From Sordaria brevicollis (taxonomy: Eukaryota; Ascomycota; Sordariomycetes; Sordariales; Sordariaceae): a stretch of 64,000 nucleotides of DNA. The DNA is taken from NCBI GenBank assembly GCA_033439795.1, contig JAUTDP010000007.1, positions 1,860,001-1,924,000 on the forward strand. Reading direction: 5' to 3'. Below, one piece after another: positions 1 through 64,000 of this stretch. Positions within the stretch are counted from its first letter, which is position 1, and each line of letters begins with the position of its first letter. The notes beneath the pieces are model-generated. The model was given only the letters and a program-made list of their open reading frames with translations. It searched no databases and was not told the origin of the DNA. The position numbers and the translations under genes were made by a program.

Positions 1-243
1 AGGAAAAGAGGCTTAATAAAAGAGGTTTTAATTAAATAAAAAGGATATTATAACCCGATATAGGAGCCTTTAAAAAATTTTAAAAATATTATTACCTTAA
101 ACGAATTTAAAATTTAATATAATTTAATAACGGATAATAATAACCTAACCGACCGGTATATTAAAAAATTCTAATAAAAGGCTATAAATAAAACGAAATA
201 TATTACGAACGGAATAAAGGATTCTTAAATACGGATTAAAATA

Positions 244-684
244 AGAGAAACGCTATCTGCACGGGGTAAAAACTCTATTTGCACGGGGAACATTTTTTGT
301 TTTTCAAGGATATCTCAACGCCAAGACCAGCTTTCGCTGTAATACTAATATTGCGATTTTTTGTAGAATTTTGCGGATTTTTCAGTACTACAACCAAATT
401 TCCCGCCCCAAGATTGACAAAGCTCTAAAATTCCCTTTTTTATTTTTATTTCATTTTTAATTATTTTTCTTTTACTTTTGAAGTTTAGAATAAAATTAGC
501 CTACCTTCCCGGTAAGCCACGGCCATAACAGTAGTACCATTGAAAAGAGTAAAAAATTCTTGAAATTCTAACATACTCCTTGGATATTAGGAGCCTAGCT
601 AGTATCGTAAAAAACGGGGTTGAACTTAGTGATTTTTTTCCCCGTGCAGATAGAGTTTTTACCCCGTGCAAATAGAGGTTCTCT
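244..684. mobile_element. MITE-like element with about 46-bp terminal inverted repeats
   Basis: The two ends are inverted copies. The left end begins AGAGAAACGCTATCTGCACG and the reverse complement of the right end begins AGAGAACCTCTATTTGCACG. They agree for about 46 bp with roughly four differences. Each end contains the motif CTATYTGCACGGGG twice in direct orientation, separated by TAAAAACT. The flanks read AAAATA on both sides (238-243 and 685-690), a possible 6-bp target duplication, although the AT-rich context makes this less certain. The 350-bp interior has no ORF, so it is a non-autonomous element. It is much less AT-shifted than its surroundings, so it is either younger than the RIP event or too short to be a RIP target. 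Superfamily not assigned. Confidence 0.75.
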
Positions 685-1838
685 AAAATAAATAATAAAT
701 TAATTAGGGTAGGGCCCCGGCGAAATTAATAATTAATTTAATTTAAATATCTTTTATTAAATTATTTTCTATTACCTCCGATATAAATTCCCTAATAATA
801 ATTTCTTCTTCTTTTTTTTTATAATTGGATATATAAATATTAACGAAATTATAAACGTTTAAAGGCTTACGGGCGCGGTAGCGGAAAATAAAAAGCGCGG
901 GATAATAATTCTCTAAGCGTAAAAGCCTAGCGGCAATAAAAAAAGAAGAAAATAGAAGGCGGATACTATATTCGGATCGGGTATTTAAAGGGAAATGTTA
1001 CGCTTCCTATTATTTAAATTTATTACGTTATTTCTTATTATTTCCTTCGATTTCCTTTCCCTTTCTTCTCTTTTTCGTTAATAGGGGCTATATAATAGCG
1101 GCTTCTTTAATAGCGGTAGTAATAATAATAGTAGTAATATCGGCGGCGGTAATATTAGTAGCGGTAATTTCGGTATTAGTAGCGTAAATATTATAATCTT
1201 TAATTAAGCGGTTGAAATTTATACGTCGGTTATTTATTTACTTTACCTTTTCTATATTAATTATTAAATTAGATAATTATTCCCTAAAATTTTCGAATTT
1301 ACGGATTTACTTTTTGAAAATTTAGATCTCCGTAATATTAACCGAATTGTTGGTAATTTTAATAAAAGAAAAAGGTTCCGTAAGAGGCGCCTTAGCGGTA
1401 ACTTAATTAATAAAATTATTAAATTATATTAATAATTTAAAGAACCGTTAAGTAAAAGAAGAAAGGAAATTTATATAAAAATAAAATTTTACATTTTTAA
1501 AATTTAAAATCCTAATAAAACTTTAAACGTAGCGAAGTAATTATTATAGGAGTTTTTAAATATATACCCTTCGGTATATTAAGCTTTAAAGGCGGATTAA
1601 ATTTAAATAAGAACGGGTTTATAATTTTTACGGGTATATTAATAAAATAAATATATAAAAGCGGAAAAACCTTTATTAAGTATAATATAATTATATTTAT
1701 TGGTTAAGTAACTTTTATATTAAAAGTTTTAGGGTTCGGCCCCGGATAGAATATATTTGCGGATATTATTGGGAGCGGATTTGCCGGCTACGCCGGCGGC
1801 GGTAATATTAGGCCGAATTTAATAAAGCTTCGGCGGGG
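685..1838. other. RIP-degraded unidentified repeat
   Basis: AT-rich sequence between the MITE and the solo LTR. Stops occur in all frames and no domain is recognisable. It contains trinucleotide-like stretches (TAATAATAG and GGCGGTAAT, about 1100-1190). Confidence 0.5.
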
Positions 1839-2123
1839 TGTCATGGCATGGCAAGAGGGTGCCCAGAAGGCTGGGCACTAGGCAAGAGGGTGACAGGCAC
1901 AGGGCACCGGTGCCATGGCACATCGGATGAAATGAGGCTCCTAACCTTATCGATAAGATAGCCGGATTGGGAAGGCGGCATCGATTGGCAGAACCTGTCT
2001 TATATGCCAGGTTCACGATGCCTTCGTTTGTTACGATTCCTTTTCCTTCTTTACACTTAATATTACTTTGATTTGTGCCTTCTAATCTTGCTGTCTTATC
2101 ACCTGTAGATTCACGCATTCACA
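1839..2123. mobile_element. Solo LTR (285 bp) with 5-bp target duplication
   Basis: A GC-normal island begins TGTCATGGCATGG and ends GCATTCACA, the TG...CA ends of an LTR. It is flanked by identical 5-bp sequences, CGGGG at 1834-1838 and CGGGG at 2124-2128. A second LTR and any internal region are absent, so it is probably the product of LTR-LTR recombination. It shows little RIP mutation although it lies inside RIP-degraded DNA. A TATA-like CATATAAGA is present on the minus strand near 2005-2013, so the original element may have been in minus orientation. The 99-codon minus-strand ORF over it is probably fortuitous. Confidence 0.8.
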
Positions 2124-2128
2124 CGGGG

Positions 2129-3190
2129 TAGCGGGTTTAAAGGTAACGATTTTAACGGCGCCCTTATTATAGTGAAAAGCGGGAGTAGGGGTTGGCGGTA
2201 GGATAAGGGAATTAATAGCAATTTCCTATAAAATTAGGAATTTATAGAAAAATTCGAATTAAATAGCGGTAATGGGAAGGTTTATTTTAACGGCGATTAA
2301 TTAATAGTTAATTAATGCGTTTAGAAAGGAATTAACGGGAATAATAATAATAATAAAAATAATAAAGATAAGTTAGTACGCGCTAATAAAGGCGCGCGCC
2401 TATATTAATATTTATAATTTTAATTATTTAATAGGTTAAAGGAGGAAAGAGGAAAGAAAGAGAAAAAGAGGGAAAGAAGCGTAAAATATATATTAGAGGT
2501 GCGCGCGGTAGTAGCTTATTATCTAATATTTAAGGTCTACGTAATTATATACTTATTTATATATAGTATTTTTAATTGGAGGAAAAGAGGGGGGCTAATA
2601 TTATAAGGCTAATACCCGTAGCTAAATTTAATTAGTACTACTAATTGTACCGTTAGACGGTCTATTAATCGGGCCGTTAATTGCGGTCCTTACCGCTACG
2701 GTAAGCGGAGTAGCCCGTGCCCAATCCTTAAAAGGATAATTAGCTAGTGCCGTTTAGAGGGCGCCTCCCTTCCTCCCTTTTCCTCTTCGTAGAACCTTAT
2801 TAATTCGTTAAGACCCAGTATCTGTGCCAATTGTGCTGTACCCCTTATATTAATTAATAAATATATTAAAATAAAAATCTCTTCGCAATATAATTATAAA
2901 AATAATTTCACCCTATTATAAAAGACCTTAAGGGTAACGTATTAATAATTATAAATATATATATTTCCTATAATTCTAAATTTATTAAAAGGGTAATCAA
3001 TTAGATTAATAACATTTCCCCCAATAAATTAATAATGGTTATAATACCTAATAATTTTATAAATCTACGAGGGCTGCCGCCCCCGTACCCCCGCAAAATT
3101 TGCCTTCGGCAAATTTTATACGGGTGGGCAGAAATTTACTTGAAGCGGAGCTTAACATTTACTTCGTATATTTTTCATTATATTTTTAAC
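2129..3190. other. RIP-degraded unidentified repeat
   Basis: AT-rich sequence with stops in all frames, rich in TAATAATAA and purine-rich runs (about 2440-2480). No gene or element family recognised. Confidence 0.5.
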
Positions 3191-3425
3191 AAGTTTTTTT
3201 TATTATTATTTTTTATTTATTTATTTATTTATTTATTATTTATTTATTTATTATCATTTATTCATTTATTATTCTTTTTTTATTTATTATTATTTATTTA
3301 TTTATTATTATTTATTATTTATTAGTATTTATTTATTTATTAGTATTTATTTATTTACTATTATTTATTTATTAACAATTATTTATTTATTTACTCTTAT
3401 TTATTTATTATTTTTTAATTTACTA
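3190..3425. repeat. TTTA-rich simple repeat tract
   Basis: About 230 bp dominated by TTTA/TTTATT units. Read on the minus strand it is a TAAA-type tail lying immediately 3' of the tRNA-like segment at 3457-3535, the arrangement expected of a SINE. An ORF through it (about 96 codons, rich in Leu/Phe/Tyr) is an artefact of the repeat. Confidence 0.8.
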
Positions 3426-3456
3426 TTTAAATATTATTAAAAAGATTTTATTTTTA

Positions 3457-3535
3457 CTCCTGCCGGAAATCGAACCGACCGCTAAAGGGTATATATTATA
3501 ACCGTACATTTGCTAAGTTAGCTACGACGTTTTAT
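3457..3535 (-). other. tRNA-like relic, possible SINE head
   Basis: On the minus strand there is a B-box-like GGTTCGATTT flanked by GTCGG and CCGGC, which can pair as a T-stem. Upstream lie an A-box-like TAGCTAACTTAG and an anticodon-loop-like GTTATAA. The 7-bp acceptor stem does not form, the T-loop has one extra base, and several stem mismatches are of the C-to-T or G-to-A kind. It is therefore a mutated tRNA-derived sequence rather than a working tRNA. Its position next to a TAAA-type tail suggests a tRNA-derived SINE. Confidence 0.4.
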
Positions 3536-3572
3536 TTAGAAAATAAAATTATTTTTTTTTATTATATACCTA

Positions 3573-3838
3573 TCCGTCGGATTTTTTTAAAGCCGTTTTT
3601 CTCGCCCGGCAGGCAAGCTACGGTCACGTGAGTAGTACCATTATACTCGTCACAACATACTCATCATTTTGATACCCATTTTTCTCTATCCTTATCGATA
3701 AGCTTTTTAGATTTTTTTTTATATATCCGTCGGATTTTTTTAAAGCCGTTTTTCTCGCCCGGCAGGCAAGCTACGGTCACGTGAGTGGTACCATTGTACT
3801 CGTCTCAGCTTACTCATCATTTTGGTACCCACTTTGTC
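3573..3838. repeat. Tandem-like duplication, two 113-bp copies offset by 153 bp
   Basis: Copy 1 (3573-3685) and copy 2 (3726-3838) share TCCGTCGGATTTTTTTAAAG, then CTCGCCCGGCAGGCAAGCTA, then CGGTCACGTGAGT. Most differences are transitions. Part of the unit (CCCGGYARGC ... ACGGYCA ... AGTACCATT ... AACATACTC) also resembles the interior of the MITE at about 509-575, so it may be a diverged member of the same family. Confidence 0.7.
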
Positions 3839-6800
3839 TTGATAGGACCCACTTTCAAATGCCAAGCCCTAAGCGAGCTTGGCGGACAGGGATAGGGGGT
3901 CTTATTCAGCCAATTCCAACTCGAGAATTTTTTTCAACCAATTGCAGGTCGCGAAATCGCGGGTAAACCTCGTGGCTATTTACAGGGATTATTGACAGGG
4001 GGGTCACCGTATTATAGAAGAAGCTACGCTCAACGCTTTGCTCCGTGTTTTTTCAACACTTCTCAATGTTGAAGCTCCGCTTCAAATTACAACCTCTCAA
4101 TACAACTATTAATAAATTATTCAAAATTATAATAAAAAAAAAATAAAGGATTTACAAAACGAATAATTCATAAAACACCCGGGTAAAAAAATTATTATTT
4201 CTAATAAAAAGATCTAAGTTATATACGCAATCTTTTATTATTATAAGAAATTTATAAAAGAAAAAAAATAAATAATTATAAAGGCTTTTAAAAATAACGG
4301 TATCTCTATCCTCCTAAATAAATTAAAAAATTATATAATTAATATTAAAAAGATTAATAAAATTAAATTAAATTAAATAAATTAGGAGCGGGTCTTTAAT
4401 ATTATTAATAACGAACTTAGCGAGCTTAAAGCTATCTTTAAAAACGAAAACGATTTTTATCTTCAATATTATCTATAAAATAAAGAATTTGAATAAAAGA
4501 GGGAGAGAAGGAGGAAAATTATAGAAGAGGAATCTTTAAAAAAATATAACTATTATTTAAATAAAGATTTAAAAGTAATACTATATAATAAAGGGTTATT
4601 ATAATAAAATAATAAAGTAGAATTTATAATATAATTACGAACTTATAAACTTTAATAAAAATATTTATTAAAATAATAAGAATAATAATATAAATAATAA
4701 TTAAAATTCTTCATCACTCTTATTAAAATCCCTATTTTTAATATTATTACCCTATTCAATAAATTCGCCGCTATTAATTATATAGTCCTCCCCCTTTTCC
4801 TCCCCCTTTTTATCGTCCTAATAACGAAAAGCAATAGTAAAACCTTCTTACTAGAACTTCGTAATCTTTAAACGGTCGTTCTACTTCTCCTAATATTTAT
4901 TAAAATCCGCGATATAATAATATATTTTAATACTAAACCTAATAAAGTTCTCAATAATATTACGGCTTCGCTTATAAATCTAATTATAATAAATATACTT
5001 TTCGAAATTTATTAAATTCAATCCCTCCTTTATATTAGGGGATAATGGTATTCGAAAGACGACGAAATAATTATAACCTTCTTTAAATTAACTAAAATTG
5101 TAAAAATCATCGATTATATTTAGAAGGAAAAAAACGTTAATACTACCTTTATTTATTCTAAATACTTTATTTCCTTTATTTATTTATAAATAATAAAAAT
5201 ATACCTAATAAGGATTCTTAACTTCTCGAAATACAAAACTATAACGTTACGTTATACTATACTATAATTAAAGTTAGGAGATAGGGATAAATAAAATAGG
5301 GGTATTATTCTAAATGGAAGTATTAATTAGGGTATTTAAAAGAGGAAGAAAAATTATGCTAATCTCCCCAACAAAATAGAATAAATCCCCCCGAACACAA
5401 TATAGTAGAAACGGTTCAGATCGGTCAACTCCAACCAAATATAACGACCTCCGCCTTAACGTACATACATTTACTTATACAGAACGCGGGCTGAGTCTAC
5501 CACTACGCCACCCTCTTATGCTAGACTTCGGCACACTAAGTCCTCTAGGACAATTCTAGGTTTCCAGAGTTTTTACGGTATACAATCACATCCTTTTATT
5601 TCGACATGCAATATCGGGACGGTACACATCGATCAGAACACCGCAAGGAGGCTTTGGGACGTCTGCTTCGCGTGGTGATTACCGATAACGGTTACACAAC
5701 AACCTTTCCACTGCTCACGTTCACATCAATGCTGCAGCCGAGTTTAAAGGTGCGCCTACAGTATTGCATCCGTGCATTCTTACTCTTCCTCCCCAGTCTC
5801 TAGTTATCTCAGTTCGGATTTGGGTCCCGCTTAAAACACGACGTCCGAGTGACTTGCCGTGCATTGGTGCGCGACTTACATGGTTTCACAGATCTCTGGA
5901 TACTCGCCAAGCACCCTTGGCGGATGCAAGTTCGAGTGAGTGTCAGGCAAGGCATACCTGTATATTTTCACCGTATCCACCGTGTCTAGCCGGCTATCGT
6001 CATGATCACTCACAATGAAGACCAAGGCTGTAAACATTAACAGATATAGGGCCCAGCTTACCATAAAGAGCAATCGAGAGACCGGATCCAAAGCCTTAGA
6101 AACTATTTATGCCACGAGCCTGCGGCCATCGAGTAAAAAATTGTGCAAAACCACGAATTTGAGCCTTGTTAGGTCGACCATCTACAAGCCACACACCCTC
6201 CCATAAATGGCAAGCGCAGCCTTGAGCGATGTGTGCTCGATGGGCTGCCGAGATACATGCGAAGGACTGTTTCACATCACAAGGGTCGGCTACCTGGCTG
6301 CCTGGGCACGATATCGCTCCATCCGGCGGAAAAACCTGAAAAGATTGACTCATTCCTGCAAGGCGAATCAGAATCCGACGTAACGGCAGCACAGCTATTT
6401 TGGTCATATGCCCCGTTTTTGCGTGCTAAAGTCGGCTTTTCCTTGTTGATGAAGCATATGGATATCACGACCGGTCGGTCGAGGTGCATATCGAAAACCT
6501 ATCACGATGGTACGCGATTTGGAGAGGCCGATTAAAGGATGGATAACACTCCATGAACCCTGGATAATTCTCATCTCATTTCGAAACGGTCTAGAGCCCA
6601 GGGCGAAAGATGGAGAAAGATGGTGTGGGAGAAGCGGCGCGAGGCCTCTTGGAGGGGTGGCCTTGGGAAGCTCAACCCTTGACTTGTGATGGAGGCGAGG
6701 GGCCGAGCAGATGGTCGAAGCCAGGGAAACCGTGGAGCCAGGGAGCCAGGTGGTGTGGTGATGCATTGCATGTGGAGCGGCAGGGGTGGAAGCCATTAGC

Positions 6801-9224
6801 TGCAGTTGGACTTGGCATCACTTGAGCAGATGCTGATTGGCATGTTGTCTGCAACAGCGGCAAGCAGCTGACGCAGACTGCAACCTGCAAATCACGAACC
6901 CCATGAAGTGCAGTTGGCGACACCCTCCACAACCCACACGCCCACTGCAGCGACCTCCACCACGACGGCATGGCAGCCGGGGTTGTCAACCCCAGCTTCT
7001 CCATGCGGACTCCAACCTTCGCAACCTCGAAGTAGACGACATCCCTTATGAGAGAGTGTCAGAGTGGAACCTCCGGATTCCCTTGATCCCGCGTTGTCCG
7101 CGTGGGTAAACTTTCCAGATATCCTCATTCTAGCTTACAGAAAAGAAGCTGACAAGCGGTAGTAAGGTCATCCGAGAAGTTATACAGGGACCGATGCCCA
7201 AAGTTCTCATCCAGAAAGAGACCCAGACACTCGGGTGGAAGTCAGCGTTATCGCCTAATTTCTCGTGCGGCCCTGGACATCAGCAAAACAGATGTCAATG
7301 TGACACTGGCAGAAAAGTGTGAGCGGAAAGTATGCATGCGAGGAAAGGCTACGAGCGAAGTAAGGTTGGTAACGTTGCCCTGCTCATGAGCTTCATTGCT
7401 CTTTTCCCGTCCCCACTCATACATCTCCCCAAGGCTAGCGATGGGATCTCGCGGGAGTCCCGTCGCAGTCACTTGAGATGCCATCGTCTACTTCCAGTTT
7501 CACCGCCTTCCTGGCAGAGCGTACCTTGAGAGACACCAAAGCATCAGACAACTTGATATTCGATAGTTTCCCCTAGAATATCAAGCTACCAAAAAGATAC
7601 TCGAGTCCAGTATCCGAAGACATACATAAGCCATCTTACGGTATCCGCGTAAGTAAGCAGCCCACCTGAAATTAGAAGCACTTTTCAATAAGTCCTAGGA
7701 CCCTAGCATGAGCGGTTAGCTATAGCGTGCGGCCTTTTTGAATTCACGACGGCGCCTCTACGCTACGCATGCAACTCATGTGCATATTCTGGCTGCATGT
7801 CACAACATCCCTCACTGATCTAGTGGCTCGTCGACCAATATCGGGAAGCGACCATTGGTATGGCAACGGACGGCACAATCTGAATCGACTAACTTGACTC
7901 TTCGTTTCTTTTGCTTTCCCGCACTTGTTCTGGAAACCCACTCTTGGTCGCTTCTTGCCCCAGTTATGCCCTATAGCCACCCCCATTATTGAGACAGATA
8001 CCGCAATTGTTGTTGCGGTTGCCGCGATATCCTCAAAAAGCAAAGTGGAGTTGAACAGATCTGAACCAAAATGGCCGTCTGATGTTACTGAGGCGCCCTT
8101 GCCAGTTTGTACTAGTGTACTATCGCAGATTTTCCATGACGTTGAGCTTCTGTCGACATCATATCCTATCATAATTCCGTCTTTACTATTTTTGGCGCCG
8201 TTGAAGGCAAATAAGCAAGCTCATCGTTCCCTTGCTGGTTTCCTACTGCGACGTTTTGCCCGATCGTCAAAGCCAGACCAGCAGGACCTGCTAGGCTTGC
8301 CAATGTAATGCTACAACGACGAATAGCAGCATATTCCCGGACCGAAACGATGACGAACGAACCTACAAGCCAAGACAATCTTGAAAGTTTTACGCCTCGT
8401 GCGTGAGATATCTCATCACAGACAAACCTACCACTACTTTTACCATGCGGGGATTGCAAGGCTGAGAGAGATATCGTGAAGCCTGCGGTACGACGAAGCA
8501 CAGACTGCCTCCCAGTCCACCAGTGTGGTTCAGTCTCAAAAGGATGCTGGGAATGGGTTACACCCGACTTGACCGACCTAGCGACCGCCTTCCGTCCCCC
8601 CTCCATCTCTAACAACCCCTCCCTGCTTGCCGTATACCGGTATGCCTACACAGTAGGCTACTGGACAAGCGAGGCAAGTGTAACATCTTCTTACCTAGTG
8701 CACGTACCTCTTGGAAAGTCAACGTCCCACGCACACCAACACCCTCATCACATCCTGACATCTTAAAATGCCCCAACTCCATGTCTCAAGTCTCCTTGGA
8801 AGCGATCAAAAGTTCCGCAGGCACCTTACGTCGCTGGGTTGTGTTGCATCTTCCTAGACTCCAGTGATAATCTGGAAAAAACGGCCGGTTGAAGAGTCGA
8901 GTGCAGATCATATGATCCAGGGTCAATTTTGTTAATTTGAGTTGCGCAGAAATCGAAGCCAAGTGCTCTCTACCAAATCCTACAGGCTCTCAAAAAAGAT
9001 GGGTAAGGTTCGACGCGGACAGCAGCAGTAGGTCGACGTTACGGGTCTAAAGATCTTACTAAATACCCTATCAGACAACGATGCGAGCTGTGTAACACAA
9101 GACGCCGAGCATCTTTGGGAGAGAAAGGTATCCCATGCAGATGATATTGAAAGTTCCTCGGAGTTCTACTGCATATGAGATGTGTAACATGATGAGGGCG
9201 TGCATGACCGGCTCAGCAGGTCTT

Positions 9225-9269
9225 GTGGGTGGGTGGATGGACGGATGGATGGATGGGGGGGGGGGGGGG
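9225..9269 (+). repeat. GGAT-rich tract ending in a 15-G run
   Basis: Degenerate GGGT/GGAT units followed by 15 consecutive G (9255-9269). This is simple-sequence DNA that could form a G-quadruplex on the plus strand. Confidence 0.8.
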
Positions 9270-9719
9270 TAGATAATGGTCCTGCTCTCAAGGACAGATA
9301 CCAGGGTGGAATGTCGCTTTTGATATTGATATTGATACGACGAGGATAGCCGTTTGAGGCGAGCACATAATCGGTGGATGAGCTTCTGCTATTGATTGCC
9401 TTGAAAACTAGAGGTACGTGAACTAAAATAGGGAGAGTTGACCATGGAAGATGATTGCGAGTTCAGACTGTAGAGATCTCTCCTCAACCTATCATTGACG
9501 GAATGTCCGATACCCAGTATATCACAATATAGCCTACAATACAGCCAGATCTGATCTGATCTGATCTGATATAGCTAAGAAAATTCATTCACCACCGCAC
9601 ATCCGCACATACTCTCGATAGATTATGTGCAACATGTGTCTCTGGCGTTGTAAGCCGCTTCTAGGCTTTTGGGGGCGAGTCACTTAGGACGATCCCATCT
9701 CCTCTCCCATGTCATACCA

Positions 9720-9795
9720 CATTTTTTTTTTATTTTTATTTTTAATTTTTTTTTCATTTAAATTTTTTTTTTATTTTTTTTTATTTTTTTTTTTA
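9720..9795 (+). repeat. T-rich tract
   Basis: About 75 bp of mostly T, interrupted by A and a few other bases, in otherwise normal-composition DNA upstream of DIS3. No gene. Confidence 0.8.
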
Positions 9796-10423
9796 CAATC
9801 ACGGGTAGGTGCTTGCGTACTCGACTGCTATGCTACCTATCTATGTGCAAGCATGTGTGAGGTGCCAAGTTTGATATTTGATTCGAAATGTACAGCTCAA
9901 GAGTGAATGTGTGTGCCTGGATTAACCAGATGGGATTTTGATTGCCCTGTACCATACCTGTATATATGTTATTGAATTGTCGGTAGGAAGATGAGGTGTG
10001 TGTGAGTGGGCCGGCGGCAGGCCACCGAAGATGAGATGGTTGACGGTGATGGGATGGCCAGAGAGTGACCGAACGGGAGTGTCCGTTGCTTGTTCCTTGT
10101 CGGGGAGTGCACGTGTGGGCATGTAATTTTGGTATGTAACGCGGACGTTTTAGGGTGTAACTTGAAGCAGCTCTAGTGGAGCAGCCATGAGCCCGCGCTT
10201 AAGGTTAAGCGCAGACCGATTGCTGAATGGCTGGAAAGGCGCCCCCACCATTACCTAAGTCCTGGTTCAATAGTGCAGGGCAACCACCATCGTCCAGCGG
10301 CAGTTGCTGGCAGCCAGGGCATCACCAAAAATTCCATCTCCAAAACAACAAACTTCGACTTCTCGTTCGCCCGTTTGCAGTACCACCCAGCCGCCTCCGA
10401 CCCCGACGGCAACGACTGCAACC

Positions 10424-13381
10424 ATGGCGAGCTTAAAAAGATCCTTCGAGTCCGACCCGTTCGCCCAGAACATCTCGAGCAAGGTCTACGTGCGCTCGAC
10501 GAAGAGTGGCAAGGTGCAGAAGATTGTGCGCGAGGTCTACCTCCGTCAAGATATCCCCTGCTCGTCCAGGCTCTGCAATGCCTGCCTCAAGATCGCTCCC
10601 AGAGATGCCGCCAACCGGCCGATTCCTTTCGTACTTTCAGACAAGCCCGCCGGCACCAGCGTATTCACGCAAGGCCACTATATCGTCCCCGACACCAATG
10701 CCTTCCTCAGCGCCATGGACCTGTTCGAGCAGAGCTCCGCCTTTTACGATGTCATCGTCCTACAAGTTGTTCTCGAAGAAGTCCGCGCCCGCTCGCTGCC
10801 GCTGTACAACCGACTCATCAGCTTGACCAAGAGCGAAGACAAGCGATTCTATGTTTTCTTTAACGAGTTCCGCCTCGAGACCTACGTCACCCGCGAAGAG
10901 GGCGAGTCCGTCAACGATCGCAACGACCGCGCCGTGCGTAAAGCCGTCAAGTGGTACAACGAACATCTTTCCAAGACCTCCAAGAAGGCCCCCGCCGTGG
11001 TTATGCTGAGTAATGATCGGGACAACCTGCGGAAGGCCAAAGAGGACGACATCCCGGCCTACTCGTTGGCCGATTATGTTAAGCAGCTGAAGGACGGCGA
11101 GCAGCTTCTGGACATGATCCCAGAAGTGGAGGAGCGCGATGCTCTTATCGAGAAGAAGCCCGGACAGTTCCTCTACCCCGAATACTATACACTGTCCAAG
11201 ATGAACACGGGTGTCAGGAATGGCTTGCTGCACCAGGGCATCTTCAACGTCTCACCTTACAACTACCTCGAAGGCTCCATTAGAGTTCCTGCGTTCCCCA
11301 AGGCGCTACTAATACTTGGCAGAGAAAACATCAACCGTGCGGTTGACGGCGATTTGGTTGTGGTGGAGGTCCTACCAAAGGACCAGTGGAAGGAACCCTC
11401 GACCCAGGTTATCGAGGAGGAGGCTGTCACAAAGAATGAGAACCCAGATACGGAGGAGGGATCTGACCTCATCTCGGAGAAGGAGCGCAAAGCACTACAA
11501 GAAGAGGCGAAGCGGACGCTGGCCAAGACTACCGAAGGGCATGCTCTGCCAACCGCCAAGGTTGTTGGTATCATCAAGCGGAACTGGCGTCAGTACGTCG
11601 GCCATATCGACCAGTCTTCAGTCAGCTCATCAGCAGCACAAGGACGGAAGCAAGACAGCGTCTTCGTTATCCCTATGGATAAGAAGATTCCCAAGATCCG
11701 CCTGCGTACCAGGCAGGTGGCCGAACTCCTAGGCAAGAGGATCCTCGTCACAATTGATGCCTGGGACAGGACATCAAGGCACCCGACCGGCCATTTTGTC
11801 CGATCCCTGGGTGAGCTCGAGACGAAGGCTGCTGAGACCGAGGCCTTGTTGCTTGAGTATGATGTGCAGTATAGGCCATTCCCCAAGACAGTCCTCGACT
11901 GTCTCCCCAAGGAAGGTCACGACTGGAAGGTTCCAGCAAGTATGGACGATCCGGGATGGAGGGACAGGGCAGACCTACGGGACCTTCTTATCTGCAGTAT
12001 CGATCCCATCGGTTGTCAGGATATCGACGATGCCCTCCATGCTCGTCCTCTCCCCAACGGCAACTTTGAGGTTGGTGTGCACATTGCTGATGTGTCCCAC
12101 TTCGTGAAGCCCAACAATGCCATGGACACTGAAGCCAGTATCCGTGGTACAACAGTTTATCTGGTTGACAAGCGCATTGACATGTTGCCCATGCTTTTGG
12201 GTACCGATCTATGCTCGCTCAAGCCGTATGTCGAGCGTTACGCTTTCTCCGTCATATGGGAGATGAACTCCAACGCCGACATTGTCGGTGCGCGGTTCAC
12301 CAAGTCGGTCATCAAGTCTCGCGAGGCCTTCAGCTACGAACAAGCACAGCTCCGTATCGACGACGCCTCTCAACAAGATGAGCTCACAAACAGCATTCGG
12401 ACCCTTCTCGAGCTTTCCAAGAAGCTGAAGCAGAAGAGATTGGACGCCGGTGCCCTCAGTCTCTCGTCCCCCGAGATCAAGGTCCACATGGAGTCCGAAA
12501 CCTCCGACCCTATCGACGTCAAGACCAAGGAACACCTCCCCACCATGTCTCTCGTCGAAGAGTTCATGCTTCTCGCCAACACCAGTGTCGCCGCCAAGAT
12601 CTACGAGGCCTTCCCGCAGACCGCCATCCTGCGTCGCCACGCGGCCCCGCCCAAGACCAACTTCGACGAGCTCGCCAACCAGCTGCGCGTCAAGAAGGGG
12701 CTCGACCTCTCCGTCGAGTCCTCTCGCGCCCTCGCCGACAGCCTCGACCTGTGCGTCGACCCCAAGGAGCCCTTCTTCAACACCCTCATCCGCATCATGG
12801 CCACGCGCTGCATGATGTCGGCCGAGTACTTCTGCTCCGGCACGCAGTCGTACCCCGAGTTCCGCCACTACGGTCTCGCGTCCGAGATCTACACGCACTT
12901 CACCTCGCCCATCCGCCGCTACGCCGATTTGGTTGCCCATCGCCAGCTCGCCGCCGCCATCGAGTACGAGCCCGTCCACCCGGCTGTCCGCTCCCGCGGC
13001 CGCCTCGAGGCCGTGTGCAAGAACATCAACGTGCGCCACCGCAACGCGCAGCTGGCCGGCCGCGCCAGCATTGCCTACTACGTCGGCCAGGCCCTCCGCG
13101 GCAAGGCGACGGAGGAGGACGGCTTCGTCATGAAGATCTTCAGCAACGGCTTTGTCGTGCTCGTGCCGAGATTCGGCATCGAGAGCTTGATTCGTCTGCG
13201 CGACCTGGCGGAGCCGGAGCCGGCGGCGACGTACGATGCCGAGACGTACACTCTCACGACGACGGGAAGCAGGGAGGTCAAGGTCGAGCTGTTCCAGAAG
13301 GTTAGGGTGAAGGTGACGGATCAGAAGGATGAGACTACGGGGAAGAGAGGTGTGAAGATGGAGCTTGTTAGTACTTACTAG
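10424..13381 (+). CDS. dis3: Exosome exoribonuclease Dis3/Rrp44
   Basis: Single-exon gene for a 985-residue protein, the family's usual size. It is the catalytic subunit of the RNA exosome, with 3'-5' exonuclease and endonuclease activities in nuclear and cytoplasmic RNA processing and decay. An N-terminal Cys cluster (IPCSSRLCNACLK) precedes the PIN endonuclease domain. PIN acidic residues are seen at D90 (VPDTN), E118/E119, D165/D168 and D198/D200 (SNDRDN). Cold-shock domains follow, then the RNB exonuclease core with D527, D533, D535 and D536 in DPIGCQDIDDALH, and a C-terminal S1 domain (FSNGFVVLVPRFGIESL). All catalytic acids look intact. ATG 10424 is chosen because its context AACCATGG is strong and the reading frame upstream lacks an earlier ATG. 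Codon use is GC-rich towards the 3' end. Convergent with the NUG1-type gene. Confidence 0.97.
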   Translation: MASLKRSFESDPFAQNISSKVYVRSTKSGKVQKIVREVYLRQDIPCSSRLCNACLKIAPRDAANRPIPFVLSDKPAGTSVFTQGHYIVPDTNAFLSAMDLFEQSSAFYDVIVLQVVLEEVRARSLPLYNRLISLTKSEDKRFYVFFNEFRLETYVTREEGESVNDRNDRAVRKAVKWYNEHLSKTSKKAPAVVMLSNDRDNLRKAKEDDIPAYSLADYVKQLKDGEQLLDMIPEVEERDALIEKKPGQFLYPEYYTLSKMNTGVRNGLLHQGIFNVSPYNYLEGSIRVPAFPKALLILGRENINRAVDGDLVVVEVLPKDQWKEPSTQVIEEEAVTKNENPDTEEGSDLISEKERKALQEEAKRTLAKTTEGHALPTAKVVGIIKRNWRQYVGHIDQSSVSSSAAQGRKQDSVFVIPMDKKIPKIRLRTRQVAELLGKRILVTIDAWDRTSRHPTGHFVRSLGELETKAAETEALLLEYDVQYRPFPKTVLDCLPKEGHDWKVPASMDDPGWRDRADLRDLLICSIDPIGCQDIDDALHARPLPNGNFEVGVHIADVSHFVKPNNAMDTEASIRGTTVYLVDKRIDMLPMLLGTDLCSLKPYVERYAFSVIWEMNSNADIVGARFTKSVIKSREAFSYEQAQLRIDDASQQDELTNSIRTLLELSKKLKQKRLDAGALSLSSPEIKVHMESETSDPIDVKTKEHLPTMSLVEEFMLLANTSVAAKIYEAFPQTAILRRHAAPPKTNFDELANQLRVKKGLDLSVESSRALADSLDLCVDPKEPFFNTLIRIMATRCMMSAEYFCSGTQSYPEFRHYGLASEIYTHFTSPIRRYADLVAHRQLAAAIEYEPVHPAVRSRGRLEAVCKNINVRHRNAQLAGRASIAYYVGQALRGKATEEDGFVMKIFSNGFVVLVPRFGIESLIRLRDLAEPEPAATYDAETYTLTTTGSREVKVELFQKVRVKVTDQKDETTGKRGVKMELVSTY

Positions 13382-13845
13382 AATGGTTTACGAGAAGAAA
13401 AGGTTTTGAGTAGGGTAGGGTACTGTTTGGGAATACCCGTGTTTGAAATCTTTGTAGAGCAATAAATGGTCTGATTTTGTTTCATCCCTCATATTTCTTG
13501 GTATCACTTCGATCCATGTCAACAACTTCTTTTCTTTTGTTTGTGTGCTTCTGTGCATGTTAATAGCGAGAATGTGTATATATAAGCAAACTATATTTGA
13601 CCTATATTCTGCCTGCCTGCCTTGTCAAATCCTTTTGGTTCTTTCCCACCTTGACGCCAAAACGCCTCTTCACAAGATGTCCAGTTCCGGGGTCCGTTGG
13701 TTGTTGTCTTGTCATGTTTCTGTGACATTACAGAAGAACGAACAAAGAGTACTCATTACGACATTGAACCAACCCAAAAAAAAAGAAAATGCTCAACAAC
13801 TCGTCAACAAAACCCAAAAAAGGGATGGGGGAATCAATCGCTCTT
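13382..13845. other. Convergent intergenic region with poly(A) signal
   Basis: 3' ends of dis3 (+) and the GTPase gene (-) face each other here. An AATAAA hexamer at 13461-13466 is a plausible poly(A) signal for dis3. No gene seen. Confidence 0.6.
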
Positions 13846-15568
13846 TTACTGCATCTCAACATCCGCCGTCTCCGTCTCCTCATCTCCCCAGAGACCCTCC
13901 AGCTTGAACTCCTTGGCCCACTCGGTGACAATCACCTTCTGATCCGCCAGGGGGGCGTCAGCAGCAGCCTTGCCGTCAGCAGCAGGAGCAGCAGCGGTAG
14001 CAGTACCAGCCACGGCCAAGACGGGAGCGTCTGTCCAGCCCTGGATACGGCCGTCGCGCCAGTCGGTCACGACAGTCATGGCGGCGGCCTGGATGTTGGG
14101 GATACCGCCACGTCCCAGCCTGCCGCGCTTGCGGGCCACCTGGACGAGGAAGTCCATGGTGGGGTCGCCGTTGTTGGGGTCGCGCAGCAAGGGGGGAAGG
14201 TCGTACACCTTCATCATCTTGTCCATCAGCTCGGGGGTGGCCGAGAGGCGCTTGAGCAGCAGAGTGACGGCGGGAACGGGGTCCTCGATCTGCTTGGGCG
14301 GGATGGCGTTGAGGAGCACCAGGTGGGCGTGCGCCTCGGTCTGGTTCTTGGGCGTGAAGGTCGAGTTGCCGGCCGTCGAAGGGAACACGATACCGGGCGA
14401 GTCGAGCAGGGTGAGCTTGCTGTCGATCTTGACCTGGCGGATCGAGGTGGTGACACCGGCCTCGGCACCGGCGGGGCAGGCGTTGTGCTGGCCGCGGCTG
14501 TTGCTGAGACGCGAGAGAAGAGCGTTGATGACGGACGACTTGCCGACGTTGGGGTAGCCGATGACGCCGACCTGGATGGAGCGCTTGAGGTTGCGAGAGA
14601 CGGCGTACGACTTGAGCGCGCGGAAGAGAGCAGCGCTGGTGCTCTGCACGGTGATGTCGCGGTGCTGGAAGGTGTGGGCGTTGGGAGCAGGGTTGGAGGC
14701 GCGCAGAGGCAGCGTGGGGAAGTAGCGGCGGAGGTGGGTGAGCCAGCCGCGGAGGACGGGAGGAGGGATAAGATCGACCTTGTTGAGGATAAGGATGAGA
14801 CGCTTGCCACCGTGGGCGGCGGCCATGACGGCGCGCTCGACGTCCCTGGAGCGGGTACCCTCGGGATCACGGGCATCGAGGACGTAGAGAATGACATCAG
14901 CCTGCTCAACGACCTGCTTGAAGACCTTGTCGAAGGCCTTGCGGGAGGAGGCACCGCCGGGAACCTCGATAACGCCGGACTGTGTGGGCTCGTCATCGCC
15001 GTCTTCGTCGGACTCGTCGTCGTCGTCCATCTCGTCGCCGCTCTGGAGCTCGCGGTCGTACTGCTCGGCAGCCTTCCTGGCGCTGGCAACCAGGGCAGCG
15101 AGGGGGTTCGACTCGTCGTCAACGTCGCTTCCGTCCTCCTCCATAGCATCATCGTCGTCCATCAGGTCGTCATCGAACACCTCGGCATCGCCGTCGGCAT
15201 CGTTCTTGGTGTCCTGGCCGGTCTTGGCCGCCTTGGCCATCTCACGGCGCTTCTGCTCCTGCTCCTTTCTCCGGATACGGTCCTCCTCGATCTGGTTCAA
15301 CAGCTTCTCCTTGTAGGGGAACAGGTTGGGAATGCCGGGGTCCTTCTTGAGCTTGGAGCGCCATTCTGGGTTCTTCTTGGCCAACTTTCTCTGCTTGCGT
15401 TGCTTCGCGGCCGAGGCCTTCTCGATCTTGTGCCTCAAGCGCACGGGGGTACGCTTGGATTTCGGCTCTATTTTAGAGAAATACTGTCAGTCATTGAAAA
15501 GAATTGGGGCGATTGGTTATCATGCGATGAGCTGACTGACTTTTGGGCTTTGTTATCGATCCGGCCAT
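13846..15568 (-). CDS. nug1: Nucleolar GTPase, NUG1/Grn1/GNL3 family
   Basis: Two exons (15541-15568 and 13846-15467) joined across a 73-nt intron (GTCAGT donor, CTGAC branch, TAG acceptor) encode 549 residues. The start ATG at 15568 gives MAGSITKPKKPKSKRTPV, a very basic N terminus typical of the family. A coiled, basic/acidic region follows, then a circularly permuted GTPase domain: G4 NKVD at 238, G1 GYPNVGKS at 313-320, G3 DSPGI at 365. This permuted order defines the YlqF/NOG2/nucleostemin group. Members act in the nucleolus and nucleus in 60S pre-ribosome maturation and export. The acidic runs (DDDLMDDDDAMEED and MDDDDESDEDGDDE) are common in such proteins. A long ORF on the opposite strand is a composition artefact. 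NUG1 is the best yeast match in layout; GNL3/Grn1 is the same orthology group. Confidence 0.93.
15468..15540 (-). other. Intron 1 of the NUG1-type gene
   Basis: 73 nt with GTCAGT donor, TGACTGAC branch region and AAATAG acceptor. Phase 1. Joining the exons restores a continuous lysine-rich N terminus. Confidence 0.85.
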
Positions 15569-15966
15569 TTTGAAGATATGATGCTCCCAAGTGTCAAAAA
15601 GGTAAGGACAGGAGGAGAAAGAAAAGGAAAGGATGGGACAGCAAGGTTAAGCAGCAGATCCGGTCGCTACTATGGGTGGCTGTACTGATTGATGGCTGTC
15701 AAAAAATTATAGTGGAGGAACGGTTTGTGCCAGTCCTGACCGCTCAGATAAACTCTGATAAGTGCAGGGGTCCGCCGTGTCGAGCTCCACCAAGATTCCA
15801 GGAATCTCCGCTTCAATGTGGGGTTACGCGTGCCGGTAAGTTACAGCTGTATTGTATGTTTCGAGTATGTTCTGCCAAACATGAAATGTAAATTACGTTA
15901 CTTATCGGTGCCTGTGGCAGCGCCTGTCCTTTACCCAAAAGAAATGACGTTGGTCTAACTATCTCT
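15569..15966. other. Intergenic region, NUG1-type promoter and TIR-like gene 3' end
   Basis: 398 bp between two minus-strand genes. It should hold the promoter of the GTPase gene and the 3'UTR of the TIR-like gene. No other feature recognised. Confidence 0.6.
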
Positions 15967-18838
15967 TTAAGCCAACAGTTTGCATTGCCTTTCAAGAAAA
16001 AGGACCTTTGGTCGATCTGTCTCAAAGGTCAACTGCTTGTCCGCCATGACAATCCTCAAATCCATCGGCCCGTCTTTCAGTATGCAGCTCCGGATCCCAT
16101 CAGTTCCGCCGTCAAGCACTTCCACTTGTTCATACCACACGTGGACGTTGTACGCCTTCTTGAGAGTTTGTATCATCATAGACTCCACCGAACACCATGC
16201 TCGTTCGTGTAGTTGATTGTCGCTCAGACTGATAACGGCATTGCACTGAGCAATAATCATTGGCAGAGCGGACACTCCTGGCATAGGGTCGTCTTGGTCT
16301 ACGCAGACATAGTCCTGCGGTGGAGAGGGGCATGTTAGCATCGAACACAGAAGAAGAAAAGGGTAGGGTAGAAAGGCGACATACCACCCAAACACCAAGT
16401 TTATCACGATTTACGTGAGGGTGCATCTTCAAGAATTCTTCCGTGGCCGCAATCATGCGCCGGTATTGGGTGTGGTTAGAATCATCCGGTGTCCTTGCGT
16501 TGGGTTCCTTGTTGATCCATCGATAAGAGAAGAATATCAGATAATCTGCCGAGCTGTCTGATTCGATCTTACTCCCAGGAGACGGTGTGGCCTTGAACTC
16601 TTTGGCCAGGTTATCGCTTGATCGCGGAAATCTTCCAAAGCCCAGAAAGTCAGAATATGGCACAAATTTCAAGGGATCAAACATTGCTCTCTTATCAGCA
16701 TCTTCTGCTAATGACTCTGCGTAGACTCGTCGGAGCTCCGATATAGACCTGTCCGGATCGCCGCCTCCAGCAAGAAGGACAGGTCGAAGTCGCTCCTGGA
16801 ACAGCTCTCGGTATCCTTTGCGAAGCTTCGACTCCCTATGTAGCAGGGTCAATGTGTTGGAGTCGTTTAAGCCTCCAGATTGGCGGCGAAGGCCTTCAAG
16901 GACGATTTCTTGAGCCAATTTGTCTCCTGCATAAGTTGCGTAGTCAAGCGCGCTGTAGCCGTTGCCATCGGTAACGCCCAAGTCTGCGCCAGCATCGACA
17001 AGCTCTTGCAGGTACTGACGATGTTCGTCAGAGGGCTCCTTGCACAAGGCAATGGCAGCAGTGCATCCGTCGTTCGAGTTGAACTGTTGCAAGGCTACAT
17101 CTCGCTGCCCATTGAGCAGAAGTGCCCGTCCGTAGATGAAACGGCCAATGGCCACGACATTGATATCCTCGAATGTTCGAGCCAGTGCTAAAGCTTCGAA
17201 CGCAGATTGAACGGCCTTCTTGGCATTTCCTTGAGCTGAGTAGCATAGAGAAAGACGCGACAGACCGATGGTTTCCCACGTTATTGCATCCTTGAGCCAC
17301 TCATCTCTGGTGGTAGCATCCAAATCTTGTGAGTCAAGTGTATCCTTAATTTGACGGGCTCGTTCTACTCGTTCGAGTAGCTGCTTCGTAGCTATTTCGA
17401 GTAGTGACTGGTCCTGGCGCTGCTGAGACAGCTGATAATTAACCATACCGAGGTTTCCGATGGACCGGCACGCAAACCGCTCCGCCTGGAACTGCTTTGC
17501 CGTGTCGTACTGAACTTGGAAAGCACGCTTTGCATCATCCAGCCGATCCATGTGCCGATAGATAACCCCGAGCTCGCCAGAGGCCTCGATGCGCAGCTCA
17601 CTTGAGGCTGTCATGGCCATTGCTTGCTCAAGGAAGTCCTTTGCCTGCTCATACTTGCCAAACCGTCTGTATGTGCCACCGAGTTTAGTGAAAACGGCTT
17701 GTTTGTAACGGTCACCGTTCGGGATCGCACTGGAAGCGGCCGCTGAATCGCAAAGAGCAAGTGCACTGTTGAAGTTGCGCAGCGCCATCTCCAGGCCTCC
17801 GTTACGGGTGTACCTTTGCCCTTCTTCCATCAGTCTCTCTAAGGCGCGAACCGCCTCGACCATGTTGGCGAGCGACGAAGGTGGCTGACTTCCAACATCC
17901 CGGTATTGTTTGTACGATTCTCCGTCGACAGGTCCAAGCACTGGGGCGTCTTGTATGAATCCCCGACTGGAATCGAAGTAAAACAGCGTTGCGTGCAAAG
18001 CATCTGCTGGCACTTTCGTTCTGTGGAGTACGCCAGAGCCAACAGTGTAACTCATATCGCGAGTGTGGAGAGCAGTCTCGACCTGCTTGATATGAACAAT
18101 CTTCCGGGTGTTCTCGACGATGGAGTAAGACTGGTGTGGCACATAGGCTGAACCGTGGCCTTTCCCCGTTCCGCTCCAGCCAATCTTGTATTGGGCATAT
18201 GGTGTGCCCAACGCACCCTTGGCTTCCGGGTCTGTCACCGCATACTGGTGATCGCGGCCTTCGCCCGCAAGAATCCAACTTTGAGCAAAAGGTTGGTGTG
18301 AATGAATAGCGAAGTCGCGGTTTCCTCTGTGGCCATCCGGCAGCCAGACGTGCAACCTCCAGAGCTCATCGATCCTGTTGTCTTTGATAAGACTGCATAG
18401 AGGGACGCTGAGAAAGCCTTGTGCACTACGAGAAGCACCCGGTAAAAGTGGCGCGAGGACTGGATCGGTAACTGCGTCTCTGACAAGTCCCCATACGAAT
18501 TCTAGGTCGGCGCTATCAACAGGCTGGCCAAATCGGGCCTTGTGACGCAGCACTGAGACACCAAGTGCGAGATGGACCAGTTGCCACGATGCTTTCGACT
18601 CAGGGGAGTTGTCCTTGGTTTGAAGAACAACATTATCGAGCCATTCCCTAATCGTGAATGTGTCCCTCGAAGGCTGGATGGTGAGCCCGGTGTTTGCTAT
18701 GATCGATCGTGCGTGTTCTGAAATACCTTCAGACACTTTTGTGGCCGCGATAACTCCAGTGATAATCTGGGTTAGCACCGAGCGAGAAACATCAAGATGT
18801 TGATCGTGGCCTTTATGGTTAAGCTTGTCTGTAGTCAT
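15967..18838 (-). CDS. Cupin-like/TPR/ankyrin protein with C-terminal TIR-like domain
   Basis: Exons 16385-18838 and 15967-16314, split by a 70-nt intron (GTATGT, CTAAC, CAG), encode 933 residues. Residues about 160-310 look like a cupin-type domain, with HSHQ at 179-182 followed by SWILAGEG and a later His (my inference). Residues about 325-590 contain TPR-like helices (GGTYRRFGKYEQAKDFLEQA and similar), and about 600-650 an ankyrin repeat (LVDAGADLGVTDGNGYSALD). From D765 the segment DYLIFFSYRW, then VWVDYVCVDQDDP, then HERAWCSVE (W858, C859, E862) follows the order of a TIR domain: strand A, a strand with acidic loop, and the WCxxE helix whose Glu is catalytic in NAD-cleaving TIRs. ATG 18838 is chosen because splicing of an upstream 66-nt intron gives CCACCATGA; ATG 18922 is the in-frame alternative. 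No signal peptide or membrane span. Function unknown; signalling, defence or incompatibility is plausible. Confidence 0.85.
16315..16384 (-). other. Intron inside the TIR-like domain
   Basis: 70 nt with donor GTATGT, branch GCTAACA and acceptor CCGCAG, phase 0. Splicing joins KLGVWV to DYVCVDQDD and restores the TIR-like core. Without splicing the frame stays open to 16130 but loses the motif. Confidence 0.85.
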
Positions 18839-18840
18839 GG

Positions 18841-18906
18841 CTGCCGAGAGCGGGGAATATGTCAGCAAGACCACGGCCAGTTTCTGAGAGCCTCGATGCG
18901 ACTTAC
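18841..18906 (-). other. Leader intron of the TIR-like gene
   Basis: 66 nt with a GTAAGT donor, GCTGACAT branch and CTCGGCAG acceptor. Because the length is a multiple of three with no stop, the unspliced frame stays open and suggests a false N-terminal extension. Splicing places CCACC directly before ATG 18838. Confidence 0.7.
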
Positions 18907-18922
18907 TGGAATGGAACAACAT

Positions 18923-19735
18923 CAACTAAAATCAGCGGGTATCAAAAACGTAACGCAGCGTGAGATCGGGTATCAGAAGTGGAAAGGGAGATGAAGAGGA
19001 CGACAACCAAGTAAGGTATATTTTCAGCTGTTCAAGGATTCTAGTCAATGTCAAAGGCAGAAAGTCAGAAAGTCAGAAAGTCAGAAATCTGCCCGATGGC
19101 CAAGGCATAATCCCAAACCCCTTGTACGTTGTAAGCGCGACTCCCCTAACCTCCATTCTGTCTGAGATGTTACCAATCGTGCCACACCACAAGTTGCTGC
19201 TCAGCCTCGAAGCCGCCTCCAACTAACGAGGCAGGGCAGCGGGCTCAATTGGCTACCGACAGCCTATGCCAGATACGTGGCGAACAGCGACCCGGAAGAG
19301 CGGTAAGTGGCATAATGTCAAAGATTGATTGCTACTCTTCTTCGTTGTTCAGTTCAGCCTGAGGAACCATGGCAGTTGGATGCCTAGAGGCTGATCGAAT
19401 AAATGTCTTGGTGTGATGAAAGATGGTGTTTACGGGTGAAATGATCTTATCACCGGGCCAAGCCAAGCCCCCATGCTTGGGACTCCCCGCCGCTCTCGGG
19501 ATAACAACTGCCGATGCGGTGCGAAGCCTGCCGGAAAGGGTTAGGGTTTTGGCTGTCCTAGGCTGCCGATACCATCCGCCCACCCCGAGTCATCCACGAC
19601 GTCTCCCGTGACAGCAACAACCCGGTCCGCATCAAGTTATTCGGTTCCCGCAATCAACTGCACCGTAGCGTCCACAAGTCTCTTATTTCACACCAAAGAA
19701 CAACTCGTCTCTTCTGAACCGACAGCAAGTTTAAA
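18923..19735. promoter_or_regulatory. Shared divergent promoter region
   Basis: About 0.8 kb between the TIR-like gene (-) and the HAD phosphatase gene (+). It holds an 8-bp direct repeat, AGAAAGTC three times with a fourth partial unit (19058-19087). No clear TATA box or operator recognised. Confidence 0.5.
19058..19087 (+). repeat. Short tandem repeat AGAAAGTC
   Basis: Three perfect 8-bp units plus a partial one in the divergent promoter. It may be a microsatellite or clustered binding sites. Confidence 0.8.
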
Positions 19736-19885
19736 GTACGTCCCAACACCCAACTGGCATAACTAATCAATCAACTTCAACCCCATGCGCCCAACTTGAC
19801 TGTTCAAAATGCAAAGAACGCATCGCAGAGCGGAAGATGGTGCAAGATTCTCACACTAACTGAATTTTACCAATCTTTCGTGTAG
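19736..19885 (+). other. Probable 5'UTR intron of the HAD phosphatase gene
   Basis: Donor GTACGT at 19736, branch CACTAAC just before 19861, and acceptor TGTAG ending at 19885, five bases before ATG 19891. Inferred from splice signals only. Confidence 0.5.
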
Positions 19886-19890
19886 GCAAA

Positions 19891-20691
19891 ATGGGAAGAA
19901 CCGTTATAAACACATCGGACGCGGATTTCTCCGCGCCCCCAGTTCAGGTCACGTTCGATGGCCTCCTCTTCGACATGGATGGCACCATCATTGATTCTAC
20001 CGCTGCTGTTGAGAAGCACTGGGAAGCGTAAGTTCGATTTCTTTCATCTTGGAAGAAATTATGTGGAATGTTTGCACTTCCGTCCAAGAGCTCGATGTGG
20101 AGATATGGTCGAGTGTCTTTCCCTCGGAAGGTGCAGATAGCGCAAGACAGGACACTTGGGAAGGAAGTCTGAGTCGACCTACTTGTATCTTGAAGAAGCC
20201 AACAAGAGAATTATTTATACGCTATTGGAATTTAACACTTTGTGGAGGAAATACAGCATCGGCAACGAGATCGGGGTCTCGCCCGAGATCATCCTCCAGT
20301 AAGTTTATCTCCTCCATCGCCTCCAACAACTCAATGATTATCGGAGTTTGTTGATTGACAGGTAACTGATTCATTACTTAGGACCTCCCATGGCAGAAGA
20401 TCCATCGATATCCTCAAAGAGCTTGCCCCTGAAAAGGCAACTATAGAGTGTAAGTGAAGTTCATACGGGCTACCCACCCCCAATTGTCAGCTTAAACTAG
20501 AGAGCTACCAGGACTAACCGCTTTGACTCGCATCAGATGTCCATCAGATGGAAGGCATGCTCCCCAAGAAGTATGGTGATGACGCCGTTGAGATTCCCGG
20601 TGCCCGCGCCCTTCTTCAGGACTTGATTGATCGCAAGAAGCCGTGGGCCATTGTTACCTCTGGTAGCATGCCCCTTGTGTCTGGTGTAAGT

Positions 20692-20785
<94 letters not shown>

Positions 20786-21813
20786 CCCGGTTTGTTATGG
20801 TCGAGTCACTCTTTACATTAAGCCTATCCCATGCCTATCAACCTTCTTCTACTAGTCTTCTACAACCGTCGCATAGTTGTACAGCATGTCCAAAGATATC
20901 TATACCTATACCAGGAGATATCGGCATTTCCTAGGAATTCCTAATCATTTTACCCGCACTTTCTTCAGTCAAGAATTGTTGTGCTATTATCCTATTGTCC
21001 ATTTCTCTCGGCTATAGTCCAGCCTCTCCGCGATAGTGTCGTTTAAAGATATCGTCCCTTTTTACACATGCCCATCAGACTCGGTTTTGAGCATCTCTTT
21101 TTGCTCTTTTGCACGCACGCCACTCTTCTACATTCTACATCTCTACACACCTTTCTACAAAGCCACTCCAACTTGGAGGTCGGTATCAACTCCAAATGAA
21201 AGAAACTCGTGTATCTGTTAACTATATTTCAATTTTCATCTTGGCATCCTCCTTCACGGGGCAATATCAATCTCAATACCACCATGGCTTCCTTAACCCG
21301 CAATGCCGAACCCACATGTCACTTGATCTCCTTAATTTCATCCTTTTTCGTCCTTTCTAGACATTCTCATTCCCATTATGAACCTCATCTAATCCATCAT
21401 CCATCACGTCACTACGCCCCTCACCATCCACGTCCATCATCCCGCTAACTTCCTCACCCTTAAAACAGTGGCTAGACGTCCTCTCCCTCCCCCACCCGGA
21501 ACACCTCATCTCCGCCGAATCCGTAGCGAACGGCAAGCCCGATCCCGCCTGCTACCTCCTTGGCCGCAAGCGCCTCGAGCTGTCCAACCCCGAGGCCGAG
21601 GTCCTGGTTCTCGAGGACGCGCCCGCCGGCATCCGCGCCGGAAAAGCGGCTGGTTGCAAGGTCATTGGTCTTGTGACGAGCCATACCGTTGAGCAGGTGG
21701 TGGAGGCGGGACCGGATTGGGTGGTGAGGGATTTGAGCAGTGTTAGGTATGTGGAGAGGGAGGATGGGAAGGTGACGTTGGAGATTAGGGACGCTTTGGT
21801 TTTGATGAATTAG
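19891..21813 (+). CDS. HAD-family phosphatase, GPP/DOG type
   Basis: Five exons: 19891-20027, 20257-20298, 20382-20449, 20537-20685 and 21469-21813. Together they encode 246 residues, the normal length of glycerol-3-phosphate or 2-deoxyglucose-6-phosphate phosphatases. HAD motif I is FDMDGT with nucleophile D28 and D30. The cap-domain segment IGNEIGVSPEIILQ-TSHGRRSID is characteristic of GPP/DOG enzymes. Motif II is TSGS, motif III the Lys of NGKPDPACY, and motif IV VLEDAPAG. Predicted to be a soluble Mg-dependent sugar- or polyol-phosphate phosphatase (glycerol synthesis or removal of toxic sugar phosphates); the exact substrate cannot be read from sequence. Introns 1-4 have GTAAGT donors. 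Intron 4 (783 nt) is unusually long and begins with a 92-nt T run. Divergent from the TIR-like gene. Confidence 0.9.
20694..20785 (+). repeat. Poly(T) run of 92 nt inside intron 4
   Basis: Uninterrupted T starting 8 nt after the GTAAGT donor of the fourth intron. The rest of the intron has ordinary composition. See findings for interpretation. Confidence 0.95.
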
Positions 21814-24800
21814 ACTTGGAAGACTGGATGTGGAGGGTTGGCGTTGGCTTGTGGGAGGTCGTGCTGGTGAGAATAGAATGTGTGTGGCGCTTTAGACTTG
21901 GGTATCGGAACGAGAAGAGAATAGTCCTTGGGGGACGTGGAAGTTATAGAGAAGGGATTACTGGCTTATAGACGTGTTTGACTACATACACATACCACCC
22001 AAGACTTGTTGATAGCAAATGTGATGCTCAACCTTCGGGAATCCAATACCCTTCTAGTATATCAAGACAGAAAGGGACTCTTACTTGTAAGGTTTCTTCT
22101 ACGGATACAATATTCCTAGGATGGACACTTGCCAGATCATGTCTAGACAATAGTGAGTCCAAAGTAACGAGCGTCTGAGCCACTATTGACTAGCCTGTCA
22201 GAAGAGCTTGCTTGTGGGTTAGGTCTTTGCTCCATTGCGGTAATTATTCCCACTACCGAGGTCAAAGGAAGGGCTTCTCACGGCTTTACGTACGCAATCA
22301 GTCGCGCCTTAACCCTCTCACTCTCATCAAGTAGAAGTCAACACTTCTTCGAGCGAGATCAGAAGAACTTTGCTATCCTTCCGCTATTCTTAAGTGTAGC
22401 CACATAGGAAATGCCTAACATGAGGTTGAACTTCCTCGGTTCTGCTCTTCCATCGCTGCTTTTGCCAAGGCATATCGCAGCCTACGCCCTTAAATGAACG
22501 CCTAGAGGTATTCACGCACTTTGTGTAAGATAAAGTCATCGTTCTAGCCAGTCCCAACAGTATAAACTCCCGCCTTTGGTACTGGTGTGTCGTACGAGAC
22601 AGACATGAACCCCCATCGCAGGCCAAGGCTCCGTCATCAGACACCGAGAACCTAGTCTAGACAGTCAGCCCAAGACAAGATAATCTTATGTAGGAGCCAG
22701 ACAAGCATATACAGCAAAGACATACAGATGACGGGAGAAATAATAGGATAGGGCAACCAGAGAGACATACAGGTAGATAGATTCACAGATTATCAGACCA
22801 CTAGCAGTACAGCCTTTTTAAATCTCACAAAAAAAATAAGGGTTTAAGACATAAGTGTACGGAAATCCAAGACGAACAGGTGTTTGTGTGTCCGTGTCCT
22901 CAGTCCTGCTTGTATATCCGCTCCCGACCCGATGTATGTCTTGTCTATCTCTATGTCTGGTCTCCAGCCCTGTCTTGGTCAGTTTATGTTCGCCTCGCCT
23001 TACCTCTTTGTGCTAGTTGTTCAATTTCCGAACCACCTTCGTTGTTTTGGACTGGAGAATGAGAGAAGGCCAAGTCACTATCCTATCCCGGGTTTTTGGG
23101 ATCTAGACAGGCCATAGTCTCTCCTTTTTTCCCCCCGAACTAAATTAAATCAATTAGGCCAAGCTTCTACTCGTTGACAAATTAACGACGGGAAGCTAGA
23201 ACTTTACTTTCGTTACAAGTCCTTATCTTCATTTAGTTGGTCGTCTACTAACCAAATCAACCGAAACCGATCCTCTATCCCGCTATTTGTTTACCGACGG
23301 CCTGACCTTGGTGCGCAGGACGTGTGTTGTGTCCACCGCAGTATATCCACCTCCGCGCCGCGGCCTCCGCCAGCCTCCTTTCTCATCTTCCTCTCGGGCC
23401 TTTCTCTCCGTCGCTCAGGCCCTGAGAAAATGGTTTCCGTCGGCAAATGCCCGGTTCGAACTCGGCTCAACGAGCATGAGCATGAGCATGAGGCATGAGG
23501 TCTCCGTTTCTTTTTAGTGCCGGATTTCGGTCGGCAAAGTTTCAATCTGATATCCACCTCCACCTTCGTGTCATGACAAAAGAGCGATCGTTCGCTCACT
23601 CGAATATCATGGGGAACTTGAGCTGACATCCACACCCATTTTATTTCCTCATCACTTCCTCATTTACTTCTGGTGACTTGACTTCCTTAGGAAAAAATTC
23701 CGAGTACGTTGCTGCTCTGGGCCTTCCTTTCTTCCTTCCTTCCCATCGACTGAAAAGAACCTCGGAGAAACAACTTTGAACCAGTCGAATGTTGTGTCAC
23801 CACACGCGTAAAAGTAGGTGAATATCATCTTTGATATCTTTCCTCTTTCCTTTCTTGGCCGCACGCCCACGAGTATTAATCCAAGACAGAGAGCAAGACA
23901 AAGACAGGGCAAGAACGAAGAGAGCAGACTGGACCCCAGTCCAGCCACGTACGATTGCTCATCTTGAATCTCACTCCTCCTTCTTGGCCCGGGTTTGGTT
24001 TCTGGTCTGGTTTGATCTGCTGGTCCGCGCTTTTCATCAATCAATTCCCGAGTGTTCACGTCAAGTGTCGGCATGAAAGCAGATTTCGCTAGGGGTAAAT
24101 TAAACTTCACAAGCCACCACTTTTGACTTTTTGCTTTCCCAATCGACTCCTTGAGTCTCTTGCGACTCCCATGGCCCTCGGCTTCACTCATCAATCTCGG
24201 GTATTCCCTGTAGTGACTTGGTACGTGGTTTAAAGTTGAGACGTGTAGATCGGTCCTTCTGCGCAAAGCAAGAGTGGATTCTAGGAGGTGGCGAATTACA
24301 GACGGACGACCGCCGTTGAATTAGCAAGGAGTGGGAAAAAGGCCACAGATGACAGAGAGGAAAAAAACAAAAAACTTTTTTGCTTGAAGACATACCGGCG
24401 AAACAAAACGGAACAAAATCCGGGATATCCACAACGGCAGTTGATTTTGCCTCTTCCACGAGAGAAGGTTACATTCTCACTTACCACAGCACAGGGCAGG
24501 CAGAAAGTTTTTTCCGTCTGGACCAGCAAGCACGCATGGACGCGCACCGCAACTTTGCGACAGCGTGTGTGTTGTATGTAGTGCGATGTAGTGGATAGGG
24601 GGAGCTTACGCGGTGAAAGCAAATCCGCGCAGCATGACGATGATCATTTGAGCCGTGAACCAAGCAAAGTTGCCAGCACAATCAGCGACTCACCCAACCC
24701 GTCGAAACCGTAAATCCTTCGAGTTTCAAGGTTGCGGTCTTCGGATTCAATCTCATTACTACCGTGTCTCTCCGCAATCGCCAAAGGTCTCGCTTCACAC

Positions 24801-26715
24801 GATCTCTTTCCCAAAAGCAATTGAGAATCGCAAACCGCGGTTCGTTTCCGTAGATACGACCCTAACGCCGCCGATATCCTATCGTCTCTTATGGGTAGTC
24901 AAGGGTTATTGTAATCAAAAGGAGCTACCGCCGGGGTTCAAAACCGCAAGATGACGACTGGGCTTCCCTTCCTCCACTCAAATCTCCCAACACCGAACGG
25001 GGGTTCCGAATGCCCTCACCGCCTGGGCTCCGTTCTTCATGGTATTTCCAGCACCGGAGCTCCGGGGTTCCAGCAGAAAAACGAAAACGGGGAGCTCAGT
25101 TCCCACAGGGCATGTCGTCGTTATCCTGTTTGAGGAGCTTCACCTGGTCACTCTCCTCCGTACCGTGCAACGTGCCTCGACGTTTACGACATAGCGTAGT
25201 TTCCATTCTGCCGCTTTCCACCCTGAGTTCCATTCCAAGTGTGACACGATGATAGGTGATGGTGGATGATCAGCCCTTGGCCTGCCCCTGTCTAAGATGG
25301 GTTGAGCTCTTTTTGGCCTCCAGGCCGAGGACGTGAGAGGCAGAAGAGGAATACTGATCATCTACCGGTCTCCATCTTACCCAGTCGAAAAGCCAACTAG
25401 CCCCCCCACCGTCCTCATCATGTATGTCGCTAGCCAGGTATAACTAGGCAGCCAACTTGTCAGGTAGTTGAGGAAGAGAGGTGTGTACACAGCACTGTGT
25501 GTGTTCCCTGGTCCAAGTCGAGGTACTTCCTCTCCAACCATCAGCATCGGTCCATTCATCGTTCACCACCCAGTTCTCCAGCAAAACTCGTCAATGTCCA
25601 TACCCCCGCGTACCCGCCGCTTCGAAGCAGGGAACATGGGAAGGGGAAATCTCTCTTGACTGCCATTCGTCAACCTCCTCGAACTCCTTGCTGAAGATGG
25701 TGTCATTGGTGACAGAACAGACATGGCCAATGCCGCCAACCTTTGTGGCTTTGTGGGGAGCAACATGAGGGGGGTCAGGTCGCATTCGGATACTCCCCCC
25801 GAGACAGCAGTCAGAGAGACCGTTTTCTCGCTCCAACCAGTTGACCATCTGTTGCCTCTCCTCTCTTTCGTCCCCGCTCTCACTTCTTGGTGCCGAGACA
25901 TAGGGTAACACGAGTAAGATACTGTGTTGAGAGGAAGAAAAAGCGACGAGAAGAGACCAATCGTGTTCGTAGATGTATGGATATGGAGGCGAGAAAGGAG
26001 TCCGTATGGGGTACGGATGGACCTTGATTGAGAAGCCAATGAACAACACCCTGCCTCGTGGCTCGAGTTGGCAAAAGGGAAGAGCTTCTTGTTCCGCTAC
26101 CCTTGCTAGCATCTCGTTGTGATTCTTGGTGGCCGCTGAGCTCTGTGATTGCACGCTACCAACCCCGAATCGAAGAGTAAAGGTTGAGCTAGGCGAGTTC
26201 TTCTTCCTAGGCTATGTTGATCCCCATATCTCCCAAAGCATGAGTGTCGGAGCAAGTACCTTGCCCCCGATGCCTGGAGCTGATCGGTCGAGCGTCTTTT
26301 TTTTTTCTCAACCGGCTGCATGAAACGGTATCTGTCGGCCGCTGAAGCCCTGTCAGGCGACCCTTTGAGTCCGACTCTGGCCACGTTATCTGCTGAAGAA
26401 AAGAAAAGATACTAGGAAGGACCTCCGGTTGAGAGTTACCCCCAAGCACCGTACGGACAAAGTGTGAAAAGTACGGCCGCTAGCCATCGTTTTTTTTTCT
26501 TTTCTGCATTGTCCAATTCGCTGAACAGTGTGCGGTGGAGACCAAAAGAGTCAGGATAGGATGGGAAAAGAGGTACAGAGCGGATGGGCACGGATTGGCG
26601 AAGAGCTTCGCTCTGTCGACGTGGTGGTGTTGGATCTTCTAGACTTCCCTAGCTGTCGGCATCGCGACAGTTTTGGGAAATCAAGTCGCCCTGTTGTACC
26701 CGTAGGAGGAGTGGC
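21814..26715. other. Long intergenic region without recognisable gene
   Basis: Normal base composition. ORFs up to about 200 codons (for example minus 23664-24266 and 25591-26154) overlap one another on both strands, and neither shows a domain. Short homopolymers and a GAGCATGAGCATGAG repeat (about 23480) are present. It could hold long UTRs or non-coding RNA, but nothing in the sequence shows it. Confidence 0.5.
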
Positions 26716-26719
26716 GGTG

Positions 26720-26812
26720 GCGACATCATTCGAGCCCGCAACCTAGGCCCATGTCCCGGAATTTTCGTCTCACCCGCAACGCTGTACCGTTAGCCAAGCG
26801 CGCCGGTTAGCA
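26720..26812 (-). other. tRNA-like sequence, possible SINE head or tRNA pseudogene
   Basis: On the minus strand an A-box-like TGGCTAACGGTACAGCG is followed about 55 nt later by a B-box-like GCGGGCTCGAATG. I could not fold a full cloverleaf with a clean anticodon arm, so a functional tRNA is unlikely. It ends two bases from the mariner-type MITE. Confidence 0.35.
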
Positions 26813-26815
26813 ATA

Positions 26816-27182
26816 CAGTCAACTCTGCAATTAACGATATTGGGTTTACCAGCCAATCTGATCGTTATACCCAGAATATCGTTACACTCAAAGTGCCAAG
26901 CACGCCAAGGTTGGCTCTGAATAGGTATAATGGTACGAATTTTGGGTAGTGAAGTACTAAAAGAGTCGCCGACGAGGGGGTCTTGGCGGTCTTTTTCGCA
27001 TCTCCCACCTATCGAGAATAACGATCACTATATAAAATCCCGCCGAATTCTGATCGTTATCGTAATACGGAAAATATCGTTAATTTGTTGTAATCTACAC
27101 CAAAAAAAATCGGTTCCCGCGTATTTGATCGTAATACCCAGATTATCGTTATTCCTCTGATCGTTAATTGCAGAGTTGACTG
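26816..27182. mobile_element. Tc1/mariner-type MITE (367 bp)
   Basis: The ends are perfect 23-bp inverted repeats beginning CAGTCAACTCTGCAATTAAC and continuing GAT. Both sides are bounded by TA (26814-26815 and 27183-27184), the target duplication of Tc1/mariner transposons. The interior has no ORF but repeats the motif ATCGTTATACCCAGAATATC and variants in both orientations, often near GATCGTTA. It is a non-autonomous copy that would depend on a transposase elsewhere. Confidence 0.88.
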
Positions 27183-27757
27183 TAAGCCTTTCTCACTTGT
27201 TTTGCGGCCAAGGACCACGCTGCTATCTGAGCTTCTTTAGGGCTCATGGAAAATAATTGGGAATTGTGTGTTCTGAGAATTGAGTTCGCACAAGGAATAC
27301 TGGGCCCAAATAGGGCTTGCACGTTGGTTCCTGTTCGCCTACCCCATAGTTGGTAAAGATTTGCGTCTGCGGGGGATCGGCAGTGTCTGACAATCCAGCC
27401 AGACGGTAAGCTATAATTTCGCCTTGAAAGCTCGCCTGTCAGCTTATAGATCATTTTTGTTACGTTTGTGAAGGAACCTGTATAGCTGCCTTCAAAGAGT
27501 TGGGTTTGTCTGGCGCAGGCATGTGCTTGGAGTAGGGGTTTCTCCGTCCATATGTCTGAGCGTGTGTATCTTGCGTGATGAACTGACTGCTTTTGTTTCG
27601 AAGGGAAAAGCGAAAGACGTTTTGGGCCTAGATTGGTGGCTCTCGTGAAGCAGGTAAGCAGCCGCTTGAATCCATCCTGGATTGGAGGATGCCTATGTTG
27701 TTTCTTGGACATCTCACACTTCTGCATGTCTCGAAGAGATGCAAGATGGAGGGACAA
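27164..27757 (-). CDS. Hypothetical 197-residue ORF ending in the MITE
   Basis: An uninterrupted minus-strand frame, basic, without recognisable domain, signal peptide or membrane segment. Its last six codons and stop lie in the terminal repeat of the MITE, so if it was ever a gene its 3' end has been replaced. No introns or conserved motif support it. It may be chance. Confidence 0.2.
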   Translation of the reverse strand: MSLHLASLRDMQKCEMSKKQHRHPPIQDGFKRLLTCFTRATNLGPKRLSLFPSKQKQSVHHARYTRSDIWTEKPLLQAHACARQTQLFEGSYTGSFTNVTKMIYKLTGELSRRNYSLPSGWIVRHCRSPADANLYQLWGRRTGTNVQALFGPSIPCANSILRTHNSQLFSMSPKEAQIAAWSLAAKQVRKAYSQLCN

Positions 27758-29071
27758 CGAGGGTCACTCAGTTCCGATGAACACGCAAGCGTTTAATTTA
27801 AAATGACAACGGACGGTTCCTGCAAGGTCCCGACCGCCATCCGCAAGTGGTAACACGGAAATTATCCTGAGTAGTGCCTCTGGGGCTCCGAAGATATCAA
27901 TCTGGATCGGTTTGTGCACCAGTGTCAGCCTTCTAGGGGCGCGATGGAGCCTGAAAAGTTCGATGTCCACAAGAAGTACGGTCTCCTTCGTCGAGTTAAA
28001 TGCTCCGTCAGAGTTGTATACCTCCATCAAATAGGGGGGTCAGGAATGTGCCTTATGAACGTCGATGTGCATGTGCATTGCTCAAGGACGGGTACAGGCG
28101 TCTTTCCCGAAATAGTCGGCGATTTGCGTAACCGCCGGTGACATCTGCTTCTCTTGAGTAACCAAGGTAATGCTCCCACGAACCTCAGAATGAAGCGTAG
28201 GTGAGATATACACATTTGATTCCATACGATGCCAGCAAGCACAAGTAAGGCTGCGGTAGCAACTGCCGTGAGTCTGCCATATTACTTATGAAGACCATAG
28301 CAGAGAACGCCGTGGTCAGCTCTCTGTGACGCCTCGGAGAAGCTCAATGCGCCACCTCTGCAAGCCATTGTGATCGACGGCTACTGATGTCCTGCTTTAG
28401 TTGGACCTCTCGACGTTGATTGCTGCAGGAACCAGAAACAGATGAGCAAGCTGCGTCAATCTTGATATGATTTGCAGGCAGTTGGCGATTTGATCATGTT
28501 GTTGGAACCACTTGACTGAGAGATTGCTCGTTGGTAATGTCGAGAAGCTAGCATGCGGCTCAAATGGCGGGACGAAATTAAAGCCGATGCTGTGTAATTA
28601 ATTCCGTCGTACAGCGGCCCCCACGCTTGCATTGACGGATCCTTCTTGCGAAAAGGCCATATTTCCTCGAGTTGCCCTGTCTCGATCAGCGTTCCGATCT
28701 CTAGCTTTGAGTGTCCAACTCAAAAGCCAATGTCTGCAACTCCCCTTTCAGAGCCGAATCTATGCGGTGACATTCGCATTCTTTAGGGCAGAAAAGGCTT
28801 GGTGGAGCATCCGCACAATGGTATGTTTGAAGAGACTGTGCTATTCTCCTCGGAATAGCTGCATCGATTCATTAGAAGAATTCATAGCAAATGTTCCAAA
28901 AACCCGTGTAAGGTTCATCACAGGCAAAAATTCGGCATGCTTAACCAGCTTGAGAATGGTTGAGAATGGCCGAGTTCAACAGCCAGACCTCGAGCAAAGG
29001 GTACCGTCACTAGAATAACTAGAGTAACGATAATATCACGGACCCACAAAGGGCCTAAACGTTTTCCCCAT
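27758..29071. other. Intergenic region, nothing recognised
   Basis: Normal composition up to the left end of the Harbinger element. Only short ORFs (for example plus 28632-29018, 128 codons) without domain evidence. Confidence 0.5.
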
Positions 29072-29929
29072 TTAGGGCCCGTTCGGTAGCGGACTGCTTA
29101 TTCCAATAGTATAGACTTCTGCCCGGTTTTTCCCTACTAAGACGAATTTCCGAGTTCGCTAAACTGGTTTTGGTAGTAATTATATAGAGAAAATAATTAA
29201 ACAATTCGGATTATTCGAAATCGACTCCGCTTTTTTATACCTTGCCAAGATAATTTAAAATTGGGCTACAATTTTCTATATTAAATATAGCGTCGTAAGA
29301 TTCTACCGTTTTTTTGGTATTAAATTACCGTTAACCGTATTATTAAAATCCGGGTAGTATAGCCTATTATAAATAGTTTTATTAATATTTCGTACGTAAT
29401 AATTTTATGCTTACCGACGACGTATTTAAATAACGACGGTATTATATATCCCTATTATTATAATTGCGTTGCCTTTATATACGTTACCTATATAATAATT
29501 TGTATTATATTTTAGAATAAAAAAAATCGAAATATTATATACCCGGGTAATCCTACCGCGGTTCGAAAGATTATAAATAGCTTTTATTATAAATTAATAA
29601 TGCAATTCAAAAATTATTTTAAAATAAATTGACTTACCTTTAATACTTTTATAATTTAATTAAAAAAATATATTAATTTGAAATTAATTCGCTATTAAAC
29701 GCTAAAGTAAAAATTTATAATTATTCTTTAAATATTCGGTACGGCCTAATTTTAAAAAGAAGTATCGTATAAATTTAATATTAATTTAAATTTAATTAAT
29801 ATTATTATATAAAATATATTAAATTAGTTGTATATTTTATATAAAATTATTATCCGCCTTTTAAAAAATAATTATTTAAATATTAAAATCGAATTAGACC
29901 TTTGGTTTAATACTTTTAACGGTTATATC

Positions 29930-30400
29930 GGCGTTATTAATAGGATATACGTAACCGTTTATATAAGGAAATTTTAATAATAATAGTAATGTAATAAGAA
30001 TAATAATATTATATAAAATATTTTTGCGGTAATAAAGTTCGATTATTTATTTTTATACGTATTAATAGGGGCGGAAGGATTAATTAACGACGTTGTATTA
30101 TATTTATAGGCGTTTAGTAAATTATTTCGGGTATTAGAGAACCGTTATTATATTATTAATACGGGGTTTAATATTCGGAAAGGAATTGTAATGCCTTTTA
30201 TTAACGTTAAATATTATTTAGAGGATTAGAGAAATAAGGGGAGGAAATTGAAGAATGCGAAAGAGTTATATAATTTATATTACGTTTATATCTATATTAT
30301 TATTGAATATATTTTTGGTATTATAAAGAGAATATAGAAGATTGTACGTATTATATTATTTAAATATAATATTAATTAATAAATTAAGATTATTTATATA
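29930..30400 (+). pseudogene. RIP-mutated Harbinger DDE transposase
   Basis: In one plus frame, DYLFLYVLIGAEG is followed by IND, FRVLENRYYIINTGF, KGIVMPFINVKYYL, KNAKELYN and IIIEYIFGIIKR. This is the order of the DDE_Tnp_4 nuclease domain. The second catalytic Asp now reads Asn (INTGF, from an expected D-A-G-F/Y) and several Gln/Trp codons have become stops. Only the central part is readable; the ends are approximate. Non-functional. Confidence 0.8.
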
Positions 30401-31178
30401 ATAACCGTATTATATAATTTTGTAATATTTTAACGACCGAGGATAGAGTTGATAGAAAAATAAAAAAGGGTAATAGAAGAAGGGAAATAGCGAGTAAGAA
30501 AGGTTCTAAGGGGGAAAACGAATTATTAAATCCGTTAATTTATTATAGTCGCTATTTAGAATTAATATTAAAAATTATTATGAAAAAGGAGGGAGAAAAG
30601 GGAAATAGGTCTAAATACCGAATTTAAATTTGAATTTGAATAAAAAAATCGAATAGAATAGAATATATAAATAAAAATCAGAATTATTAAAAAAAATTGA
30701 ATATATATAAAAAATATAGAATTATTAAATAATTCGAATATTTATTTGAAATTTAAAAAAAAATATCAGATAATAACGAATATATATATAAAAAATTAAA
30801 ATTATTAAATAATTCGAATATTTAATAAAAAGATATAAATCTAATAAATAAATTATTTTTTTTATTCTATTCTATTTATTTATTTATATATAATTACCTT
30901 ATTTCCTTATTATAACCGTTATATTTAATTATATTTATTAAATTCTCTTCTAAGTAATTTAATACTTTCATTATCTCCTACGTAATTATTTTACTAATAA
31001 ACCTCTTTTAAATATCTTCGATTACTTTTTATAATGCGCTAATTCCTAGGAGTTTTAATACCGCTAATAACGACGCCGCCGTTATTATTAATTAGTTTAA
31101 TATATCCCTATTATTACGGGTAACTTTCTTTTACGGGGTTCTTTTATTTTTAATTAAAACGAGCTCTTTAATAAGAAT

Positions 31179-31443
31179 TGTCACGGCGCTGGCGGACAGG
31201 GTCCCTGTCAGGGCCCTGTCTGGCGGACTGGTTGTCGCTTGGGCGGTCACCCTAATAGAGGTTGACCGCACCAGCGCACGTAACTGCGTACCACCTTCGT
31301 AGGTCGCCCGCGCCCAGGTATAAACCCTAGCGCGGGGCGCGCCCTTTATTCGTTTTCTTCTTTTCTTCTTCATTTTATAATTCTATAATAGACCTGGATT
31401 CAACGTATTAAATTTATCTCTTGTAACTACGTCGTTCGTAATA
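31179..31443 (+). repeat. 5' LTR of element A
   Basis: 265 bp beginning TGTCACGGCG. The end reads CGTAATA, expected CGTGACA before RIP. A TATA-box-like GGTATAAACC is at 31317-31326. It keeps more G and C than the internal region. Confidence 0.92.
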
Positions 31444-31449
31444 ATTATA

Positions 31450-33217
31450 AAATTATCTTTAATATATTAGGGAGGTATTTAAATATCTTAAATTTATTTA
31501 CCGATTAAAATAATTACAATATATACCCTCGTAATTAATTATAATAGCGCATACCCCCGACGAAAAGGCTACCGCAATTAAGACCGCTAAATTATCTATT
31601 ATCGAGAGCGTTTAAATAAACGAGGTTTAAAAGAAGAATATATCCAATAAATTCGTAATCGAATAAATTAAATTTAATATTATAGACGTATTTATTACTC
31701 CTAATATAATTATTTAGTAAAACGATACTTTTAAACGTTATTCGTTTAATAATATTATAATCGGCACCCTTAAAAAGAAATAAAATGCTTAATTACGTAA
31801 TATTAATAAATTTAATCTAAAAGATTATAATATTTTAAAGGATATAAATAAAATTATTATATTTTTTAATTAAGAAATTACTAATAAACTCGCCGACGTT
31901 CGTTATATATTTAATACGGAAAATTTACTCGGCTTTTTATATACGAAAATTAATGCAATTACGAAATATTAAACCTAATATAATAAAAGTTATTTAATTT
32001 TTACCTTTAAGGTTCTAATAATTATAGGCTAAGATTATTAAAAATAAAATAATAATAATATTTTATTAATAGATTTTAATACTTTTAAATCTATTATTAA
32101 GGACCCCGAAGGTATATATACTATTTTCGAAGAAATTAAATTGCGAATTATCTTAATTAAGGCTATTCTTTCTTAATAACGGGGATACTAAATTATCGCT
32201 ATTAATTTAAATATTAATTTAAAATAAATATACGAATATACCGCCAATTTATTAAAATATTAAAAGGGCGCCGAAATAGATAATAAACGCTTCTATAAGG
32301 ATTTACGCAAGGAATAAAATAAAAATATATTCCTAACGCGTTAATTATTAGAAGCCTACGGGAGTGAAAATCCTAACTTCGAATTAAACGATTACGAGAT
32401 TTTACGTTATAAAAACGTTACGTTACGCGAAAAGAATTATAAATTCTAAATTTAATTTATTACACTACGTTAAATTACTAATTATTTTAATAAAGGAATT
32501 TAAAATAATACCCCGTTTAACGATAAACCGAATAACAACCTATTTAATAATAAAAAGGTTTAAAATAATACCCCGTTTAATAACGGCTATACCAATAAAT
32601 AAAGTACCCCTTACGAATAAAAAAATAGTTTTTCGATTAAAAATTGCCTTTCTTATCCCTATTTCTTTATTAAATAGAACGAAACCCGTTGTAATTTAAT
32701 TAAAAAAGAGAAGGAATTTACTAAAGTTAAAAATAACTTAATAATTATAAAAGTCCAAACCGAAGAATTAGGAGGAGTAATAATTACCCGGGATAGCGAT
32801 ATAATTAATTTATATATTATAATTACTATTTTAATTAAAAAAAATATTAACCTCCGTAAAAAAAATACTAATCTCCGTAAAAAGAAAATCGCCTTTTTAA
32901 TTCCCGAGAATTTTAAACGCTACAATTATACCGACCGTACTAATTATAACGAGGATAATAACGAAAAAGGTTATTATAAAGAGACCCCTACTATTAATTT
33001 CTCTATAATTAATTATAAACGTTTATTATTTAAAGAAAAGGACCTACCCTATTTCTATAACGAAAAAGATAAGGATATTATTACCTTTAATATTTAATAT
33101 CGCTATATTTTTAATAAATTTAAATTAAACGCCAATTATTTCTCCAATAACGAAATTAAGAAAATATATATCGAAAATTATACCGCCGGTAAAATTACCT
33201 AAAACCTCGAGCCCTAC
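31450..33217 (+). pseudogene. Element A gag, 5' part (RIP-dead)
   Basis: Stop-riddled plus-strand remnant between the 5' LTR and the CTCGC target of element B. The frame ending EPYLA at 33217-33222 resumes after element B as DGLYNIKTFNKLL, showing one gag gene was split. Confidence 0.65.
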
Positions 33218-33222
33218 CTCGC

Positions 33223-33465
33223 TGTTAGATGGCATAAGCTTACAACGTGAAGTCCTTAATGGATTGGATGATTATGGAATACGATAATTGATTTAGGAGA
33301 GAGATCGAGTCGAGGCTCGACCTTTCGGCTATTTATTTATGTATGGGAGTTAATTTGGGTCGTCCTTAACCCGATTCTTACGATACTTGAAGGAGAAGGT
33401 AAATTTACGACTGATTTAATATCGAATCATAGCTCGTCCCGATTTATTCCCTCCTTCCCTTTATA
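33223..33465 (-). repeat. 3' LTR of element B
   Basis: 243 bp. Read on the plus strand it begins TGTTAGATGG and ends TTTATA (TTCACA in the partner). Confidence 0.92.
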
Positions 33466-36250
33466 ATTACCCCTTATATTAATTTATTACCGTCCCGGTA
33501 ATTCGTTTAAATATATACCCTTATTATTTATTTATTTAAATTCCGAATTTTATATTATTTATCCTTTGCGGGCCGATTTAATTATTTACTTCTTCGATAC
33601 CGTATTTAATAACCTAAGCGACAATTTCGTTAATATTATTGTATATATCGTTTTTATAAATTTCGAATTCTTAATTAGCGAACAGGCCATTAGTAATATA
33701 TATGAATATTTTACCGTTACGATTATAAATATCGCGGATATCCTACTTATTATTATTAATATTTTAGGTTTAAAGGCGGCTATTAATTATAATTATTTTA
33801 AAGCTAATTTAAGTATAAATTAAGTCGGCGTAGGAATATTATTTAATTAGGTTATATAATCTTTTAAGGGTATAGTCCTTTATTATATTCTAAATAGTTT
33901 AATAATATTTATCGGCCTATTTATAATTATTAAAATGTAAATAATTTATTAATATTAATTTGAACGCCTACTTTTACCTTTTAATACCGTCTTTAAAGTA
34001 ATTAATTTCTTTTTATTAACTTTTATTTTACTCTTCGAAGTATTTAATCCGTTTAATTAATTTATCGAACGCCTTTTAATTATAATTTAGGGTTGTATTT
34101 ATAATTAATTTAGGTAGGAATTAAATTTTAATACGACCGCGATTAAAAAGGATATATTATAGGGTCGAAATAATTCGGCTAATTATAATTATATTGGAAA
34201 GCTTTTTTATAATTAGAATAATACTTATATTAAAAGCCTTTTTACTACGAATAAAACGGTTATTAAAATCGATTATATTTATATCTAAATTTTAATTTAG
34301 TTTAAAATTCGGCGACGAATTTACTTCGGAAAACGAGTCTATAATTGAGGAGGATTCGAATTACTTAAAGGTCCTAAGGTTAAAATTGGAGATAGATTAT
34401 TTCTTTTTAGTTATACGATTGGTAGTAAAAATTTTAGCAAAACCGGTCGATTTGGTTGGGGTATTTTAAGTAGGTATAATAATTTAAATCGGAGGGGTAG
34501 TAAAATCTTTAAATTCGATATATCCGGTAATATTAAAAATATTAGGGATTTTAATTCTTAATATTATTAGGGTATTTAAAAGAATAATTTTATTAATTTA
34601 AGGAATTAAATTAAGTTTAATTATATCGATAAATTTATTAATAATACTATTAGGCGACGAATTATTAAAAACGATATTATACGGGATAGCGGGCTATTTA
34701 GTTAAAGCGATTTGTAATTTATTATTTAAAGGTAAATTTAGTTTTTCGAGCGTGCTAATTTAAGATTGTTTAATAGGGGTTAATCCTTCTATAGTAAATA
34801 TTAATTCTTTAAATTTAGTATAGTGTATATTAATTTAAATTCCTTTAAGTTCGGTTTCCGAATCGGTATTGGAAATAGTTTCGTCGAATTCGGCCGGGGC
34901 TATATTTTTTTTTATTTAATTTTTAAATTTATCGATATTCTCTTTATAAGCGTTTTATTTAGTTTAGAATTCGGAATTTTAGCGGGTGAAGTATTTTTAT
35001 ATAATAGCGAAAGCTTTATTATTTATATCCTTTTTAATAATAATATCGGTATTGAAATTGGCGTCGAATTAGTATATTTAAATGTATTTTTTTAAAATGA
35101 AATTTAAAAGAGGCTTAGCGTATTATTTATAATTTTTAAATATTTTAGCGTCCTATTTATATTAAATTGGTCTAAGGTTCGCTTTATATTAACGTACGTA
35201 GAAAGGTATTTTATAAATTTCTATACCGGTTTTTTTATTCTATTTATCCTATTTGTAAAAGGATTTAAATAATTTTATAATTTAATACGTTACGGTTATT
35301 ACGACTTAGGTAGCGATATCCGGCTTATAAAGTAAATTTTTTATAATTTTTATAGGGTAGGCTTTATCTTTAATCGCGCTTAGGAATTTAATAATTTTTT
35401 TATAATATTTTATTTACGAGATTTAAGAATTATTAATTATATAAATAATTAAGATTACTTCGGTTCGCTTTTTATCGTCGTTATAAAAGTTGCGAAAAAT
35501 TTTATTTTAATTAAATTATAAGCGTTTAAAAACGTTTGAATTTTAATTCGGTTTACCCAGAATATAATTAACCTAGCCCAAAACGCGTTAACTTTTTTAA
35601 TTTTATATTTTATAAATCGCTTTTATAATATTAGAGATAAGAAGGTTAAAAATAATAAGATTATTATTATATATATAAATAGTAGAGTAGCGTAAATATA
35701 TTAGTTTATTTTAATTCGGTATAATTAAATCGTTTACGGTAATTATTATAATAATTAATTTTAAATTATAGGTTTATTTTAATCGTAATTTAATTAAAGT
35801 ATTTAAAGATAAGAAAAAATTTGGCCGAAGGTTAATTTATATGCGTTAAATATTATAGGGCGGATTGTATCGCGGTTTATATATAGTAAATAATTAATAT
35901 TTAATTACTTTATCGGTTTAGGACGAATCGGATTTAAAGAGGGAAGGTACGTTTAATTTCCTTTTTAAGTAGTATATTATTTAAATGCTATAAATTAATA
36001 CGGCTAAGTCCGGTTCTTTAGGTTTCTTTAATTCGTTAAGTTAGATAGGGAGCCGCGTTTTATATTCTTTAATTAATTACCGGTTATTTTCTATAAAGCT
36101 TTTTTTTCTAATTATATTATAGGGTTTTTAAATATTCGATTCGTAGTTATAACTTTTCTATTTTACTTTATAATCGATATATAATCCGTTTTTTATTTAA
36201 ATTATTCGCCGTTTTAATAATTATTTTATTTTGTAAAAGTAGAATTAATT
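33466..36250. other. Element B 3' region of unknown content
   Basis: RIP-degraded sequence between the end of pol and the 3' LTR. Short open stretches on the plus strand (33566-33823 and 34823-35095) show no domain. It could be an extra gene of the element, an antisense gene or a further unrecognised insertion. Confidence 0.5.
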
Positions 36251-39200
36251 ATCGTTTCTTTCGATAAATATATAATTTAGCCTATTGTTCCCCTTTTTAC
36301 CGAATGGGTTTTCGCTTTTAGGGTATTTGCGAAGGTATATTAAGGAAATTATTTTATAAATCCTTTATATTTTCGGTATATCGAATTCGTAAGTTAAATC
36401 GTTAATTTTATATATTATTTTAAAAAGGCCGATTCGCTATTAACCGAATTTTTATAAAAGTTCGCCTATAGGGTTATACCCTTTATAAAGCCGGATTATT
36501 ATTTTATTTCCAATTTTAAAGGATAAAGGCCGGTATAATTTATTATATAGGAATTTATATTTTATAGCGGTCTAATTTAAGGCGTTATTAACTTTTTAGT
36601 TATATAATTTTCGTATTGCTTTAAAATTATAATTTTTTAAATTTTATAATTTAATAAGGTTTAAGGTAGTATTAGGTTTAAAATTGAATATTAATTTATT
36701 CGGGATTAAATTTAGTAAAGTAGATAGGGAGTTATTTATATTATATTAGAACGCTAGTAAAATATTAAGTTAAAATATATTGAAATTCTTAACGGTATAA
36801 TATTTAATAGTAAATTTTATTTTTTAATTTCTCTTTTCGTTTTTTCCGTTAATTTAGGAGTATTATACCGTAGTATATATTAATTTATAATTTAATTTAT
36901 TAAATATAGTTTTTTAAATTTTGGATAGGAATTTTGAATTTCAATTACTAATTATTATATAGAATAGGTTTTAATTATAAAATAATAGTATTATTACGAA
37001 TTTTTTTATTTAATTTTTCGTTAAATAAATTATCTTTTTTAAAATTAGAATAACTTTTTTATTAAAAGTGTAAACGATTATTATAAACGAATCGAAATTT
37101 TCTCTTCCTTATATCGTTAATACGTAGGGCTATTTAAGTAGGCCTATTATAAAATCGATATAGATTATATAGTATAGAATCGGTTTAGGGATTATAAGTT
37201 AAAATTAGCCGGGAATCGTTTTACGATTTATTTTTAATTTATTATATTTAGGGTAATAGGAGACGTATATCCTAAATTAGTATAATAGCCGTAAGATTGA
37301 TAAACCCTTTAATTTTTTCGCTATTTGGGATAGGCCGAAATAATATTTATTATTATAGGTTATTTTAAAAATCGATTTAAAGTAATTATATAGTATATAT
37401 AATCGAATTGCGCTATTATACGCTTTATAATATAGTAAATTATTTTTAAAGAATTAATATTTAAAATATTAATTTTTAGGGAGGTTATAGCGCGTGCTTT
37501 TTTCGGTATAAAGTTTTAATTTTTTTATAATTTAGGAATAATAAACGTCTTTTATATAGCCTTTAACGAAATCCGCTTTAATTTCGTCTATTATTTGGAT
37601 ATAAATTAAATATACGGAATTTTTCTATATATTATCCAATTTATTAATCTTTAGGTCGGGGTAAAGTGCTTTAAATAATAGCCGGGATAGGGTATTTAAA
37701 ATTATATTAATTTTGTTAAAGATATATTATATATTGAAATTGAATTGGGATAGGTAAATTAAAATTGTAATTAATTTTAGATTAAATTTAATTAAGTTTA
37801 TTATTTTTAAAGTAATTTAGTGGATAATATTAGCGGTTATTTTATAATTAGTAAAGATAATTATTAATTTATAGTATAATTAAATAATTTACTTTATTAT
37901 TTTATAAATTTATACGAAATAAACGATTTTAAATTCTATAAGTTAATACCGCTTTTTAACGTTCGAAAGCCGTTTATTATAAAATATAATCGGTTCGATA
38001 TCCGTAATAAAGAAAAATTTACCGTCTTAGGAGTTATTTTTTAAATAGAAAATAATTAGGCCGAAATTAAATTCGAATAATATATTAATTTTATAAAACG
38101 TTTAACGGTTTAAATAATAATAGAAAAGGATTTACTTTTTATAAAATTAGTTTTATAAAATTTTAAAGGTTTTTTTCTTTTATTAGGTAAGTTTAAAAGT
38201 AATTATTTTCGTAAATTTTTAACGGATAAGTTAGCTTTTATTTTTTAATATCCTCTTTTCCGTTTTAATTTACGTTATAAATATAATTTTATAGTCCTTA
38301 AACGGTTTTACCTTTTGGGTAAATTAAAGTACGAATTTTTTAAAAAAGTTATTAATACCGATATAGCGTTTAAAATTGGCTAAGTCAATAAGTATTTTAA
38401 TATTCCAAATCGCGGTAATTCAATTTTCGGTTATTGCTAAGCCGAATATTAATACTTTATAGTTTAGAAAATAAATTAATAAATAGGCTACGAATAATTT
38501 CTTCGTTACGATATTTAAATTAATTTTTTTAAATAATTTTAAAATTATTTTGATATAAATAAAGTATTCTTCAATTATATTATTAAAAATAATAATATTA
38601 TCGATATAAATTACTATAAAAGTTTAATAGGGATAAAGTCGCTTATTTATAAATTTTTAAGCGTAAAACGGTAAATTTTTATAACCTATTAAAGCAACGT
38701 TTAACCTTTCTAAATTTTTAGGGCTAATTAAGATTATTCTATTACAATAGTAAGGATAAACGGAAAATTGGTAGAAAAAGGCTAAATTATCGAAAATATT
38801 AATAAAATACTTACTTTATATACGGGCGATAATAGAATTTTAAATCGGTAGAGGGTAGGAATCGTTAATAATAATTTTATTAATAGGCCGTTAATTAATA
38901 ATAACCTTCGTTTTACGTTTATTATTTACCGTCTTTTAAATTACGAAATAAAGGTATTTAAAAGGGGTAGGACGCTTTATTTATTTTAATTTTCCGTTTT
39001 TATATATTTTATTAAGCGTTTCGTTTAAAATTTTTATATCCTTTAAATTAAATTAATATAAATGAAATACGACCTTTTTATAATATTAATTATCGATTAA
39101 ATCGATATATAATATTTCGTTTTCGTTAATAACAATAATACCGGTACCGTTATAGACGTTATATTTATTAATTACTATTTTAATTTTTTCGGTAAAAGCC

Positions 39201-40500
39201 GGGTCCTTTATATAAATTGTAATATTAAAATTAGATTTAATTTCGGGGATATTCTCGATTTTGCCGATTCTTAAGGACGGAATTTTAATTTAAGTTTATT
39301 TTATTAAACGGAGCGAGTCGTCCTTTATTAAGGGTTTATTTTCGGGAATTAATTTAATAATTTCTTTTACCGCTCTATTAATTTTTAAATCCGGTATAAA
39401 AGTTATTCTTTTTAATTCCTTTATATAGTTAAACTCCTTTCCGATTTCTTTATTTACGACGGTTAATATAATTTAGGCTTAATCGAAAGAAATCGATTTA
39501 TACTTATCGAAATCAATATCTTAAATTATTTTAAATCGTTAATTTTTATAAAATCGCATCGGGGTTGGGTTCGGGTTTATTATTAAAATAAATTTAATTA
39601 TACTTACGTCGAGGATATAGTTATAGATATATTTATTCTAAAATATAAATATAAAATCCTTTAATATATTAATTAGTATAGTAGTATTAAAATAAATATA
39701 ATTTATAGGTATTCGTATTTTATAATATAATAGAATTATTACATTATAATTAATTATAACCTTATAGGTAATTGGTTTTATTCTATTATAGGTTTTAATA
39801 ATTATATTGTAATACGAATTGATTTTTATTATATTAGATTTAAAATCGATTAAAACTGCATTCAAGACGGTCTAAAACGTATTAAATAAAAATTTGGCCG
39901 GGAGTTTATTAATAATTTAAACTTTAATATAGAATTTAATTCGAATTATTTTACTATCTATTATTTCTATTATAAATAGGTCGAAATTTATTTACTATTT
40001 TAGAGTTATATTACCTCTTATAATATTGAAATTCTTTTCGATTAAATTATTAAATTCGACGTTAATATTTCTTCGAAGGAAATTTCGGTCGATAAAAATA
40101 TTAGAATAGTTTATATCGATATAAATTATATATTCGGGGCCGAATTCGGTAAATTGGATTATAATTTAAAGGAAGGTATATAATACTCTTTCGACTTTAA
40201 AGGGTATTAATTTAGCGTTAATTATAAAGAGGTTAAGGCCGATTAATTTAAGGCTTATTATTATTATAATAGCGGCGTTCGGTTAGGTAAATTATAATTC
40301 TAATTTAAAGCTATAATAATCGTTATTTAAAGCGTATTAAAATATACGGCGATAAATTTTAAATCGCTAACGGTATTTTTTATATATAATTTATTTCAAA
40401 TTACCGAAAAATATAAAGTAAATTAAAAATTAATTATATTTACTAATTATATAATAAAATGCGGACGTAATATTAGCGTCGGTAAATATAAAGGCTTCCT
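36250..40500 (-). pseudogene. Element B pol (RIP-dead)
   Basis: On the minus strand the reverse transcriptase core reads GYKNLPFYA...KRLYP...TFIVIYIDNIIIFNN at about 38.55-38.70 kb; the second Asp of YxDD now reads Asn. RNase H should follow. The integrase zinc-binding and core relics lie at about 37.4-36.8 kb and the integrase C-terminal domain at about 36.56-36.30 kb. Many stops. The protease and 5' limit are not resolved, so the upper boundary is approximate. Confidence 0.75.
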
Positions 40501-43500
40501 TTTTATTAAAATTGGAATAGTAATCGTATTTTTTAAAATTTTAAGTACGAAGTTAATAGATTTCTTCGTCGGATTCGTTATTTATATTAATAATAATTTT
40601 ACGCTCTTTATCGGTTAAAAAGGTATTATTAGAACGGCGTACGCCGGGTTTAATTTAATAGCGGTATAAATATTTATATAAATAGCGAATTTAAAATAAT
40701 TTCTTATTCCCTTCTTTTTAAAGTTTGCCCTTATTATAGGCCTTCTAATAGTCGGATTCGTTAGCGAAATCCTACTTCTATTTGCCCTAATGATTAAAAC
40801 GGCGGCTTAAATTGCGAAGCGGGTAATTTGGGCTGCGGTTATATATAATAATATTTATAGGGGTTAGGGCGGCCTATTAATAATTTAATTCGGCCGTAAT
40901 ATAGTAAGAATTATTAGTAAATAAATATTAGGTTTTAAAGGCAGGTAGAATTAAGCGAATATTTTCGAATAAAATAAATTTTCTTTTTAATTTGGTTTTT
41001 ATAAAATGAATATTAAAATCGGTATTATAGCCGTTGAAATTATTAATTAAATTAAATCGATAAGTTTTAATTTTCTATTTAACGTATTTAATAAAATTAT
41101 TAATTAATATATTATAGGACGGTTCCTAGATTAATTAACGTAAGTTAAGGTAAATAGTAAGTTAAATGCGGGAATTAATATTAAAAGCGTCGTTATTTTT
41201 AAATTTATAATTTTAATATAGGATTTGGAAAGTTGTAATACGGATCGGTTTATTAATAATATAATCTTCGTACGAATATTTAATAAAATCGAATTTAATT
41301 AGGATTTAGCTTTTCGTCGGTTTAAAACAGACGATTAAAACGGCTTTTTAAGTATTTAAGTTAATTTTATAGGCTATTCGCTATTGGGGATTTAATTAGG
41401 CTATTTATTAAATTTTAATTACTTTATAAAATAATTCGTTAAAATTGAAGTATAAATATTCGATATAGGCCGGGGTTATAATATTCGCTATAATAAATTT
41501 AAAGAATAAATAAACCGATTTATAATAAATATCCCTTTTATATATATAGTATTTATAATTTTAATATTTAAATTTAAATATATCGGGGTAAAAAAACCCG
41601 GTTTATTTAATTTTCTATCCCTAAAAATTTCCGTTAGGATTATCGCGGTTAAAAATATTATTAAAATTAATAGCGAATTTAATAGCGATTTAATTTAAGG
41701 TTTAAACGTTATTATTAGCGGTCGCTATTATTATAATTTAAATTATAATAATAAATTCGGTTCTACTGAATTAGTTTTATTAATTTCTATTTTAATTTTA
41801 ACCGGTAAATTAATTTTAAAATTAATCCTCCCTTTAATTTTAACCTTAAATTTAATTACGTTTTTGGGATTAAGAATTATTGCTATTTTAATTGTAGGGG
41901 TTTATTTAAGACGTAGGGTTAAAAGATTTTGCTCTAGAGTCGAAATTTGAATTAGGTTATTTTATATTTTATTTAAATATAGTTTAAATAGTATTAATTA
42001 AAGGTTTTATAAATTTAGGGATTTAGTTAATTATTTTCGATAAAAAAATTATTAGGCCTAATAACGGTTTTTAAAGTACTTAAAACCGTAGTTAATTTAA
42101 TTTAATTAAAACGTTTAGTAAGTTTTAAATTAATTATTAGTAATTATTATAGGAAATTTTTAACGTTATATCTGGTAAATAATTATTAAGAAAATGTATC
42201 GAATTAATTAAAGGAAGAAAAGGATTTCGAAAGGGGTTATAAAATCGGAATAGAATTTTCTCCCTTCTTTTATCGGTTTAATAAAGTAAAAACGGGGTAA
42301 AAGTAATTTTATATTAATTTTTCGTTCTTTCCTCTAAATTCCTTATTACGTTGGTTTTTTCTTTACCTTTATTTTTCGATTTATTAAACTCTATTTTATA
42401 AAATTTAAATTAGGAATGAGAATTATTTTAAAGGAAAAGTAGTTTTATAACGGATTGGTCTCGGTATTAAATAATATTTTCGTTGTCTATAACCGATTCT
42501 ACGGTTATTCGAAAGTTTAAACCGGTATTTTCCGTCGGTTTATTTTTAAAATTACCTTCTTAATAGAATTTTTTAATTAAATTTAGGCCGAACGAATTAA
42601 TAATTTAATCCTCTTAGAATAAAGGAAAATTTAATAGTCGGGGTTTTCGTTATATATAATTATTAATTTAAACCGGTAAAGGAGGGGATAGGGTATCGAT
42701 TTATATAGGAGACGGGTTATTTTAAATTGGCTATAGTTTATAATAAACTTTAAAATCTTTTACGTAATTTTAAGAATCTTTTATTAATATAAAAAATTAA
42801 ATAAATACCCCCTATAAATTTAAATTAAATTATATTGTAATTAATATCTTAGGGGCGTTTAGGAATTTTTTATTATTTATATTAATTCGAAGTAGGGTAT
42901 ATATTAATAATAATTATAATATATAGGAGGGTTCCCGAAATAGGTATATTAGGGATTGAATTTTTTATATTATTATTTAACGTATTTCGTTTTAATATTT
43001 AGCTTATAATTTAAAAGAGCCGGGTAATTATAGATATAAAATATCCTCTAACTTGGGGATTATATTAAAAACGAATTTAAATTCGATATATTAATATTTT
43101 TTTACTTCGGGGCGGATTTTAGTATTTAAAGTATTAATAGCGGTAATAATTTAGTTACGCTTCTCCAATTCGGGTTGGGCTTTAAATTCGGGTCCGGTAT
43201 TAATTTTATAATTAATTACAGTAAAATAACGTCGAATTCTCGTAAAAGACGAAATTAAATACCTTTCCGATTCGAATTAAGCGTTAATTTAAAAATTAGT
43301 ATTAATAAAAGGATAACGACCTTTTGTAAGAAATGAAGTCTAATACCTTTCCGATTCGGTTCGGGCTTTAATTTAATAATTAATATTAATAAAAGAACGT
43401 CAAATTTTTAAAGGAAACGAAGTTCGATATTTTTTTAATTGAATTTTAATTACTTATAGTAAATTAAGTACGGATTTATCGTTTAAAGCGGTATAGGGGT

Positions 43501-44311
43501 CGTTTTTATTAGTTTTTAAACCGGTATTTATTTCGCTTTTAAGAGCGGAGACGTTTACTTTATTTAAGGAAGGTAACGGATTATAAAAGTAATATAAACC
43601 GGAATTTAATATAAGTAAGTATTATAAGTTTATAATAATTATATATTTCGTATATAATATTTAGTTTTATACGTATTCGGGGTCCGAAATATTATAATAA
43701 AAAAAAATAGGGTAGTTATTAAATTTATAATTAAATTCTATATTATTATTATTATTTTAGGAAAATAAATCGTTTTAATTATCGAATTAATTAAAAGAAT
43801 TTTAAATATTGGGCGTAAATAAGACGAATTATTCGATTTGTAAAAATATAATAGGGGATTAATTATTTTTAATAAATTTAATAATTTATTTAAAAAGGCT
43901 TTTAAGGATATAATAATCTAAACCTTAATAAATTAGATACGGGGGTAATACTATTAATCGTTTTATAATTTGAATTAACGTTAATAATATTAATTTAATA
44001 TTTGAAAATTACGGTAAGGAGTCGATAACCGCTTTAAATCGTCTTTTTGAGCTATTTAACGCGATTCGGTATTATAACGTTACCGGATTTGCGTAAACGA
44101 AGTCCAATACGTACTAAAAGTTCCGTTAGATTATAGGGTTTTTAAAGTTGAATATAAGTATTAATAATTAATAAAATAGGATGAAAAATAATAACGACGC
44201 GAAGCGGGGTTAAATTAAAGCGTTAAAAGATTCTTTAGGTTAAATATCCGTTACGAAGTTTCTAAAAGAAAGGAAGAATATTAATAATTAAAGTTATTAT
44301 TAAGTATTATT
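40500..44311 (-). pseudogene. Element B gag region (RIP-dead)
   Basis: By position upstream of pol this should be gag and leader. Motifs are too degraded for me to identify; I could not confirm a zinc knuckle. Confidence 0.4.
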
Positions 44312-44554
44312 TATTAAATAATATAAATTTATAACGTAAAGTCTTTAATAGATTGGATGATTATAGAATACGATAATTGATTTAAGAGAGAAATCGAATC
44401 GAGGTTCGACCTTTCGGCTATCTATTTATGTATGGGAGTCAATTCGGGTCGTCCCTGACCCGATTCTTATAATACCTGAAGGAGAAGGTGAGTCTACGAC
44501 CGACTTAATGTCGAGTCGTGGCTCGTTCCGACCTGTTCCCTCCTTCCCTTCACA
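44312..44554 (-). repeat. 5' LTR of element B
   Basis: 243 bp, aligned without gaps to 33223-33465. Its 3'-flanking CTCGC matches the left target duplication. This copy retains more unmutated sites over its last 150 bp than the other. Confidence 0.92.
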
Positions 44555-44559
44555 CTCGC

Positions 44560-45260
44560 CGACGGCCTTTATAATATTAAAACCTTTAATAAATTATTAG
44601 CCTATTTACGTACCGAATATTATAATTATAATCGTAAGGAAAAAGTTATTTACGAATTTAATAATTTAAAATTCGAAATGAATAGTAATTTTTAAAAATT
44701 CTATAATAAATTCGTTTACTTAGCCGGAAAATATAATCGCCCGCCCAATTTATAGAAATAAGAATTCAATTGGAAACTCCCTAGTAATATTTAGAACGCA
44801 CTTCTTTAAAAATATAAATAGGAAAATATAACTTTTAATTAATACGCTTTAATAATTAAGAAGGTAATTGAAATTAATTAATATATCTTCTATAATAATA
44901 AAGCTAAAAAGGATAATAAAAATAAAAATAAAAATATTTCCTCTTCTTCGAATTTATTTAATAAAGTTAAAGGCTTTAACGATTCTAATAAGAATTTTAA
45001 TAATATTATTAATAATAATATTAATACTGGTAGCGGTAATTGAAGTAATTCCCGTTACGCCCCTAATATAATTCGTAAAGAGGTTCGTAAACTATTCGAA
45101 AAAAATAAGTATTTCGTATATAAAGAGATTAAATATTATTTCCGTAATTATTTTAACCGCCGTAGCGGTAACCCTAACCGTATTAACGAATTCGTCGATT
45201 ATTATAGTCGTAAAAATAAAAAGGATAATAAACCGGCCGATAATAAGGCGGAAAATTAAT
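44560..45260 (+). pseudogene. Element A gag, 3' part with mutated zinc knuckle
   Basis: Plus-strand frame continuing from 33217. Near 45110-45157 it reads YFVYKEIKYYFRNYF, which fits a CCHC knuckle with the Cys codons now Tyr and the His codon now Tyr, as single G-to-A or C-to-T changes would give. Non-functional. Confidence 0.75.
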
Positions 45261-48200
45261 TACCTTAGGAATATTAAACTCCCTCCTAAGGATTAAATTA
45301 ATAAGTATTTATTTTAGAAAAAACCTAAAAGAAATACTATTAGAAAGTATAAAAGTAAATAAAGGTTTTTTAAAGGACTATTTAGGTAGACCCGTATTAA
45401 TTATATTTTATACTATAGTAGGTAATAATAAAAAAATTTTATTTACGAATAATACGCTTATTAATTCGGGAATAAACGGTAATATCTTTATAAATAAAGA
45501 CTTTACTAATAATATAATAAAATAAAGAATAGAAAGGCTATATAATTTCTAACCTTACGTAGTAAAAGGGTATACTAGATAATATAATAAAATAATCGAT
45601 TAATATTTACGAGGTATTATCGAAATATAAAGATAGAAATTCGAAAAAGAAATAATAATTATTATTAATTCGGAATATAATATTATTTTAAATAAATATT
45701 AATTAAGAAAATATAAAATCTTAATCGATATTATAAATACGAAACTTATTTTTAATAAAACAATTATTATTTTCTTAACCTTTAATAAACGGATTACCGA
45801 ATTCGAAAACCTCGTTAAAACCGTAATATTATTTCCCTTAGCGAAATATAATCGACCGATCGAATTCTTCGAAGAATTAAAGGAATAATTAACCTAATAT
45901 AGAAAAAACGAAAATTTAATAAAAATAGAACGTTAATTATTAAATTAATACGCCCTATAATAGGAAGAAGAGGACGCAATACCTACGTAATAAGAATATA
46001 TTGAAATATTTAAAGCCGAACGAAAAAATAATCCCTATTAAGGCGAAGATACGCAAAGTCGATACCGGTTAAAAAAAAACGGCGTAAATTAATATAAATA
46101 TTATAACGACCTTATAGTAATCAGTACCGACGCCTTTCTTATATTCGTTAAATAAGAATATATAAAAATAATTAACTTTTATAAATTTAATCGATTTATT
46201 AACGACTATAAAAAATAGGCCCTTATTAAAAATAAAGTAGAATTACGCAAACGAATTAAAAAAGAAATCTTTAAATACGTTTATAAATATTTAAATATAT
46301 TTAATAAAAAGGAGTTTAATACCCTACCGAATTACCGCGCTAATAATTATAAAATCGATTTAACGGACGGAATAAAGCCCGAAGATTTTAAGTATAGCCT
46401 ATTATATAAAATATCGGTCGATAAGTTAAAGGCCTATTAGAAATATATAAATAAAGCGTTAATTAAAGGCTTTATTAAAAGTAATTTTATACCCTAGGCT
46501 ACGCCTATCTTCTTCGTACTTAAGGCTAACGGTAGATTGAGGTTCTATATAGACTATTAGAAATTTAACGTTATTATAAAGAAAGATAAATACCCTCTTC
46601 CCTTAATTAATAAAATTATTACTAAGATTAACTAAACGAAGATTTTCTCGAAGATCGATATTAAATAAGCCTTCTATTAAATCCGTATACACCCCGACGA
46701 CGAAAAATTTACAATATTCCGAATAAAATACAATACGTATAAATATAAAATCTTACCCTTTAAATTAATTAACGGACTATTAACGTTTTAATAATATATT
46801 AACGAAATATTAATAGGTTATTTTAACGACTTTTATAGTACGTATATCGATAATATCTTTATCTTTTCGAATAATTTAGAAGAATATAAAATTTATATTA
46901 AGAAGGTATTAATTAGGTTAAAAATAGCGGGATTATAAACGGACTTAAATAAATGCGAATTCTACGTCGAGAAAACTAAATTCTTAGGGTTTATTATCGG
47001 GACTAATAACGTATTCATTAATCCTCAAAAGATTGTAATTATAAAAGACTAATAAATTCTAATAAATATACAAAGAGTATAATCCTTCTTAAAGTTTTAT
47101 AACTTCTACCGGTACTTCGTTAAAAATTATAGCCGGATTATTAAATTATTAATAATAATAACGAAAAAAGGAGAAGTTTTTAATTAAAATAAGGATTACT
47201 AAATTACCTTCGAAGAATTTAAAAGACGATTATTATTAATACTTATCCTAATATATTTTAAATATAAACGGCTAATATAAATAGAAACGGACGTTTTTAA
47301 CAAAATAGTAACGGGAATTTTATTTTAATTAATCGACGACGAATAATATCTAATTACCTTCTATTCTAAAATTATATATAAAGTAGAATATAATTATTTA
47401 ATTTATAATAAAGAATTAATAATAATCGTTAAGGTTTTATAGTATTAAAAGGCTGAATTTATTAATTTATAAGAACCCTTTTTAATTTTTACGGATAATA
47501 AAGCGTTTAAATAATTTAATATTAAACGATTATTAAATTTATAATAAACGGGCTAAATAGAATTCCTATTCCAATATTATTTTATTATTTTATACTAATT
47601 AAAGAAGGAGAACGGGGCGGCCGACGCTTTATTAAAGAAGGTAGAAGATTTAAAGAATTAGAAAATTAAATAGGAAGCCTATTATATTCTCTAAATTTTT
47701 AAAAATTTAAAAGATAACCGTATAGTATAACCCAACGATATAATTAATAATATTAATGCCGTTCTTATATTAATTTCGTCTTTAGGAACCTTTATAGAAA
47801 TTAACCTAGAAATCGCGGAAAATAATCGAAAAGAACGCTTAGAAGGATACTTTTTAATAAACCGTCTTATATTTAAAAATAAAATTTACCTAAATTTAAA
47901 AATTTATCGAAATATAATTAAAAGGGGGGAGAACGGGTATCGACTTATTATTAATAAAATTCTTACTTATTTCGATAAATTTATCGTACTACCTAATATT
48001 TTAAAAGCCTAAATTATTTACGAATTATATGCAAAAATTATTACCGCTTATTTAAACCGAAATAAAATTAAACGCCTAATTTCTATATAATATTAGTAAT
48101 TAAGGATAACCAATAATATTAACCGCTTTATTACCAATTATATAATATATTATACTTCGAAAGTTCTTTATAATAAAATACTTAGTAAATTAGAACTTAT

Positions 48201-49400
48201 TTTAACGGCTTAGCGTATTTAATAAAACCTAATCGTAAACTTCAAATTAATATTTAAGGATAAATAAAGATTCGATAACGTATTCGTAATAGTAAATCGA
48301 TTAAATAAAATATTATAAATTATCCCTTACTTTATAATAATAATAATTAAAAACGCGGCCCGTATATATTACGAAGGCCTTTACTATATTTACAAATTAT
48401 TAAACGAAGTTATTTCGGATAAGGGCCCCTAATTTATATCGGATTTTATAAACGAATTAATTAAAATTTTAAATATTAAATAGAAATTAGCCTCCTTAGG
48501 ATATAATTAAATTGCGGAGTAGGCCGAAATTATAAATAAATACTTCGATTAGTATTTTCGTCCCTTCGTTAATTATTTCTAAAATAATTAATTAAAAACG
48601 ATCTTAATAATAAATATAATATAAATAGGAATACCGTATAATAATTTAAATAGGATATAACCGTACGAAATATTAAAAAGATTCCTAATACCCGGAATTT
48701 TAAATTAAGAGGCTCGAATTAATTTCAATAGCGTATAATTAACGACTAAAGAGAAATTTAATTAGGAAGACGTATAAAGCTTAATAAATCGAATCTAAAA
48801 ATATATAAATAAAGTAAAAAAATTTATTACTAAAATTCAAGAGTAAATAATTAAATAATTAAATAAATATTAACGTATTTTAAATTTCGGATCCAATAAT
48901 AGAATATTTATTATTAAACGGAACGAATTTATAAACCGGCTAAATTATAAATTCGATTTTCCTTTAACGAACTAATATTTTAAAATTAAAAAAAAGTATA
49001 ATTATTTATTTAAATTAAAAATATTAAAGGGTTAGAAAGGAATAGATATCTTTTATACTAATAAGTTTCGGAAATATCCTAATAATTTATTACCCGGTTA
49101 AAAACTAAAAGAACTAATAAAGGAATATATAAAAAACGATATTAAATAAGAGGTAAAGGAAATTTTAACTTTTTAGGTATACTTTAATAAATTCTAATAC
49201 CGAATAAATTAAAAAGGATACAACCCGGACCCGAAGTTTTATAATATTAAGAATTTTAAAAATTTATTTAAACTCTTAAAAATATATTACGAAATATACC
49301 CTAAATACCCGGGGCCGCTTATATATTTAGAAGAATAATTATAGAAGGCTAAGGCGGAAGAGTTCGATAAAAATTATTTAAAGGATAACGTCCCTTTAAG
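45261..49400 (+). pseudogene. Element A pol (RIP-dead): PR-RT-RNaseH-IN-chromodomain
   Basis: Relics in Ty3/Gypsy order: protease LINSGINGN (about 45.45 kb, Asp now Asn); reverse transcriptase from DYRKFNVI-type sequence through KYPLPLINKI, IRIHPDDEKFTIFRIKYNTY and TYIDNIFIFSNNLEEYK (46.54-46.90 kb); RNase H (FYSKIIYKVEYNYLIYNKEL, about 47.36-47.43 kb); integrase core with VIVNRLNKI and EVISDKGP (about 48.28-48.45 kb); chromodomain-like tail KGYNPDPKFYNIKNFKN ending KYPGPLIYLE (about 49.2-49.34 kb). Frequent TAG/TAA replace Gln and Trp codons. Confidence 0.85.
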
Positions 49401-49507
49401 GAAGGGTATAAAGAAATTAAAGAGGGCAATAGGCGCTAGGAAATAAGGGACCTACTTTATATATAATAATAATTTTAATATTTCGAAGATTCGGGGCGAA
49501 TTTTTTT

Positions 49508-49522
49508 CGAAGGGGGGGGTAG
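49508..49522 (+). other. Polypurine tract of element A
   Basis: CGAAGGGGGGGGTAG directly upstream of the 3' LTR, the plus-strand priming site of LTR retrotransposons. Confidence 0.75.
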
Positions 49523-49787
49523 TATTACGGCGTTAGCGGATAGGGTCCCTATTAGGGCCTTATTTAGCGGACTAGTTATCGCTTAGACGGTTACCCTAAT
49601 AGAGGTTGACCGTACTAGCGCACGTGATTACGTGCCACCTTCATAGGTCGTCCGCGCTTAAATATAAACTTTAGCGCGGGGCGCGCCCTTTATTCGTTTT
49701 CTTCTTTTCTTCTTTATCTTGTAATTCTACAATAGACCTAGATTTAACGTATTAAACTTATCTTTCGTAATTACGTCGCTCGTGATA
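49523..49787 (+). repeat. 3' LTR of element A
   Basis: 265 bp beginning TATTACGGCG (TGTCACGGCG in the partner) and ending CGTGATA, followed by AGAAT. All differences from the 5' LTR that I checked are transitions. Confidence 0.92.
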
Positions 49788-49792
49788 AGAAT

Positions 49793-50980
49793 AAGAATAC
49801 GGTCCGGGTTAATTTCGCGAACGAATTTTTACGTAAGAATTTCGCGAATCTTCCTCTTAAAAGTAAATTTATTTTATCCTTTATTATTATTATTATTATT
49901 ATTATTATTTCTACTATTTTTATTATTAAAATCCTTTTCTTTATTAGAATTGTTATTACCCGAATTATTATTAACGTCCTCCTCCCCGGTAATATCTTCC
50001 TTATTTCGGTCTTCTTCTCCGCTTTTATTTCCTATTTTACGAATATAATAACCGGTAGGGTATTCTTTTATAAAAATATCCTTATAAACTTTCTAATCGT
50101 TTAGCGGGGTAATATAAAGCTAGTAATAATTTTTACGCTTAGTATTATAACGAGTAAAAAATTTATCCCAAATTTCTTTAAAAATAATTAGAATATCGGT
50201 CGCCCAATTATACCTTATATTAAATATTATTATTAATTTCTTTTAAATAATATAATAATTATATTTAATATCCTACTTCGATTTAATCGCGTTAATAGTT
50301 TATAAATAATACGGCTACTTCTCCTTCGCCCTCTTAAATATATATTCCTAAATTTTATTATACTTTTTTACCTTACCGGATTTGAAATATCCCTTTCTTT
50401 TATATTTACCGAATTATTTTATTATTTAATTAATTATTTTACGGTTATAAATAATATATTTAAATAGGGTAGAAGAAATATTAATCGATTGCGATTAAAT
50501 AGCCCGTTTACGTTTAATCCTTATAGTATTTTAAGTAATTTATTGCAATTAGGATTAAAATTAAATCTAAATCTAATTTTAAATATATTACGGCTAATTC
50601 TATTAAATATATTCCAATTAATTATTCTATTAAGTATATTCTAATTAATTATTCTATTAAATATATTTTAATTAATTATTTAATTATTAAGTATATTCTA
50701 ATTAATTAGTTTATTAGGTAGGAGGAGGATTCGATTAAGTAGTTTAATTAATCTAATTCTAAATTTAAATTTCGAGAAGTTAATTCTCGAAAGGTAAAGT
50801 CTCGTTAATAATTATATCGTCGTCATCCGTAATAGAAGTATAAAGGTAGTCGTCAATAGAGAGGTTCCGATTATTAGCGCTAATCGAAGATAAATTAATA
50901 AACTCCTCGATTAAACCTTAATCTCTATCGTTATTTATATTATTGGTTTTGGCGGGCAAAAATACTAGGAATATAATTAC
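49793..50980 (-). pseudogene. Harbinger second ORF relic, possible Myb/SANT-like protein
   Basis: Minus-strand remnant in the right part of the Harbinger element. It starts with an acidic stretch (ISANNRNLSIDDYLYTSITD at about 50.9-50.8 kb) and later reads ATDILIIFKEIWDKFFTRYN (about 50.2-50.1 kb). PIF/Harbinger elements usually carry such a second DNA-binding protein gene. Family assignment is an inference from position. Confidence 0.4.
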
Positions 50981-51188
50981 GATATTAAAAACCAAGCTAT
51001 TAATTTTATTACGTATCTAAATCGAAGGCGGTGAGCCGGATTATACAAAGCTATACCCAAAACGTTCAAATCTAGAAAGTGGACCTCGTATATACTATAT
51101 CGATTAGTGGCCTCCACTTTGGGCGACCAAGAATTCACAGAAGTCTATACTGCTGGGAGCAAGCAGTCCGCTACCGAACGGGCCCTTA

Positions 51189-54100
51189 CGGTTGATCGGC
51201 AGTGAATAGTGCTCGGCCGACAACGAACGGCCTGAAAATCCGACCTTGTTAGGCGCTTCCAAGTGTTCCTGACGAGCCTGGTGCTGCAAGCATCCGAAAT
51301 CTAGCGTACTTCGTCGTACAAACTCTCGATTTCTCTATCAGCAGACCGTGGGCATGAGGGTTGTAAGAGTGAGCGAGTAGGCGAGTTATGCGGCATGCAG
51401 GAGTGAACAAGGCCAGTCATATCGTGCGAGGGTTGAGAGATGACCAGCCATTATCCTCGCAGATTGAAGTCCCCGCTGTTGACGGTGTCATCCTGGCGAT
51501 GCTGTGGTAAGTGCTGATGGTTTTTGTCTGAAGTCCGTAGCGGGGCTTTACATTGAATGATATCAAACGTTCAGGTTCAGCTACTGTGCTGTTACTGGCT
51601 CGTGTGCCAGGTAGATCATAGGACTTTAGATCTGTTGCAATGGTATATCGCACATCATAAGATGATCCGTGATTTGGTGCGAAAGCATTGCGTGCTGGTT
51701 GAGGTACCCCACGCTTCTTAATCATCTTCAGAGCGGGAAGAACCGCACTCTAATCAGAGTAGCTCAGTTGCAATACTGTGCAGTGCCCCCGGGAATGAGT
51801 AAGAGCTTGCCATCGCCTGTCACCATGCGTTGACCGGAGCGTGCGGAGCTTCGACCATAGCCAATGCACTTCTTCGAAACGGCCAGAACAGAGTGACAGA
51901 CATGGGTGGACACGCGAGTTTCCCCGTGGCCAGGCCACTATACTGGGAACATGGCGATGAATAGTCTTCTGCCTATGGGAGACTGATGGGTGTATTTCCC
52001 GGAATTCGAGGCAGGTTGTTTAGTCAGGGCTGACCAGCAGCATGGGAGATGAGGAGGCTGCCCAACACCCGGCACGAGATAACTCCCGATACGAAAACCT
52101 GTTGGTCTTCGACGTCCATTGCAACTTCCAGATGATTACAGCGAGTCTTGTGGTGTGCGAGGGCCTGCGGGTGTGAACCTGGTAGCTTAACTACAGCGGT
52201 ATGATGCAGCTGTCCCGCCCGCGGTAAACCTCAGCGTTGGTGCTCATGGCGGAAGGAGGCTTGATGCGACGCTGTGCGCCGTGAAATATGATCGTCTGGT
52301 TCTCCAATCATGGAATCTCTTTGCCTCACTGTCCAAAGCAACGCAATTTGAGTGAAGTCCATAAATAGAAGTGCAGCCCTCAATCCGGGAGCATCGATGC
52401 TGTATCACATCAGGGCGTTGCGCCGTGTCTCTTCCGAGTGAACTTGTGGCTCCGTAACAAATGATGACGGCCAGCAGGACGCTTGAATATCGCGAGACTG
52501 GCTCATCAGTGTTGAAGCTGTTGCTGAAAGAGAATGAAGATTCCAATTGATGAAAATCCCAGAGCTGTGTGCAAACACCACAACTTGGGGGCTGTCAGCG
52601 GATGGCACGGCACGGTTTAGGAGCCACGAAAGGCCTACCTTGAAGTTGCCTAGTATAAGGAAGTGACCACAATGGCTGTGTAACCCGTCATTTCCAGGTG
52701 CAGCTCTCTGGATGACATTAGTTGACTGCCCATGATCGGTATGAGCATGCTCGAGAGGTGCGGACAACGTGCCGCGCAAAGAAGTCTGTCGTAGTATAGG
52801 TATGTATCTCAAGTTCATCGGGAGAACCGGAGCTCTCAGAAGGCTTCAGCTTTGCTCAGCCGTGACCGCAACTGGGACGGCCCGGGTTGCTGCAGGAAAA
52901 GCCCCGGGTGCGAAGAAACGAATCAGAGGTGAGAGTAAGCGAACTGGTCCACAGAACACCAACCAGGTTCAGCATGGCCGGCCGAGACAGAGGATGAGGC
53001 CCAGACGGAAGATGTGTGGTAATAGTACAGTGACGAGCAACATCGATGCCCCGAGTCCTTTTTGCCTCTCAACAGTCATGAATCACGGCATGAAGTAATG
53101 CAATGGTAGCTGCGGGGCCGCTGTGCACCTCCAGTTCACCGAATTACCAGGCTCTTTGTACCTCCCGAAAGATGGGCAAGGCACAGGCACATGCAAGGAG
53201 CAATGAAGAGAGCGGGTTGTCTTCCTAACATGAGCCCGAGCCGTACGCTCCAGATGGTGTTGTCGTGTTCCTGGACGTGAAGGTGGTGATACTTTCGCTT
53301 GAGATGGCCACTGCGAGTTTTTGACTGAGACCCCCCGGACCCTTTTACCAGAGAAATGTCGCCATCATGGTGCTCTGACCGAACTGTGGAAGGATTGGCA
53401 AAGCATATGTGATTGCTGTGTCTCGGTGGCGCTACGCCATCAGCCAGCTTCTACCCGTGGCCAGTGGGAGAGAAAGCGTGCCTGACTTGAGTATTTTAGA
53501 AGTGTCGCTTTTTCTCGTCGAGAAATACAACATTAGCCGCATTGAAACTGTCATACTCAAGAGGTAACAGCCAAAAGCACAGCCAGGAGCACGTCGAGAA
53601 GATGGGTTTTGTCTGCACGTAATTTGACGACTCCAGGTCCGCACAAGTTATATGTACCGGTACGTGGTATGTTCAACCCCATCTCCTAGTAGGAATTTGG
53701 GTCCTGCTTGCGATTGGTCGCCTCGTCGGCTGGTGTGTAACACCTGGGCCCGTCTCTTTTTGTTGGTGTGAGGGTCGGACACGGTCCCGAACCAAAGTGT
53801 GCTCATTGCACAGAGGGTGCCCTCAGGTGCCTGCTGCTTGGTAGTTGCTGGTAGCGTAGGCCTACGCCGTCCCGTCTCATGGCGAGCATGGTCGTATCGT
53901 ACGGCAAGCGTATTGCGTAAGCTGAGATGTCCTGTAACCGTGGTCTAGGTGGTGGTGAGGAGGGACCTGGGAGTTGATCGAGCGAGGGGCCTCTGAAGTC
54001 AGCGGCTGGTGCCGAGATCGCACATCACCAGTGTCCAATCTTGAGCTAAGGGGATGGCTTGCTCTATGTTGTCAGGCAGTTGATTCGCTTCAGGCCTTTG

Positions 54101-54610
54101 AGCCCGTCATCTTCACGCCGAGAGTGGCCAGCGAGACGAGTGAAGGGTGACTTTGGGAAAGAGGAAATGGAGATCAGAAATGCGCGGTGAGGTCAATTTT
54201 CCCACTTGACGGCTTCAGGGTGTCTGGGTGCCATCATCACTGACTGCAGAGGTGAGGTTGGAGACGGAACCCCAGAATCGGACTGATGAAGAACCAAGGC
54301 CACGGCATCTTGGCGAGAGCTTGATATGGCGGGGATGGCCTCTGAGAGGAGGGACGGAACCAAAAAGGGCACAAGGGGAGGGGAGAGGGGTGAAGAAAGA
54401 AGGGCTGGTGATGATGGATGAAAATGTCAAGCTGCACGGGACGGCAGGCCTGAAAAGAGGGAAGAGGCCGTGACGGGGTGACTGGAGACAACACAGTGAG
54501 TGAGAAAGCGCGAAGAGAGGAGACGAGGAAAGAGCAAAGTCAACAGTGTTCATCACTGGGCTCCACTCATTGCGCACTACTATAGTACTCGGGGGATGGA
54601 GGGCGGGCGT
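51189..54610. other. Gene-poor region of normal composition
   Basis: ORFs of 100-137 codons on the minus strand (51417-51725, 52244-52546 and 52405-52818) overlap and show no domain. No gene, tRNA or repeat recognised. Confidence 0.5.
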
Positions 54611-54614
54611 GGCC

Positions 54615-55146
54615 ATTGTTCATCCCCCTCTTTTGGTAAAAGAGGGGGTGGAAAAAATCTGGGACAGTGAAATAATCTAGGACAACCCAAATTTAGTAAT
54701 GAATAGAATGCATCAACGCATACCACCACACAGCATTTTTCAAAAAATCTAAGAAAATTTCAAAAGGTAAATAATTAGGTTAAATAGCGATTTTCAAAAT
54801 TTCTCAATTTTTGGCCAAAGCGTTATCGAGATATTTGAAATATAATACTTTTTGCTAAGCAAATCGTAATTCGTATTGCGCATCACAAAATTGCAGCGTT
54901 TGGTGAGATATAAGAGGTTGAGGAGCTTTTGCTCACCCAATTTTTATCTGAAAATTTTAAAATTTTTCCTATTAATTTTTATTACTTGAAATTCCTTTCT
55001 AGAATTTTCTTGGATTTTTTAAAAAATGCTGGGTAGTAGCCTGAGTTGATACATTCCGGTTACCACCAAATTTGGCCTTGTCCCAGATTATTTTACTGTC
55101 CCAGATTTTTTCCACCCCCTCTTCTACGGAGAGGGGGTTGAACAAT
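54615..55146. mobile_element. Fold-back MITE with about 150-bp inverted repeats
   Basis: The left end reads ATTGTTCATCCCCCTC and the reverse complement of the right end ATTGTTCAACCCCCTC. Both continue AGAGGGGGTGGAAAAAATCT and GGGACAGT, with similarity to about 150 bp. Near each tip is a hairpin, CCCCCTCTTTT/AAAAGAGGGGG on the left and a diverged copy on the right. The interior is AT-rich without an ORF. A target duplication is not clear; GCCA at 54612-54615 and 55147-55150 is possible. Superfamily unknown. Confidence 0.8.
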
Positions 55147-55150
55147 GCCA

Positions 55151-58100
55151 AGGCGCCCTACAACCCCCGAGTACCTACCACTCGACGAACCGAACTGCGG
55201 TGCAATGAAACGAGTGCCTTACCATGTGTCACGCAGGCATTTCAATCTTACGCTAACTGTACGGGCACAGTCCAGCAGTGTTGACGTGAAATTTCGGAAA
55301 CTTTGCGCGTGCAGGTATCTTGTAATTTACTGGGCTCTCGGATATGCAATGCTCCTTCCCAGGTCCCTGTAGTGCCTGCCTCTCCGTGATCCGGGCCCCT
55401 CTGGACTCTTGCCCTCCGGACCGACTTCATGACGGTTATCCTTTCCACTTCCTCAACATATCACCAGCATCGGATACAGCAGTGGCTTGGTGAAAATTCT
55501 GCACCTGCCCTTTGGAAAATTTGTATGACAATTGAACCGAACTCGACACTGCAGCGAGCTGGCCAAATCTGAACGGGCCCGACATGGAGTGAAGTGTGTA
55601 AACTCCCGGTCCCGTCTCCTTCTCTCAGTCACCTTCGTTTCCGAAGTCAGTCAGTCAGCTTTCCGGGGTGGTGTACGGCCCTAACCGAATGAACGACGCA
55701 CGCGCTGCACCGTACGCAGTAGACGCCCGTTTTTAGGTGGCCCATCATCCCATGATTTCGCCCATTCCAGACCACCGCTTCTCTCGGATTTATCACAGAC
55801 TCCCGATTGGGCCGTTCCTGCGCTAGAATCGTCAAGCCGTCGTCGCCCACGCAAGCCCGTCGCCGGCCGTCACCTCTCGCATAGAAATGCTCCAAAGAAT
55901 CATTTCCCTTTCCGCCCCTCATCTCGTGTTCTGCCCGCCTTTGCCGTGCTCATCAAGCGGTCTCACATTTCCCCACAGGCCACACAGACCACGGCACCGC
56001 AAAGCACAACGGCTTCCTTGGGGGTCCCGGTATCTCTGCACTAGAGGTATACAACAAGGCCCAGCAGACAGGTACAGTAAATACCGTGTTTGCGTCCTGG
56101 AACCATCCACACAGCTCGGGCCATATCAGTCATGCTTATCTAACTTTCTATGGACCCCTTGGGGCTGCTCTTCTTTTTCCAGACAATTTCCACCATTCGC
56201 ACTAAAAAGAAAGGCGCTCAACGGCCAGACTAGAAGGCTTGGTTATTTCTACCACAAAATCACACTTCCACACTACAGTGACCGCAAGGGAAGCCCTCTC
56301 CGCAGCGCCGTCCCGTCCCTCCACTGGCAGAGAGCTGGCAAGCGGGCTGCTGAATGGCACACGCTGGGACGCCGACACCCTCCACAGTTGGGCCTGTCTC
56401 TTGAACTCGCCAGTCCCCAGTCAGCTTCAGCTCATACACATCACTTGAAAGTCTTTGCTCACAGTGCTGCGAATCAGTTGCTGTTGCAAGACAAAAGAGC
56501 ACAGGCGCGCACCCATGCATCTCCCTGATGTTCAGGACTCTTCAGGGTATGATTGAACTGCACTGAGCCTGGATCTGGTTCAGGGATACAGCCGTCAAGC
56601 AAAGCGTCAATTGGTCCATGGCACAAAGTTGATTCCCAAAGGGTTGTGTTGTGTGCGAAGCGTGTCTTCTTTGCTCAGCACTCGGGCTGTCAGGCCATCT
56701 CTGTGTGTAAAGAGCTGGGTCCGGTGTCTAGTCCACACTGGGATTGTTTCTTGATGGTTCCGGGGACGGCGGCATGCGATGAAATGGACGAGTTTGGTTC
56801 CCTCTGCCTCCATAGCCTCTTCCCAGCCAGGACTTCCATGATCATCTCGACCCCTGATGCCATGTTCGTCTTCGTTCACTTTGTGGGGCTCTGCAGGGTG
56901 TGATTGCTTTTCCTAGGGCGCAAGGATGATGGATCTCAAAGGACCCGACCAGTGTCTCTCTCTCTGAGGTTTGTGTCTCTTCCAGCTCCCCTTCAATCCC
57001 TTCCATTCCCCCCAGTGTCTCCTTTTCGCTGCACCACTCACAGCCCATTTCGTCTGTGCGCCCAAGACGGGAAACCCTGGCTGATAAAGCTCTCGCAAGC
57101 TCGCAACCCCAACCACACCAAGCCTCCCACACCCCTTGCCCCCCTTCTTCATATTGCACACTGTGTTACATCCTTGCCAGCCATGTACCGATACCCCGTA
57201 CTTCCACCTTGTGGTTCTGATCCATCAGAGCACGAAATGCCCCGGGGAGTTGGTCAGCGGGTCGGCTAACCAACCCAAGATGTCGTGGTGACTGGTAAAG
57301 CTATCCAAAGTGCTGCTCTTATAGACCAGATCCAGGAGAAGCCAGCCGTGACTTGGAGGTTGCAAAAGATGTGCAGTGCCAGTGGCCTGTGTTCATCTCA
57401 AAGCTATCACAGACGTTTTTGGATGCTGTAGAGGTGTGTATGCACGGAAACTTTGGCCAGGAGCGCCATCCCGTCTTTACAGTACAAAAGTCATGAACGA
57501 GTAAAAGTATTTCATCACGGCGATCAGGGCGACCGGGGAGCCAGCCCCCTCCCCCCCTGCTCCCTCTCCGCGGTGCCCAGACGTGGATCACTTGTGAGCC
57601 CCTGTCATCAACACCACCCACACTGCTTTGAGCACTTCCCTCCCGGTCATCATCCACTTTCCGCCCTCGAGAACACCCCCCCGAGGCTCCCACGTAAGTG
57701 TACACTACAAAGTAGCCAGCTACCGGCCTAGCGCCGCCTCAACGTGTGTGCTTGCCCCGTGCGTGTTGGCCGTCGACACTAGGCCAGAGGTACATGCCGA
57801 TTAGATCTGTACAAGACTCCGTACACCTTGCTTGTGTTGTTCAGGTTCTGGATTCTCCTCTTCCTCGCTCTCATCCCCGTTCTCTCCGTCGAGCTGACAG
57901 CACCTCACACGGCGCAATCACAGCACATCTTGTCATCAAACCAGATCCTCCTTCAACCGCCGACATCACCACTGAGGTTGCTTCCAGGCCCAGAAAAGAC
58001 TCTCTCCCTCGGTTTCTTCTCTTCCTGTAAGTCTCTGCTGTGATCTGTCTTTCCGGATTCAGGTTGCTTGTCTTTGCCGCCTTCACTTGGTTGCGAGGGA

Positions 58101-58588
58101 TCCGCGAGACTAAGGTGAGCCGACACATCGTCACTTCGCCCGTGTCTCGCTCTCCCGCTCCCGCCCGTATCTCCCCAATCTCATCGAACCCCGTAGCCCC
58201 TGCCAGCTCGCCCCTCCTGGCGGCTTGCTCACTCTTAAACCGGTTAAGCCCCCCAACCGGTCCACCCCCTTGCTCTTTCTTAGCCCTGCCATTCTGCTTG
58301 ACCCACACGTTCTTTCATATCAACCGAGAGTCTGCCGCCTTCTCGTTCATCTGACCCTCAGTCACTCTTTCTTGCAAACCCACCAGCCCGAGACAGAGTC
58401 GTGTGAGAGAGCACCTGTGTAGACGTCATCCGGTTTCCCGGGCTGTCTTGACTGAGCACTGGATTTCTCTTGTGCCGTGGTTCCAAACCTCACTGTCTAG
58501 AGCTTGAGCACTCATACTGCCAGATCTGATCGGCCAAATTACTAACTTGTCTCTCGCCATCTCTGGCAGCGTCGACGAACTAGAGAAA
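55151..58588. other. Upstream region and probable 5'UTR of the homeobox gene
   Basis: Normal composition with pyrimidine-rich stretches. Overlapping ORFs (largest plus 55887-56528) show no domain. A good intron acceptor with TACTAAC branch (58540s) and CTGGCAG ends at 58569. A matching donor GGTGAGC at 58115 would make a 455-nt 5'UTR intron; other GTAAGT donors exist at about 57694 and 58027. The transcript may therefore start well upstream. Confidence 0.5.
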
Positions 58589-60586
58589 ATGGATCCGGAA
58601 CTATTGAAATATTACCAGCAGCAATACTACCCGGGCATGGGCTTTGCTGGCCCACGCCACACACAGCACCATGGGCCGCAGTATCAAGTCTGGAATTCGA
58701 ACAGCTATCAATGGACGGTTCTTCAACAGCAAAGGGCAGCGATGATGGTGGGGCCAGGAAGCCTTCACCCTTCAAAGCAAACGGAACCCAAGCCCAGGCT
58801 GGCAAAGGATGAGGTCGAGTTGCTGGAACGAGAGTTTGCCAAGAATCCGAAACCAAACACCAGTCTCAAACGTGAGCTGGCTGAACAGATGGGTGTTGAG
58901 GTCCCAAGGATTAATGTTCGTTCTCGCGAGTATAGTCCCATGATTGTGTCGTGAGCTAACGTCGTCTGTTAGAACTGGTTCCAAAATCGACGAGCAAAGG
59001 AAAAGCAAATGAGAAAGACGGCCGAGTTTGAAGCACAACAAGCAAGGGAAAGAGCAGAGTCGGAATCCAAATCCGCCGATGACCAGGAACAAGGCACTGT
59101 CACCGAGTTTTACGGCTTGAGCAACCGCCATCAGCCCCTTGGCCTATCCACCGCTTCTATCGGGAATGAGGATGGTGCGAACAACGATCACTCTGATCGG
59201 CAGCGTCCAAGCCTCGAGCAGTCCAACCAAGGCGTGGCTGGAAACGTTTCGGCTGAGCAGAGCAATGTTTCTCCGTCTGGATCGGATAGCGATGGGTTCA
59301 CTCCTGCTAATTATGACACGCCACACTCGTCCGGATCCCGTGGATATGAGCTTACCAACCTTGTTACACCAGCAACAACCATATCAAGTTCGTATGGGCC
59401 AGCTTCGAATCATATGGAGTACCCACAGCCGGCCCAGTATCCGTATGGTTTGAACGAGCCACCACGACCAGTAGACGGTCTTCCCGTAGCCACGATGGCA
59501 CAACATGGTGGTTTGCTCAACGACACAAACCAGTACGGATCTTACACCGAGAGGGCCATGTTCATGCACTCCTCTGATGGGCAGTTTCCATCGCAAATGG
59601 GAGGCCAGGATGGAACCGGAATCGGCACTGCTGGACATCCGACGGTACGCATGTCCATCGAGGGCACACCCCACTCGGAAAACAGATCTCCTTCTTCGGG
59701 CACCGGCTCGTCTCCTGTGATAGCAGACCTGCGCCTACGGTCACCACCCCCGGCTTCCGACATTGCCAGCCGCAGAAACCTGCGCCGTCCAGCGCCGCTC
59801 GGGCCCCTGTCGCTTCGCACCGATTGCGCTGGAAACGGACCGAAGACGGGTATCGACGTAGGACCCAGAAGGATGGACAACGCACGCACGATTAGGAGGA
59901 TCTCATCGGCGACTGGAAGCTTAACTGGACGCATCCAAAAGTCCTTGGCGCTGAACTCAGGAGGGCCGCGCTCTCCGTTCACCATTGATCGGAAGAAAGA
60001 GGCCCTGCTACAGAGCATTCAAGGCGTCCAGTCCCCGATCATGGCGTCTCTGAACAGTGCCATGTCGCCAATGACGAATGGCTCGGATGATGAGCAGGCA
60101 TATACCTTCGGCTCTCTCGGGGCGGTGAGTGAGATGTCTATGCCGCCGTTCAAGTCTGAACCTGGCATCAAGACACCGCCTGGGACGCCCGGGCTTGGTG
60201 TTCAGTTCCGTGATCCATTCGCATATCCAGTTTCGGCTGACAACACTTGGAATTACGTGTCTCCTGAAGAGCCACTGCCCACCCCCGGACTTTGCAGCAA
60301 TGGGGGCTCTGAGTTGGATTACTCCATGGCACCGCAGTTGTCTGGCTATGTCACCAGTCAGCCTGTGACTCCTTCATTTGCTCCCGCCATTGGACCGACC
60401 TACAACAACGTATTCGGAAATAACGGCGGAGGTCACCTGGCTAGAAACACCGAGTATACGTTCCCGGAGTCCTATCAACCCGAGTCGTCATCGCGGTGCT
60501 CGCCAGTTGGCCAATTGAGGTCCAAGCAACAATTCCAGTTTGCTCAGAACGTTACGCCTCAGGACTTCAACAACCATGAGAAGTGA
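58589..60586 (+). CDS. Homeobox transcription factor
   Basis: Two exons (58589-58915 and 58973-60586) with a 57-nt intron (GTTCGT donor, GCTAACG branch, GTTAG acceptor) encode 646 residues. The homeodomain (about 67-123) runs from KPRLAKDEVELLEREFAKNP to INNWFQNRRAKEKQMRK. The intron falls inside recognition helix 3, whose W48, F49, Q50, N51 and R53 are restored only by splicing. Asn at position 47 is less usual outside TALE-type proteins. The rest is low-complexity, Ser/Pro-rich and probably disordered; RISSATGSLTGRIQKSLALN and SEPGIKTPPGTPGLGVQF are its more structured-looking stretches. It should act as a nuclear DNA-binding regulator. Fungal homologues (Podospora pah, Magnaporthe HOX) control conidiation and fruiting-body development; I do not assign an ortholog. 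ATG 58589 is used because the upstream in-frame ATG lies in the 5'UTR intron. Confidence 0.93.
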
Positions 60587-63500
60587 GAGGAGAAGGCGGA
60601 CCGAGGCGTATCCTGTCGGACGCCTTCTTTTCGCTGATTCCATCTCGCATTCACATTATCAGACTCCTCTGATGAGCTGCAAGTCTTCTGTCGCGTGAAT
60701 GAACGCATGCTTCGAGATGTTGTACTCGAATTCTTGCCGCCCTCTGTCGGGCGCAATGTACCAACAGTTCCTTTCGCAGCATGTCATCTTGATGCCGCCG
60801 CTGAGGCGCAGATAATAACATGGATCCTGGCCTCTCTCGTCTTCAGAGGGCCGCTCTTGGAGGGCACATGTTTTTTGCCCGAGGCAGGGCCGGCTTCGTT
60901 CCTCTCTGCATCGCAGAATTTCATGGCATATGATTGCCACTCCATGTCAAAGCTCTATCCCGTAATACGCCCGGAAAGAGATCATGGAAGCGTGCTTGTA
61001 GGCGCAAACACTTGAACCACAAGTTTTGCATACAGCATCTCGCCATGCGTCCGCTAAGATACGACGAGGTCTAGAATCAGCGGAACGATCAGAGAGAGAT
61101 ATGCAAGGGAAGAGATGGAGGTGGAGTTCAATTGTATTAACCTTTGTTGGTGAAAAGGAGTACTGGGATGCATTTATACGATGGGATAAGTCAAGGGCAC
61201 ATATATACACGACGGGTTTTCTTTCATTGAATGGTTGTCTGCGCTGCTTTGGGTTTGGAATTATATGGGGGTTGGGTTGGGTTGGGCTTCGGATACCCGC
61301 ACGTAAAGGAACTTTAAGAGTGGACGAGGGGCAGGGAGAGGGGTATGTGGGCGGTTTGTTTATGTCTGGTCCGGATCTAATGCTTTCATTGCCAAGTATA
61401 GGCCATGGAATAGCGAAGGGATAGGGAGAGGGATAGCGTCTGGCATCTGGCAGACCCCTTTGCTCCGGTCTCCGTCAGTGCTGGACCATCTCTTTCGGTT
61501 GCCCCCTGTCACTGGACACGGGGGGACGATACCCAGAGATGAACAATGGATGATGAGAGAGATACTGAGAATGAAAGGACAAGATTACTTCATACCTTCA
61601 ACAAATCGCCTGGCAGTTGTGTATTATGTGATGCGTCTTTGTGTGAGGTTCAAATAAGGTTCGGGGGGTCCCGCTCGGGGAGGTGCAAGGTGGCTATTTT
61701 AGGGTAGCCAGTGGTCGTGTACGATCGGTCGATGAGGGGTCAGGAACCACGTTCATAACCTTCGGGCTCTTAGGTATCATTCCGTTGGATGATCGACGTG
61801 GAAGGAATCTTTAGTTGCGGGAAAGTTTATCAGTTCAAATATTGAAACAACGCTGTGACGATGAAAAAGGGGGAGGTGTGGAGGGTGACAAGGGAGTAAC
61901 CTGGTGAAGGATGCCCACTCAGCCACTCACCTTGCCCACCAAGACTTACACATTCTTAACTGAAAAGGCTAGGTCCCCGGGCCTCCTTTCTCACACTAAA
62001 CCAGACATGAAATTTATCTCAGTTTCGAAGCAGAAAAGTGGAAACATCATCCTGTAAGTATCCCGTCATCATGACCAGCACATGCTAAACAAGTCGGAAT
62101 CGAAACCGGAATGGCGTTCGGAACTTCGGAGCCGGGATGGGAAAGGGGTTTTTCCTCCAAACAAGAAAAAGAAAAACCCACATTGCGTGATTGACACCAA
62201 GCCTTCCTGGGCAACTAAAAAGAGCAACCAAGACAGTGAAAACGGGCCCCAATATCCTCTTTACTTTGCTCTCCTTGGTCAAGTCCAATCGTCAAATTGC
62301 CCAGATTCGACTTAGTCAGGCTCTCAAAATCTCGTCAGCTCTTATCAGCTCAGCTCTCTTCAGCTCGTCAAGGTATTTCGGTCATCGTTTCGCTCGGGTA
62401 ATGTAAGTTCAGTGGGGTTTCGGGTGTTGGGGGATCCATCCATCTGAACTCCATCTTCCTCTCAACCGCCGCTTTCTCGCTTCGAGAAGAATTCCAGTGG
62501 TCTTGGGTTCTCGAAAAGGCGGACGAATCCGAAGCTCCGGAACCGGGGGATCAAAACTCAAACCATTTTCGGGATCGAAGGATCAGGGTGGTGGGGAATG
62601 GTGTGCGAATGGGAGTGTACCCTTGGGGGAGAGAGCCGCAGAAAGGATGTAGTGCGGAGGAGCGGGGAATGGGAAAAACGCTGCAGACTCAGAGTGCAGA
62701 AAAGGGATGCGGCGCTGCGGGATAGCAGAAGCGGAAGCGGAGGCGGATGGCGGAGGCGGAGGGGTGCGGCGGGGGATCCTCTTTTGACGACACTGCATCG
62801 CATTCTGTCGAACGTTCGACTTTTTGAGTCGTGTCGAATCGTTCATCTCATCTCATCTCGTCTGATGGAAAACGAGCTGAATGGAACTGGCGGGGAACAT
62901 CAAAACACGTGGGCTGTGAAACTGTAAACCTCGAGAAAAATAAATGTTAACGATGACCGCATACAACAAGGATACCGCGACGGACCATACCTACCTCTGC
63001 CGAGAGAAAGGAAAATGGGATGAACGGTTGATATAAGCTTTTCGAAACCCCTAAATGCTCCATATCCCCCATACCTTATACACTATTTGTTTCTTTTCTC
63101 GTGTCATGTTTTGCATTCCACACGTTCCCAAACGTCGTTTCCGCCTTCAATAGTTTCCGGAAACTATTGAACCCCAGAACGACTTTATCGGAAATCAATG
63201 TGATCGTCATCGGTTCTTGCCATTTTGGTGTGGGGTTACCATACCATTCGTTACAGGTGTTCAGAACCACCGGCCCCGGGGCTTACCGGACCAACCTCCG
63301 GGAAGGAGCAATGTTGTGCAGTGCGTTCAAAAAGTCTGATTCGCACTTTCGCAGTCGATCTATCGATCAATAAAAAACTCCATTCGCTCGGTTGATCGAG
63401 TTGACTCGTCTATTCGGATCGGTGAATGAATGAAACCTTCTTTCTTTTTAAGCTTTTCTATAGTGTGTCGATAGTCCGGCTACTAGTAGGTTGCTGGGTA

Positions 63501-63740
63501 AGGAGAAGAATATCCCGAATGATCCCCGGATTGGATATGTGTCAGATTCCAGGGTGGTATTCTGGGCTAAAATAGTATAGACCAGTATATAGCTGGTTAG
63601 CACTACCAGCCACACAGAAGGTCTTGGCAAATAAGGGATACCCCCAGCTCTAGTCTCAGTTCTCAGACCCACTAACCTCCGAACCCCACCCCCCATTTTC
63701 TGCGGTAGCAGGTCTGAGCGCGTTTTGCGCAAAATGGCCG
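60587..63740. other. Region downstream of the homeobox gene, no gene recognised
   Basis: Normal composition. The homeobox 3'UTR lies at the start. ORFs such as plus 61026-61424 and 62598-62927 lack domains. GGGTTGGGTTGGG-type repeats are near 61268. A palindrome is listed separately. Confidence 0.5.
63146..63171. repeat. Perfect 26-bp palindrome
   Basis: TTCAATAGTTTCC followed immediately by its reverse complement. Weaker pairing extends outward: AACGTCGTTTCC on the left against the reverse complement of GAACGACTTT on the right. Because of it, both strands encode similar short peptides (NSFRKLL). Confidence 0.9.
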
Positions 63741-63749
63741 TCGAAAATA

Positions 63750-64000
63750 GGGGAAAAAGACGAAATATTCAATATTTAAATAAAGAAAAATTGAATAAAG
63801 GTAAATAAAATATTCTTAGAATGCTCTCGTTGGGCCGGTTCTAATAGTACTATTTTTGATGTATAAAACCCAGCCGTTAAAATAATACAAATTTAGAAAA
63901 TAAATTAATTTCATTATTTATAAGGAATATTTTTAATTATTTAAAGTAATTGAATTTTTATAGTATGAAAAATAGTATGATGAGGATGGCTTTAACGAGA
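63750..64000. other. Start of another AT-rich block
   Basis: Composition shifts to AT-rich from about 63,750 to the window end, resembling the RIP-degraded blocks. Too short to classify. Confidence 0.55.

What the first reader, a model, noticed from the sequence alone, without database searches (positions are those of the whole stretch)
29072..51188. Three-level nested transposon with all target duplications readable
Seen directly: a Harbinger-type element (TTA duplication) contains a Gypsy element (AGAAT duplication), whose gag contains an antisense Gypsy element (CTCGC duplication). Paired LTRs have identical lengths (265/265 and 243/243), and excision in silico restores a contiguous gag frame. 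The order of insertion is therefore fixed: Harbinger first, A second, B third.
Basis: partly seen in the sequence, partly recalled or inferred. Interest (0 to 1): 0.75.

Follow-up and report, generated by a model that had tools for sequence, protein, structure and literature searches.

The report
Three nested transposons scarred by RIP
Three jumping elements sit one inside another in a Neurospora-like fungus; nests like this are common, but the scars left by the fungus's repeat-killing mutation system spare each newcomer's outermost ends, which gives a way to tell whether the surrounding DNA was attacked before the newcomer landed.

Summary
The nested structure is real. A TTA-flanked PIF/Harbinger-type element (29075-51185) holds LTR element A (31179-49787, TSD AGAAT), which holds LTR element B (33223-44554, TSD CTCGC). 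All three duplications are exact. Exact empty sites exist in 12 of 12 other Harbinger copies examined (for A) and 20 of 20 other A copies examined (for B). Nested transposons are ordinary.

The LTR pairs here are 84% identical, by 81 transitions, 0 transversions and 0 gaps, so LTR divergence cannot date them. In 25 of 25 LTR pairs (17 A, 8 B) the outer end of each LTR is less mutated than the same sequence in the inner position: RIP fades over roughly the last 50-150 bp of a repeat. At 45 of 46 junctions in RIPed host DNA (1 tie) the newcomer's outer 50 bp keep more targets (58% overall) than the host's adjacent 50 bp (6%), so hosts were mostly RIPed before insertion. At this locus that inference is weaker: one host flank is itself partly spared. 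Harbinger edges lie in clean DNA (25 of 25 classifiable), LTR-element edges rarely do (3 of 54).

The parts
29072..29074 (.). TSD TTA, left copy, of the Harbinger-type element
   Evidence: sequence read
51186..51188 (.). TSD TTA, right copy, of the Harbinger-type element
29075..51185 (+). PIF/Harbinger-type DNA transposon (3497 nt of its own in two arms, 29075-31178 and 49793-51185), RIPed
   Evidence: TIR and TSD; related copies; RIP indices
30014..30418 (+). degraded DDE_Tnp_4 transposase stretch (20.2 bits, under the 24.8 cut-off)
   Evidence: six sister copies over the cut-off
31174..31178 (.). TSD AGAAT, left copy, of A
49788..49792 (.). TSD AGAAT, right copy, of A
31179..31443 (+). 5' LTR of A; outer (left) end nearly free of RIP
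49523..49787 (+). 3' LTR of A; outer (right) end less mutated than the same part of the left LTR, but only slightly (7 against 5 sites beyond position 175)
46519..46998 (+). reverse transcriptase stretch of A with 7 in-frame stops
47206..47544 (+). RNase H stretch of A (PF17919, PF17917)
33218..33222 (.). TSD CTCGC, left copy, of B
44555..44559 (.). TSD CTCGC, right copy, of B
33223..33465 (-). LTR of B, left in the window (3' LTR if B is antisense); outer end spared by RIP
44312..44554 (-). LTR of B, right in the window (5' LTR if B is antisense); outer end spared by RIP
38306..38881 (-). weak RT-like stretch of B, collinear with the RT of A (tblastn E 0.21)
36323..36445 (-). very weak integrase C-terminal (SH3_Tf2-1, E 0.17, under cut-off) match in B

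Best explanation
A PIF/Harbinger-type DNA transposon landed in ordinary GC-rich DNA of a Neurospora-like fungus; LTR retrotransposon A landed in it, and LTR retrotransposon B landed in A (order shown). RIP, the pre-meiotic C-to-T mutation of duplicated DNA, then mutated all three (RIP as the cause is inferred from the mutation signature). RIP acts over the homologous tract but fades within roughly 50-150 bp of where the homology ends, so each inserted LTR element keeps less-mutated outer tips (shown in 25 of 25 LTR pairs; the reason, loss of homology at the junction, is inferred). Host repeats next to the newcomers are usually mutated right up to the junction, so most hosts were already RIPed when the newcomer landed (inferred from the asymmetry). 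The likely history here is insert, RIP, insert, RIP, insert, RIP, with the B-in-A step least certain.
For: TSDs, LTRs and TIRs exact; empty sites 12 of 12 and 20 of 20. Interiors GC 0.22-0.27, CpA o/e 0.08-0.25 against 0.98-1.16 in the flanks. LTR differences: 920 transitions, 17 transversions (15 of them in the one pair L045) in 6428 aligned positions over 25 pairs. Outer ends less mutated than the same sequence inside in 25 of 25 pairs at both ends (by position). Junction asymmetry at 46 edges in RIPed hosts: inside 229 of 395 targets kept, outside 26 of 411; inside higher at 45, tie at 1. Harbinger edges clean in 25 of 25 classifiable cases. Host close to N. crassa: Dis3 98% identical over 95%, a genus in which RIP is established knowledge.
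Against: At this locus A just left of B is the least mutated of 21 copies over 25 and over 100 nt, and Harbinger just left of A is second lowest of 13 over 50 nt; the two right flanks are unremarkable. So some host-side sparing exists here and A may have been only partly RIPed when B landed. The right end of A's 3' LTR keeps only 1 of 9 targets in its outer 50 bp. One edge (L040_L) shows no asymmetry. PMC10294615 (passages) reports more new RIP mutations at the distal ends of LTR elements in Zymoseptoria tritici, the opposite trend.
Confidence: 0.78

Rival explanations
1. All three insertions came first, and a later period of RIP mutated the whole stack at once.
For: All layers are about equally saturated (CpA o/e 0.08-0.25); A left of B is partly spared on the host side, as this rival predicts.
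Against: It predicts sparing on both sides of each junction. At 46 edges in RIPed hosts the host side keeps only 26 of 411 targets in the 50 bp next to the junction; the two right host flanks here show none.
Confidence: 0.15
2. The outer LTR tips are spared for another reason, such as gene conversion with un-RIPed copies, bound proteins, or different chromatin at the junction.
For: Edge chromatin and conversion were not measured here.
Against: The same LTR sequence is mutated at the inner position and spared at the outer one, in mirror image at the two ends, in 25 of 25 pairs. Sequence-bound factors cannot do that. Conversion would have to stop at the same distance each time. Sparing is seen next to RIPed, mixed and clean hosts alike.
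Confidence: 0.15
3. The nest is an assembly artefact.
For: Reads were not available here.
Against: All junctions carry exact TSDs and complete element ends; other copies give exact empty sites; the 53 Mb genome is in 27 contigs.
Confidence: 0.02

Closest known systems
Nested transposons in RIPed AT-rich regions of filamentous ascomycetes (e.g. PMC9970103, passages seen)
   Same: LTR elements mostly inside RIP-affected, gene-poor DNA; nesting; no new kind of element needed.
   Different: Here the target duplications, the empty sites and the RIP profile at each junction are read out for one nest and for sibling copies.
RIP in Neurospora (PMC4858203: passages and section 11; PMC11969663: passages)
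   Same: C-to-T transitions confined to shared homology with little outside; [quoted passage not shown]
   Different: Here the fade is seen at natural transposon ends with the second LTR as a sequence-matched control. CpT is hit often too (419 CpA, 296 CpT, 115 CpG, 90 CpC).
RIP along LTR elements in Zymoseptoria tritici crosses (PMC10294615, passages)
   Same: Position-resolved RIP along transposons; no leakage into flanks.
   Different: New mutations peak at LTR-element ends there; standing sequence is spared at the ends here. Both could hold if the tips are where unmutated targets remain (my inference, untested).

Membership tests
PIF/Harbinger DNA transposon | 3-nt target site duplication | tested here: met
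   TTA/TTA here. As read, 12 of 13 copies have a matching 3-nt pair; L017 does not.
PIF/Harbinger DNA transposon | TWA target preference (recalled) | tested here: inconclusive
   TTA or TAA in 6 of 13 copies; the others are TTG/CAA, GAA, TCA or unmatched.
PIF/Harbinger DNA transposon | DDE_Tnp_4 (PF13359) transposase | tested here: met
   Over the cut-off in six sister copies; 20.2 bits, under the cut-off of 24.8, in the window copy.
PIF/Harbinger DNA transposon | Second Myb/SANT-like protein (recalled) | tested here: not met
   No Pfam match at E 0.1 in six frames of the right arm or the plus frames of the left arm (minus frames of the left arm were not searched). The sequence is heavily RIPed, so absence is weak evidence.
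Ty3/Gypsy LTR retrotransposon (A) | LTRs with TG...CA ends and a 5-nt TSD | tested here: met
   265-nt LTRs, TG start on the left; the CA ends read TA in both LTRs, as C-to-T would leave them; AGAAT twice.
Ty3/Gypsy LTR retrotransposon (A) | RT (RVT_1) followed by RNase H and integrase | tested here: inconclusive
   RVT_1 then RNase H found; no integrase match.
Ty3/Gypsy LTR retrotransposon (B) | RVT_1-type RT and downstream integrase | tested here: inconclusive
   No Pfam match at E 0.1 in six frames; RT-like stretch at tblastn E 0.21; SH3_Tf2-1 at E 0.17.
Repeat-induced point mutation | C-to-T transitions in repeats, CpA first, single-copy DNA spared | tested here: met
Repeat-induced point mutation | Occurs before meiosis and needs RID or DIM-2 | not testable with these tools
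   Needs crosses; host genes for RID and DIM-2 were not searched for.

The most novel reading that the evidence does not exclude
Paired LTRs are a built-in, sequence-matched control showing that RIP in nature fades over the last 50-150 bp of a homologous tract. The mismatch between a newcomer's spared tip and the fully mutated host beside it is then a general relative clock for nested insertions that needs no molecular rate. With Harbinger edges always in clean DNA and LTR-element edges nearly always in RIPed DNA, a RIPed DNA transposon would nucleate each new AT-rich island, onto which retrotransposons then home.
Probability: 0.4. Interest if true: 0.62.

Novelty: new member of a known kind. 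Interest (0 to 1): 0.45.

Why it matters
A three-layer nest is common. What matters is the RIP record. It warns that LTR identity cannot date insertions in RIP-active fungi: 920 of 937 substitutions over 25 LTR pairs are transitions. It gives a natural, sequence-matched measurement of how RIP behaves at the end of a homologous tract, which bears on how homology is recognised. It also offers a rate-free way to order insertion and RIP, and a testable model in which a DNA transposon seeds islands that retrotransposons then occupy.

Tried and rejected
One search was a script that gave 0 copies, which I put down to invalid BLAST settings; one search repeats it with other settings.

Considered and rejected: LTR divergence as age (nearly only transitions); RIP leaking outward (the 3 clean-host LTR-element edges keep 0.58 and 0.62 at 0-25 and 25-50 bp outside, and Harbinger flanks stay clean); strand-biased RIP as the cause of the GC skew at 34-44 kb (CpA and TpG are both depleted).

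Rows dropped or chosen before counts: A copies were chosen mostly for uninterrupted LTR-to-gag spacing; of the 20 fetched, 4 had only one LTR found (L033, L037, L040, L046) and are not in the pair count, and the window makes 17 pairs. L045 has a gapped, transversion-rich LTR pair and an unmatched TSD but was kept. Of 54 LTR-element edges, 3 in clean and 5 in mixed hosts are not in the 46-edge count. One of 26 Harbinger edges was too short to classify. L032 and other distant Harbinger relatives were not used. In one search the right end of L016 was taken at the inner of its two terminal copies and that of L017 is one base short.

Full report
WHAT IS THERE. The window is C25:1860001-1924000 of a 53 Mb genome in 27 contigs. 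Between 29075 and 51185 lies a Harbinger-type element with TTA duplications. Inside it is LTR element A (265-nt LTRs, AGAAT), and inside A is LTR element B (243-nt LTRs, CTCGC). All ends and duplications were read and are exact. Without B and one TSD copy, A is 7272 nt, which fits the 16 other fetched copies with two LTRs (7255-7279 nt). B is 11332 nt, and the LTR hits of three other pairs (C12 twice, C23) have exactly the same spacing of 11089 nt.

EMPTY SITES. In 12 of 12 other Harbinger copies examined, the two sequences flanking A meet with a 5-nt overlap; in 20 of 20 other A copies examined, the two sequences flanking B do the same. These are exact empty sites, so the insertion order Harbinger, A, B is fixed. 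The A copies were picked mostly because their spacing looked uninterrupted, so the 20 of 20 says that empty sites are common, not how common.

WHAT THE ELEMENTS ARE. Harbinger: PF13359 transposase remnants with stops, over the cut-off in six sister copies and under it here. A: RVT_1 at 46519-46998 with 7 stops, then RNase H. B: no Pfam match at E 0.1 in six frames, a weak collinear RT-like stretch on the minus strand and a very weak integrase C-terminal match. The frames examined hold 5.7-15.7 stops per 100 codons.

RIP. The interiors have GC 0.22-0.27 and CpA o/e 0.08-0.25, against 0.49-0.51 and 0.98-1.16 in the flanks. The two LTR pairs are 84.2% and 84.0% identical, by 42 and 39 transitions with no transversion or gap. 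Over all 25 pairs examined there are 920 transitions, 17 transversions and 24 gap columns in 6428 aligned positions; 15 of the transversions lie in one pair, L045. The mutated C stands before A in 419, T in 296, G in 115 and C in 90 cases. LTR age estimates are therefore void here.

THE EDGE EFFECT. Two LTRs are taken to be identical when an element lands (established knowledge of reverse transcription), so differences arose afterwards. In the first 90 nt of the LTR the inner (right) copy is more mutated in 25 of 25 pairs; in the last 90 nt the inner (left) copy is more mutated in 25 of 25 (two-sided binomial p 6e-8). By position, A 1-20 has 0 left-mutated against 71 right-mutated sites and A 221-240 has 50 against 5 (17 pairs). 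B 1-20 has 0 against 44 and B 201-220 has 25 against 2 (8 pairs). The change-over comes near position 160-180 of 265 in A and 120-160 of 243 in B. Sequence alone cannot explain this, because the same sequence behaves oppositely at its two positions; distance from the end of the homologous tract can. In the window itself the effect is clear at A's left end and both ends of B, and slight at A's right end. Harbinger tips show a gradient too (share of targets kept 0.60, 0.42, 0.39, 0.28, 0.20, 0.11 from the tip inward to 300-500 bp; 24 edges), without the internal control.

THE JUNCTION CLOCK. Of 54 outer edges of A and B, 46 lie in RIPed host DNA, 3 in clean and 5 in mixed DNA. At the 46, the newcomer's outer 50 bp keep 229 of 395 CA/TG sites (of CA+TG+TA) and the host's adjacent 50 bp keep 26 of 411; inside exceeds outside at 45 and ties at 1. 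If a host had first been RIPed after the insertion, its homology would also have ended at the junction and its edge should have been spared. Mostly it is not, so hosts were mostly RIPed beforehand. The two TSD copies are identical in 14 of 17 A pairs and 7 of 8 B pairs, which fits a target that was already in its present state.

AGAINST IT AT THIS LOCUS. Compared with other copies at the same sites, A just left of B is the least mutated of 21 copies over 25 nt (2 of 13 sites) and over 100 nt; Harbinger just left of A is second lowest of 13 over 50 nt; the two right flanks are unremarkable. So for B-in-A the claim that the host was fully RIPed first is weaker than the genome-wide one; A may have been only partly RIPed when B landed.

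WHERE ELEMENTS LAND. Harbinger edges are in clean DNA in 25 of 25 classifiable cases, LTR elements in 3 of 54 (Fisher p 1e-17). At least one other Harbinger copy (C22:3766889) carries a B element. The suggestion is that a RIPed Harbinger copy seeds an AT-rich patch onto which the LTR elements home.

LITERATURE. PMC4858203 (passages and section 11) says mutations are confined to shared homology with few outside, and notes a paucity in the first ~130 bp of one partial-homology construct. PMC10294615 (passages) reports more new RIP mutations in the distal windows of LTR elements in Z. tritici crosses. This goes against simple edge sparing unless tips hold the remaining targets (my inference). In the passages I saw of PMC11969663, PMC10787394, PMC12543289, PMC9970103 and PMC6180176, outer/inner LTR asymmetry is not described. 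The ten paper searches listed no title or abstract on it; searches found no paper. The library lacks most subscription papers, including, as I recall, key Neurospora work on how RIP mutations are partitioned, so it may well be in print.

VERDICT. The nest is an ordinary kind of object. The RIP record at the LTR tips is the part worth a specialist's attention.

Noticed in passing
L016 3775-3880 (C25 about 1014402-1014508): One Harbinger copy has its terminal inverted repeat end twice in tandem, about 58 nt apart; TCA stands at the left end and beyond the outer right copy.
   Followed up: partly
window 33466-44311: B is unusually long for a Gypsy element: about 2.8 kb lie between the weak integrase match and the 3' LTR and about 5 kb before the RT-like stretch, with no Pfam match at E 0.1 in six frames.
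   Followed up: partly
C22:3766889-3798505 (L026-L029): A second Harbinger copy spans 31.6 kb and carries a B element and further inserted DNA; another copy at C22:2363636-2375973 is split too.
   Followed up: partly
window 1-6000: Another AT-rich stretch (GC 0.31, RIP-like indices, CpA o/e 0.53) in the same window, only partly RIPed by these measures.
   Followed up: no
window 34000-44000: Marked GC skew (about +0.13 to +0.29 in 2-kb steps) across B, opposite in sense to its coding strand; CpA and TpG are both depleted, so it is probably not strand-biased RIP.
   Followed up: no
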